Virus record (IMG/VR): IMGVR_UViG_3300009104_000038
Span: 1 to 43,690 of that record
Length of the DNA stretch: 43,690 nt
Reading direction: 5' to 3' (one strand)
Origin: a virus
The number at the start of each line of letters is the position of its first letter. Positions within the stretch are counted from its first letter, which is position 1. The position numbers and the translations under genes were made by a program. This document shows positions 1 through 43,690 of the stretch, piece after piece. Under the pieces are notes generated by a model. It saw only the letters and a list, made by a program, of their open reading frames with translations, was not told the origin of the DNA and did not search any database.

Positions 1-314
1 TCACCGAGGTCGCTCAGGCCGCCGTCAACAGCGTCAATGGCGGCCTGAATCGCTGATGAATCATCGGTAGAATTATCCCCCGCTGCACCGAAATCTTTTA
101 CAGAAACTACATCTTTTAGTTTATCGGTTATTGTTCTAGCCGTCGCTCCGGTTCCGGTTTGCGTAAATCCGCCCCACGAAACATTGCCCGCACCATCAGT
201 AATTAAAACTTGATCTGCGCTTCCGCCCGCACTTTCAAGCAACGCCTCGGCTGCGTCGGATGCAGTCTTGGCTCCGGTTCCACCTTGATCGATTGTTACG
301 ATTGTTTTGGCCAT
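1..314 (-). CDS. Tailspike N-terminal part, cut by window edge
   Basis: The gene starts at ATG 314-312 and runs off the left edge after 104 codons plus two bases. It opens with MAKTIVTIDQGGTGAKTA, a common phage fibre attachment motif. It then carries a VVSVKDFGAAGDNSTDD segment, the usual entry into a right-handed beta-helix (pectate-lyase-like) tailspike. The same linker occurs in the tailspike at 480-3041 (KLRDVVSVKDFGAQGD), so the two are paralogues sharing an N-terminal module. It follows the 317-475 gene by two bases in a minus-strand operon. The receptor-binding or depolymerase part is not in the window. Confidence 0.8.
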   Translation of the reverse strand, partial: MAKTIVTIDQGGTGAKTASDAAEALLESAGGSADQVLITDGAGNVSWGGFTQTGTGATARTITDKLKDVVSVKDFGAAGDNSTDDSSAIQAAIDAVDGGLSDLG

Positions 315-316
315 TT

Positions 317-475
317 TTATTCTCCCGCGATTGCATCTCGCACAACATCATTTTTCACAGATTGAAGGGCCGCTTCGACCGAAGCGTCATCGCTCGGATC
401 GTACTCACCTTCTGCTAAAACGATCAGCATTCCGTCATATTTGTAGTGATTTTCGCTTATTTTTTCTGGTTTCAT
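317..475 (-). CDS. Small hypothetical protein between tailspikes (52 aa)
   Basis: A 52-codon ORF starts at ATG 475-473 and stops with TAA at 319-317. It fits tightly between the tailspike stop (480) and the next fibre start (314), which supports it being real. The product starts MKPEKISENHYKYDGMLIV and is acidic, with no membrane segment. A position between two fibre genes suggests a fibre chaperone or small accessory, but no family is recognised. Confidence 0.6.
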   Translation of the reverse strand: MKPEKISENHYKYDGMLIVLAEGEYDPSDDASVEAALQSVKNDVVRDAIAGE

Positions 476-479
476 TGTG

Positions 480-3041
480 CTATCCCATCGTCACCAGCGT
501 GAAAACTCTGTTCGATCCGAGCCTATTTTTTATAGAGACTCCACCAGTTGTTGTATTTCGCCACACGTTTACTTTGCCGTCCGTCTCCGTACCGCCTTCC
601 GAAATAAAAACGACACTTGAGCCGCTATTTCCTAAATCCGTAGGAGCGGCGGTTGAACTCCCATCGACGAAGATCGCCGTGGTGGCGGAACTATAACCGA
701 CACTTAAAACTCTAACTGCGAATGCTCCATAATAGCCGCGAGGACTGGTGTTCCAAGTCGCATCGTCTGCGACGGTTGCCGCTTGAATCGAAAGCAATCC
801 ACCGACTGACGAGTCGGGTGCGATTGCAGGGATTCGGCTTGCAAACGTGGTGGGGGCGCGATTCTTTAAGTACCCAGTGCTTTCCGAGTCCTCCGTCAAG
901 TTTACGCAATTAGTGACGGAGTAATTAGCATTAGGAACCGTTGACCCACCCGGATACCACGCCGCTGGTTTTGCTGTGCCAGCATTTACATTCCCGGTCA
1001 ACGTGACGAAATTCTTATCGTACCCGCCAGAGCCATTTAGGTCTAGGAACGCGGTGCCGATTTCGTTCGCAAAATTATCTGTCGCATGGACATGAACTGC
1101 GCCGCCTGTGCTTGGTTCGGGTGTGGCCGTGATAAAGCTGTCCGTCTTGCCAGTTGCCTTATTGCCAGACACCGTTAGCACTCGTGAATGATCCCCCACT
1201 GCGCCCGTGAAATCGACAATTGAGCGCAATGCACCCACGCTCGCGGTGACATTATTGTAAACGGTGTTGTTGGCCGCAGTACACATTGCTGGACGAGAAT
1301 CCTCTTCTGAGTTGTAAAATGAAATCGGCCATGAACCAGCATCCGTCGATCCTCCGTCGTCGAATGGACTTTCACTTCCTGAAGTTTCATCATAATGGAA
1401 CTTATTGCTGGAAACTTCACCAGAGCCTACCTGCAAGTTAACCTCTGATGACCCGCCTTTTTTAGGTAAAATGTTACGGTAAAACGTATTCCCGATAACC
1501 GCAGTTTCATCGTTTTGCACTTTGACGGATCGGCCTTTGCAGTTTCGGAAAATGTTATTTGAAACCGTTGCAGAGGAATACAAATACGACGAACCGGTTG
1601 TGGTCGCGCCCATAATTTTTAAGCCATCAGCATCACAATTGTACGTTGATGTCCCAGAGTCGCCGTTGGTGATGTCCTCGAAAATAGAATTTTGAACACT
1701 AACATAGCGGGGATAAACAGACCCGGACGCCGAGATTATGCAGCCGCTAGTTCCAGCGGAACCCGGATTTCCCGATCCCTGCGGGCGCGTGTGGCCTGTG
1801 AAAGAGCAATTATCAACTACGACCTTATCCCAGCCGCCTAGACTAACCAGTCCGCTGTTGCCAGAAGACGATCCAGACATCGTTGTGTTGTGGAATCCGC
1901 AGTCCCTAACCAATAGTGTGCTGCTATCCTGATTCGCTTCAGTCACTCGAACGCACTCACGCGCTTTGCTGTCCGCATCGAACTCCAGACCTTCCATCGA
2001 AAAGTTATGCCCGTTAGGCCGAATATCAAACATCCTGTAAATCAAAGATGATGCAGCGCATTTAATCGTCGCGCCCTCGCCACGGTACATGAAGGCCGCG
2101 CTGCACGAACCCTGATCGCACTCCGATTCAACAATGTATGTGCCCGCCGGGAACACGAGCGTCCCTCCACCAGCCGAAGCTAGTGCTGCCATCGCAGCAA
2201 TAATCGCACTACTGTCATCTGTAGTTCCGTCGCCCTGTGCGCCGAAATCCTTTACGGACACTACATCCCTTAACTTCGCCTGAGTAGTCCGGTTAGTCGC
2301 GCCTGTGCCGCTTGGTGAAAACGTGACCAGATCAGATGTGGTTGACCCGACAGAACTGGTGGCGACGGTAACGACTTCAATGTTATCCGCTCCCGAACTG
2401 GGAGCCTCGCTGAAGGTCAAAGTCGTGCCAGAAAGGCTGTAGGTATCTTTCTGCTGGTAAACTCCCGAAATGTAGACCTGCGTATTGTTCTCACTGGCAG
2501 GAGTCTGGCTGAGTGTGAACTGCGTTGCACTTCCAGTGCCAGAAAAATTTTGAACATATAACGTGGCATTTGCCGCATCTACACCATCAGCACCATCGCT
2601 TCCCGCTGGGCCTTGTGCGCCGTCTGCACCATTGCTTCCGTCTGCACCCGCTGGGCCTTGTGCGCCATCGCTTCCGTCTGCACCCGATGGGCCTGTTGCA
2701 CCCTGTGGCCCAATTAAACTTGTGGCAGACCCCCATCCCCCACTGGTTTTGGGGCCATAGATATTATCGTTAGTCGTGTCTATGAAGAAGTCCCCAACCA
2801 CTCCTTGAGTAGTTGGGGCCGCCGTTCCGTTTAGAACCGTCTTTCCATCTGCCCCCACTGGGCCGGTTGCGCCAGTCGCACCGTCCGCTCCGTCCGCTCC
2901 GGTGTCACCCTTATCACCTTTGGGGCCGGTATGGACGCTAGTTGTAGCTGCCCGTGCAACTGACCCTGAAAATTTTGAACCGTCTGAATCCGATTTAGGA
3001 AGTATCTTCGACATAACCGTGTGCAACAACCGCTTGACCAT
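480..3041 (-). CDS. Tailspike with collagen-like repeats and beta-helix
   Basis: Start chosen at ATG 3041-3039 (MVKRLLHTVMSKILPK) because AAAGGA lies 10 bases upstream; ATG 3014 is the alternative. The longer reading from 3209 would run far into terL. The product is about 853 residues. Residues about 36-64 and 112-150 are Gly-X-Y repeats (GPKGDKGDTGADGADG and related). Residue about 257 begins VVSVKDFGAQGDGTTDD, the usual start of a phage beta-helix tailspike. The long Ser/Asn/Gly-rich rest has regularly spaced strands as expected for a parallel beta-helix. The likely role is host surface recognition and perhaps polysaccharide cleavage; catalytic residues cannot be assigned by eye. Confidence 0.85.
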   Translation of the reverse strand: MVKRLLHTVMSKILPKSDSDGSKFSGSVARAATTSVHTGPKGDKGDTGADGADGATGATGPVGADGKTVLNGTAAPTTQGVVGDFFIDTTNDNIYGPKTSGGWGSATSLIGPQGATGPSGADGSDGAQGPAGADGSNGADGAQGPAGSDGADGVDAANATLYVQNFSGTGSATQFTLSQTPASENNTQVYISGVYQQKDTYSLSGTTLTFSEAPSSGADNIEVVTVATSSVGSTTSDLVTFSPSGTGATNRTTQAKLRDVVSVKDFGAQGDGTTDDSSAIIAAMAALASAGGGTLVFPAGTYIVESECDQGSCSAAFMYRGEGATIKCAASSLIYRMFDIRPNGHNFSMEGLEFDADSKARECVRVTEANQDSSTLLVRDCGFHNTTMSGSSSGNSGLVSLGGWDKVVVDNCSFTGHTRPQGSGNPGSAGTSGCIISASGSVYPRYVSVQNSIFEDITNGDSGTSTYNCDADGLKIMGATTTGSSYLYSSATVSNNIFRNCKGRSVKVQNDETAVIGNTFYRNILPKKGGSSEVNLQVGSGEVSSNKFHYDETSGSESPFDDGGSTDAGSWPISFYNSEEDSRPAMCTAANNTVYNNVTASVGALRSIVDFTGAVGDHSRVLTVSGNKATGKTDSFITATPEPSTGGAVHVHATDNFANEIGTAFLDLNGSGGYDKNFVTLTGNVNAGTAKPAAWYPGGSTVPNANYSVTNCVNLTEDSESTGYLKNRAPTTFASRIPAIAPDSSVGGLLSIQAATVADDATWNTSPRGYYGAFAVRVLSVGYSSATTAIFVDGSSTAAPTDLGNSGSSVVFISEGGTETDGKVNVWRNTTTGGVSIKNRLGSNRVFTLVTMG

Positions 3042-3071
3042 AGATATAGTATCCTTTAACGATACAGTCAA
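3034..3071. promoter_or_regulatory. Candidate divergent promoter pair between tailspike and terL
   Basis: This 52-base gap separates diverging late genes. Plus strand: TTGACC at 3034-3039, and 17 bases later TAACGA. Minus strand: TTGACT at 3071-3066, and 17 bases later TATATC. The minus -10 abuts ATG 3041, so it would serve the ATG at 3014 better. The -10 boxes are poor matches, so this is a weak call. Confidence 0.3.
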
Positions 3072-3093
3072 GTTGGCTGACACAAAATATGGT

Positions 3094-4755
3094 ATGAATT
3101 TTGACCACCCCGTTTCCGATCTGGAAGCGGAGTTGTACGCATTCCGCATTGGCCTCACCCCGGATGAGGGTGGATTAGGCAAGTTCGGCCATTTCCAGAA
3201 CGCGGCCAACTTGATCTGGCCAGACCTAATCTGGAACCCGTGGCTGGAACGTCAGGTCGAGTCCTTATGCGAAGAAAGCTGGGTGTCATGGACAGGCTGC
3301 GCTGCCAGCGGCAAAACCTTCGGCTCCTCGCTGTATGCGATGCTGTGGTGGATGGCTGACCCGCAACACTCTAGCGTCATCCTAACGTCCACAACCGCAA
3401 AGATGATCCGCAAACGCGCATGGGCAAACATCCAGCATCTATTCCGCACTGCCCAAGGCCAGTTCCCCGGCAACATGGTGGATTCCAAAACCACGCTCCA
3501 GTCTGTTAAAGGCGATGACAAGAACGCCGTGTTCGCCGTCGCCGTGCTGGACGGCTCCACCTCCAAGGCTGTCGCAAACATCCAAGGCATCCACTCCGAG
3601 CGCATTCTCGCCATCGTGGATGAGGCGACGGACACGCCAGAGGCTGCGTTCGAGGCCACCTCCAACTTGTCCAAGGGTTGTCGCGAGTTCCAGTTCCTCG
3701 CAATCGGCAACCCCCATTCCACGCTGGACGAGCATGGCCGTTTCTCCGAGCCGCTGGACGGCTGGGAAACCGTGAACATCGACACGCAGGAATGGCGCAC
3801 TAAACGCGGCGTGTGCATCCGGTTCGATGGCCTCCAGTCGCCAAATATTAAGGCCGGTAAGACCAAATGGGAGTTTCTGATTACTCAAGATCAGGTCGAT
3901 TCCTCTCGTAAATATGAGGGCGAAAACTCCCCGCGCTACTGGAAATACTCACGCGGGTTCTGGCCACGGGAAGGTGTCGTCTCCACCGTCCTGTCCGAAA
4001 CCATGTGCCACAAGTACCGCGTAGCTTCATCCCACACTTTTATGTCGAAGGTGGATATGATCGCGGGCCTCGACCCCGCCTTCGGCGGCGACCGCTGTAT
4101 CTTGCGCTTTGCCAAATACGGCGATCTTGAGGGTGGCCTCATGGGTGTGGAGTTCACCGAAACCATCACCATTAAGCTGGACGCTCAATCAAGCGAACCC
4201 ATCCACTTTCAAATCGCCAAGGCCGTGAAACAGGAATGCATCAGCCGTGGCGTCGAGCCGCGCCACCTCGCCATTGACGCCACGGGCGAAGGCGGTGGCT
4301 TGTGCGACATCATCAGCAAAGAATGGTCGCCAGACATCATGCGGGTTGAGTTCGGCGGTAAGGCCAGCAATCTCCCGGTATCCGCCGAGGATGGACGCCC
4401 CAGCCATGAAGCGTACATGAACCGCGTCACCGAGTTGTGGTTTTCTGTGCGCGAATGGGTGATCCGCGAGCAAGTGCGCGGCATGGATCGCGACACCATC
4501 GTGGAGTTTTGCCAGCGTATGTTCGACGACCAAAGGCGCAAGATCGTGGTCGAGCGCAAGGTGGAGATGAAATCGCGCACCGGCCAATCGCCTGATTTAG
4601 CCGACGCCGCCGCACTAATTATCGAGGTCGCCCGCACTCTTGGCGCGGGCCGCTTGAAAGGTGAGGCAAAAACTGATAAAGATTGGCTAACTTTATCGCT
4701 AAAGTACGATTCGATTTACAACGAGGAAAATTTATATGCGGCAGTGGAAGAATAA
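3094..4755 (+). CDS. terL: Terminase large subunit
   Basis: DNA-packaging motor: an ATPase plus nuclease that cuts concatemers and pumps DNA through the portal. Counting from ATG 3094 (553 aa), Walker A is GCAASGKT (68-75) and Walker B is ILAIVDEA (171-178), with the catalytic Glu after the Asp. The C-terminal RNase H-like nuclease shows AGLDPAFGGDR (about 324-334), HLAIDATGEGGG (about 391-402) and SPDLADAAALI (about 499-509), each with an acidic residue for metal binding. Earlier ATG 2902 is rejected because it overlaps the divergent tailspike; TTG 3073 remains possible. It is the first gene of the plus-strand packaging block. A small-subunit candidate lies far away at 21902-22468. Confidence 0.93.
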   Translation: MNFDHPVSDLEAELYAFRIGLTPDEGGLGKFGHFQNAANLIWPDLIWNPWLERQVESLCEESWVSWTGCAASGKTFGSSLYAMLWWMADPQHSSVILTSTTAKMIRKRAWANIQHLFRTAQGQFPGNMVDSKTTLQSVKGDDKNAVFAVAVLDGSTSKAVANIQGIHSERILAIVDEATDTPEAAFEATSNLSKGCREFQFLAIGNPHSTLDEHGRFSEPLDGWETVNIDTQEWRTKRGVCIRFDGLQSPNIKAGKTKWEFLITQDQVDSSRKYEGENSPRYWKYSRGFWPREGVVSTVLSETMCHKYRVASSHTFMSKVDMIAGLDPAFGGDRCILRFAKYGDLEGGLMGVEFTETITIKLDAQSSEPIHFQIAKAVKQECISRGVEPRHLAIDATGEGGGLCDIISKEWSPDIMRVEFGGKASNLPVSAEDGRPSHEAYMNRVTELWFSVREWVIREQVRGMDRDTIVEFCQRMFDDQRRKIVVERKVEMKSRTGQSPDLADAAALIIEVARTLGAGRLKGEAKTDKDWLTLSLKYDSIYNEENLYAAVEE

Positions 4756-5320
4756 GACGCGCACCCCTTTGGGTGGCTGGCGTTACTTTCAAAAAGAAAC
4801 CGGCCAGCTAATCACCGCGCCGCATTGGAACGCCTTGATCAACGCAGTTTACCGCCACCGCGAGGCCAACGAACTGGCCATTGATCCGGGGTTGGAAGAC
4901 GAGATCGAGGCGTTCATGTGTGATGAGATTCCCGATGGCTGCGAAGAGGTGGCGGATAGGCCGGAACGAAAAATCGGTCTGTCTGAAGTTGTGTCCTTCA
5001 CGAAAACGTGGGTTCATACGTTTCTTCGCGGCAATGAGCGAGTGGATCAAAAGGAGGCTGACCGGCGCAGCGTCGTCTGTGCCAACTGCCCAGACAACAT
5101 CGACGCCCATGGCTGCAAAACCTGCGCCACGGGGAATGTGGAGAAGCTGGTGAACACCCTGTCGGGGAGTCGCCAGACCAAGGCCGATCAACGCCTCAAG
5201 GTCTGCCGCCACTGCGGCTGCTTTAACCGGGCACAGGTCTGGTTCCCGCTGGATATTTTACAGAACAACCAACGCGACGAGGTTCAAGCCGCCTTGCCGC
5301 AAAACTGCTGGAAAAAATGA
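4736..5320 (+). CDS. Hypothetical zinc-ribbon protein between terL and portal
   Basis: This 194-residue protein starts inside the terL end (20-base overlap) and ends in the portal start, so all three are translationally coupled. The C-terminal half has paired cysteines: VCANCPDNIDAHGCKTC, then VCRHCGCF, then a final Cys near the end. This looks like one or two zinc-binding knuckles. The N-terminal half is charged and probably helical. The position suggests a packaging or head-assembly accessory, but no named family is recognised. Confidence 0.8.
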   Translation: MRQWKNKTRTPLGGWRYFQKETGQLITAPHWNALINAVYRHREANELAIDPGLEDEIEAFMCDEIPDGCEEVADRPERKIGLSEVVSFTKTWVHTFLRGNERVDQKEADRRSVVCANCPDNIDAHGCKTCATGNVEKLVNTLSGSRQTKADQRLKVCRHCGCFNRAQVWFPLDILQNNQRDEVQAALPQNCWKK

Positions 5321-7554
5321 ACGAACTAAAAAACATCAGTGAAGGTGGAACCGCACCGGAGACTCGCCTCAATGACGCCAAGGAGGTCATGGAGATGGTT
5401 AACAAAATGATCAGCGCGGACGAAACCCGCAGCAGGACTAGAGCGAAGGTGAAAGGTCTGGTGGATGGAAACGCTCCATACAATGCTGGCGAATTGCGCC
5501 GCGCTGGGCAGTCCTTCCGTACGAACGTCAACTTCCGCGAGGCTGAGTCATTCCTGAACATGGGCGTGTCTGCCTTCTTTGACGTGTTCGCTGAAGTGCC
5601 CACCTATGCCACCGTGAAGATCAACCATGGTGACGTTAACGATTCCGAAAAGTATTCCCGCATTATCACCGAGGAATTTGACCGGATGCAAAAGAAGGAT
5701 GGGAACTTCGACTACCTCATGCAGTTGTCGCAGCATGAAATGGTGTTGTACGGAACCGGCCCGCTGGTATTTGAGGACACTGTAGATTGGCGTTGCAAGC
5801 CGGTGAAGTCCTCTGACCTGCTTGTGCCAGACGGCTCGAAGTCTAATGTGGCCGACTGGGAGGTGTGCGCCATCCGCAGCAGCTATGCCGTGCATGAACT
5901 ATACGCTTTCATTCGCAACGAGGACGCTGCGAAGACGGCTGGCTGGGAGGTCGGGGCCGCTCGCAAGGCGATCATGGATGCTGCCCCCAAGGACAAAGGG
6001 TTTAGCCGGGACTCCACATGGGAAGACCACCAACAGTCATTGCGTAATAACGACCTGTCGCATTCGTCGCGATGCAAAGCCGTAGATGTTGCTCATGTTT
6101 TCTACCGAGAGTTCCCGTCCGAAGATAACCCTGAAGGTGGCATCTCGCACGCCATTGTGGATCGGCGCGGCGACGGCAGGAACTTCCTGTTCCGTAAGGT
6201 GCGACGCTACAAGTCATGGAGCGAGTGTGTTCACTGTATGTACTACGACAAGGGTGACGGCACTCACCACTCGGTGAAAGGCATGGGAGTAAAAATGTTC
6301 TCCGCGCTGGAACTGAAGAACCGGCTGCGCTGCTCCCTCGTTGACAGCGCAATGGCGCGGGCACAGATAATGATCCAGCCAGATTCACCCAACGACCTGA
6401 ACCGCTCCAGCGTGATCCAGATGGGGCAATATAGTGTCCTGCCACCGAACTGGAACGTGGTGCAAACCAACTCCAGCGGCGTACTGGACGCACCTTTGGC
6501 CGTGGAACGTGAACTGGAAGGCTTGATGCAAGCGAACCTGTCGCAGTACCGGCAGCGGCTAGAGAAGCAGGGAAACCCCCGCACCGCAACGGAGATTGAG
6601 GCCATCACCGCCCAGCAATCGATCTTGGGGAAAACCCAGCTAAACCGATACTACAGCCAACTGGACTCATTCTTTTCAGAGCGTTACCGGCGGGCAATTA
6701 ACAAGAACCTTACTGCGGATATGCCCGGTGCGGCTGATGCGATGGCCTTCCAAAAACGCTGTATTGAGCGTGGTTGCCCCCGTGAGTGCCTCGATAAGGT
6801 CGAAATGGTTCAGGCCACCCGCACTGCTGGAAGAGGCTCCTCAATGGAACGTCGAGCGATTATGAACCAGTTGATGTCCATTGTGACCATGCTGCCCGAA
6901 TCAGGCCGCAAACACGTTATCGAGGATCACATCGCCTCACTGGCTGGATACCACTCGCTCAACCGCTATTACCCCATGCCAGAGGAGGATGTAGACACAC
7001 AGGAACAGCAGCAGGAGGCCGCACGGGAGAATGCCCTGTTCAAGACCGGCGCAGTCATCCCCATCGCGGGCGGCGACAACCATGCCGTCCACGCCACTGT
7101 CCATCTCCAAGCCGCCAGCGAGGCAGTGGAAGCCGCCCAGCAAGGAATGGGCGACCTTGCGGAGATGGCCGCGTGGATGCAGTCCATCACGGAACACGTT
7201 GCGGGCCACCTCGAAGAGTTGTCTGTTGATCCTACTCGACGGGAACTCATGGAAGTCCTCGCTGAACAATTCAAGGAGGTGCAGAAGGCCGCAGACGAAA
7301 TGGCGCAAGCCGTTCAGCAGCAACAAGAGGCTGCTATGCAGCAGCAGCAACAGGCCGCGCAGCAGATGGCAGAGATGCAAGCCTTGCAGAACGGCCAAGA
7401 CCCCAAGGATCAACTGGCCCAGATGCGGGCCGAACGCGATGAGGCACGCCGAGATATGAAAGTTCAGAACGACCTATCTCGCAAGAACGCCAAGACCCAG
7501 CAGGATATGGCATTGAAGGATGCCAAGACTGCACAACAAATTATGAGGCAATGA
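5317..7554 (+). CDS. Portal protein (podovirus-type head-tail connector)
   Basis: The dodecameric portal forms the DNA entry and exit vertex and docks the terminase. Length (745 aa), position directly after terL and before scaffold, and the N-terminal pattern SFRTNVNFREAESFLN, YGTGPLVFED and DLLVPDGSKS all fit large podovirus portals. Residues about 610-745 are a Gln/Ala-rich, probably coiled-coil tail (runs such as VQQQQEAAMQQQQQAAQQ). This would correspond to the barrel region of P22-like portals. ATGA coupling is seen at both ends. Confidence rests on context and pattern, not on a search. Confidence 0.85.
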   Translation: MNELKNISEGGTAPETRLNDAKEVMEMVNKMISADETRSRTRAKVKGLVDGNAPYNAGELRRAGQSFRTNVNFREAESFLNMGVSAFFDVFAEVPTYATVKINHGDVNDSEKYSRIITEEFDRMQKKDGNFDYLMQLSQHEMVLYGTGPLVFEDTVDWRCKPVKSSDLLVPDGSKSNVADWEVCAIRSSYAVHELYAFIRNEDAAKTAGWEVGAARKAIMDAAPKDKGFSRDSTWEDHQQSLRNNDLSHSSRCKAVDVAHVFYREFPSEDNPEGGISHAIVDRRGDGRNFLFRKVRRYKSWSECVHCMYYDKGDGTHHSVKGMGVKMFSALELKNRLRCSLVDSAMARAQIMIQPDSPNDLNRSSVIQMGQYSVLPPNWNVVQTNSSGVLDAPLAVERELEGLMQANLSQYRQRLEKQGNPRTATEIEAITAQQSILGKTQLNRYYSQLDSFFSERYRRAINKNLTADMPGAADAMAFQKRCIERGCPRECLDKVEMVQATRTAGRGSSMERRAIMNQLMSIVTMLPESGRKHVIEDHIASLAGYHSLNRYYPMPEEDVDTQEQQQEAARENALFKTGAVIPIAGGDNHAVHATVHLQAASEAVEAAQQGMGDLAEMAAWMQSITEHVAGHLEELSVDPTRRELMEVLAEQFKEVQKAADEMAQAVQQQQEAAMQQQQQAAQQMAEMQALQNGQDPKDQLAQMRAERDEARRDMKVQNDLSRKNAKTQQDMALKDAKTAQQIMRQ

Positions 7555-7772
7555 AAATACCCGAATTAGACACCGAGGAGATTATGCACATCATCGAGTT
7601 GCTACGCGAAGATTTGATGGTCAATCGCAAGATGCTCGATGAACACCCGCTTGATGAAGCAGCTATGGACTCATTCTTTATGAGCCGCGACCTTTTAAAA
7701 CGAATCGCTTGTAATGCGATTATCATCACTTATGAACCTAGCACAATGGCGACAAGACCCGAACGCAACTGA
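7551..7772 (+). CDS. Small hypothetical protein downstream of portal (73 aa)
   Basis: The ATG at 7551 overlaps the portal stop as ATGA, which strongly suggests coupled translation. The product is acidic and helical (MKIPELDTEEIMHIIELL), with no membrane segment or known motif. Its end overlaps the next gene by 41 bases. It may be a head-assembly accessory by position only. Confidence 0.7.
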   Translation: MKIPELDTEEIMHIIELLREDLMVNRKMLDEHPLDEAAMDSFFMSRDLLKRIACNAIIITYEPSTMATRPERN

Positions 7773-8007
7773 GTCGGCGCAAAAGCTACTCAACAACAAG
7801 ACCTTCCAGAAAATGATGGAGGTCGCGAAGAACGAACTACCCACCAACCGCGTACTTCCGGCGGTCGGCACAGAGCAGCACAGCTTTGTGTACGCCTATG
7901 GGGTCGAGGTGGGATACCGGCAGTGTTTGGCGACACTGGAGACAATGGCCTCACCCATCCTTACCCCGGAAAACGTGGAGGCTACATTTGAAACGCAATC
8001 AGAATAA
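7732..8007 (+). CDS. Small hypothetical head-region protein (91 aa)
   Basis: Start at ATG 7732 (MNLAQWRQDPNATESAQ). An upstream ATG at 7714 is possible but would lengthen an already unusual overlap with the 7551-7772 gene. It has a GVEVGYRQCLATLE segment seen in small proteins next to podovirus portals. It sits 12 bases before the scaffold gene. The function is unknown. Confidence 0.7.
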   Translation: MNLAQWRQDPNATESAQKLLNNKTFQKMMEVAKNELPTNRVLPAVGTEQHSFVYAYGVEVGYRQCLATLETMASPILTPENVEATFETQSE

Positions 8008-8019
8008 AGGACGACGACA

Positions 8020-9122
<1,103 letters not shown>

Positions 9123-9126
<4 letters not shown>

Positions 9127-9554
9127 TACAACGCCGCCCATCCATTGCGATAATCCTCGTACTTGCATCGCACCCACTTGGTTGGGTAGCGAGGGTGCTT
9201 GCCTTGCTCCCAGAAAATCCCACGGGTTGCTTTCACTTCGTCCACAGGGATGACGTAGAATGCAGGGCCGCTGGCGAAATAGATAACGGCTACAATGTGG
9301 CTACAGTCATCAATCGTGTAGGCCACCTTGGAATAACGCCCACGCCGGAACAGGACGCGGAACACTCCGTCCTTTCCGGCGTGGGTTGATTTAACCTGTA
9401 TGCGGTGCAGCTTCTGCTTGTGCGTGGCAATGAGGTCGTATGGTTCGCTGTCGCCCAGCGGCATCGCCACCCCGAACCCCATCGTCATCAGTTCATGGGC
9501 AACCAACATCTCTGCCGCCGCCCCCAGCGGCTTTAGGTCTGCCCACCTTTGCAT
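9123..9554 (-). CDS. PD-(D/E)XK nuclease of the PDDEXK_5 / I-Ssp6803I type
   Basis: Start at ATG 9554 (MQRWADLKPLGAAAEMLVA), preceded by GAGAGGGAA, giving 143 aa. The motif order is GAAAEMLVAHEL (early Glu), YDLIATHKQ (Asp) and HRIQVKST (QxK). This is the PD-(D/E)XK variant with Gln in place of the usual Glu, as in the group I intron nuclease I-Ssp6803I family. It probably cleaves DNA as a free-standing homing-type nuclease or acts in recombination. It ends the minus-strand capsid/lysis block, stop-to-stop with the scaffold gene. Confidence 0.75.
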
Positions 9555-9556
9555 GA

Positions 9557-9808
9557 CTATTCCCTCTCGCCCACGCCCTCCAGTGCGCCCGCGTACCAGC
9601 CTTCCGGCAGCGTCACCTTGTTCTTGGATAACACCCACTTGCCGTCACGCAAAAAATACACCTTGCCCCTCACTTCGGGGCCAAGGCGCACCACGTCACT
9701 GCTTTCGTGAATGAACACCACCTTGCTGCTTCCGCAGCTTATCCCGAATGCCAGCACGAAAATCATCGCGCACAGCATCGGGAGTGTTCTGGTCGGTCGC
9801 TTCGACAT
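9557..9808 (-). CDS. Small lipoprotein, candidate outer-membrane spanin
   Basis: This 83-residue protein has a basic start (MSKRPTRTLP), a hydrophobic stretch (MLCAMIFVLAFGIS) and then Cys, which reads as a lipoprotein signal, although the lipobox -3 position is Gly. The mature part includes VRLGPEVRGKVYFLRDGKW. GGAGGTG sits 7 bases before its ATG, inside the overlapping 60-aa gene (9696-9878). An out-of-frame lipoprotein inside another small membrane-linked gene after holin-like genes resembles the Rz/Rz1 arrangement, in which a lipoprotein spans to the outer membrane at lysis. The spanin role is inference; the lipoprotein call is firmer. Confidence 0.65.
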   Translation of the reverse strand: MSKRPTRTLPMLCAMIFVLAFGISCGSSKVVFIHESSDVVRLGPEVRGKVYFLRDGKWVLSKNKVTLPEGWYAGALEGVGERE

Positions 9809-9878
9809 CTTTTTTCACCTCCCGCTGGATGAGTCCGGTTAGCCAATCGAGGATCGCTTTGAGGATTCCAGCCAACAT
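9696..9878 (-). CDS. Small amphipathic or membrane protein, candidate Rz-like partner (60 aa)
   Basis: The N-terminus MLAGILKAILDWLTGLIQ is hydrophobic to amphipathic, and the rest is highly charged (REVKKDVEAT to the end). It overlaps the lipoprotein gene by 113 bases in another frame and starts just after the holin-like gene stops. The order fits an inner-membrane spanin partner, but at 60 residues it is short for Rz. It could instead be another lysis accessory. Confidence 0.5.
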   Translation of the reverse strand: MLAGILKAILDWLTGLIQREVKKDVEATDQNTPDAVRDDFRAGIRDKLRKQQGGVHSRKQ

Positions 9879-9881
9879 AGG

Positions 9882-10085
9882 TTACTTCGATTTCGCGAGG
9901 CCGCGAGAGATGGTGTAGCCGAGGGCCGCTGCTGCCGAGCAGATGAAGCCAAACACCTTGTCCGCGTTGGATGCCCCTTCTGGGTCTACTACCCCTGCAC
10001 CCCATAGCAGGGAACAGATCGCCACAATTACCGTAATCCAAAACTCGGTACTTAAATAGCCGGGTTTAATATTCTTTGTCGCCAT
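9882..10085 (-). CDS. Holin-like protein with two membrane segments (67 aa)
   Basis: Start at ATG 10085 (MATKNIKPGYLSTEFWITV). Two hydrophobic helices are visible: ITVIVAICSLLWGAGVV (about 16-32) and DKVFGFICSAAAALGYTI (about 40-57). It ends with a basic tail (RGLAKSK). Small size, two membrane spans and a charged end fit a phage holin, which permeabilises the inner membrane at lysis. The endolysin gene is about 15 kb away, so function is inferred from topology and neighbours. Confidence 0.6.
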   Translation of the reverse strand: MATKNIKPGYLSTEFWITVIVAICSLLWGAGVVDPEGASNADKVFGFICSAAAALGYTISRGLAKSK

Positions 10086-10087
10086 GT

Positions 10088-10255
10088 CTAGTCGTCTTTC
10101 TTTTTGCTGTCCCGCGACCACTTCCATATCGTCCACGAAATCGTGACCGTCAGTAGCAGGATCGAGAGAGCGGTTTCAACGGTATCAAGAGTTACGGCAG
10201 CAAGGACGCCGCCGTTGATACCAAAAGTTTTTAAGTAGTCTGATAAGTCGTTCAT
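10088..10255 (-). CDS. Single-span membrane protein, possible holin or antiholin (55 aa)
   Basis: Start at ATG 10255 (MNDLSDYLKTFGINGG). One hydrophobic helix (about 28-47, SILLLTVTISWTIWKW) is followed by RDSKKKDD. No good Shine-Dalgarno precedes the ATG. It stops two bases before the next holin-like ORF begins, so the pair may work together. Family not recognised. Confidence 0.55.
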   Translation of the reverse strand: MNDLSDYLKTFGINGGVLAAVTLDTVETALSILLLTVTISWTIWKWSRDSKKKDD

Positions 10256-10264
10256 GGGAAAGGA

Positions 10265-10292
10265 GGGAGGCATCCCCGAAAGGATGCCCCCC
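10265..10292 (-). terminator. Hairpin after the major capsid gene
   Basis: Arms 10265-10275 and 10282-10292 pair at 10 of 11 positions with a six-base loop. The hairpin lies 15 bases after the capsid stop on the minus strand. The following tract is pyrimidine-rich but not a true T-run, so it may be a partial terminator or an mRNA 3' stabiliser that sets capsid and lysis expression apart. Confidence 0.45.
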
Positions 10293-10307
10293 TTTGACGA
10301 CGACTAC

Positions 10308-11564
10308 TTACGCAACAACATTGTCGCGCTTAAACAGGACGGTCGCGCCGTGGTCACCGAACACTGGCTCGAATGCCATTTCGTATGTGCCGAAGTGACG
10401 ACCCTTGCTCTCCAGTTCATCCACGCAATCTGTGTCGAACTTGTACGCGCCGGTAACGAACTTCCAGTCACCGGAGTAACTGTCAGCCGAGAAACCGAGG
10501 TTTCCGGGCACGCTGCTCGGAACCACCAGTTGACGCATCACGGAAGGCGTCAGCGCAATGGCAGCTTCATAAACGCCGTCGCCATCGCTGATGTCTTTGC
10601 CCGTGTACAGCGGGTTGATCTTCGTGCCCGCGCCCGCAGTGAGTTCACTGCTGCCGAGAGCCACGCGCTCGCTGATCCGGTCATAACCCGTGTCACCGCT
10701 GTTCCGTTTGAAACGCGGGGGATTGGTTACGACGATCAGGCGGAAGTTGCCCACCACCTTGTCCGCGCCAATGCGCTTGAGCAGTTCATTGCCAGAGGCG
10801 TGGCGGTAATCCGCACGGATGTTGTCATCCGCCTTGAGCAGATTGTGTGCTGCTTCCATGCCAATGATGAGCGGAAACACTGGGCCGTTCGGGCCGAGTT
10901 CCACGAAGCCATTGGAGTCACCCTCAGTCGCACCGGACTCAATCAGCTTGATGGCCAATTGATCGAGGTGAGCCGGGAGCAATTCCACCGTGTCCGCCAG
11001 CGCGTTGGTGCTGTCAGAGATGGCCTTGTTCGTGACCGCCTCATCATTCAGCGCGGCTGCGCTGGAGGTGGCTCCACTCAGGGTCACTTGGCGACCCTTC
11101 ATCATGTACTCATTCTGGAGTTTATTTTCCAGAACGCGCTTGGAATGCTTCGAGATTTCCTCGACGTAGGCGTTCATGAATGTGCCAACATTGTGTTGGA
11201 ACTTCAGGTTCTCCTTACAAACCACAGGCCCCCGGACGCTTATGCGCTCAGGACTGTAAGTTTGCTCGCTGAATCCCCACTCGACATCATTCCAGCTACG
11301 GTCGCAAAGACCGCCATCCGCGCCCATGTTGGCCGCAGTGCCGGAAGTCGTGGTGTCAACGATCTTCTCCCATGCCAACTCGTCATTGGTGGGGAGGCTG
11401 TTCTCGATGGTGAAGGTTGTTTGGGTTAAACCCTTGCCGAGCGGGTAACTGCCCTTGGGCAAAGCATTTAACCAAACCGAGTTATAAGTGGCCTTGCGGT
11501 GGACATCAGTGCCCAACGACTCAGTGGCCATTTTCATTGCTTGAAGAATATCTGTGCAAGCCAT
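10308..11564 (-). CDS. Major capsid protein
   Basis: Start at ATG 11564 (MACTDILQAMKMATESLGT), preceded by GAAAGGAA at a good distance, giving 418 aa; the longer reading lacks this site. The length, the monomer-like composition, the pattern (FMNAYVEEISKHSKRVLENKL, PLIIGMEAAHNLLK) and the position beside holin genes fit a podovirus HK97-fold coat protein. It is on the minus strand while portal and scaffold are on the plus strand, so the head genes are split between two transcripts. The large antisense ORF (10254-11429, plus) is a shadow. The call rests on context and family resemblance. Confidence 0.75.
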   Translation of the reverse strand: MACTDILQAMKMATESLGTDVHRKATYNSVWLNALPKGSYPLGKGLTQTTFTIENSLPTNDELAWEKIVDTTTSGTAANMGADGGLCDRSWNDVEWGFSEQTYSPERISVRGPVVCKENLKFQHNVGTFMNAYVEEISKHSKRVLENKLQNEYMMKGRQVTLSGATSSAAALNDEAVTNKAISDSTNALADTVELLPAHLDQLAIKLIESGATEGDSNGFVELGPNGPVFPLIIGMEAAHNLLKADDNIRADYRHASGNELLKRIGADKVVGNFRLIVVTNPPRFKRNSGDTGYDRISERVALGSSELTAGAGTKINPLYTGKDISDGDGVYEAAIALTPSVMRQLVVPSSVPGNLGFSADSYSGDWKFVTGAYKFDTDCVDELESKGRHFGTYEMAFEPVFGDHGATVLFKRDNVVA

Positions 11565-11754
11565 GATAATTCCTTTCCTTCTAGGATTAGGTTCATGGCG
11601 AGGTTGGAAGTCAGACGCCACCCGGCGCAGACAGACCTCGCCTGTCGTGCTCGGATGGCCATGCCGAAGTAGGGCCAAAGCGGTTGCCAGTCCGCCGGTA
11701 GGGCAAAAGTTTTTGCGTAATTATGCAGCCGCCGCTGCACCTTCTTTTTTACCA

Positions 11755-11780
11755 GAAAAAATTAAGGCGTCAAACGCCTT
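11755..11780 (-). terminator. Rho-independent terminator facing into the capsid operon
   Basis: Arms AAGGCGT (11764-11770) and ACGCCTT (11774-11780) form a perfect 7-bp stem. Read on the minus strand, it is followed by AATTTTTT. It lies between attP and the capsid gene and would stop leftward transcripts entering from the att side, for example host transcripts after integration. The 190 bases between it and the capsid start show no clear promoter. Confidence 0.65.
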
Positions 11781-11811
11781 GCAATAATTAAATAAAGCAG
11801 CAAAACATTTG

Positions 11812-11830
11812 GGGCACTTGAGGGCACTAG
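11812..11830 (+). repeat. Putative left-arm integrase binding sites
   Basis: Two direct repeats, GGGCACTTG (11812-11820) and GGGCACTAG (11822-11830), are spaced 10 bp apart, one helix turn. The same core appears three times on the other side of the tRNA fragment, so these look like arm-type sites of the integrase. Confidence 0.55.
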
Positions 11831-11875
11831 GGGAAACGGGGAACCATTTCCCACAAAGAAACGAAAATTCGATAA

Positions 11876-11921
11876 GCTCATAACCTGAAGGTCGGTGGTT
11901 CAAATCCGCCTCCCGCAACCA
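11876..11921 (+). other. attP core: 3' part of an initiator tRNA-Met gene
   Basis: The sequence runs from the anticodon loop GCTCATAACC (anticodon CAT) through a T-arm with stem GGTGG/CCGCC to the end TCCCGCAACCA. This matches the 3' half of bacterial tRNA-fMet. The 5' half is absent: bases before the loop (GATAA) do not pair with CCTGA, so tRNA identity starts about 11876. The integrase gene is 190 bp downstream. Integration at the host gene would restore the tRNA from the phage-carried 3' half. Confidence 0.85.
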
Positions 11922-11950
11922 AAGTTTTTGAGTGTTAACAACCTCGTTTC

Positions 11951-11974
11951 AGCCCGGTATTACCGGGCTTTTTT
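11951..11974 (+). terminator. Strong terminator downstream of the tRNA fragment
   Basis: AGCCCGG (11951-11957) pairs with CCGGGCT (11963-11969) and is followed by TTTTTT. It sits 30 bases after the tRNA CCA end, as a tRNA terminator would, so after integration it could terminate the rebuilt host tRNA. Between here and the integrase, TGAATATGTA is repeated at 11988-11997 and 12014-12023, possibly an excisionase or host-factor site. Confidence 0.8.
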
Positions 11975-12066
11975 GTTGCCCAAATTGTGAATATGTAGAA
12001 TTAGGCAGTGTATTGAATATGTATTACACTTGATACGTCATATGAATCCCTAGTTACCGGAAAAGT

Positions 12067-12096
12067 GGGCACTTATGGGCACTTATGGGCACTTAA
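12067..12096 (+). repeat. Putative right-arm integrase binding sites (three copies)
   Basis: Three contiguous 10-bp repeats, GGGCACTTAT, GGGCACTTAT and GGGCACTTAA, end 14 bases before the integrase ATG. Together with 11812-11830 they bracket the tRNA core, as P and P' arms do in lambda-type attP. Their position also allows the integrase to repress its own expression. Confidence 0.6.
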
Positions 12097-12110
12097 AAAA
12101 TAAAAAACCA

Positions 12111-13292
12111 ATGAAAATTACCTTCACCAAACACAACGGATACCGCCGCTGGAAGCTCGACGGACGCATCGCCGGACAGCGTATCCGGCGTTTCTATTGC
12201 TCCGAGGCAGAGGCCCGCAAGGCGGGCGACAAGCTGGAGGCCGAGGCCAATTCCGCCCGCGCCGCCTTCGCTCACTGCCGCAAAGTGGACATCTCCAAGA
12301 TGCTGCTCGCCCTCCAGTTGTGCCGCGAGGAAAACCGCGACATCGTGGAAGTCGTTACCAAGGCTCTGACCCAAGTGGCCCCCAACTCCCTGCCCCTTGG
12401 GTCGGTTTATCACCGCTACCTCAAGGAAAAGCGGGAACTCGGCGTGGCCCATTCCACCCTGAAAACCCTCTCCTGTACGCTGGAAAAGTTCTGCCAACCC
12501 GCTTGGAACGAGCCGATCAGCAGTATCAACCGCGATTATATCCTCAATTACCTCCGCACGGGCCGCGCCCCCAACGGACAGAAATGGCATACCCGCACCA
12601 AGATCGGGTATCTCAAGGAGGTGCAGGGCTTTTTCCTGTGGGCCGTCAAGGCTGGCTTTCTCGAACGCGATCCCGCCGCGACGGTGGCGCGGCCCAAGTT
12701 CACCGTCGCGGAACTGGACGAAATGGATTCGCGCAAGGAAATCCTGACCGTACCGGAATTAGCGCGGCTGCTGGCCCATTGCCTAACCTCCTACCCGCAC
12801 CTGTTGCCGCGCCTCACCGTCCAATGCTTCGCCGGTCTGCGCCCCAATCGGGAGGCGGCGGGCCTCCGCAACGAGGACATCATGCTCAAGGAGGGGCTGG
12901 TACTGGTGCGCGGCAAACACGCCAAGGATCGACAGCGGCGGTATGTAAAGATGAGCGACCCGCTCAAGGCGTGGATGGCCTATTGCGCGAAAAAGAAACT
13001 GACCTTCCCCTGCCCGAACTGGAAACGGGACTTCTTCGCCCTGCGCGTGGACGCCGAATTATCCGGGGCCAACTGGCCCAAGAACGCCACCCGCCATTCC
13101 TTTGCCAGCTACCATCTCGCCGCGTGCGGGGAGGCGGAAACGAAAACGGCACTGGGCCACGGCTCTTATGATATGCTGTTTCAGCACTACCGCACACTGG
13201 TCAAGGAAAGCGACGGGGCCGCCTTCATGGCCCTCACCCCGGAGAAAATCTTACAGAATGTGAATAACTTGTTAGAAAGGGAAGATTCGTGA
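12111..13292 (+). CDS. int: Tyrosine-type site-specific integrase
   Basis: It catalyses phage integration and excision at attP/attB. Start at ATG 12111 (MKITFTKHNGYRRWKLDG); the ATG at 12075 lies inside the arm repeats and is less likely. The product has 393 residues: an N-terminal arm-binding region, a core-binding SAM-like domain (about 95-190) and a catalytic domain. Catalytic residues seen are Arg in CFAGLRPNREAAG (about 244), Lys in GKHAKDRQRR (about 269), Arg in NATRHSFASY (about 328), His in ALGHGSYD (about 350) and Tyr in FQHYRTL (about 360). The first position of the HxxR box is Asn instead of His. No clear Shine-Dalgarno is present. Confidence 0.93.
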   Translation: MKITFTKHNGYRRWKLDGRIAGQRIRRFYCSEAEARKAGDKLEAEANSARAAFAHCRKVDISKMLLALQLCREENRDIVEVVTKALTQVAPNSLPLGSVYHRYLKEKRELGVAHSTLKTLSCTLEKFCQPAWNEPISSINRDYILNYLRTGRAPNGQKWHTRTKIGYLKEVQGFFLWAVKAGFLERDPAATVARPKFTVAELDEMDSRKEILTVPELARLLAHCLTSYPHLLPRLTVQCFAGLRPNREAAGLRNEDIMLKEGLVLVRGKHAKDRQRRYVKMSDPLKAWMAYCAKKKLTFPCPNWKRDFFALRVDAELSGANWPKNATRHSFASYHLAACGEAETKTALGHGSYDMLFQHYRTLVKESDGAAFMALTPEKILQNVNNLLEREDS

Positions 13293-13295
13293 GGT

Positions 13296-13382
13296 ATGTC
13301 TTTTATAAAGTATTACAAGCCCTACCCAACGGCAACCAAACGCAATAAAGCGATGAATGAAATGCTCTCGTTACTCGCATGA
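13296..13382 (+). CDS. Very small ORF between int and RHH gene (28 aa)
   Basis: It starts three bases after the integrase stop and ends in an ATGA overlap with the RHH gene at 13379. The product is MSFIKYYKPYPTATKRNKAM and eight more residues, basic and aromatic. The coupling at its end is the main evidence; function unknown. It could be only a leader that couples int and the regulator. Confidence 0.4.
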   Translation: MSFIKYYKPYPTATKRNKAMNEMLSLLA

Positions 13383-13567
13383 AAAAAATACACATCTCCC
13401 GTTCTGCCGCCCTCCAAGTGCGCCGGTTGAGTCAACAAACCGGGTTGCCCGTTACGTCGTTGGTTTCCGAGGCTATTCGTCTTGGGATTCAGGACGTTGA
13501 AACTCCGCGTACAGCTTTTCCAACTTCGGAAGGCCCGCCTGTAAACATTGCTCAATCACCGAGGTAG
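13379..13567 (+). CDS. Ribbon-helix-helix DNA-binding protein, candidate regulator
   Basis: A 62-residue product. MKKIHISRSAALQVRRLSQQ gives the DNA-contacting strand and first helix, and TGLPVTSLVSEAIRLGIQDV the second helix, in the order of Arc/CopG-type repressors, which act as dimers. The tail after about residue 45 looks unstructured. Its 3' end overlaps the opposite-strand RHH gene (13473-13724) by 95 bases. Such an overlap allows antisense interference. It could act as an excisionase-like or int-operon regulator. Confidence 0.65.
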   Translation: MKKIHISRSAALQVRRLSQQTGLPVTSLVSEAIRLGIQDVETPRTAFPTSEGPPVNIAQSPR

Positions 13568-13724
13568 CCGAGGTGTGCTGGATTTCCGCCAGCCGTTGCG
13601 CCTCTGCCCATAGCTCCGCATCAATCCGCATCGTGGTCACATGAGTAGACCGCTCCGCTGGCGCGGCCCGACGCTTGGCGGGCTTCGCCGATTTTCCCTG
13701 TTTTTTCTTCTTTTTCGCCGTCAT
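13473..13724 (-). CDS. Ribbon-helix-helix repressor candidate with lysine-rich N-terminus
   Basis: An 83-residue product. A basic lead (MTAKKKKKQGKSAKPAKRRA) precedes the RHH core: THVTTMRIDAELWAEAQRLA is the strand and helix 1, and TSATSVIEQCLQAGLPKLEK helix 2. GGGGAG lies a good distance before the ATG. It diverges from the RHH gene at 14012, and the 287-base gap between them holds several inverted repeats. That is the arrangement expected of a repressor and antirepressor switch. No CI-like HTH repressor is visible nearby, so this protein is the best prophage-repressor candidate, by inference. Confidence 0.7.
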   Translation of the reverse strand: MTAKKKKKQGKSAKPAKRRAAPAERSTHVTTMRIDAELWAEAQRLAEIQHTSATSVIEQCLQAGLPKLEKLYAEFQRPESQDE

Positions 13725-13793
13725 CTAACTCTCCCCCTGCCTGTGGGGGCGGGGCAACCTACACGCCGCCGCCCTACTTGCAAGTGTATACTA

Positions 13794-13806
13794 AACGTAA
13801 GACGTT
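13794..13806. promoter_or_regulatory. Small inverted repeat, candidate operator
   Basis: AACGT and ACGTT flank AAG, an exact palindrome with a 3-bp centre. It lies 70 bases upstream of the minus-strand RHH gene start, where an autoregulatory operator would be expected. Confidence 0.35.
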
Positions 13807-13871
13807 ACATTTGGGCTACACCTTCACGCATTTCCTAGTATTTAACAAGGGATTTTATACATACCCTTCCT

Positions 13872-13937
13872 GTGAAGATTTCGTAAAAAGGGGCGTTTTC
13901 TCCGGCGAGAAATATGCTGTTTTTAAGAAATCTTCAC
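13872..13937. promoter_or_regulatory. 66-bp interrupted palindrome in the RHH control region
   Basis: Outer arms GTGAAGATTTC (13872-13882) and GAAATCTTCAC (13927-13937) are exact inverted repeats. Inner arms TTTCTC (13897-13902) and GAGAAA (13907-13912) are centred on the same point (13904.5). Runs of A and T next to the outer arms extend the symmetry. GAATA/TATTC (13945-13956) is a further small inverted repeat. It lies in the 287-base gap between diverging RHH genes. It is probably a compound operator; a transcript cruciform or terminator is possible but lacks a T-run. Confidence 0.6.
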
Positions 13938-14011
13938 GGCCTGTGAATAACTATTCCGTATGTCTACTGTATTTCACTTGTAACACATCCGAAATGTTGT
14001 AATCTTCTCGG

Positions 14012-14194
14012 GTGCCGCAAAGGAACACCCAACTGAGTCCGGTCAAAGAGAGGCTTGTGTCTTTTCGACTAGGTAAAAATGACAAGCAAACACTCGACCG
14101 TCTTGCAGGAATGATGAGCGTCAGCGTGAGCGACCTTATCCGCCTGTGCATCAAGTCCGAACTCCCCAAGCTAAAGAAGAAGTATCGTGGTTGA
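14012..14194 (+). CDS. Ribbon-helix-helix protein upstream of dnaB
   Basis: It starts with GTG 14012 (no ATG fits the fold) and has 60 residues. KERLVSFRLGKNDKQTLDRL gives the strand and first helix; SVSVSDLIRLCIKSELPKLK the second helix. This is a complete RHH unit with a basic end (KKKYRG). It overlaps the helicase start by 8 bases, so it is the first gene of the early rightward operon and could control it, like a Cro-type regulator. No Shine-Dalgarno is seen. Confidence 0.65.
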   Translation: MPQRNTQLSPVKERLVSFRLGKNDKQTLDRLAGMMSVSVSDLIRLCIKSELPKLKKKYRG

Positions 14195-15527
14195 GGAGAA
14201 TCATTTAATCGCCACGCCGGTTCCTGCCTCGCTGGAGGCGGAGGCACAAGTGCTGGCGTGCTGCTTGCGCGAGGAGGAATTAGTCGATGAAGCAGCCACC
14301 TCATTGAAACCGGAAGATTTTTATGACCTGCGCCACCGCAATCTGTTTGAACTATTACTGAAACTGCGGAGCGCAGGGAAGCCCGTGGATGCCAGCGTGT
14401 GCATTCAGGAGGCCAAGAATTTACGGGGGGGCACTGAATCGGTGGGCGGCATCGCATATCTTGCGGGACTGCCAGACCGGGTGCCATCCCCGGCCCTTAT
14501 TACTTATGCCACTGGTGTTGTGCGCCACAAGGCGCAGCTTCGGCAGTGGCAGGAGTCCGCCCATTATATTCTTTCTACGGTTAACGCTGAAGGGATCGGC
14601 GACGACGAACGGCTGGATGAAATAGGAACCCACCTATCCCCCCTCATCCATGCCGACCGAAAGGGCGGGGAAGCCTCCGTGCGTGATGTGGTCAAAACGG
14701 CCATCGGAGAAATCGAACAGGCATTTGAACACAAGGGCAAATGCACTGGCATCCGCACCGGCTTCCCTGCCCTTGATAAATTAACAGCGGGGTTTCAGTG
14801 CGGGGATGTGCTCATCCTTGCGGCGCGGCCCAGCATGGGAAAGACCTCGCTGGCCATGAACATAGCCGAACACGTTGCCCTCGATGACGGCGTGCCGGTG
14901 GGATTCCTTTCGCTGGAGATGAACGATACCTCGCTCATCAAACGCCTTCTATCTTCCCGCGCCAACATCAACGGACACGACCTGCTTAACGGCAACCTTT
15001 CCGAAAAAGACATTCACGCGCTCACCAGCGTTGCCGCGAAGGTGGCTGCTGCGCCAATTCATATCAACGACAAGCCCGCTCTTTCAGTGCTGGAAGTAGG
15101 CGCAGCCATGCGCCGCATGGTGAACAAGCACGGTTGCAAGTTGATTGTCCTAGATTATTTACAACTGGTTCAGGCCAAGGCCGAGAATCAGACCCAACGC
15201 ATCGCCAAGGTTTCAAGTGCCGTCAAGGCTTCGGCCAAGGAGTTGGGAGTACCTGTCCTCGCACTGTCGCAGCTTTCCCGCGCAGCAGCCACCGAGGACA
15301 GGAAACCCCAACTCTCTGACCTTCGTGACTCTGGAGCTATTGAGCAGGATGCGGACTTGGTGATGTTCCTGTCTCGCGAGCGCGATGCCACGATGACGCA
15401 ACTAGATGTGGCCAAGCATCGAAACGGCCCCGTGGGCATCGTGGAATTGGAATGGGATGCCTCGCGCACCCGCTACCGTAACCCCGTGTATTGGATGAAA
15501 AACCATGCCCAAGTGGACGCAACATGA
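14187..15527 (+). CDS. dnaB: Replicative DNA helicase, DnaB family
   Basis: A hexameric 5'-3' helicase that unwinds the replication fork. Length 446 aa matches the family. GTG start at 14187. The N-terminal helical domain (about 12-115) has SLEAEAQVLACCLREEELVD. The ATPase domain has Walker A ARPSMGKTS (213-221), Walker B KLIVLDYLQLV (318-328), LALSQLSR (about 358-365) and DLRDSGAIEQDAD (about 378-390). No primase is visible, so host DnaG is probably used. Its stop is shared as ATGA with the downstream gene at 15524. Confidence 0.95.
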   Translation: MVEENHLIATPVPASLEAEAQVLACCLREEELVDEAATSLKPEDFYDLRHRNLFELLLKLRSAGKPVDASVCIQEAKNLRGGTESVGGIAYLAGLPDRVPSPALITYATGVVRHKAQLRQWQESAHYILSTVNAEGIGDDERLDEIGTHLSPLIHADRKGGEASVRDVVKTAIGEIEQAFEHKGKCTGIRTGFPALDKLTAGFQCGDVLILAARPSMGKTSLAMNIAEHVALDDGVPVGFLSLEMNDTSLIKRLLSSRANINGHDLLNGNLSEKDIHALTSVAAKVAAAPIHINDKPALSVLEVGAAMRRMVNKHGCKLIVLDYLQLVQAKAENQTQRIAKVSSAVKASAKELGVPVLALSQLSRAAATEDRKPQLSDLRDSGAIEQDADLVMFLSRERDATMTQLDVAKHRNGPVGIVELEWDASRTRYRNPVYWMKNHAQVDAT

Positions 15528-15828
15528 ATTCGACGAGTACCAACGACTCACTGGCCATCCGCATCCGTTCAATCGGCCATGTGCCAGCCTTCAAAAACAA
15601 AAAGATAATTGCCGGCAAGAGGCTGATAACTGCGCCCAAGGCGCGAAAGTGGATGGAGGCAGCGACCGCCAGTATGCACTTACAGTTGAAATCCTTGTTT
15701 CAGACAGAAGAAGCCGCGACCTCGACGGAGCCTTGGCAACTCTCTGCGATTGCGTCGTGGCCGAAGGACGACAATTGGAAAGTGATACCGAGGATTACCG
15801 TCAGCGTGAGGGTGGTTCCCAAGGGTGA
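15505..15828 (+). CDS. RusA-like Holliday junction nuclease candidate, overprinted
   Basis: The ATG is inside the last codons of dnaB; the product has 107 aa (MPKWTQHEFDEYQRLTG at its start). Residues about 58-95 read YALTVEILVSDRRSRDLDGA and then a helical stretch. This resembles the RusA pattern of a beta strand, a basic patch and an Arg/Asp-rich RDLD loop that binds metal. It lies almost wholly inside the 15524-15865 gene in another frame. Both frames look protein-like. The RusA role is inference from the motif; RusA resolves four-way junctions before packaging. Confidence 0.55.
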   Translation: MPKWTQHEFDEYQRLTGHPHPFNRPCASLQKQKDNCRQEADNCAQGAKVDGGSDRQYALTVEILVSDRRSRDLDGALATLCDCVVAEGRQLESDTEDYRQREGGSQG

Positions 15829-15865
15829 AGAGGGCGCAAACATTTTTATTACACCGCTTAAATAG
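15524..15865 (+). CDS. Conserved-looking phage protein coupled to dnaB (113 aa)
   Basis: The ATG overlaps the dnaB stop as ATGA, a strong sign of coupled expression. The product begins MNSTSTNDSLAIRIRSIGHV, continues VPAFKNKKIIAGKRLITAPK and ends near VVPKGEEGANIFITPLK. The middle includes KARKWMEAATASM, as in small basic phage proteins of replication operons. It overlaps the 15505-15828 ORF for 305 bases in another frame. No confident family; a RusA-like N-terminal resemblance is possible. Confidence 0.65.
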   Translation: MNSTSTNDSLAIRIRSIGHVPAFKNKKIIAGKRLITAPKARKWMEAATASMHLQLKSLFQTEEAATSTEPWQLSAIASWPKDDNWKVIPRITVSVRVVPKGEEGANIFITPLK

Positions 15866-15928
15866 ATTTACCCCCATAGTGGGGGCTTAACAACGAACAA
15901 ACCCAAAAAAAAGGAAAGGAAAACGACG

Positions 15929-16444
15929 ATGGCAGATAATGAATACTTCGGGCTAAAGGGCGTGAAGCTCCAGTGGGCACACCTCGCGAAGCCAAACTCG
16001 ATGAGCGACAAGTATCAGGTGGATTTGGTGGAATTAGACAAGGCCGCTGTTAAGCATCTGAAAGATGCGGGCCTCACGGTAAAGCATGGCAAAGACAAGA
16101 AAGAACCCAAGCCTGAGATCGGTCATTACGTTACCGCAAAGGCTAATCCTTACGAAGACGGCAGAAGTCCTGTTGTGATGGTAGACGCTAAACTCAATCC
16201 TGTTGAGGACGCCAGTATCATTGGAAACGGCACAATCGCCAACGTAAACCTGTCGGCTTACGACTGGAATTACAACGGCAAAACAGGGCGCAGTTGTGGT
16301 CTACAAGGTGTTCAAATTATTCAGCTAATTGAACGTGCCTCTCCCGGTGGTGCGTTTAGTGAAGAAGATGGTTTTGTGGCGCAGCCCGCCAATGCGACCG
16401 CTACTGCGGCAGACACCTTCTTTGAAGATGATGTGCCTAATTAA
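15929..16444 (+). CDS. ssb: Single-stranded DNA-binding protein (T7 gp2.5-like / DUF2815 type)
   Basis: It protects and organises single-stranded DNA at the fork. The 171-aa product has an OB-fold-like body (FGLKGVKLQWAHLAKPN; YDWNYNGKTGRSCGLQGVQI) and a flexible, strongly acidic end (FFEDDVPN). This end is the hallmark of phage SSBs, which recruit partners through it. AAAGGAAAGG precedes the ATG. A small hairpin CCCCCA/TGGGGG (15871-15885) sits between it and the preceding gene and may reduce read-through. Confidence 0.8.
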   Translation: MADNEYFGLKGVKLQWAHLAKPNSMSDKYQVDLVELDKAAVKHLKDAGLTVKHGKDKKEPKPEIGHYVTAKANPYEDGRSPVVMVDAKLNPVEDASIIGNGTIANVNLSAYDWNYNGKTGRSCGLQGVQIIQLIERASPGGAFSEEDGFVAQPANATATAADTFFEDDVPN

Positions 16445-16449
16445 GATGC

Positions 16450-16722
16450 GTGGATGCGTACGGAGCTAGGCGGCTGGTGGCGGCGGTCATTGAACGAGCA
16501 GTCTTTGACCGTCGCCGAGCCGTCGCGCAGGGAATCTTGGACTCCCGCGCCCGCCCTTGCTGCACCTTAACCGCGAAGCAAGCCGAGCAGATTATGTTTT
16601 TGGAGTGTTTCTTCTATAGTGGGGGGCTTGAAGTTGCGCTGGAAGCCGCAGAATTTGACATACCGATTGAAGCAATAAGGAGGAAAAGCAGTGAACCAGA
16701 AGACGGACGAGAGAGAGAATAA
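16450..16722 (+). CDS. Hypothetical protein between ssb and the RecB-type nuclease (90 aa)
   Basis: GTG start at 16450, just after the ssb stop; it overlaps the next gene by 32 bases. The product is helical (RRLVAAVIERAVFDRRRAVA) with a CCTLTAKQAEQIMFLE segment. It is part of the replication operon by spacing, but no family is recognised. Confidence 0.6.
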   Translation: MDAYGARRLVAAVIERAVFDRRRAVAQGILDSRARPCCTLTAKQAEQIMFLECFFYSGGLEVALEAAEFDIPIEAIRRKSSEPEDGRERE

Positions 16723-17764
16723 GCCATCCGCATCAAAGGGAGGCGATTATGAAAAATGCCCCGGCAAGCACCGAATGGAATTGCCCTTTGAGGATGTCAC
16801 CAGCCCCGAAGCCAGTGAAGGCAATGACGTTCATCAGTGGCTGGATGATGAGGACAGTATTGAGCTAACCGGCGAAGCCCTTGAACTAGCCTACCATTGC
16901 AAGGCGCAGCGTGAGATGATTATGGAAATGGTGTTCCCAGATCGGGATCACAACCCCCCTGAAATCCATAAGGAGAAACGAATTTGGTATCGCCGCAAGC
17001 GGTACAGCGGAAAGACGGACTGGATCGCCGTCAGCGGGAGGCGCGGTTTAATTTTAGATTACAAATGCGGGCGCATCCCTGTGCCTGAAGCGCAGTTCAA
17101 TCCGCAACTGCGCTGGTACACCACGCTAGTGGCCCGCGAGTTCAAGCTCGAAGAGGTGGCAGTGTGCATCGTGCAACCTCGCTGCGGCAAACCCAGCCTC
17201 TACACCTACGACAAAGACGGTATCGCCCGTTGCCGCCAGCGTGTGTTGTCTACTTTGCGCCGCATGGAATCGGATAATCCCCGCCTTGTGGCCGGTGAAA
17301 GTCAGTGCCGGTACTGCAAGGCCAAGGCCGTGTGTCCTGAAGTGGCCAAGAAACAATTAGCCATCACCACCCTGCGCGATGTGCAGGAACTTGCACCCTC
17401 CGATTTAGTTAAGGCACTAGATTTAGTGCCGCTCGTTGAGTCCCGCTGCAAGCAGCTTAAAGAGCGGGCCAAGGAAGTGTTACTGCGGGATGAAAGGTTC
17501 CTGCCGGGATATAAGCTCAAGGATGGCAATATCAAGCGCACCATCACCAGTACCTCCGATGTAATGGTGAAGCTAGTGGAGGCAGAGCTTATGAATTACC
17601 AGCAATTTGTTGGCTGCTGCAATGTGTCGATCCCCAAGGTTCAAACGCGGATTGCCAAGAAGATGAACGTAAGCGCAGTCGAGGCCAAGCGCATCTTGGC
17701 TGATTTACTGGGCGACATCCTTACCGAGAAACAACAAGCCCCCAGCGTAGTAAAGGACGATTAG
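16691..17764 (+). CDS. RecB/Cas4-type PD-(D/E)XK exonuclease (DUF2800-like)
   Basis: GTG start at 16691, with AAGGAGG 8 bases upstream. It has 357 aa. Motifs: YEKCPGKHRM near the N-terminus with one Cys, GNDVHQWL (His), SGKTDWIAV and GLILDYKCGR (the D...DxK active site), then QCRYCKAKAVCPE with three Cys about residues 200-212. One early plus three late cysteines is the iron-sulphur cluster pattern of AddB/Cas4-like nucleases. It likely processes DNA ends in recombination-dependent replication, perhaps with the SSB. The family name is from motif memory, not a search. Confidence 0.8.
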   Translation: MNQKTDERENKPSASKGGDYEKCPGKHRMELPFEDVTSPEASEGNDVHQWLDDEDSIELTGEALELAYHCKAQREMIMEMVFPDRDHNPPEIHKEKRIWYRRKRYSGKTDWIAVSGRRGLILDYKCGRIPVPEAQFNPQLRWYTTLVAREFKLEEVAVCIVQPRCGKPSLYTYDKDGIARCRQRVLSTLRRMESDNPRLVAGESQCRYCKAKAVCPEVAKKQLAITTLRDVQELAPSDLVKALDLVPLVESRCKQLKERAKEVLLRDERFLPGYKLKDGNIKRTITSTSDVMVKLVEAELMNYQQFVGCCNVSIPKVQTRIAKKMNVSAVEAKRILADLLGDILTEKQQAPSVVKDD

Positions 17765-17765
17765 C

Positions 17766-18095
17766 ATGAACATGGATGACGACTTTAATGTTTGGTTAAT
17801 TACATGGCCCAATGGGGATCAAACGATTGCTGGGGGTAGCGAGGATTCGGTTCAGCGTTGTGTGGATGAAATCGGATTTGTTCAGCACCCCTCCAAAGCG
17901 AACCACTCATCGAATGATTGCGGGGTAATGGTTCAAATCTTGACCGGAGAAATGACCGATGCGGGTGAGCCTTGGTTTGTGGATTTCAAGGGCGCAAAAC
18001 CTGTGGGCTGGGAGGATTTCAGTGAGAGCATTTTCAATAACAAAGACGAGCTTGTGGGGCTTGAGGCGCAAATTCTAGTGAACGCTGACAAATGA
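17766..18095 (+). CDS. Hypothetical acidic protein (109 aa)
   Basis: It begins one base after the nuclease stop and overlaps the next gene by four bases. MNMDDDFNVWLITWPNGDQT and the later FDFKG-like hydrophobic patches suggest a small alpha-beta fold. No catalytic motif is seen. Its place inside the replication operon is the only functional clue. Confidence 0.7.
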   Translation: MNMDDDFNVWLITWPNGDQTIAGGSEDSVQRCVDEIGFVQHPSKANHSSNDCGVMVQILTGEMTDAGEPWFVDFKGAKPVGWEDFSESIFNNKDELVGLEAQILVNADK

Positions 18096-18967
18096 TCCCT
18101 CCCACCCTATACCGCGTCCGCGCTTGGGACGACCAGTACGAGAATAACCGTTCTCGCGCCGTCTCTGATATGCGGTGGGTTCCGTTACCCAATAACCATG
18201 ACGGGGAAGGTTACTGCTTCGTTATGGCGCAACCCAACGCGGCAGAGATTTATGCCGCTTGGATATTGATCCTACAGGTGTCATCCCGCTGCGATCCAAG
18301 GGGGGTCTTGGTGCGGAACAATGGGCAGCCCCACACCGCCGCCACCCTCGCCGCAAAGACCCGTGGGCGCATCGAATGGTTCGAGGCTGCACTAGAGATT
18401 TTAGCCAGTGAAGATGTGTGCTGGTTGGAGTCGATTGCCCTCCAGCAGCCCTCCCGTGCCCTCCAGCCCTCCAGCCCTCCCACGGGAGGGCGCACTTTTT
18501 GCCCTCCCAGTGACGTTTCAACGGAAGATTGTGACGTTTCAATGGAAGAAAGTGACGCCGAAATCGCAAAAACTGACGAAGAAGGAAAGAAGGAAGGAAG
18601 GAATATAGGAGGGCAAGCCCTCCCACCCAGCGAGGAGGGTGAATCCGAGGGGTTGCTTTTGAGTGTGGAGCGGATTGTGAGCCACCTTAATCGCAAGACG
18701 GGGAGTAACTTTTCGCACGACTCAAAGCACACCATCTCAAAGCTCAAGGCCCGTATGAAAATGGCGGGAGTCACCGAGGAGGGAATCATTCAGATGATCG
18801 ACGCCAAGTGCGCTGAGTGGGGCGGCGACCGGAAATACTCCACCTACCTGCGCCCCAAGACTTTATTCGGCCCGGAAAACTTTGAGAACTATTACGCACA
18901 ACGGCAACCCGCCGCAGCGAACACCTATTCGGCAAGCGGCGCAAAGATGGAAGTCGTTAAGCCATGA
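18092..18967 (+). CDS. Replication initiator-like protein with conserved phage C-terminal domain
   Basis: A 291-residue product. Residues 1-115 look like a winged-helix DNA-binding part (TLAAKTRGRIEWFEAALEIL). Residues about 118-190 are a Pro/Ser/Asp-rich linker. Residues about 192-275 match the conserved phage C-terminal domain family (Phg_2220_C): HLNRKTGSNFSHDSKHTISK, then EWGGDRKYSTYLRPKTLFG and ENF. Such proteins are replisome organisers that bind the phage origin and load helicase. The linker is encoded by highly repeated DNA (18474-18623), reminiscent of lambda O, where the origin lies inside the initiator gene. Confidence 0.75.
   Translation: MIPPTLYRVRAWDDQYENNRSRAVSDMRWVPLPNNHDGEGYCFVMAQPNAAEIYAAWILILQVSSRCDPRGVLVRNNGQPHTAATLAAKTRGRIEWFEAALEILASEDVCWLESIALQQPSRALQPSSPPTGGRTFCPPSDVSTEDCDVSMEESDAEIAKTDEEGKKEGRNIGGQALPPSEEGESEGLLLSVERIVSHLNRKTGSNFSHDSKHTISKLKARMKMAGVTEEGIIQMIDAKCAEWGGDRKYSTYLRPKTLFGPENFENYYAQRQPAAANTYSASGAKMEVVKP
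18474..18623 (+). repeat. Iterons and palindromes: candidate replication origin
   Basis: Three 21-bp direct repeats start GTGACGTTTCAACGGAAGA (18510), GTGACGTTTCAATGGAAGA (18531) and GTGACGCCGAAATCGC (18552); the third is partial. On the left is a palindrome GCCCTCCC-AC-GGGAGGGC (18474-18491) with a third arm GCCCTCCC at 18501-18508. On the right, after a purine-rich A/G tract, is GGAGGGC-AA-GCCCTCC (18608-18623). All are inside the initiator gene and keep its frame. The order of iterons followed by a helically easy tract resembles lambda ori. Binding is inferred. Confidence 0.6.
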
Positions 18968-19065
18968 ACTTCAAGGCCACAACCACTGCTTCAGGCGGCG
19001 ACCTCCTTGCTCGCGATCATAGCCGCGAGATTCAAGCCGCCGGTTGTGGCCTTTTTCACTTTTGA
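18964..19065 (+). CDS. 33-aa ORF coupled to the initiator gene
   Basis: The ATG overlaps the initiator stop as ATGA and the frame stays open for 33 codons (MNFKATTTASGGDLLARDHS at its start). The whole ORF lies within a strong RNA hairpin, so either the peptide or the structure may be the functional element. Translation through the hairpin would melt it, giving possible attenuation. Confidence 0.4.
   Translation: MNFKATTTASGGDLLARDHSREIQAAGCGLFHF
18973..19056 (+). terminator. Long structured hairpin with a terminal T-run
   Basis: The outer stem is perfect over 12 bp (18973-18984 with 19042-19053). Inside are GGCGGC/GCCGCC (18994-18999, 19036-19041) and CTCGCG/CGCGAG (19010-19015, 19024-19029). 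TTTTT begins at 19052. It reads as a terminator with an unusually long structured loop, so it may also act as a structured RNA. Confidence 0.6.
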
Positions 19066-19068
19066 ACT

Positions 19069-19614
19069 ATGGACATCAAAACACCACTGGGCAGGAAAAG
19101 CCTAAAGGACGAGCGCGAAGCTGTTGAGCGGTTCCGCGAATTGCACCCGTCCTTTGGCTGGATGGAGACAGAAAAGGGTCAACCCGCCGCAATGGACGGA
19201 TTCTTTTATACCTATAGCCAAAGCCCAATTGCCAACACTTACACCATGTCGGCAGTGGTGGAAGTGAAGTGCCGCAAGGAATCCCGCGAACATTTCCGCA
19301 CGCACTTCGACAATACATGGCTCATCACGCACCAGAAGCTGGTGGACGGGCAGAAGATCAGCAAACTCTGCCGCATCCCGCTGGTCGGCATTCTTTGGAC
19401 AAAACCAGATCACCATTTGTGCGTGGTCAAACTCACCCGAAAAGACGGCACATTCTGTTTCGACTACGAAGTTCGTGAAACCGAGACACAAGCCTCAGTA
19501 AATGGGGGCCGCGCTCGTCGCGCCAACGCTTTCATTCCACTGCAATACGCAACGGAATATCCATCGCATTACACCGCAAAAACCCAAAACGAAGGAGAAC
19601 TAAATAATGGCTAA
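19069..19614 (+). CDS. PD-(D/E)XK-like nuclease candidate (181 aa)
   Basis: The pattern Asp in PAAMDGFFYTY followed by SAVVEVKCRKE (E-x-K) is the PD-(D/E)XK active-site order. A Gln/Lys-rich helix follows (TWLITHQKLVDGQKISKLC), and the fold looks like a small endonuclease of the resolvase kind. It lies after the origin hairpin and before the DnaA-like gene. It could be a junction or nicking nuclease of replication; family not firmly recognised. ATGG overlap with the next gene (8 bases). Confidence 0.55.
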   Translation: MDIKTPLGRKSLKDEREAVERFRELHPSFGWMETEKGQPAAMDGFFYTYSQSPIANTYTMSAVVEVKCRKESREHFRTHFDNTWLITHQKLVDGQKISKLCRIPLVGILWTKPDHHLCVVKLTRKDGTFCFDYEVRETETQASVNGGRARRANAFIPLQYATEYPSHYTAKTQNEGELNNG

Positions 19615-19927
19615 AGCAACTTCAGAAGCACGAATTAGTAACGCTATTCTGAACCCTTTACTCAATGATATTGAGGAAATAACAGGCGTCACGCGCCATC
19701 AAGTATTAGGTAATCGCCGATACGATCATTACGCATTCGCCCGTTTCATGGTGTACCTAGCCCTCCGCGAGCATGAACACGGATACAGTTTAGCCGTGAT
19801 AGGGCGCACAATGAACCGGGATCACGGCGCAGTGACTCACGGCATCCGAAACATCAAGGCCCGCGCCAAGCTGGATAAGCGTGTACGCAAGCTGTTGGGC
19901 CGTCTCAAGAAGAAAGGTTGGTTATGA
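19607..19927 (+). CDS. Free-standing DnaA domain IV-like DNA-binding protein
   Basis: A 106-residue product. AFARFMVYLALREHEHGYSL and then IGRTMNRDHGAVTHGIRNIK is the DnaA domain IV helix-turn-helix, including the DHxxVxH signature (here DHGAVTHG). There is no AAA+ ATPase domain. It could bind DnaA-box-like sites, either to help phage initiation or to compete with host DnaA. It is translated as part of the run from 19069 and overlaps the following gene as ATGA. Confidence 0.85.
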   Translation: MAKATSEARISNAILNPLLNDIEEITGVTRHQVLGNRRYDHYAFARFMVYLALREHEHGYSLAVIGRTMNRDHGAVTHGIRNIKARAKLDKRVRKLLGRLKKKGWL

Positions 19928-20079
19928 GCGAACTATGGGCAAAGCACTACATTGAATACCTCGACGCAAATTACCTCGACGGCAGCGATGCTGGAAAGAT
20001 TTGCAAAGAGGCAACGGCTTATGCCGACAAGAAAACTAAAGAGGCCGAGGCCGTGGAGGAAGACCATGAAGATTGCTGA
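19924..20079 (+). CDS. Small acidic hypothetical protein (51 aa)
   Basis: ATGA overlap with the DnaA-like gene. The product (MSELWAKHYIEYLDANYLDG at its start) is acidic and helical, ending in a Glu-rich run. It overlaps the next gene by 14 bases. Function unknown. Confidence 0.6.
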   Translation: MSELWAKHYIEYLDANYLDGSDAGKICKEATAYADKKTKEAEAVEEDHEDC

Positions 20080-20353
20080 TATGAAGCCGCGCACGCCTGA
20101 CCAGATACGCGATGAGTCCATTCGCGCTTTCGTTGCGCGGGCAAGAGACAAGTACAACAAAGGCCAAGCGGAACACGGCGGCGTACTCGATGAAAATGTA
20201 AAATGGGAAGACCTTGAGGATGAGATCATCGACCATGTTTTCTATTTCTACTCCAAATGGTTTCAAGTCGAGGAGCAAATCGGCGCACTGGAGCGCGACG
20301 TAGAGTATTGGAAAGGCAAAGCAGAATACTACAAGGAGCTTGCGAGCAGATGA
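20066..20353 (+). CDS. MazG-like small protein candidate (95 aa)
   Basis: Start at ATG 20066 (MKIADMKPRTPDQIRDESI); the longer reading from 19952 overlaps the 51-aa gene. RDKYNKGQAEHGG is followed by WEDLEDEIIDHVFYF, which resembles the acidic ExxE...ExxD metal site of all-alpha MazG-type nucleotide pyrophosphohydrolases. Such enzymes remove NTPs that signal starvation or damage DNA. The C-terminal end is a coiled-coil-like helix. The call is tentative. Confidence 0.5.
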   Translation: MKIADMKPRTPDQIRDESIRAFVARARDKYNKGQAEHGGVLDENVKWEDLEDEIIDHVFYFYSKWFQVEEQIGALERDVEYWKGKAEYYKELASR

Positions 20354-20718
20354 AAAACGGGGGCATTGAACGGGAAAAAAGCGATGCATCGCAATGGTGC
20401 GCCTCGCTGGGGCCAAAACCAGTTGAGTCGCCCAAAGAGGAGCAACCAGCCCCTGCGCCCGCGTGGCCGCCGAAGTGGCTGAGCTTCCTCGGCCCGTATT
20501 CTATTATCCCGCCGCCTCCCGCACCAAAGAAGCCCAAAGAAGCACCGGACGACCTAACCCCAATTCAGCCCCATGTGCTGACACGCGAGAACTGCCATTC
20601 CTACACAGACATCACAACCGAGATGGAAGAGGCGGAATACCTTTGGGACGGCAAGAAACCCGAACACGATCAAGACTTTCACGATTACCATATCAAACAA
20701 AAAGGAAAAAACGCATGA
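20350..20718 (+). CDS. Proline-rich hypothetical protein (122 aa)
   Basis: ATGA coupling with the previous gene fixes the start (MKNGGIEREKSDASQWCAS). A central Pro-rich segment (PAPAWPPKWL; IIPPPPAPKKPK) suggests an unstructured adaptor or linker. The end is acidic and histidine-containing. No family recognised. Confidence 0.6.
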   Translation: MKNGGIEREKSDASQWCASLGPKPVESPKEEQPAPAPAWPPKWLSFLGPYSIIPPPPAPKKPKEAPDDLTPIQPHVLTRENCHSYTDITTEMEEAEYLWDGKKPEHDQDFHDYHIKQKGKNA

Positions 20719-20855
20719 GAGAAGACTACGACTTTGACTCAAGCGAGTTACACGATGATGAAGAACCCTGTGAGTTCTGTCGCGGGAGAGGCTACCTAAC
20801 CGTTGAATCCGATGGAGGCGGGCCAGCTTATCGCTGCCCAGATTGCGAGCAATGA
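20715..20855 (+). CDS. Small DnaJ-type zinc-finger protein (46 aa)
   Basis: ATGA coupling on both ends. CEFCRGRGYL and YRCPDCEQ form the paired CxxC sites of a DnaJ-like zinc knuckle; the N-terminus is acidic. It is too small for chaperone function alone, so it may be a zinc-dependent protein- or nucleic-acid-binding micro-protein. Confidence 0.65.
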   Translation: MREDYDFDSSELHDDEEPCEFCRGRGYLTVESDGGGPAYRCPDCEQ

Positions 20856-21031
20856 GTAAGCGCAAAAAGAAACCCGGTAAGCAGTTTAAGGCGAAGTGGA
20901 CGGACACAGGCAGCCACGCAACGAGGCGCAAGGCGGGGCGAGATCGGTATCACATGGGATATAAGGAAGAAAACGTGGTTATCCCCTACAAATCTTTCTT
21001 CTTCAACAACGATCAAGGCGACCCACAATGA
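20852..21031 (+). CDS. Basic hypothetical protein (59 aa)
   Basis: ATGA coupling fixes the start (MSKRKKKPGKQFKAKW). The N-terminal half is strongly basic and might bind nucleic acid. It shares a four-base overlap with the next gene. No family. Confidence 0.55.
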   Translation: MSKRKKKPGKQFKAKWTDTGSHATRRKAGRDRYHMGYKEENVVIPYKSFFFNNDQGDPQ

Positions 21032-21246
21032 AAACCATTATCCACGTTAACCAGCACATCCTTCGGAAGAACACGAAAGAGGGAACCTCTGACCCATGCC
21101 TGATAGTTAGAACGTACAAGGGTAGCCGCAACGCCAAGTCCATCTCCATCAACGGCCCCAGTAAAGTGGTCTACTCACCACACAAGCCACTGTCCTGCGG
21201 GGCAAGAGCATGGATCGAAACACACGCGGAGGTAATATCCCAATGA
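21028..21246 (+). CDS. Conserved-looking small phage protein (72 aa)
   Basis: MKTIIHVNQHILRKNTKEGT is followed by DPCLIVRTYKGSRNAKSI and GPSKVVYSPHKPLSCGARAW, a compact beta-rich pattern I associate with small phage early proteins. No function is known. Confidence 0.6.
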   Translation: MKTIIHVNQHILRKNTKEGTSDPCLIVRTYKGSRNAKSISINGPSKVVYSPHKPLSCGARAWIETHAEVISQ

Positions 21247-21338
21247 AAGACAAAGACACCCAACTCGTCATCGAACTAACAGTCGCGCTTGGGGCCGGTT
21301 ATCTGCTCTACAGGATGTTTGCCCAGTGCTTCGTGTAA
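21243..21338 (+). CDS. Membrane micro-protein (31 aa)
   Basis: ATGA coupling. A hydrophobic helix ELTVALGAGYLLYRMFA spans the middle. It ends the long coupled cluster that began with the replication genes. Unknown function. Confidence 0.45.
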   Translation: MKDKDTQLVIELTVALGAGYLLYRMFAQCFV

Positions 21339-21414
21339 TGCCCCTTAATGGCCCCAGATTGCCCTGTAAGGCGTTTTAGTGAGTCACCTGTATAACTTGA
21401 GATATATGGCAATA

Positions 21415-21474
21415 GAAGGCTCTCAGCCTTTCATTTTTTACAGCCAATTCCGAAAGCCTCCGTTTTAAGGCTTT
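21415..21474 (+). terminator. Two tandem hairpins after the early operon
   Basis: AAGGCT/AGCCTT (21416-21421, 21425-21430) is followed by T's at 21434-21439. A second stem AAAGCCT/AGGCTTT (21453-21459, 21468-21474) follows. The gap 21339-21530 has no gene. Confidence 0.6.
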
Positions 21475-21530
21475 GTTCCTTGAAATCACAAGCCGCTTCC
21501 CACGCTAGGAAGTGGTGCTAGAATAGCTTC

Positions 21531-21779
21531 ATGGGGGCAAGGGTGAAGCTGCCCAAGGTGGGTAAATTATGCAGGATTCAGTGGCTCGACGCCACCGGAT
21601 TCATTGGGGCAGACATCAGCGAAGTGGAACCGGCGCGATGCCGTACGGTTGGCTGGCTGAAATCCATCAACGAGCATAGCCTTATCCTAGCTACATCGCT
21701 CTATGAAGACGGTGTTGGCGACTTCACTTGCATACCCCTCGGAATGCTAATCGAAGCCAAGGAGATTGATGAAAAATGA
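21531..21779 (+). CDS. Conserved small phage protein (82 aa)
   Basis: It begins a new short run after two hairpins. The pattern VGKLCRIQWLDATGF, then CRTVGWLKS, then LATSLYEDGVGDFTCIPLGM is one I associate with small proteins beside terminase genes. Beta-rich; no known activity. It is not preceded by a clear Shine-Dalgarno. TAGAAT at 21519-21524 lies too close to the start for a normal leader. Confidence 0.65.
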   Translation: MGARVKLPKVGKLCRIQWLDATGFIGADISEVEPARCRTVGWLKSINEHSLILATSLYEDGVGDFTCIPLGMLIEAKEIDEK

Positions 21780-21898
21780 GTTGCCCACCAAACCCACCAG
21801 ACCTGAAAGAATGGATCGCGATGATCCTGATGCTAACCCTAACTGGCCTCGGATGCTTGGGCCTTCTGCTACTATCTGCGTTATGTCAGGGGGATTAA
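21776..21898 (+). CDS. Small single-span membrane protein (40 aa)
   Basis: ATGA coupling with the 82-aa gene. MILMLTLTGLGCLGLLLLSA is a clear hydrophobic segment after a short polar start (MSCPPNPPDLKEW). Possibly a lysis or superinfection-exclusion peptide; this is inference. It is missed if the competing frame from 21766 is chosen. Confidence 0.5.
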   Translation: MSCPPNPPDLKEWIAMILMLTLTGLGCLGLLLLSALCQGD

Positions 21899-21901
21899 CC
21901 C

Positions 21902-22468
21902 CTAACTGGCTACTGTCTCTACGTCAACAGTCGCAGCAGATTCAGCGGATTCCGACTCGCCACTTTGTTTGGCAGCACGCCGCCGCTCCATTTCCTCGCG
22001 ACTGGGAAGTGCGCCCAACACACTGATGTTCACCAGCGGCTTTTCCACGGCAGAGTCAATGCCGTGGTTCTTACGCATTTGATCGTCCCAGACCTTCCAT
22101 GTCTCCGTAGCTTGCTTCAGCGTTTTCCAATCGCCCGCACGCGATGCCACTATGCCGCGCTCTATAAGCGCACCCAAATGATCCCCAGCCTGTAAAACGC
22201 GCTGTTGATGCTCCCCAGCCGCCATAGGCGTTAAGTCGCGAAGCTCCTTTACCTCATCCTTAATCCCTTTGATCTTGGCCTCCTGCTCCGCTTCGGCAGC
22301 ACGTTTCTGAAACTCTTCACGCGCCGCAGCCCATTGATGGTTCGCAGATAGCCGGGAAACATAGCTCAAGCTGATTCCGTACTCATCGCCCATTTCCCGA
22401 AGCGACATATTCGTTGTGACGTACTGCCGCTTCAGAAACTCTTTATCATACTTAACTGTGCCAGCCAT
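21902..22468 (-). CDS. terS: Terminase small subunit-like DNA-binding protein
   Basis: A 188-residue product. N-terminal helix-turn-helix in YDKEFLKRQYVTTNMSLREM followed by GDEYGISLSYVSRLSANHQW matches the DNA-binding end of terminase small subunits. A long charged helical middle and an acidic tail follow. It is alone on the minus strand, about 19 kb from terL, facing the plus-strand operons. It could still act as terS, because phages separate these genes, or be another HTH regulator. Confidence 0.6.
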   Translation of the reverse strand: MAGTVKYDKEFLKRQYVTTNMSLREMGDEYGISLSYVSRLSANHQWAAAREEFQKRAAEAEQEAKIKGIKDEVKELRDLTPMAAGEHQQRVLQAGDHLGALIERGIVASRAGDWKTLKQATETWKVWDDQMRKNHGIDSAVEKPLVNISVLGALPSREEMERRRAAKQSGESESAESAATVDVETVAS

Positions 22469-22792
22469 ATAGGGTCAGTGTAGACGATACAGAAAATTTT
22501 GCACCCCAATAAATATAACACCGCCCCGCCCCGAAGGGGGGCTGCTGGTCGGTTTTCTAGGGTCTGGCCAGCCTAAAAAAAGGATTCTTACCCTGCCAAC
22601 CTAAAGACCGCCCCACAATTTCAGGGATTTATGCAGTTTGTGCCCATTTGTGCCCGCTTCGCAGGCTCCGCCAGCCTTCGTTTTGAGCAGCGCGGCGACT
22701 AAATGCGAATAACTAACGACGGAAGGCGACGCCTCCCATGCCACGACAATGTGGTTCGGGCGATAACGCGCCGCCGCCGTTGTTCTCTGAAA
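22469..22792. other. 324-base gap with GC-rich repeats and GTGCCC sites
   Basis: The gap lies between terS (minus) and the plus-strand 22793 gene. A C-run and G-run (22533-22553) can form a hairpin. GTGCCCATTT/GTGCCCGCTT (22640-22659) are two 10-bp repeats whose minus-strand reading (GGGCACAAAT, AAGCGGGCAC) shares GGGCAC and the 10-bp period with the integrase arm sites. No tRNA or gene is recognised here. The 22703 ATG is rejected as a start. Confidence 0.5.
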
Positions 22793-23074
22793 ATGACTGA
22801 AAACGTAACGCTAACCGCGCCATTTATCCATGCCATCTATGACCTGCAAGCTCGGATTGACAACCTGAAAACAGGCTCTGCGCTGGATGAAAAGATCGCA
22901 GCAGACTACGAGGCTTACCTTGAAGTCCTGCAATCTGGCCGCGTTCCGAAATACTCCGACACGCCAAACGCGCCAGCCTTTGAATCAAACGACAATACCC
23001 CGTTTGAGTTTTGGAAGCTAGAGCGCGAGCTTCGCGAAATTAACGAAATTTCCGAAAGCTTGGCCGCCGCCTAA
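22793..23074 (+). CDS. Small hypothetical helical protein (93 aa)
   Basis: Start at ATG 22793 (MTENVTLTAPFIHAIYDLQA). The longer frame from 22703 is basic and unlike a protein start. The product is acidic and helical, with KLERELREINEISESL at its end. A strong terminator follows 9 bases after the stop, so it is monocistronic or ends an operon. Confidence 0.6.
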   Translation: MTENVTLTAPFIHAIYDLQARIDNLKTGSALDEKIAADYEAYLEVLQSGRVPKYSDTPNAPAFESNDNTPFEFWKLERELREINEISESLAAA

Positions 23075-23082
23075 GTCGCATC

Positions 23083-23107
23083 CCCCGCCGAAAGGCGGGG
23101 TTTTTTT
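23083..23107 (+). terminator. Rho-independent terminator
   Basis: CCCCGCC (23083-23089), GAAA loop and GGCGGGG (23094-23100) are followed by TTTTTTT. It is among the strongest terminators in the window and isolates the antirestriction gene downstream. Confidence 0.9.
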
Positions 23108-23130
23108 ATGCCCGCGCCGCCATCAATTCC

Positions 23131-23197
23131 ACCGAGGCGATGCCCTCATCAGCTAACACCGAGGCGATGCCCTCATCAGCTAACACCGAGGCGATGA
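23131..23197 (+). repeat. 27-bp tandem repeats carrying start codons (locus 1)
   Basis: Two full units beginning ACCGAGGCGATGCCCTCA and one partial unit lie at 23131-23197. Each contains an ATG in the frame of the antirestriction gene (23140, 23167, 23194), so each unit adds nine codons (MPSSANTEA) to its N-terminus. The core is repeated at 24135-24218. Confidence 0.9.
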
Positions 23198-24096
23198 GCA
23201 AACCGAAAACCTTTAACGAACTACACCACATAATGAAACGCGACATAAACGACATTATCACCGACCGCCTAATTGCCGCGCTGGAATCCGGCACAGCCCC
23301 TTGGCGGAAACCGTGGCGCGGTGGCGCATCGACGCCCCGCAACATGAAAAGCGGCAAAGCTTACCGAGGCATTAATACGCTGCTGCTGGGCTGCCAAGGC
23401 TGGGCCGATCCTAATTGGCTCACATTCAAACAAGCCAAAGAGCGCGGCGGGCAAGTACGCAAAGGCGAAAAAGCAACGCCGGTTATTTTCTGGAAATGGC
23501 TATTTAAAGACGAAAACGGCAAGCCGGTTTCCGATCCCAAAACGGCCAGCAAACGCATCCCTTTGCTCCGTTATTACTCCGTTTTCAATATCGAACAATG
23601 TGACGGCGTAGAAACTAATTGGGTGGCCCCGCCCTTGGCCGATCACGAGCCAATCGAGAACGCGCAAAAGATCATCGAAGGTATGCCGAACGCGCCAAAA
23701 ACGACGCATAACGAGGCACGCGCCTACTACTCGCCGGTTGAGGATCGCGTGAACTTACCCAAGCTCGGCCTATTTAACTCTCCGGAGGAATACTATTCAA
23801 CGGCCTTCCATGAGCTTGCCCATGCCACTGGCCACAAGTCGCGCCTAGATCGCGATGGCGTCACCGGTACGCATAGTTTCGGCTCGGCGGATTACTCAAA
23901 GGAAGAGCTGGTTGCCGAAATGGCGGCGGCGATGCTGTGCGGCCATGCGGGCTGCGAAACGGCGACCTTGGCAAACTCGGCAAACTATCTCGCGTCATGG
24001 ATTAAGGTACTTAAAGGCGACAACACGCTCGCGATCAAAGCCGGTGGCCAAGCGCAAAAAGCGGTTGACTACATCCTCGACGTGAAATGGGACTAA
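23140..24096 (+). CDS. ArdC-like antirestriction protein with metallopeptidase domain
   Basis: ArdC-type proteins bind single-stranded DNA and protect entering DNA from host restriction. The N-terminal domain shows DRLIAALESGTAPWRKPWRG and LTFKQAKERGGQVRKGE. The C-terminal zincin domain has HELAH (224-228, counting from 23140) and a likely third ligand in EELVAEMAAAMLC. Three in-frame ATGs are possible (23140, 23167, 23194); none has a standard Shine-Dalgarno. ATG 23194 (MSKPKTFNELHH) starts the conserved part. Nine-residue repeats (MPSSANTEA) come before it. The gene is isolated between a terminator and a GC hairpin. Confidence 0.88.
   Translation: MPSSANTEAMPSSANTEAMSKPKTFNELHHIMKRDINDIITDRLIAALESGTAPWRKPWRGGASTPRNMKSGKAYRGINTLLLGCQGWADPNWLTFKQAKERGGQVRKGEKATPVIFWKWLFKDENGKPVSDPKTASKRIPLLRYYSVFNIEQCDGVETNWVAPPLADHEPIENAQKIIEGMPNAPKTTHNEARAYYSPVEDRVNLPKLGLFNSPEEYYSTAFHELAHATGHKSRLDRDGVTGTHSFGSADYSKEELVAEMAAAMLCGHAGCETATLANSANYLASWIKVLKGDNTLAIKAGGQAQKAVDYILDVKWD
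23195..23220 (+). repeat. Junction repeat copy A (inside antirestriction gene)
   Basis: The first 26 bases of the dispersed repeat (TGAGCAAACCGAAAACCTTT then AACGAA) encode SKPKTFNE of the antirestriction protein. It is the only copy whose whole length is N-terminal coding sequence. Confidence 0.8.
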
Positions 24097-24102
24097 ATAA
24101 CA

Positions 24103-24134
24103 CGCCGCGCCCGTGGTGGATCGCGGGCGCGGCG
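24103..24134 (+). terminator. 11-bp perfect GC hairpin after antirestriction gene
   Basis: CGCCGCGCCCG (24103-24113) pairs with CGGGCGCGGCG (24124-24134) around a 10-base loop. No T-run follows; the ATG of the repeat mini-ORF comes right after it. It may block ribosome access or polymerase progress. Confidence 0.5.
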
Positions 24135-24245
24135 ATGACCTCAAAAGCTAACACCGAGGCGATGACCTCAAAAGCTAACACCGAGGCGATGACCTCAAAA
24201 GCTAACACCGAGGCGATGAGCAAACACAAAACCTTTAACGAATAG
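24135..24245 (+). CDS. Repeat mini-ORF copying the antirestriction N-terminus (36 aa)
   Basis: It encodes three MTSKANTEA units and then MSKHKTFNE before TAG. The last nine residues match the MSKPKTFNE start of the antirestriction protein, so this is a duplicated N-terminus with an extra set of 27-bp repeats (ATGs at 24135, 24162, 24189, 24216). It ends 8 bases before the 24254 gene. It may be a leader peptide or only a duplication relic. Confidence 0.45.
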   Translation: MTSKANTEAMTSKANTEAMTSKANTEAMSKHKTFNE

Positions 24246-24253
24246 AGAACAAC
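24217..24253 (+). repeat. Junction repeat copy B
   Basis: Runs from TGAGCAAACACAAAACCTTT to AACGAATAGAGAACAAC, directly before ATG 24254. Its TAG ends the mini-ORF, and its GAGAA acts as a weak ribosome site for the next gene. Confidence 0.85.
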
Positions 24254-24559
24254 ATGAAAACCTACTTATGCGAAGAAGAAGGAACGCAGTTCACCGTAAA
24301 CGCTGCCGACATGGGCGATGCCCGCGAAGCGGCGGGCCTGTACGGCGGGAGCGTCATCAAGGAATTGCAGCCGGAAAGTGAGGCCAACCTAATCGCCGCC
24401 GCGCCGGAGCTACTTAACGCGCTGGAAGCCCTGAAGGAATGGGGTTGCACCTACACCAGCCCCAGCGTGGCCGTCACAATCGAGCCGGAGAACTCGCCGC
24501 ACGATTTACTGGTGGCAGCGGTGGAAGCAATCAACAAAGCGAAGGGAGGCCAGCAATGA
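24254..24559 (+). CDS. Small phage protein with ANLIAAAPELL motif (101 aa)
   Basis: ATG 24254 follows junction repeat B. ANLIAAAPELLNALEALKEW and the later AVEAINKAKG match a widespread small phage protein type of unknown function. The N-terminal part is a small beta-rich domain. It is coupled by ATGA to the next gene. Confidence 0.7.
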   Translation: MKTYLCEEEGTQFTVNAADMGDAREAAGLYGGSVIKELQPESEANLIAAAPELLNALEALKEWGCTYTSPSVAVTIEPENSPHDLLVAAVEAINKAKGGQQ

Positions 24560-24942
24560 GTTACAGAAATTCACAAACGGGACAAGGCTGGGAATTGGAT
24601 TGGCTGTGCAGTGACCCCTATGCCTACGCCGAGAAAGTGACGCTGAACGGCGTGGAGAGATGGGAAATAATACGCACTGCCGCCCACACGCTGGACGGGT
24701 TGAGGGGGTTGGTTGAGCTATGGAAAAACAACGGGCGCAGGGGCGCAGTTATTTATGACGGGCACGCCTGTGGGTTTCCAGTCAATTGGATTCCTGAAGC
24801 CTTGGCGGGGGATGCAAAGCGCGCACCCGACAATAGCATGGGAGCGTGCTACGGGCCGAGCCGGTTGGCGTTCGATCACAGCGAGGACAATCCCTTTTTC
24901 GGGTTCGATCACGACAACAGAAAGAAAGGAGTTAACCAATGA
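24556..24942 (+). CDS. Hypothetical protein (128 aa)
   Basis: ATGA coupling fixes the start (MSYRNSQTGQGWELDW). The protein is rich in Trp and Tyr, with VELWKNNGRRGAVIYDGH. No motif of known activity. It overlaps the endolysin start by four bases, so the two are likely expressed together. Confidence 0.65.
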   Translation: MSYRNSQTGQGWELDWLCSDPYAYAEKVTLNGVERWEIIRTAAHTLDGLRGLVELWKNNGRRGAVIYDGHACGFPVNWIPEALAGDAKRAPDNSMGACYGPSRLAFDHSEDNPFFGFDHDNRKKGVNQ

Positions 24943-25499
24943 ACTCTGACACACTCCAATACTATCAAGCCACGGCTTCAGAGCCGCGATCACCTCAACA
25001 AATAACAGTGATTAGAATGCTACTCGAAAAACATTACGGCCTCGCCGCTGCCCTAGCCTTTGCCGCTGCGGCAATCTCTGCCGCTGCTGCCGCCCCTGCC
25101 CCGCCTAAAAATGGCCCTGAACGCGACCTCGTAGCCGCAACGCTGGTTCTGGAGGCCGGAGGTGAGGGCCGCGCCGGTATGGCCGCAGTGTGGCAGACGA
25201 TTTGGAACCGATGCCATCGGCGGCAGTGGCATAGCCAACCCTACAAAGTGGTGGCCCAGCCATTGCAATTCAGCAGCCTAAACGGGCGCAGCCATGCGGC
25301 CAGCATTGCCAAGGCAAAGCGGCATCCAGCGTGGCGCGTGGCCTACGGGCTGGTAGGTGCGCCGCCGACCAGCACGAACGCCAATGGTGCGGATCATTTC
25401 CACGCCACCAATATGCGCCGACTGCCCTACTGGGCCAAGGGGCAGCGGCCAGTGGCCCGCATTGGCGGCCATATTTTTTACAAACTGAGCAACCGATAA
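24939..25499 (+). CDS. Endolysin: SleB-like cell wall hydrolase with N-terminal hydrophobic signal
   Basis: It likely cleaves peptidoglycan at the end of infection. The catalytic region LVLEAGGEGRAGMAAVWQTI, VVAQPLQFSSLNG and the end GADHFHATNMRRLPYWAKG match the Hydrolase_2/SleB family, whose early Glu is catalytic. Before it, GLAAALAFAAAAISAAAAAP is a hydrophobic export or signal-anchor segment, so it may reach the periplasm without a holin. ATG 24939 is coupled to the gene before it; ATG 25017 (MLLEKHYGLAAALA) is an alternative that starts right at the signal. The holin-like genes are 15 kb away. Confidence 0.85.
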   Translation: MNSDTLQYYQATASEPRSPQQITVIRMLLEKHYGLAAALAFAAAAISAAAAAPAPPKNGPERDLVAATLVLEAGGEGRAGMAAVWQTIWNRCHRRQWHSQPYKVVAQPLQFSSLNGRSHAASIAKAKRHPAWRVAYGLVGAPPTSTNANGADHFHATNMRRLPYWAKGQRPVARIGGHIFYKLSNR

Positions 25500-25522
25500 A
25501 CATTTAACGAATAAGGAACAAT
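25486..25522 (+). repeat. Junction repeat copy C
   Basis: Begins TGAGCAACCGATAAACATTT and ends AACGAATAAGGAACAAT before ATG 25523. Its first part encodes the endolysin end (SNR and stop); its AAGGAA is the ribosome site of the next gene. Confidence 0.9.
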
Positions 25523-25996
25523 ATGGGATACGACGTTAACATGATAGTGGGAGAGGCCAGCGATGACGGTGGCATCTTTGAAGTGGCCACCTTGGACATG
25601 AAGAAGATAGGGAGCGGCCCCCTAATGAGTAGGTTGATGGGCCATGACTACGACCATCCTGATTACTGGCTGTATTCAAATCACAATGGATATAAATTCA
25701 ACAAGGCATTGGCTAAGTCAACAGAAACCACACTGTACTTTAGTGGAGAACGGAAGCCCGACAAGATTGATGAGTTTGTAAATGACTGCTGGGATGACGA
25801 GATCAGAGAAGATCGGTACGGCGCAAAGCTAAAGGCTGTGCCTATTGGTGAAGTCATATCATTGCTTCACGAAGAACTCGCACTCCAGCGTGAATACCCA
25901 TACCGAAGATTTAAGATGGCACTAGCGATACTTGAGGCCGCGAAAAGCGGATGGGGAGATAATAAAAACTTAGTCGTGGTGTTTTATGGCGATTGA
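25523..25996 (+). CDS. Hypothetical protein inserted after endolysin (157 aa)
   Basis: MGYDVNMIVGEASDDGGIFE begins the product, which is mixed alpha-beta and acidic, with HDYDHPDYW in the middle. It is flanked by junction repeats C and D. D repeats the last codons of the endolysin in non-coding form, so this gene appears to be an added cassette. No family recognised. Confidence 0.65.
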   Translation: MGYDVNMIVGEASDDGGIFEVATLDMKKIGSGPLMSRLMGHDYDHPDYWLYSNHNGYKFNKALAKSTETTLYFSGERKPDKIDEFVNDCWDDEIREDRYGAKLKAVPIGEVISLLHEELALQREYPYRRFKMALAILEAAKSGWGDNKNLVVVFYGD

Positions 25997-25999
25997 AAC

Positions 26000-26036
26000 T
26001 GAGCAACCGATAACCCTTTAACGAATAAGGAACAGC
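26000..26036 (+). repeat. Junction repeat copy D
   Basis: Begins TGAGCAACCGATAACCCTTT and ends AACGAATAAGGAACAGC before ATG 26037. The endolysin-end segment is here non-coding, because the upstream gene has already stopped at 25996. Confidence 0.9.
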
Positions 26037-26291
26037 ATGACTAAACTAACCAACGAAGTAGTCCGCGAGACGGGCACGACTATCAAGGACAGTAAGGGCC
26101 ACGCCCGCACCTTGACCGTCACGCTTGAGCCTAACGAAAACGGCGACCGAATAATCCTACGCCCCAAGGGATGCAGCATTGACACATTCGCCGTTTCATT
26201 AGAGGACATTTGGAAGCTCGCCAATGCACCTCTAAACATTTGCAATGATTGCAACAACGAACTGGACAAACGAACGAAGGAGGAAAGGTAA
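26037..26291 (+). CDS. Hypothetical protein (84 aa)
   Basis: It follows junction repeat D with AAGGAA as ribosome site. Basic-acidic mixed protein (MTKLTNEVVRETGTTIKDSK) with CNDCNNE near the end, where the two Cys could bind metal. Unknown. Confidence 0.6.
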   Translation: MTKLTNEVVRETGTTIKDSKGHARTLTVTLEPNENGDRIILRPKGCSIDTFAVSLEDIWKLANAPLNICNDCNNELDKRTKEER

Positions 26292-26343
26292 AATAGAAGG
26301 GACTAGCCAAAATGGAAACTGAAACAACTGGAGGAAAAGTAAG

Positions 26344-26631
26344 ATGATTATTTATTCCGTTAAATGGGACGACGACTACGAAGGGCAAGAGGAGTTTTTC
26401 AAAACGAAAAAGGAGGCGATTACGTTCGCCGAATCTTATCCTTGGGATGGCGAGGAATACCCCATGAGAATCACAAGGGTTGAGATACCGCGACCCGGCG
26501 TTGAGTTGCTTTTCACTGTCATTAAGTCTCAGGGCGGCGGCTATGTTCTGTCGCAAAAAAACATCTGGAAGAATGAGGCCCAAAAGAAACAGGACAAAAT
26601 GGTTGCAAAACTCGGCTGGGATATTGAATAG
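26344..26631 (+). CDS. Hypothetical protein (95 aa)
   Basis: GGAGG lies 9 bases before the ATG, a strong ribosome site. An 11-codon ATG frame (26311-26346) overlaps the start as ATGA and may be a leader peptide. The product is acidic with aromatic clusters (MIIYSVKWDDDYEGQEEFF). No family recognised. Confidence 0.65.
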   Translation: MIIYSVKWDDDYEGQEEFFKTKKEAITFAESYPWDGEEYPMRITRVEIPRPGVELLFTVIKSQGGGYVLSQKNIWKNEAQKKQDKMVAKLGWDIE

Positions 26632-26643
26632 AAAGGAATAACA

Positions 26644-26889
26644 ATGCACCCTAACCAACCCCCACAATTCATCACGCTAACCCCGTGGGATAAAGACATC
26701 GACCCGCACCCGCATCACATTAACGTGCAATGGATCAAGCAATACTGGAAAGACGCCGAAGGGCGCGGGACATGGCTTCACCTGCTCGGCAACGGGCGCA
26801 GCCATAAGCTAATCATAAACGCCGAAGAACTTTACACTGAGTCAGTTGATGAAGTGAAAGAAAAGATTGAGCAAGCCAACAAAGTTTAA
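26644..26889 (+). CDS. Small beta-rich protein, FlbD-like pattern (81 aa)
   Basis: FITLTPWDKD, HINVQWIKQYW, GTWLHLLGNG and then an acidic helix (SVDEVKEKIEQANK) give the FITL...VNxxxIxxI...GT...G...V-E-S order of FlbD-like proteins. A ribosome site AAAGGAATAACA precedes the ATG; it resembles a decayed junction repeat. The last codons (EQANKV and stop) lie in junction repeat E. Role unknown. Confidence 0.55.
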   Translation: MHPNQPPQFITLTPWDKDIDPHPHHINVQWIKQYWKDAEGRGTWLHLLGNGRSHKLIINAEELYTESVDEVKEKIEQANKV

Positions 26890-26905
26890 CGAATAGGGAA
26901 CAGTT
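26868..26905 (+). repeat. Junction repeat copy E
   Basis: Begins TGAGCAAGCCAACAAAGTTT and ends AACGAATAGGGAACAGTT before ATG 26906. It encodes the C-terminus of the 26644 gene, and AGGGAA is the ribosome site of the next gene. It is the most diverged copy. Confidence 0.8.
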
Positions 26906-27187
26906 ATGAACGAAACAACCAAAGCAGAACTAACCAAGCGTATCGGAGCCAGTCAAGAGGGCGGGGAAAAGGGATTCACACGGCCACTCACCGTCCTGCT
27001 GGACAAGGATGATTTCCTGTCCCTGTTCCTGCGAGATGCCATCGAGAGAGCAGACGAGCCTTACGATGTGTACCACTCAATCCAGTACGCGCTAGGCCAG
27101 CTTAACTACGCTGCGTTTGCGGCATCAAAGTACGGTGACGAGCTTGAAGCGGAAGAAACGCAGCGTGAACAGGAGGCAATGAAATGA
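26906..27187 (+). CDS. Hypothetical acidic protein (93 aa)
   Basis: The start follows junction repeat E. MNETTKAELTKRIGASQEGG leads into a helical acidic body (DAIERADEPYDVYHSIQYAL). It overlaps the next gene by four bases, so these two are coupled. No motif. Confidence 0.65.
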   Translation: MNETTKAELTKRIGASQEGGEKGFTRPLTVLLDKDDFLSLFLRDAIERADEPYDVYHSIQYALGQLNYAAFAASKYGDELEAEETQREQEAMK

Positions 27188-27570
27188 GCCTAAAATATTT
27201 GAAAGACCACCTACACGACAGCAATCGGGAGACATTCCTGTTCATTGCGGGAAAGCTCGCGGCCTTTGATGGGCTATGGGATGGCATTGGCGCAACCAAC
27301 CAGCAGCAAGCCAAGGATTATGACCCCGACAAGGCGCAGCAAATCTATGTCGAGGCTATGGGCACGGAGAATGATGAATGGGTTTTCTTCTGCAACGCAG
27401 ATGAATCCGTCGAAGTCTCCTACCTGTTCAAGATGGGCGATGATGACGAGCGGTATCGAGAGGACTACACCATGAGCTTGGATGACCTACTGAAATGGGC
27501 CAAGACACAGCCACCGAAGCCGCATGAATACGCCAAGTTTGTGCCGCCTGTTGATCCTGAAAACAACTAA
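27184..27570 (+). CDS. Hypothetical acidic protein, end of accessory block (128 aa)
   Basis: ATGA coupling to the previous gene. Acidic protein with an aromatic core (ENDEWVFFCNADESVEVSYL). It ends the rightward accessory block. A convergent giant gene begins on the other strand, with a terminator between. Unknown function. Confidence 0.65.
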   Translation: MSLKYLKDHLHDSNRETFLFIAGKLAAFDGLWDGIGATNQQQAKDYDPDKAQQIYVEAMGTENDEWVFFCNADESVEVSYLFKMGDDDERYREDYTMSLDDLLKWAKTQPPKPHEYAKFVPPVDPENN

Positions 27571-27571
27571 T

Positions 27572-30500
27572 CTAAAATAACCCCAACCTACGGGCCGTAA
27601 GCTCGTAGGTTTTTTGTGTGCGCTCAATGCGCTCAACACTGCTGGGCACACGCTGCTTTGCCCAGCGCATGAACTTGCGCCTTAACTCTGGCTTCGTCAC
27701 CATCCCGATGCGGATCGGGTGACGCATCCGCACACTGCTGCGGATGGCAGTCAATTCCATGCCGTCATCCAGCAAACTCTGCTTAATCTCCCGCGCCTCG
27801 GCAATGTCACCAGTCAGTAAAGCTTCTTCAAGCTGCTTCTTTTGTTCCGTAAACTCATCCTTGGCAAAGCTGCCGCCGCTGCCTTCAACATCAAGGTCGT
27901 GTTCCTCGCCAAAGCGGCGGGCCAGTGTCCGCACAAAGTTGCGGTCGCGTGTGGCGGCATGAACCGGCACAAGGTCAGGCATAACGCGGCGCGTCATGCC
28001 CTTGCTAAATCCGTAAAGCTGATTGACCGGCGGCAGGGTGTTAATCCATTTGCCAAGCTCACGCACCGCTGCGTCTCCGTTTAATCCCTGTTGTGCGATG
28101 CTGGTCACAGTGTCGCGCAATTGTTTCAGCAGATTCACGGCGGGCGGGGCCAACGGATCGCGCCAGCGTGGCCCACGATCCGTTAACTCGTAAGCCATTG
28201 TGCCGTAGTCGCCGAGCAAGCCCAGTCCGCCACTCATCACCATATCTTTCCATACCCGATCCACAATGAGCGCAGCCTTGGTGTCATCGGCGTTGGCGAT
28301 CTCTTCATTCAGTGCCTCGCGCCGCTCCTTATCCGTCAACCATTCGCGGAGCAGGGAAAGCAACTCGCCGGTCAATGCTGCCGCTGCTGCGAAGCGCAGC
28401 ACAGGGGCAAAGTCGCGCACCCGTTCCCCGCCCACTTTCGTGCCGTGCGTGGCGGGAAGGATCACGTTCTTTAACAGGTCGCGTCCGCGTTGGAATGTCC
28501 AGCGTTGGAACTGGAAGAAAATCTTTGTCGTGCTATCCGGTGAGGCAAGGAACAGTGGGTGTTGGGTGATGCTGTAAGTGTATTGCTTTTCGGCCACCGC
28601 TTTGCGGGCGAAATCTTCCTCGGCCTTCACATCCCCAGCCAACAACCCAGCCACGGCGTCACCCTTAATGCCCAGCCGTTTCAATGCTGCCACGCGCTGC
28701 TTGAATCGGCGTCCCTCCGGGTTGTTGCGGCTCAAGGATTGCGTGGTACGCAGCCAATGCACACTGGCAACCAGTGTGGTGACGCGGGCGAGGCTGTCCA
28801 TGCTTCGCTTGAAGGCCAACGCCTTGTTGGTTCCCTCCAATAACAACTTATCAGTGGCGTTAGGATCATTGATTCGCTCGTCCAGCAGCATTGCTTCAAC
28901 GAAATCTTCGCGCACTGCGCCCAGCCTTAATGCCGCCTCAATATCTGGAGAGCTTTCAAAGTTCTGGAACTGATACCACTTGAAATCGCCGTCCTTAATC
29001 CGCAACAGGTTGCGCCCTGCCGCCTTGGTGTGCCCGCCAAAGGTTTGCCACATGGCGCGGGCCGTGTTCAGTGCGCCAAAGGTTTCCGCACTCAAGGCCA
29101 CGCCACTGGCCACATCGCGGATGGCAGTAAATGGGCCACTCAGGAATCCGCCCGTAGTAAAAGTCTGCAATCGTTGGTAAAATTTATTATTACCCTTGGG
29201 CCGAATGCGATACACCGCACCGCGCACCAGCTTTATGAAATCCCGTGTCTCTTGATCGCTGCGCTTGGACGCCTTCAACGCAGTATCAAAGGCATCGTTG
29301 CTGGTGTTGGTGCTTTGGCCGAACGCATGAATCTGTGCCGCCCGATCAGCGAAACGGTTCACAAAATTAAAGTAGGTGTCAGGGCTGGTGGAATAGAACT
29401 CAGCGGGGAGCCTCATGCCACGCGCCATTTCGGCATTGGCAAGGAATGAAGCCCCGGCCATCTCGCCCTCGTGCTGCATATCCAGCAGCATCTTTTCCGC
29501 CTCTTTCGCATCCAGTGCGTAGCCGCCATCCACCAGTGCGCCCTGCAACTTGGCGTACAACTCAGGAAACTTGGCCGGATTATTGATAGCGTCAACCACT
29601 TCATCACTGAACACGCGAGGGAAATGTTTGCGGCCCAAGTTCACCATCCTGCGCCACGCGCCATTGGGTAGCTGAACCTTGATGCCGAGGCTGTCCGCCA
29701 TTGCACCCGTCTGCTCAGAGGTATCGCCCATGATCCGCACCAAGTCCGTTGCGGTATCGCTTAACTCTGCAAGTACAGCGTTAGCCCTAGACTCCGCATC
29801 CCGCTGCTCTTGAGCCACGCGCTGATCCAGTTCACGCTTGAGCCTTTGCACCTTGGCGTCAGCATCCGCCACCGCCTGTTGCCGTGCCTCTAGTTCAGTC
29901 GGATCAAGGGCGTCCCGTTGGGCGGCGTCACTCTCATCCCGCTTCCGCCGCGCCTTGTCCCGATCCCGTTTGGCCTCTTCCAACTTGCGGCGCAGCGTGT
30001 TCGACTCCAAGCTGCCGCCGTAATCTTCCCGCACTGCAAAGTATTCCAACGCCTCCCGATGCGCTTCCACAATCTGCTCTCGGCTCAAAGGCTTGGCCCA
30101 TTGCCGCATCGTCTCCAGCAACTTACCGCTGAACTCGCCGCGCTTGGCCTCGTACAATTCGATACGATCAGCCAGACCGCCTAGCCCCACACGGCGCAGC
30201 TTGTCCGTCCCGCTCCACTCACCGCGCATCAATGCCTTGAACTTCTCCCAAACGGGCACGTTAATGTCTGGCGGGATTGCCTCTTCGCCATCCTTCAAAC
30301 CCAACACCATCTGTTCCTGCTCGGAAGTTGGGTCAGTGTCCGTCTCGAAGTCTGAATCCGGGGCAGGGGCGGCGTCACCTTCCACCTCACTCTCTCCCTC
30401 TGCGAATGCTCTCAGCCGGTCATTCTTTTGGCTGAGTAAAAGTCGAATGTCAGTGTCGATGAACGCAAGGCTGTCGTTCTCGCGGCGCAAAACATTTTCT

Positions 30501-33500
30501 TCATGCGCGTCACCGATTAAGAACCCGCCATCCTCAAACACGAACCCACCCTCAACGCTGTCCCACTTGCCTCCCAGTGCCTCCAGTACAGCAGTGGATT
30601 CAAGAATACTTACCTCATCCCCAACGTGCTTAACATTCGGTTGCGATATAACGGGAAGCAACTGCGGCTTGCCGCCATCAGTCATCACCCCCAGTGGAGT
30701 GTCTGATCTCCACGATTTATTATCCTGCCAAACGTATCCTTCCAGCTTGTAGGATTCGTTGGGGAACAGGTAGTTGTGAATTGCCAACCGATGCAGAAAT
30801 TCGGTTTGGCTGGAATGCATTAAAAGATTGTTAATCTTTGTCCACCGCTGGGTGTCATCATTAAATATAACAATGGACTCAACCCCTCCTCGCTCGCCCT
30901 GCGTGCCCCACTCGTCAATGAACTCTTTCTTGTTGGCATCGCTGTAAAGTATTCCTTGCTGCTCGGCCCACTCTGCCAATGCTGCATCCTCTAGCGGGCG
31001 GGCTTGCTTTCCGATTGATTGCGCGGCTGAGATTGCGGTTCCCCTTGGCCCGTCCGCGAACTCTTCATGATCTTGTTGTATTGATCGGTGACTTCTTCGT
31101 GCGACATTCTCGGCTGCGAGGATTGTGCTTCCCTCCCCGCTTCCACTAATTTCCTGTGCGATTCGTTCAGGTAAGACTTCGGCATTGTATAATCCTTTCT
31201 CTAAATTCTCCCGTATGATCTGTTTGTCCAGCTTAACATCGGCGTCAACCCCTTCCCCCTCCGGCGCAGCGGCAAAGTCCTGCGCCCCCGTAATGTCTTT
31301 GTCCGCCAGTAAATCCTGCGCCTTTGCTTGTGCCGCCCGCAAGCGTGCGCTATAGGTTTGTGCGCTCTTCACCCCAATGCGCTTGGCTCCTTCACGGGTG
31401 CTTGCCCCTTCCGCTGCCACCTCCAACACCTGCTGCTCCTCTGCCGTCAACTGGTCGAACACTTCGCCCAACTGCTCCCGCAACACGCTGCGCCGTGCGC
31501 CCATGTCTGCGCCCTCGGCAGTCGCATCCTCCGTGCGCTCGCCCAGTGTCGTGCCTTCGTCGCTCTCCGCTTCCAGTGAAGCATCCACTGCGCCGCCGCC
31601 CCGCTTCTGCGCGGTGCTTTTGCGGATTGCATCCACTGCCCCAGCCTTGGCCGAGTTAAATAACTGCGCGGGCTTATCCACATCCACTTTGCCTTCGCGC
31701 AAATCCTTGGCCACTCGTTCGGCGGCTGGCCCCTTCAAATCATCCCGCATCTGCGGATCAGCAGCCACGCTGTTAACCGCCTTATTGATAGCCTCCTCAA
31801 TCGCCGCTTCCTGTTCAGCTGTGTAATCCGTTGCCGGTGCAGCTTCGGGAGCGGCCTTGGCTTTCTGTTTCCTTTGTGCCCTGCCATCCGCCGCCTTCTG
31901 TGCCTTCCGCATCTGCCCCAACACCTTCACCGCCTTATCAAGTTCCGCTTGCAACGCCTTGCTCGGCCCGATGCCGCGAATATAGCGCACCAATAATTCG
32001 ATGAACGCCGTGAGTTTCGGGCGCACCCCTGCCGTGGCCTCAGTAATGGCCCCAAACAATTTGCCTTGAAACGCCATCCGCGTGCCTTCCATGACAATGG
32101 ATTCCGGCTTCATCGCCACGCCATCCATCTTCGCTTGCCCCATGTAAACCAGTTCGATGCGCTTCTTTTCGTCCGCGTCCATCTCCGCTTCCACGTTGCG
32201 AAGGTATTGCTGGCGGAACTCAAGGAATGGAACCGTTTGGCCAGACTCTAACCACTCCTTATGGATGGCGCGGTTCTGTATCTGGTGAAAGATTTCTTCG
32301 TTCAGAATGAACGGCACATTCAATGCCTTGATGCGCTGCAAATGTGCCCCGAACACTTCAGGATGGATAACAATCTTATCAAGATTCCCAGCCTCATCCG
32401 GTTCAGCAAAGATGCCACTGGTATTGGGATCGCCGCCGGGGCGTAACTCAATGTGCATTGCGCCCTCAGATAGCCCCAGCTTATTCATGGCCTTGGCCAT
32501 GCCCTTGCTCACCTTGTCCTGCACCAAGGCAACCAAGTCGGAGTCCATGTCTACTCCACCATTGATGAAACGGACACCGCCTACTTCCGTTTCGGCAGTG
32601 GTTTCAGCTTCTCCCTGCGCGGCCTCTTGGGTTTCCTCTTGGGCTTCCTGTTGCGCTTGTGCGTCTGGCAATGCCGCATCCCAGTCCGCGCCGATGCCGT
32701 CCACTTCGCCGTCACTCTCCAGCGAACCCTTGTCCACCTTCACCACGCCTTCATCGCGCAGTTGTTGCCGCCCAAACTTGCGCCCATCCTGCACCGTGAT
32801 GGTGTCCGTGTCCGGGTCAAAACCCACCACCTCAAACTTTTCGCCGTTCAAGGTGAACTCATCGCCAACCACTAGCTCCTGTGTGGGTATGGTGTCCTTG
32901 GCTGCTGGCCCGTCACCCTCCCGTATCTCCTGCTCAAACTGAATATCCGTTTCCTGCTGCTCCCGTCGCGCTTTGCTTTCAGCGGAAAAGTTGCGGCGGC
33001 GCGTGATCGCTTCGCTCACTAAATCTAGGAATCCATCCTCGTCCAGTTCAGTACCGTGTTGCCGATTGTAAAGGTCAACCACTTGGTCAAGATTGCCCTT
33101 GCCGTCCTGAACCCGTGTGCCCCACTTGGACTTGCCGGGGTCTTTAACCCCCAAGGTGGATTCAATCTGGTCGTGCGCGTGCCCTGTGGCCAGCTTGCCC
33201 GGTCGCCGCCCGCCACCCTTGACGCGAACACTGCGCGGCGGAACCGGGATCGGACTGCCGGTGTCCTCAATCCAATCCAAAACATCCGGCCCCTGCTCCT
33301 GCCGTCTGCGTTGTTCTGGCGTCATCGGTTTGCGCTTGGGTTGGGTAGCCTTCGCGTCCTCTTCTGCCGCTACTTCACTCGCCGTCTCAGTTGTTGCCTC
33401 GGCATCCTCAAGTGCGTCCAGTTCCGCATCAGCCGCCTCGGCAAAATCATCCATTGGGTCAGCAATCGGGCCAGCAATCGGATCGGTTATCGGTTCAGCA

Positions 33501-34921
33501 ACTGGTTCGACCGTGCGTGTGTCACCAGCCAGAGCGGTTTCCACGGCTGAATCCGTTTCCCCTTCGGCCTCTTGAACCACTGGGAAGGCGTCCGATAAAT
33601 CAATCCCCGCCTCTGCCGCCTCTGCTTCATGCGCTTCGCGCTCGGCATCTAGTGCTTCGGCAGCGTCTGGCTCTGTGCCCTCCGCTAATTGTTGCCGCAT
33701 CCGCTCTGCTTGCCGCGCCACCACATCCGCTGTGGAATCATTGCCAGACTCCCGCAGCCGTTGCTCAGAGTTTTCGAGATCGGTGATCTGCTGTTGCAGC
33801 CGCCCCTTGCGGCCCACTACCCCAACCAGTAGCCCAAAGAAACCACCCACACTCGCGCCCAAGGTAGCCGAGTGCATCAGATTCTCAAATGCGTCTCGAT
33901 CTTCTTGATACTTTGCAACGTGTGCTGCGCCAAGGTTCAGCCATGCCGTCTGGAAAGATTCCTGCGCTGCCTCGGTGAGTGCGCCCTGCGCGGTCGTCTT
34001 GGTAATGTGCCGCCAGCCTCGGCCCCATGCCCCCTTGGTACTCCGATCAATGCGGCTAAATAACCTTGCCGCCATAGCCGTTGCGCCTAAACTTTCCGTT
34101 AAACCGGCGGGCATATTGTGGGCCATGCTCAACCATGCCTGATCCAGTTCCTCTTCGGTCAGCTTGTCTCGCCCCTCGGCCTTGGCCTTGGCCAGCAGGG
34201 TTAGGTATGCATCGTTCCAACCCTCCATGCCAGACATCGCCATGCCTTGTGCTGCACCGCCCGCCAACGCCGTTCGGTGCATCGTCTTGGCCACCCCTTG
34301 CGCCACTGCGGACTGGTTGGCCGCAGCAGCTTGCGCGGGTGTGATTCGGTATCCCAGCCCAGCTTTTGAGATTGCTGGAGATTGAGCCACCTTCGCCGCA
34401 TGACGCGCCGCGATTGCCTTTGAGCCACCCAACGCTGACCGCGCTCCCGCCCCAGCACCCTTTGATCCAACTAGATACCCGCCCACTGTGCCCACGCCAC
34501 CGGCAAAGTCTGCCAGCCAGTGATCCCGATACCGCACACTGGGCGTTGGGGTTATGTAATCTGCCGCATCGCGTATGCTCTTGCCGACAATCCCGTGCAG
34601 GAAAGTATCTTCTGGAGTTTCCAACTCCTTGAAGCCACCGCCCAGCTGTAGCTTGCGTTCAAGGTTAAACGCCCAAGTTCCTAATAGTTCTGGCAGTGAG
34701 GCTGCTGCCCCTGCCGCATCCCTAGTGAACCGGCCATACATTTCACCGATCAATCCCGTATCATTGGCCTCATCGTAGTGGTAGGCTTGGCGCGGGGCGG
34801 GAGTGTCATAATCTAAATAAAGCCCTTTCTCAGCCAACACCCGATCAGCGGGCGACAAGTCCGCCATCGGGTCAGGAAGGGTGTCTAGTTCCGCAATGAC
34901 TTTATCGGCTGGGGAAGGCAT
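27572..34921 (-). CDS. Giant polyvalent internal virion protein (2449 aa)
   Basis: Likely an ejection protein packaged in the capsid and delivered with the DNA, as in T7 gp16-type roles. Hydrophobic glycine-rich segments are at about 130-160 and 350-372 (SVGGFFGLLVGVVGRK). About 685-735 is a small beta domain (EFTLNGEKFEVVGFD). About 1030-1195 resembles sigma factor regions 2-4 (LTAEEQQVLEVAAEG; IGVKSAQTYSARLRA). About 1340-1510 is a kinase-like domain with FLIGDAHEENVL and SLAFIDTD, the D...N and DFG-type Asp, as in Kinase-PolyVal proteins. About 1630-1730 is coiled coil. About 2130-2330 looks like an LPD38-type polyvalent domain (FFQFQRWTFQRGRDLLKNV). Domain names are from motif memory. Confidence 0.88.
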   Translation of the reverse strand: MPSPADKVIAELDTLPDPMADLSPADRVLAEKGLYLDYDTPAPRQAYHYDEANDTGLIGEMYGRFTRDAAGAAASLPELLGTWAFNLERKLQLGGGFKELETPEDTFLHGIVGKSIRDAADYITPTPSVRYRDHWLADFAGGVGTVGGYLVGSKGAGAGARSALGGSKAIAARHAAKVAQSPAISKAGLGYRITPAQAAAANQSAVAQGVAKTMHRTALAGGAAQGMAMSGMEGWNDAYLTLLAKAKAEGRDKLTEEELDQAWLSMAHNMPAGLTESLGATAMAARLFSRIDRSTKGAWGRGWRHITKTTAQGALTEAAQESFQTAWLNLGAAHVAKYQEDRDAFENLMHSATLGASVGGFFGLLVGVVGRKGRLQQQITDLENSEQRLRESGNDSTADVVARQAERMRQQLAEGTEPDAAEALDAEREAHEAEAAEAGIDLSDAFPVVQEAEGETDSAVETALAGDTRTVEPVAEPITDPIAGPIADPMDDFAEAADAELDALEDAEATTETASEVAAEEDAKATQPKRKPMTPEQRRRQEQGPDVLDWIEDTGSPIPVPPRSVRVKGGGRRPGKLATGHAHDQIESTLGVKDPGKSKWGTRVQDGKGNLDQVVDLYNRQHGTELDEDGFLDLVSEAITRRRNFSAESKARREQQETDIQFEQEIREGDGPAAKDTIPTQELVVGDEFTLNGEKFEVVGFDPDTDTITVQDGRKFGRQQLRDEGVVKVDKGSLESDGEVDGIGADWDAALPDAQAQQEAQEETQEAAQGEAETTAETEVGGVRFINGGVDMDSDLVALVQDKVSKGMAKAMNKLGLSEGAMHIELRPGGDPNTSGIFAEPDEAGNLDKIVIHPEVFGAHLQRIKALNVPFILNEEIFHQIQNRAIHKEWLESGQTVPFLEFRQQYLRNVEAEMDADEKKRIELVYMGQAKMDGVAMKPESIVMEGTRMAFQGKLFGAITEATAGVRPKLTAFIELLVRYIRGIGPSKALQAELDKAVKVLGQMRKAQKAADGRAQRKQKAKAAPEAAPATDYTAEQEAAIEEAINKAVNSVAADPQMRDDLKGPAAERVAKDLREGKVDVDKPAQLFNSAKAGAVDAIRKSTAQKRGGGAVDASLEAESDEGTTLGERTEDATAEGADMGARRSVLREQLGEVFDQLTAEEQQVLEVAAEGASTREGAKRIGVKSAQTYSARLRAAQAKAQDLLADKDITGAQDFAAAPEGEGVDADVKLDKQIIRENLEKGLYNAEVLPERIAQEISGSGEGSTILAAENVARRSHRSIQQDHEEFADGPRGTAISAAQSIGKQARPLEDAALAEWAEQQGILYSDANKKEFIDEWGTQGERGGVESIVIFNDDTQRWTKINNLLMHSSQTEFLHRLAIHNYLFPNESYKLEGYVWQDNKSWRSDTPLGVMTDGGKPQLLPVISQPNVKHVGDEVSILESTAVLEALGGKWDSVEGGFVFEDGGFLIGDAHEENVLRRENDSLAFIDTDIRLLLSQKNDRLRAFAEGESEVEGDAAPAPDSDFETDTDPTSEQEQMVLGLKDGEEAIPPDINVPVWEKFKALMRGEWSGTDKLRRVGLGGLADRIELYEAKRGEFSGKLLETMRQWAKPLSREQIVEAHREALEYFAVREDYGGSLESNTLRRKLEEAKRDRDKARRKRDESDAAQRDALDPTELEARQQAVADADAKVQRLKRELDQRVAQEQRDAESRANAVLAELSDTATDLVRIMGDTSEQTGAMADSLGIKVQLPNGAWRRMVNLGRKHFPRVFSDEVVDAINNPAKFPELYAKLQGALVDGGYALDAKEAEKMLLDMQHEGEMAGASFLANAEMARGMRLPAEFYSTSPDTYFNFVNRFADRAAQIHAFGQSTNTSNDAFDTALKASKRSDQETRDFIKLVRGAVYRIRPKGNNKFYQRLQTFTTGGFLSGPFTAIRDVASGVALSAETFGALNTARAMWQTFGGHTKAAGRNLLRIKDGDFKWYQFQNFESSPDIEAALRLGAVREDFVEAMLLDERINDPNATDKLLLEGTNKALAFKRSMDSLARVTTLVASVHWLRTTQSLSRNNPEGRRFKQRVAALKRLGIKGDAVAGLLAGDVKAEEDFARKAVAEKQYTYSITQHPLFLASPDSTTKIFFQFQRWTFQRGRDLLKNVILPATHGTKVGGERVRDFAPVLRFAAAAALTGELLSLLREWLTDKERREALNEEIANADDTKAALIVDRVWKDMVMSGGLGLLGDYGTMAYELTDRGPRWRDPLAPPAVNLLKQLRDTVTSIAQQGLNGDAAVRELGKWINTLPPVNQLYGFSKGMTRRVMPDLVPVHAATRDRNFVRTLARRFGEEHDLDVEGSGGSFAKDEFTEQKKQLEEALLTGDIAEAREIKQSLLDDGMELTAIRSSVRMRHPIRIGMVTKPELRRKFMRWAKQRVPSSVERIERTQKTYELTARRLGLF
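27585..27615 (+). terminator. Terminator between convergent operons, overlapping the giant gene's end
   Basis: AACCTACG (27585-27592) pairs with CGTAGGTT (27604-27611), followed by TTTTT. On the plus strand it ends the accessory block. The same bases encode the last residues of the giant protein on the minus strand (TAG stop at 27574-27572), so one sequence serves two purposes. Confidence 0.85.
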
Positions 34922-34954
34922 GAGCTAGTCAGTTTAATTTATTCGTTGCGTGCC

Positions 34955-37087
34955 TTATTTATTTTTAGATTCTCTGGAATACAACGATTGCGCGGCCTTC
35001 CATTTACTTTGAACGCCCTTATGCCCCTTCATCTCTTCGCCCATCCGGTTGCGTAGGGCAACCCAGTCCCTGTGTCGTGTTAGGTAGGCAAGCAATTTTT
35101 TCTTATCCCCTAAAGACTTTGGCAAATCGGTATATGATTGCGTCTTGGTGTCGCCGGTTTCACTCTTGTACCATAGCCGGTCTGGCCAGTTTTCGATTGG
35201 CTTATTAACTAGCTCGGCAGCAAACTGGTTCACACTGTACTCCGTGAAACGGTTCGTTTTGAAGCCGTACTCCCTCGTCTCACCAGTGATGTCGAAGATG
35301 GCGTCCTGATATTCCTCGATGGCATCAATAGATTTTTCCATCACATCATCCGCCATTGCGTCCTCACTGTCATCCGCATTCCAGCCCAAGCCATTAACGG
35401 GGTCTGTGGAGATACGAATAATTTGCTGCCTTAATCTCAAGCTGGCCCCCTGTGCGTTCATTCTCTTATGAAGTGCTTGGGCGTTATTTAGCACCTCATG
35501 CTCGGCTGGCCCCCCCGGAGGGTTGGGCTGCCCAGTGAACGGATTTATTTCTCCCTCATTACCGTGGCGGGCGTTTGTTTGATCGCCAGTAAAGTTAGCT
35601 GGATCACCCGTGTTCGCGCCCGTGTTGCGTGATGAGCCACTGGCAGCATCAAACAATAATTTACCATTCCTCACAGTGGCAAACTTCCATTCACCACTAT
35701 TGGCGTCTTGCCCGAAAACACGTTGCCCCTCGCTAACGCCAAGTTCTCTGGCTTGCTGTTCATTGATGAACGGGGAAAGAATCGCTACATCTTCCATCCC
35801 CACTGCGGATAGAGCATATTCATACGCCTTATTAGGTGCATGGCCGAGGTCGATGCGTTGTTTCGCTATCTCATGCAAACGAACTGCTCGTTTTTCCTGA
35901 TACGGATCAGCCATGAACTCAAGTTTGCCATCCTTTTGGGAACGCGGTATCAAGCCAAAGTCAGCAGCTTCATCCACCTTTGCCGCCTTAACTGCTGCGG
36001 CACGCCGCTGAAGCATCTGCTTGGCAACCTCGCGCCCGTCCGGGTTCAGGATGGTTTGTCCATTGTAGTCGCTAAAGTATCGCCCGTGAGACGTAGCCCC
36101 AGCGGAAGGCTTGTAGATGCTGCCGTGCCTGTTCTCACGAATCTCGCGCTGCTCGGCGGGTGTAAGCTGATCCCATAGCGGTTTAGACTTTATCATCTCT
36201 TGGCGCAACTGGTATCCAGCATGGGTTAGTTCTCCATTGTTTTCGCGGAGCAAGTACAACCCACTTTGTGGATCGCGGATATTCAATATGCCGGTGTAGG
36301 CTTGGCCCAGCGCGACATCTTCCTTGCGGTATTGATTGTTTCTAGCTGTTTCATTGAGGCGTTCCTGCGTTGCACCAAAAGTATAATCCCCATACTGCTT
36401 CGTCCCGCGCCGTTCAGCCACATACCGAGTTAGCTTGGCTCGCTGCGCTGGGTGCGTAATGGAAACCGGCGGCACATAGTTGGCCAGTTGTTCTTCGGTA
36501 AGGTCTTGCAATAGGGTGAGTTGTTCAGTCACTGCGCCCTGCTCACTTTGATACTTCTCTTGATCTCTGGCTTGTGATGCTAGGGATTGAGCCGCCTCAG
36601 TCTGCTGAATCGCAGCCCTAGAAATATCGTAACCCCTTGCCGTGTTCATCAGCGACTGCGCTTCGCGTTGCAGTGGGCGCAGCTTGCGGAAATGCTCAAG
36701 GTCATCCTCGCCCTGCCTAACTCTCAAATCCATAAGGTTTACACGATCTTCCATCGTTTGATCGTTGTAATTGTTTTGCAGTTCACGGGCGCGATTCACT
36801 AGATTGATGCCCTCAATCCTTGCGTCTTTTGAGCTTACGTTGTAGTCCGTGATCGCATCCCGATACGCCGTGTTGCTCGCCATATCCGCCATCTTCAGCG
36901 GGTGCATATCTGCACTTTGACTCATCGCTTGCTGCCTCGCCTCCATCCCTTGCTGTTTCGCCGCAGCGTCCTGCTTCCGCGAGGCAAAACTTTGTCCCTG
37001 CGCCATGCCTCTAGCAAAAGATTCAGCCGGATCAGCCGGTTTGCCCAGCCACGGCATATCGCTTAATGAAATGTTTCCAAGTGCCAT
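34955..37087 (-). CDS. Large internal virion protein, probable ejection protein (710 aa)
   Basis: The gene directly upstream of the giant protein in the ejection cluster. Start ATG 37087 with AAGGAT ahead. Residues about 90-200 form long charged helices (ARIEGINLVNRARELQNNYN). The rest alternates helical and low-complexity sections, with a disordered Gly/Asn/Thr patch about 485-530. This profile fits an internal core protein, the T7 gp15 position. No family motif identified. Confidence 0.6.
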   Translation of the reverse strand: MALGNISLSDMPWLGKPADPAESFARGMAQGQSFASRKQDAAAKQQGMEARQQAMSQSADMHPLKMADMASNTAYRDAITDYNVSSKDARIEGINLVNRARELQNNYNDQTMEDRVNLMDLRVRQGEDDLEHFRKLRPLQREAQSLMNTARGYDISRAAIQQTEAAQSLASQARDQEKYQSEQGAVTEQLTLLQDLTEEQLANYVPPVSITHPAQRAKLTRYVAERRGTKQYGDYTFGATQERLNETARNNQYRKEDVALGQAYTGILNIRDPQSGLYLLRENNGELTHAGYQLRQEMIKSKPLWDQLTPAEQREIRENRHGSIYKPSAGATSHGRYFSDYNGQTILNPDGREVAKQMLQRRAAAVKAAKVDEAADFGLIPRSQKDGKLEFMADPYQEKRAVRLHEIAKQRIDLGHAPNKAYEYALSAVGMEDVAILSPFINEQQARELGVSEGQRVFGQDANSGEWKFATVRNGKLLFDAASGSSRNTGANTGDPANFTGDQTNARHGNEGEINPFTGQPNPPGGPAEHEVLNNAQALHKRMNAQGASLRLRQQIIRISTDPVNGLGWNADDSEDAMADDVMEKSIDAIEEYQDAIFDITGETREYGFKTNRFTEYSVNQFAAELVNKPIENWPDRLWYKSETGDTKTQSYTDLPKSLGDKKKLLAYLTRHRDWVALRNRMGEEMKGHKGVQSKWKAAQSLYSRESKNK

Positions 37088-37098
37088 ATTATTAATCC

Positions 37099-38127
37099 TT
37101 ACATTGAGTAGTCTGCTTCCCTGATGTTCAGTGTGCGGCCCTCATTTCCCCAATTAGTCAGAGGCCGGAACGGGTAACTCATGTCAAAACCGCTGGGGCC
37201 ACTAGGCGCACCGCTAATGTCTGTGCGTGGCGCAACGGCTGGCTGAGAATACCAAGACAAATCAGGGATGGATGGTTGAGCGGCTGGCCCTGACTGCGCT
37301 GGTGTACCCCACCACGGGTCGTTCATCATCATGGCTGGCGCAGGAGCAGCAGGAGCAGAGTAAGGCACGGAGTATGAAGTGCCAAAGTTTTGCGGGTAAC
37401 TCATGCCGAAGGGAGCAACCACCGGCCCCGGCGCAGCGACTTGCGGCACAGCAGCTTGCTGTCTGCCACCAATCGCATTGGCCATCGCCATCGTTCCTGC
37501 GTAGCCAAAGCCAATGCCCGCCGCTTGCATCCCGGTATTAAGCAATCCGCTAAACCTCGGATCAGGCGCAGCCGCCACCTTCGCCGCCAGATAATCGCGT
37601 GTCCATTTGGTGTCGCGCTCTTGGGTCTTGTGCGCGAGGCGTTGGGTCGGGGAGAAGAACATATCTGTTACGCTCATCGGCCTTGCCATGGCTGTGCCGA
37701 CTTGCTGGTTGATGAAGTCCCGCGCCATGCCGAGGCCGCGCTGCTTCATGTCGAGGCTGGTGAGTCCATAGTTCCTTAACTCATTAAACTTCACCGCCTG
37801 ACTGCCAGTTGTGCCGGTACGAATACCACGCGCTGCTGCCCGATCCGCGATCTTGTCCGCCACATCACCGGGCACGCGCCCTCCAAGGAAGTCATCAACC
37901 ACATTGCGCTGACTCCCCACAAGACTGTCATACCCGCTGATCGCCCGCCGCAACCCTTGCTCCAATGCTTCCTGATCTGCCGCCTGTTGCGCCAGTGCCA
38001 GAGACTTCGCCTTACCGACAACACGGGTGTTCGCGTCGATTGCGCCTTCCTGCTCCTTGTCGATGTCCACGCCAACAAAGGCTGGTACGTTAACCTTCTT
38101 GCCGAATAATTTACTGAGTAGTCCCAT
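37099..38127 (-). CDS. Internal virion protein, gp14-like position (342 aa)
   Basis: Start ATG 38127 with AAGGAT upstream. The N-terminus MGLLSKLFGKKVNVPAFVGV and VDIDKEQEGAIDANT is a pattern of small podovirus ejection proteins. Middle helices (FGYAGTMAMANAIGGRQ) could touch membrane. The C-terminal third is Pro/Met-rich low complexity (APAPAMMMNDPWWGTP). The position between adaptor and core proteins supports a channel-forming ejection role. Confidence 0.6.
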   Translation of the reverse strand: MGLLSKLFGKKVNVPAFVGVDIDKEQEGAIDANTRVVGKAKSLALAQQAADQEALEQGLRRAISGYDSLVGSQRNVVDDFLGGRVPGDVADKIADRAAARGIRTGTTGSQAVKFNELRNYGLTSLDMKQRGLGMARDFINQQVGTAMARPMSVTDMFFSPTQRLAHKTQERDTKWTRDYLAAKVAAAPDPRFSGLLNTGMQAAGIGFGYAGTMAMANAIGGRQQAAVPQVAAPGPVVAPFGMSYPQNFGTSYSVPYSAPAAPAPAMMMNDPWWGTPAQSGPAAQPSIPDLSWYSQPAVAPRTDISGAPSGPSGFDMSYPFRPLTNWGNEGRTLNIREADYSM

Positions 38128-38136
38128 AACGTATCC

Positions 38137-39105
38137 TTAAATCAAGTTAGCCACACCGCCGCCACCGAAGGTGGATGTGTTCTGGAAGCGCGGAATCGCC
38201 GCTGCCCCATCACCCAAGTAGTGCATTAGCTGCTCCTCAAGCAGCTTCACTGCTCGACCTTCATACATCGCAGCCTCTTGCGGCAGATTCTTTTCAGCCT
38301 TATCAATGCTCATCACCATCTCCTTGATCGCGGCCTCATGGCTGATAATGAGCCAGTCCGTGTCGTTGGCTACCGGGATGAAGCGCATCTTGCCAACAAC
38401 AGTGACAGTCTTCGTGGAAGTGTCGGGCAGTCCGGGGATTAAACTGCGCCGGTACGATGGCCGCGTCTCACTCGGTTCATAGGTTGCAATGGCCCGCTCC
38501 GTGGTGGTGCTAGTGTCGTATTCCTTGACGGTTATGTTTCCCTCGGTCTTGGGTTTCTGCGCCGCTACAAGTTCCGTAAATATATTTAGCGTCTCACCGT
38601 AGCTGCTCGTCAACGTGACGTATTCACCGTCGATATAGCTGCCATCCTCCAGCGTGCGAACCCAATCGCCGTTCTGATCGTACCCCTGCAACAACACTTT
38701 CTTGCCAGCATCCGCCGACACCGCCGTGTGCAATCGAAGCCGCTTGTTGCTGCCGTCAATGTCGCTAAACACCGCCGCTTCACCACGGTCAATCAGAGTT
38801 AAATCATCGCCATCCGCGCTGTCGCGCAACCCCGGCCCGTTCTCAAGAAACTCATACCACTCGTTCCGAACGATTCCCGGCGTGTCACTAACCGCCACCG
38901 CCTCAATCGTCTCAAGCTGGCGTGGCCATGTGATTGTGCCGTTGCTTGTGGCTACCGCATACTTGGCGTAAGTGCCCACCCACTTGCCTTTGTAAAGAAG
39001 TCGCTCTTGAGCCTCGTTCACATAACCAACTACCCGCGCATCAGTGCTGCCCATTGAAAGCACCGTCGCGATGTTCTTCCTGATGTCGCCTAGCGTGAGT
39101 TTCAT
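38137..39105 (-). CDS. Tail adaptor / tail tubular protein A-like (322 aa)
   Basis: MKLTLGDIRKNIATVLSMGS and then RVVGYVNEAQERLLYKGKW with ITWPRQLETIE matches podovirus tail tubular or gatekeeper proteins that sit between portal and nozzle. ATGA coupling with the collar gene upstream. The middle is beta-rich. It lies next to the nozzle and ejection genes, as in T7-like and related phages. Confidence 0.75.
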   Translation of the reverse strand: MKLTLGDIRKNIATVLSMGSTDARVVGYVNEAQERLLYKGKWVGTYAKYAVATSNGTITWPRQLETIEAVAVSDTPGIVRNEWYEFLENGPGLRDSADGDDLTLIDRGEAAVFSDIDGSNKRLRLHTAVSADAGKKVLLQGYDQNGDWVRTLEDGSYIDGEYVTLTSSYGETLNIFTELVAAQKPKTEGNITVKEYDTSTTTERAIATYEPSETRPSYRRSLIPGLPDTSTKTVTVVGKMRFIPVANDTDWLIISHEAAIKEMVMSIDKAEKNLPQEAAMYEGRAVKLLEEQLMHYLGDGAAAIPRFQNTSTFGGGGVANLI

Positions 39106-39851
39106 TTCGCTTTAATAATAAAGTTCACCACGATAAAGGGCGGCATATTCTCATGGCTACCCCCGCCGCCAGTGTCTTCGGTGTACCCCCAGCTTTGCTG
39201 ATCCGTTGAATTGCCCATGCCGCCGCTGCCGCCACCTGTCTCCCAAGTGGAGGAACGTATTTCATGGTTGTGCTCGGGTATCTGAGCCGTGGTTAAGGTC
39301 ACTGACTCTTCGCCGCCCGTGTCATTCAGTGAACGGTTCGTCAGGCCGGTTCCGCCATCGCCCATTCCTACCGGCACACGGCTCCGCAGGTCAGGCAACT
39401 GCCCAGCCGCGCCGTAGGTGCTGCCCAGCACCGTGTCCAGTGCCGGGTAAGTCGAGGTGTCAAAGGTGCCGCCATTGCAGAGCAACCAGTTCGTTGGGGC
39501 CGTGCCGCCTCCGTACATGATGATGGCCCCCACCGGAGTAAGGCTGGAGGGCAGTGCCGTCTCAGGCACGGGCACATCTTCCCAAGCCGTGTTCGACCCG
39601 TTGTACCAGTGCCAGCCTTCAGGTACGCAGGTCGATGCGTTCTGCTTGAGCCACAACTTATTCTGGTCGCCAGCCGCAGGAGTGTCATCGCCAGCGGTAA
39701 ACGCTGCCATGTTCCCGGTCAGGCTTCCTGTAGTTTGACTGATAAACTCTTCGTAAGTCGTTTGCAGAGAGTTATGGCAGAATCCGCTGGTCAATGTTCC
39801 CGATGACAGCGTTACCGTTTGGCTGTTGTTAATGTTGCTACAATTACCCAT
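39102..39851 (-). CDS. Tail collar domain protein (249 aa)
   Basis: The collar domain is visible as PVGAIIMYGGGTAPTNWLLC with NGGTFDTSTY, LPDLRSRVPVGMGDG and an end HENMPPFIVVNFIIKAK. This is the phage tail collar family used at fibre tips. TAGGAT lies before ATG 39851. It sits between nozzle and adaptor genes and may be a short fibre or a fibre-attachment protein. A paralogous collar protein is at 42555-43496. Confidence 0.85.
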   Translation of the reverse strand: MGNCSNINNSQTVTLSSGTLTSGFCHNSLQTTYEEFISQTTGSLTGNMAAFTAGDDTPAAGDQNKLWLKQNASTCVPEGWHWYNGSNTAWEDVPVPETALPSSLTPVGAIIMYGGGTAPTNWLLCNGGTFDTSTYPALDTVLGSTYGAAGQLPDLRSRVPVGMGDGGTGLTNRSLNDTGGEESVTLTTAQIPEHNHEIRSSTWETGGGSGGMGNSTDQQSWGYTEDTGGGGSHENMPPFIVVNFIIKAK

Positions 39852-39859
39852 GTTAAATC

Positions 39860-41677
39860 CTATTGATTTGTTGTTGACGATACACCACTGAGGCAGTCAC
39901 ACGCAATCGCCTTGGAGGTGCTGTCCATATCGACGTTGGCGTAAGGTTCTTCCTGTGTCTCCCTTGCGTTCAGCCGAAATAACTTCACCCGTGCGTGTCC
40001 CGTCCACTTGAGACGCGCCGCAAATTCCCATCCGTAATTGAACGGCTTGCCCGTGGCCGGTTCCTCCGACTGCGAAGGCTTACCTAGTCGCATCCGTGGG
40101 CGGTACTGCTTCTGGTAGTCTACTAGACTCTCGCAGTCCGAGGCTTGGTACTCAGCAATCACGCTCCAGTCCTGCCAGCTAATCCAGCAGGGGTACTGGT
40201 CAGGATGAAAGTCCGCATGGAAGGTGACTGTGCCGCCGGTCACTTGATCCATCCACAAATCGCCGCTCTCCAGCACCTTCGCCGCACCGGCAGTCCCGAA
40301 GTCAAAGGAGGGAGTCTCCAGTTCAGATGTAATCTTATACTCGGTAGTCCCGTCGATGTCCTCAATCTCGTCGCCTTCATTGGTTAGTTCCCATATCTCT
40401 GTATCTCCGTCGGCGTTGCGAACAAAGGCAAAGCATCGTTCCACGCCATCAAACCTACCTTTAACCAGTTGCAGGAACTCCATGTTATGCGTGGTGCTGC
40501 CGCGAGTAATATCTAGCGTCCAGAATCCGTCATAGGCAGGTGGCGCGTTGCCGCTTAACCCGCTGATTAAATCAAAGTCCAGTGCCATCAACCCCTTGTA
40601 GCCAATTCCAGTGCTGCTGTTGTGGCTGCTCTGCGCCGTCAGCAGGTAGCGGTTGTCGAATAGAACACCGCTGGTGTACTGAAGATATTTCGGTTCATCA
40701 TACTTAATGATCCGGTGCATCTCTCGGCTCATGGGAGTATTCCCAAGGCTTTGGAAGTCACGAACAGCCTGTATGATAGACCGCACCCCGTCACGGCTCC
40801 GCATATAAATATCGCCGTTAACCAGTTCTGTGCTGAAATGGCCCATCGCCCCGTTATGAATCAACACCACCCGTTGCTGCGGGTCGCTCACTGCAAACCA
40901 GTCATAACGATCCGCTGGAACCACCACGCTATAGGCCGCGTCACTGGTCATCACCATCAGTTCGCCCTGCCCCATCGCCGTGTTCGGTGAGGCTACGAAT
41001 CGCATCGCCGTAATGTTTCCGCTGGCGGTCGGAACAGTGAACGCACCGCCGCCAGCCAGATAATTGTTTTCCGTGAACTTCAGAACCCCGTTGCTGCCGC
41101 CCACAATGTCACCGGCAATGAAGTTTCGGCCCTGCGCCACCCATAACCGGCCCTGCCCGTAGGCCATCGGGCCAGTGCCAACCGGCACCTCGTTAGCACT
41201 GCTGCTCGCATGACGACTGCTGCTGCCGTCCCAAATAAACGGAGCCGTGCTACCGTCTTGAACTATGAGGTACTGCTCGGCCTGTACCATGTGAACCCGC
41301 TCCCGGCTCACACTCATCGTGGTGTCGCTGCTGCCGTCGTTGTAGGTGATGTCGCTTACCGCCCAGTCTGTCCCGGTGCTTGGGGGAGTCAGCGTGTAAG
41401 TCCTCCCTGCGACCACCGCCACCAGTTGACCGTCACTATAGTCAAAGTAACCGGCCCCCTGAAAGCGGTTGGTCGTGAGGGCAGTGGTGGCCGAGCCAGT
41501 CGCTAATGAAATGCGCTTGAATCCCGGTCGGGTCTTGGCGTAGCCACCACGGAAGGTCACGTTCTGCGAGTACGCGCACTGGTTGCGCCCGATGGTCGAT
41601 GGCGAGCGGCCACTATCCATCCCCCCTGAGAGGGACGTAATGCCATCCACCATTCGACCTCGATCAACTATCGCCAT
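39860..41677 (-). CDS. Tail nozzle / tail tubular protein B-like (605 aa)
   Basis: A 605-residue, beta-rich protein. The early pattern GGMDSGRSPSTIGRNQCAYS and then NVTFRGGYAKTRPGFKRI is typical of podovirus nozzle proteins that begin with a recall of attachment to a symmetric ring. Repeated aromatic strands (GYFDYSDGQLVAVVAGRTYT) suggest a beta-propeller. It overlaps the protease gene by one base (TAATG). Confidence 0.75.
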   Translation of the reverse strand: MAIVDRGRMVDGITSLSGGMDSGRSPSTIGRNQCAYSQNVTFRGGYAKTRPGFKRISLATGSATTALTTNRFQGAGYFDYSDGQLVAVVAGRTYTLTPPSTGTDWAVSDITYNDGSSDTTMSVSRERVHMVQAEQYLIVQDGSTAPFIWDGSSSRHASSSANEVPVGTGPMAYGQGRLWVAQGRNFIAGDIVGGSNGVLKFTENNYLAGGGAFTVPTASGNITAMRFVASPNTAMGQGELMVMTSDAAYSVVVPADRYDWFAVSDPQQRVVLIHNGAMGHFSTELVNGDIYMRSRDGVRSIIQAVRDFQSLGNTPMSREMHRIIKYDEPKYLQYTSGVLFDNRYLLTAQSSHNSSTGIGYKGLMALDFDLISGLSGNAPPAYDGFWTLDITRGSTTHNMEFLQLVKGRFDGVERCFAFVRNADGDTEIWELTNEGDEIEDIDGTTEYKITSELETPSFDFGTAGAAKVLESGDLWMDQVTGGTVTFHADFHPDQYPCWISWQDWSVIAEYQASDCESLVDYQKQYRPRMRLGKPSQSEEPATGKPFNYGWEFAARLKWTGHARVKLFRLNARETQEEPYANVDMDSTSKAIACDCLSGVSSTTNQ

Positions 41678-42558
41678 TACTTCGTTGCTTTCTTTTCAGT
41701 CTTGATGAGGAACGGGTACAGTTTGCTTTCGCCGCTGCCCTTACCATCCCCCTCGCTCGGCCCCTCAATCGGGAGGTTTTCAATTTCTTTCATTGTTACA
41801 GGCAGATTAGGATTCATCGCCCACTCCACCTTGTTGTCTTCGCTCCACTTCCACATCCGAGCCACCGGCACACATAAGTTGTAGTCACTGCCAGCACCAC
41901 GCACGATCATGCCAATATATTTTCCCGCATCATTGGCCATGACGCCGCCACTGCTGCCCGGATAAGCCGGGGCCGTGGTCTGCATGAACGGAACCTTGAA
42001 CAGAATGCGCCCGTGCGCGGACAACACCCCCTCGCTGTATGAGTTGCTGCCATCCCCGCCAAGGAAGCTGCCGCAATGATGGATATGCGTCCCGATGCGC
42101 GGCAACTTGCCGTCCTTCGGATAGAACTCCGTGGTCGCGTCCGCCTTGAAATCCTCACTCAAGACCAGCATCAGGCACAGGTCATGCTTGTTGGCAGGGG
42201 AGTAGCGGATGATCTTCGCATCCACCACCACCTCACCCGTGCGACGGCCATCCTTGTTCCGCAGTTCGCGCACCAGCTTCGGGTCTTCAAAGGTGATCTG
42301 CTTGGTCGGCTTGCCGCTCACGATGCGTTCCTCCACTTTGCGAAGATGCTCCACTACATGACCGGCACTCCAGCAGAACCACACATCCTTCCCGTCCACC
42401 TTGCGAACGTACAGGTTGCCGCTCCCCTCGGCCTTCTGGTATCCCAGTTCCGCCCGGACAGTGACGCTAATCTTGTTAAGGTACTCGGGAACGTACCGTT
42501 CCGCCGCTTCAAGGGCCATTCCCCCAAGCAGCACGATGGATGCAAGTATGGCTTTCAT
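41677..42558 (-). CDS. Secreted trypsin-like serine protease in tail module
   Basis: Start at ATG 42558, coupled as ATGA to the upstream fibre gene, giving 293 aa. MKAILASIVLLGGMALEAAE is a signal peptide. The catalytic triad is visible: His in WSAGHVVEH, Asp in ANKHDLCLMLV and Ser in AYPGSSGGVM, in the order and spacing of chymotrypsin/HtrA-type proteases. A charged tail follows (about 265 onward). A signal peptide is unusual for a virion gene. It could mature fibres, act on the host surface or be a moron. It is not the HK97-type prohead protease. Confidence 0.85.
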   Translation of the reverse strand: MKAILASIVLLGGMALEAAERYVPEYLNKISVTVRAELGYQKAEGSGNLYVRKVDGKDVWFCWSAGHVVEHLRKVEERIVSGKPTKQITFEDPKLVRELRNKDGRRTGEVVVDAKIIRYSPANKHDLCLMLVLSEDFKADATTEFYPKDGKLPRIGTHIHHCGSFLGGDGSNSYSEGVLSAHGRILFKVPFMQTTAPAYPGSSGGVMANDAGKYIGMIVRGAGSDYNLCVPVARMWKWSEDNKVEWAMNPNLPVTMKEIENLPIEGPSEGDGKGSGESKLYPFLIKTEKKATK

Positions 42559-43496
42559 GTTTTGATTAAAAATTTCAGGGCCAGCCACGGACTCATGTTG
42601 TCATGCGAGTCGCCGTCGCCAGTGTTGTTAATAGTTATATTGGAAAAGCCGTTGCTGATCGTGATGCCTGTCGTATTGCTGTCTAGGCTTATCCCCGTTG
42701 TTCCGCTGTCAATTATGATGTCTTCAACATCCTGACTCTCCGTAGTTAAACTTGTTGAATTAGTGTCGCCAATGTCGTAGTAGCCTGTGTTTCCCCAGCT
42801 ATTTTCATTTAACGCAGTTAGGACGGTCTGCGATGAAGACCCACCCTCGAAATAGATCGTAGTATCATCGACCGAATACTCATTCGTGGAGTGCTGGTGG
42901 TTTGAATTACTTATGCTATGGGTGTGTCCGTTGATAGAATGTGTGTGCCCGCTGGAGTCAGTAACGTCATGCGTGTGCCCGCTGTCGTTTAAGGTGTGGC
43001 TATGCCCGCTGTCGCTCAATGAATGACTGTGCCCACTGTCAGTCGCCGTGTGGCCATGCGCCGGTAACTGCGCCGTTGTCAGTTCCACCCCCTCAACGCC
43101 GCCCGTGTTGCCCTGCGATCTTGCCGTGAGGTTGCTGCCCGTGCCCGCACCCAACGGCATACGCCCACGCAGGTCAGGCAACAGGCTGCGCCCGTTGCTG
43201 CCCGTGCCGTACAAGCCGTTGAGTACCGTATTCAGGTCTGAGTAACTTGCATCCACTTCATCTCCATTGCATTCAAGCCACCCCGCCGGGAGGCTGGCCC
43301 CGCCATAGCTGATGACGGTTCCAACCGGACTCCCTGCGTTTTCTCCAGCTAAATCCGCTAACTCAACAGCGTTCTGTCCCTGCAACTGAGCGTACAACTT
43401 GCCATCCTTGGCAAAGATTTGCGCCTGATTGCTGCCTGTCGGCCCCACATCATGCGAGGCGTTCAGGTTGGTCACGCTGACTCGTCGTACTAGCAT
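42555..43496 (-). CDS. Tail collar fibre with histidine repeats (313 aa)
   Basis: The collar domain (SPVGTVISYGGASLPAGWLE, LPDLRGRMPLGAGTG) occupies about 55-130. Then GHTATDSGHSHSLSDSGHSH and further HxH repeats run to about 190. A serine/threonine-rich beta region and HDNMSPWLALKFLIKT end the protein. HxH units in phage fibres bind iron along a trimer axis (known for T4 gp37). GGTGGAG lies before ATG 43496. Confidence 0.85.
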   Translation of the reverse strand: MLVRRVSVTNLNASHDVGPTGSNQAQIFAKDGKLYAQLQGQNAVELADLAGENAGSPVGTVISYGGASLPAGWLECNGDEVDASYSDLNTVLNGLYGTGSNGRSLLPDLRGRMPLGAGTGSNLTARSQGNTGGVEGVELTTAQLPAHGHTATDSGHSHSLSDSGHSHTLNDSGHTHDVTDSSGHTHSINGHTHSISNSNHQHSTNEYSVDDTTIYFEGGSSSQTVLTALNENSWGNTGYYDIGDTNSTSLTTESQDVEDIIIDSGTTGISLDSNTTGITISNGFSNITINNTGDGDSHDNMSPWLALKFLIKT

Positions 43497-43531
43497 CTAT
43501 TCTCCACCCGTGTTGTCCAAAATTTTATTGA

Positions 43532-43690
43532 TTAGTTTTGATATTTATATTTAGCGATGACGATTCCGCTACCCCCGCCGTGGTAGCCACTGGTTGTGCC
43601 TGATCCGCCATTGCCGGTGTTTGCTGCGCCGTTCCCACCGCCATACCCCGCACCGCCCGCTGCATACGTTACGGAGCTACCAGTGATGCT
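43532..43690 (-). CDS. C-terminal end of a glycine-rich tail fibre, cut by window edge
   Basis: A frame open from the right edge for 52 codons, ending in TAA at 43534-43532. The end SGIVIAKYKYQN after a glycine-rich run (GGAGYGGGNGAA) is the usual C-terminus of glycine-rich phage fibres. It does not join in frame with the partial gene at 1-314. Confidence 0.75.
   Translation of the reverse strand, partial: SITGSSVTYAAGGAGYGGGNGAANTGNGGSGTTSGYHGGGSGIVIAKYKYQN

Follow-up and report, generated by a model that had tools for sequence, protein, structure and literature searches.

The window, that is, the whole stretch of DNA analyzed here, is a 43,690-base record of an uncultured virus; it is linear and possibly lacks some sequence. 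From left to right, the region of interest contains the gene for the major capsid protein (MCP; minus strand, 10308-11591 or longer), its conserved leader, half of a tRNA gene, the integrase gene int, a small open reading frame (ORF1), a second one in reverse orientation (ORF2), a gap, a third small open reading frame (ORF3), and dnaB. ORF1 (13379-13567, plus strand), located downstream of int, encodes an RHH-like protein of 62 residues, ORF2 (13473-13724, minus strand) a divergent RHH protein of 83 residues, and ORF3 (14012-14194, plus strand) an RHH_1/CopG-like protein of 60 residues, counted from a GTG start codon whose assignment is uncertain. The dnaB gene (14187-15527, plus strand) encodes a DnaB-type replicative helicase (DnaB_C, E = 3.6e-85). 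A sequence-only reading of this DNA had placed three small open reading frames between the integrase and the helicase, and its coordinates were exact. ORF1 and ORF2 overlap tail to tail by 95 bases (13473-13567), and the divergent ORF2 and ORF3 are separated by a gap of 287 bases (13725-14011).

On the structural side of the region, the portal and scaffold genes lie on the plus strand and the capsid gene on the minus strand (5317-11678), with a PDDEXK_5 nuclease-like gene (9123-9638) between them; the relatives are arranged likewise. The leader of the MCP gene (11592-11745, minus strand) is non-coding and was conserved in 16 of the 16 contigs compared, including those without int, with 15 invariant columns. 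It had no Rfam match. Its predicted consensus fold includes some compensatory changes, and the leader is possibly a cis-acting RNA.

The int gene (12075-13292, plus strand; the ATG at 12111 is the likelier start) encodes a tyrosine integrase that matched phrog_1 (integrase, E = 3.8e-25) and was not detected by PF00589. Integrase relatives were found in the viral contigs L068 to L072 (34-36%), and the nearest integrases among cultured phages are those of Akkermansia phages. The attP core, CTCATAACCTGAAGGTCGGTGGTTCAAATCCGCCTCCCGCAACCA (11877-11921, plus strand), spans 45 bases and corresponds to the 3' half of a gene for initiator tRNA-Met (CAU), with CCA included. The same half is found between the MCP leader and int in the relatives L074 (identical) and L075 (one base off), and L068 carries at that place the 5' half of a tRNA-fMet gene, which was recognized by eye. 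ARAGORN reported no complete tRNA. An integrase combined with a tRNA-derived attP core is what temperate phages with tRNA att sites have, and the window belongs to an uncultured phage family that is probably temperate. Searches of genome contigs with the integrase and the MCP revealed neither a prophage nor a host; the host is therefore merely hinted at, as Verrucomicrobia, by the Akkermansia phage integrases. The MCP, ORF2, and ORF3 had no match among proteins from cultured phages, and the relatives of the terminase are distant.

All three small proteins had been proposed to be RHH proteins. This assignment was upheld by Pfam for ORF3 and by PHROG and profile-profile comparison for ORF2, and was weakest for ORF1, for which it depends on profile-profile comparison. 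ORF3 passed the Pfam cut-off of RHH_1 (24.0 versus 20.5 bits), and its family profile had weak RHH matches among PDB sequences (NikA, CopG). It overlaps dnaB and stands at the head of the replication operon, and 14 related contigs have an RHH gene at the equivalent position. ORF2 was below the Pfam cut-offs, and its best PHROG matches were Arc-like repressors (E = 2e-4). A search with the single ORF2 sequence was unsuccessful, a search with a two-sequence alignment returned the L068 contig alone, and the family profile had chance-level matches only among PDB sequences. Alignment of the ORF2 family with the ORF3 family by hhalign (96.7%, E = 4.5e-10, 51 columns) extended past the RHH core to a shared C-terminal motif, LPKLxKxY. 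This profile match, tail included, indicates that ORF2 and ORF3 are paralogues. The weak VapB match of ORF2 (17.9 bits, under the cut-off) would be accounted for if the protein were a VapB-like antitoxin or a partition protein instead of a lysogeny repressor. We regard this as very improbable since Arc-like repressors are the best PHROG matches and since no gene for a toxin or a partition ATPase adjoins ORF2 in the four phages that harbor it. The neighbors are int, ORF1, ORF3, and dnaB, and no toxin family, VapC/PIN included, was present among the matches listed.

ORF1 alone matched RHH_3 in Pfam with 13 bits (E = 0.1) and a transcriptional regulator in PHROG (E = 0.0076). A homologue is located at the equivalent place in L073 and L074, which are 99.98% identical and represent one virus (shuffle p = 0.003), and nowhere else among the relatives; its sole Pfam match is also RHH (E = 0.31). 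The profile built from these two sequences matched the ORF3 family (E = 2e-5, probability 77%) and returned nothing useful from PDB sequences. AlphaFold monomers of ORF1 and ORF2 contained two helices each and no strand (pLDDT of 67 and 74, respectively), and Foldseek searches with these models retrieved mostly RHH proteins (CopG, Arc, CdbA, TacA, and AmrZ), with no significant E-value. The codon-position GC content of the non-overlapping half of ORF1 was coding-like, and in the overlap ORF2 was the better frame. A chance antisense open reading frame is disfavored by the homologue, whose position is equivalent and whose overlap is similar. The start codon of ORF1 in L074 falls inside the end of int, suggesting coupled functions. 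ORF1 may be a partner of the integrase that assists integration or excision, possibly as an excisionase.

To establish how these genes are distributed, about 16 distinct related viral contigs were recruited with the integrase and capsid proteins. Four arrangements were observed between the capsid gene and dnaB. The window and L073/L074 have int, ORF1, reversed ORF2, ORF3, and dnaB. L068 has int, reversed ORF2, ORF3, and dnaB, as does L075 with an extra gene for a protein of 275 residues. Nine contigs (L069, L070, L071, L072, L079, L081, L082, L085, and L087) have int, ORF3, and dnaB, and no reversed RHH gene. In the fourth arrangement no int was seen: L080 and L086 have ORF3 before dnaB, and L077 and L078 have neither of the two. 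The contigs of this last group are fragments, and int could be elsewhere. ORF3 is thus located ahead of dnaB in every int-bearing relative, as well as in two int-less contigs. Homologues of ORF2 were limited to L068, L074, and L075, so that the gene is present in 4 of 13 int-bearing phages, the window included, and in none of the four contigs without int. This distribution assigns ORF3 to the replication operon, and ORF2 and ORF1 to the integration side. The earlier proposal of a single switch composed of all three RHH genes was not supported by this comparison, as ORF3 belongs to the replication module, ORF2 accompanies int in 4 of 13 phages, and ORF1 occurs in two, beside int. The best-supported description of the region is that of a junction, at which a lysogeny module (the tRNA-fMet attachment site, int, ORF1, and ORF2) appears to be joined to a replication operon (ORF3, dnaB, and the following genes).

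A tRNA-fMet half was located beside int in four of the four phages harboring ORF2. A search of the nine int-bearing phages lacking ORF2 with a tRNA T-loop pattern, which covers 3' halves, returned none. The integrase and DnaB trees required about three changes in the presence of ORF2, indicating that the link of this gene with int and the attachment site is not simply due to shared descent. Grouping of the ORF2-bearing integrases in a single clade was not supported by the tree.

The divergent gap had been described as full of inverted repeats. We found one dominant imperfect repeat with 31-nucleotide arms (13872-13902 and 13907-13937, 77%), which would form a large hairpin spanning 13872-13937, and a short motif near either end of the gap. 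As single-stranded DNA, the whole gap folded far better than shuffled sequences (z = -5.2, 0 of 200 shuffles), and positions 13860-13945 folded as RNA with a z of -4.0. The large hairpin was absent from the much shorter gap of L074. The short motif is operator-like and occurs once near each gap end, in opposed orientations: GTATACACTTG (13781-13791, minus strand) is located 57 bases upstream of ORF2, and GTATTTCACTTG (13969-13980, plus strand) about 32 bases upstream of ORF3. The int promoter contains an operator-like palindrome, GTGTATTGAATATGTATTACAC (12008-12029, plus strand; GTGTA-N12-TACAC), and the pattern GTATN{1,2}CACTTG, derived from its own three window sites, matched the window only at 12021 (int), 13781 (ORF2), and 13969 (ORF3), for an expected number of 0.06. 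A non-circular search with the int site of the window alone returned only the ORF3 copy, with one mismatch, and one chance-level match. This outcome, like the derivation of the pattern from its own sites, weighs against the model that we prefer.

Contigs were scanned with a profile derived from the palindromes of the int promoters (GTGTATTC-N6-GATATAC). In the window, the best non-self match adjoined ORF2 (13783; leave-one-out p = 0.007) and overlapped the motif at 13781-13791. In L074, the second-best match was upstream of ORF3 (26.5 bits versus 10.2 for the next independent match); the 20-base site of the int promoter of this phage had a single other copy, upstream of ORF3 with two mismatches, and shuffles gave 0. 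The repeated site of L075 is another one, the 17-base TGTGCTACAAATGACAC, which occurs at int and in front of both ORF3 and the extra gene (expected number 0.03). Matches between the int and ORF3 promoters of the same phage had p values of 0.005 for L074, 0.005 for L075, 0.03 for L069, 0.04 for L068, in which the match was a different, AT-rich one, and 0.11 for the window. The sites thus vary between clades and yet agree within one phage, as expected for a regulator encoded by the phage itself. The extra gene of L075 is located between int and ORF2, and its product has an apparent membrane segment. The third operator-like copy of this phage (8161-8177) overlaps the end of int and directly precedes the extra gene, which is possibly a lysogeny-linked gene under the same control.

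The shared motifs might be arm-type sites of the integrase or a host promoter type, rather than operators for RHH proteins. The att half of L068 is flanked by two copies (positions 82 and 296), in L068 and L074 the right half of the motif looks like an extended -10 element, and the overlap with promoter elements in some phages also counts against the model that we prefer. We nevertheless consider this explanation improbable since the ORF3-promoter copy of L074 is located about 1.7 kb away from the int-promoter copy, the motif is absent elsewhere on the same contigs (L074 and L075), and a generic scan for sigma-70-type sites revealed no promoter in the window region.

A palindrome of similar form is present at the same place, in the int promoter, in L068, L074, L069, L071, and L081. 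The last three phages lack ORF2, indicating that the original binder was probably ORF3; ORF2 would have a share in the operators. The presence of the palindrome in these phages, and the absence of ORF2 from 9 of the 13 int-bearing phages, count against our preferred model and in favor of its principal rival, according to which ORF3 alone would bind the operators and autoregulate the int and replication programme, with ORF2 as an accessory and integration occurring without classical repressor-based lysogeny, as reported for T7-like cyanophages (PMC8776855). Several of the phages without ORF2 have int, ORF3, and dnaB consecutively on one strand, and no prophage of the family was detected by pattern-limited searches of 84,980 species genomes, which likewise counts against the preferred model. 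This explanation is in our view a serious one, though rather unlikely, because ORF2 is found only with int, because its four carriers all have a tRNA-fMet half, and because the gene was gained or lost about three times and always occupies the same divergent position.

The absence of a CI-type HTH repressor from the window, noted at the outset, was confirmed among the matches listed in a Pfam scan of its 52 open reading frames. The HTH matches listed were of the DnaA C-terminal type (19607-19927) and weak HTH_38/sigma-type matches fitting the small terminase (21902-22468). No other candidate regulator and no antirepressor were present among the Pfam and PHROG matches listed for the window, and HTH_3 exceeded its cut-off in none of 17 related records. 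These results bear on the possibility that the true lysogeny repressor is an unrecognized protein encoded elsewhere in the phage, with the RHH genes merely tuning replication and integration. Many small open reading frames had no match among those listed for Pfam and PHROG, and the linear record is possibly incomplete; the negative searches nonetheless make this explanation unlikely.

The pair formed by ORF2 and ORF3, located where a switch between dormancy and replication would be expected, shares with CI/Cro systems the presence of divergent paralogous regulators adjoining a replication operon. As in immC of lambda and P22, where CI (C2) and Cro are encoded between the integration and replication modules, the window would have shared operators. 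It differs from immC by an RHH instead of an HTH fold, by the lack of a cleavable C-terminal domain, and by the absence of recognizable CII- and N-like genes. Since the HTH (Cro/C1) fold was sought and not found, the pair is not a member of the CI/Cro family in spite of a similar logic. Our preferred model, to which we give an even chance, is that of a CI/Cro-like pair built from RHH proteins, in which ORF2 would be an int-linked repressor and ORF3 an autoregulator, with operators shared by the two and ORF1 assisting the integrase. The model builds on layout, paralogy, co-occurrence, and motif recurrence, all of which can be read from the sequences. Being almost confined to the int and replication promoters, the motifs would place both gene sets in one circuit. 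Short operators at the int, ORF2, and ORF3-dnaB promoters would be bound by ORF2, ORF3, or both. ORF3 would be the autoregulatory regulator of the replication operon, repressing its own operon and also int in a CopG- or Cro-like manner. ORF2, a candidate divergent lysogeny repressor found only with int, would silence the replication operon in the prophage. ORF1 would assist the integrase, possibly as an excisionase. What we infer is the assignment of proteins to sites, repression, immunity, and the role of ORF1.

A stronger version of the preferred model is tentative and has in our opinion less than an even chance of being correct. Two paralogous RHH proteins only would form a complete, bistable, CI/Cro-like switch, sharing operators with the int promoter, these operators changing in concert between clades. 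Such a switch would mean that a family of bacterial phages had invented the divergent-repressor switch independently, and its lysogeny half (ORF2, int, and att) would come and go as one cassette next to an RHH-dnaB operon that is conserved.

The earlier suggestion that a switch with this layout, based on RHH proteins only, would be unusual was partly sustained, since RHH regulators of lysogeny have precedents, whereas open-licence papers yielded no bacterial phage in which the switch consists of RHH proteins only, nor one with a divergent RHH pair at int/dnaB. The RHH repressors Arc and Mnt of P22 act on the antirepressor Ant, and immI is secondary to the repressor C2 and not essential for lysogeny (PMC11016777). 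Like P22, whose two small RHH repressors control each other and phage genes, the window encodes small RHH proteins, but its genes are located at int/dnaB and its scans revealed no HTH repressor. F55 of SSV1 is a small RHH protein that is described as the main viral player in the maintenance of lysogeny and binds to short sites repeated across several promoters (PMC9608457). The candidate sites of the window resemble this situation, except that SSV1 is an archaeal fusellovirus with one RHH protein, in contrast to the divergent paralogous pair at int/dnaB. Like the plasmid copy-number repressors of the CopG family, ORF3 is a short RHH protein heading a replication operon and matching the RHH_1 (copG) model, although it would control a phage dnaB operon instead of a plasmid rep gene. 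T7-like cyanophages (S-TIP37) have an integrase and an att site, no homologue of a known repressor, and no stable lysogens (PMC8776855). The window's family similarly has int and att without a recognized classical repressor, but four of its phages have the divergent RHH gene. Control of lysogeny by RHH proteins is therefore already known from F55 and, in a secondary role, from Arc and Mnt; with respect to the open-licence literature, the new element would be that a bacterial phage has, at int/dnaB, a divergent pair made up of RHH proteins only.

Many environmental phages harbor an integrase and no recognizable repressor, leaving their temperate status in doubt. The window offers a concrete case, in which a small RHH gene found only with int and a tRNA-fMet site lies opposite a paralogue that heads the replication operon, and in which the candidate operators have precise positions. 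If the preferred model is correct, a short RHH gene oriented away from a replication operon could point to lysogeny where the repressor searches now in use find nothing.

Four additional features were observed beyond dnaB. A replication-initiator-like protein (Phg_2220_C) is encoded at 18092-18967, and a separate small protein consisting of a DnaA C-terminal domain alone at 19607-19927. Near-identical short repeats encoding SSANTEAM or SKANTEAM are located at the start of an ArdC-like gene and just past it (23106-23200 and 24087-24245), and the SKxKTFNE start recurs after the second, possibly as the result of a partial duplication. A single open reading frame for 2449 residues occupies 27572-34921 on the minus strand, amid tail-side genes.
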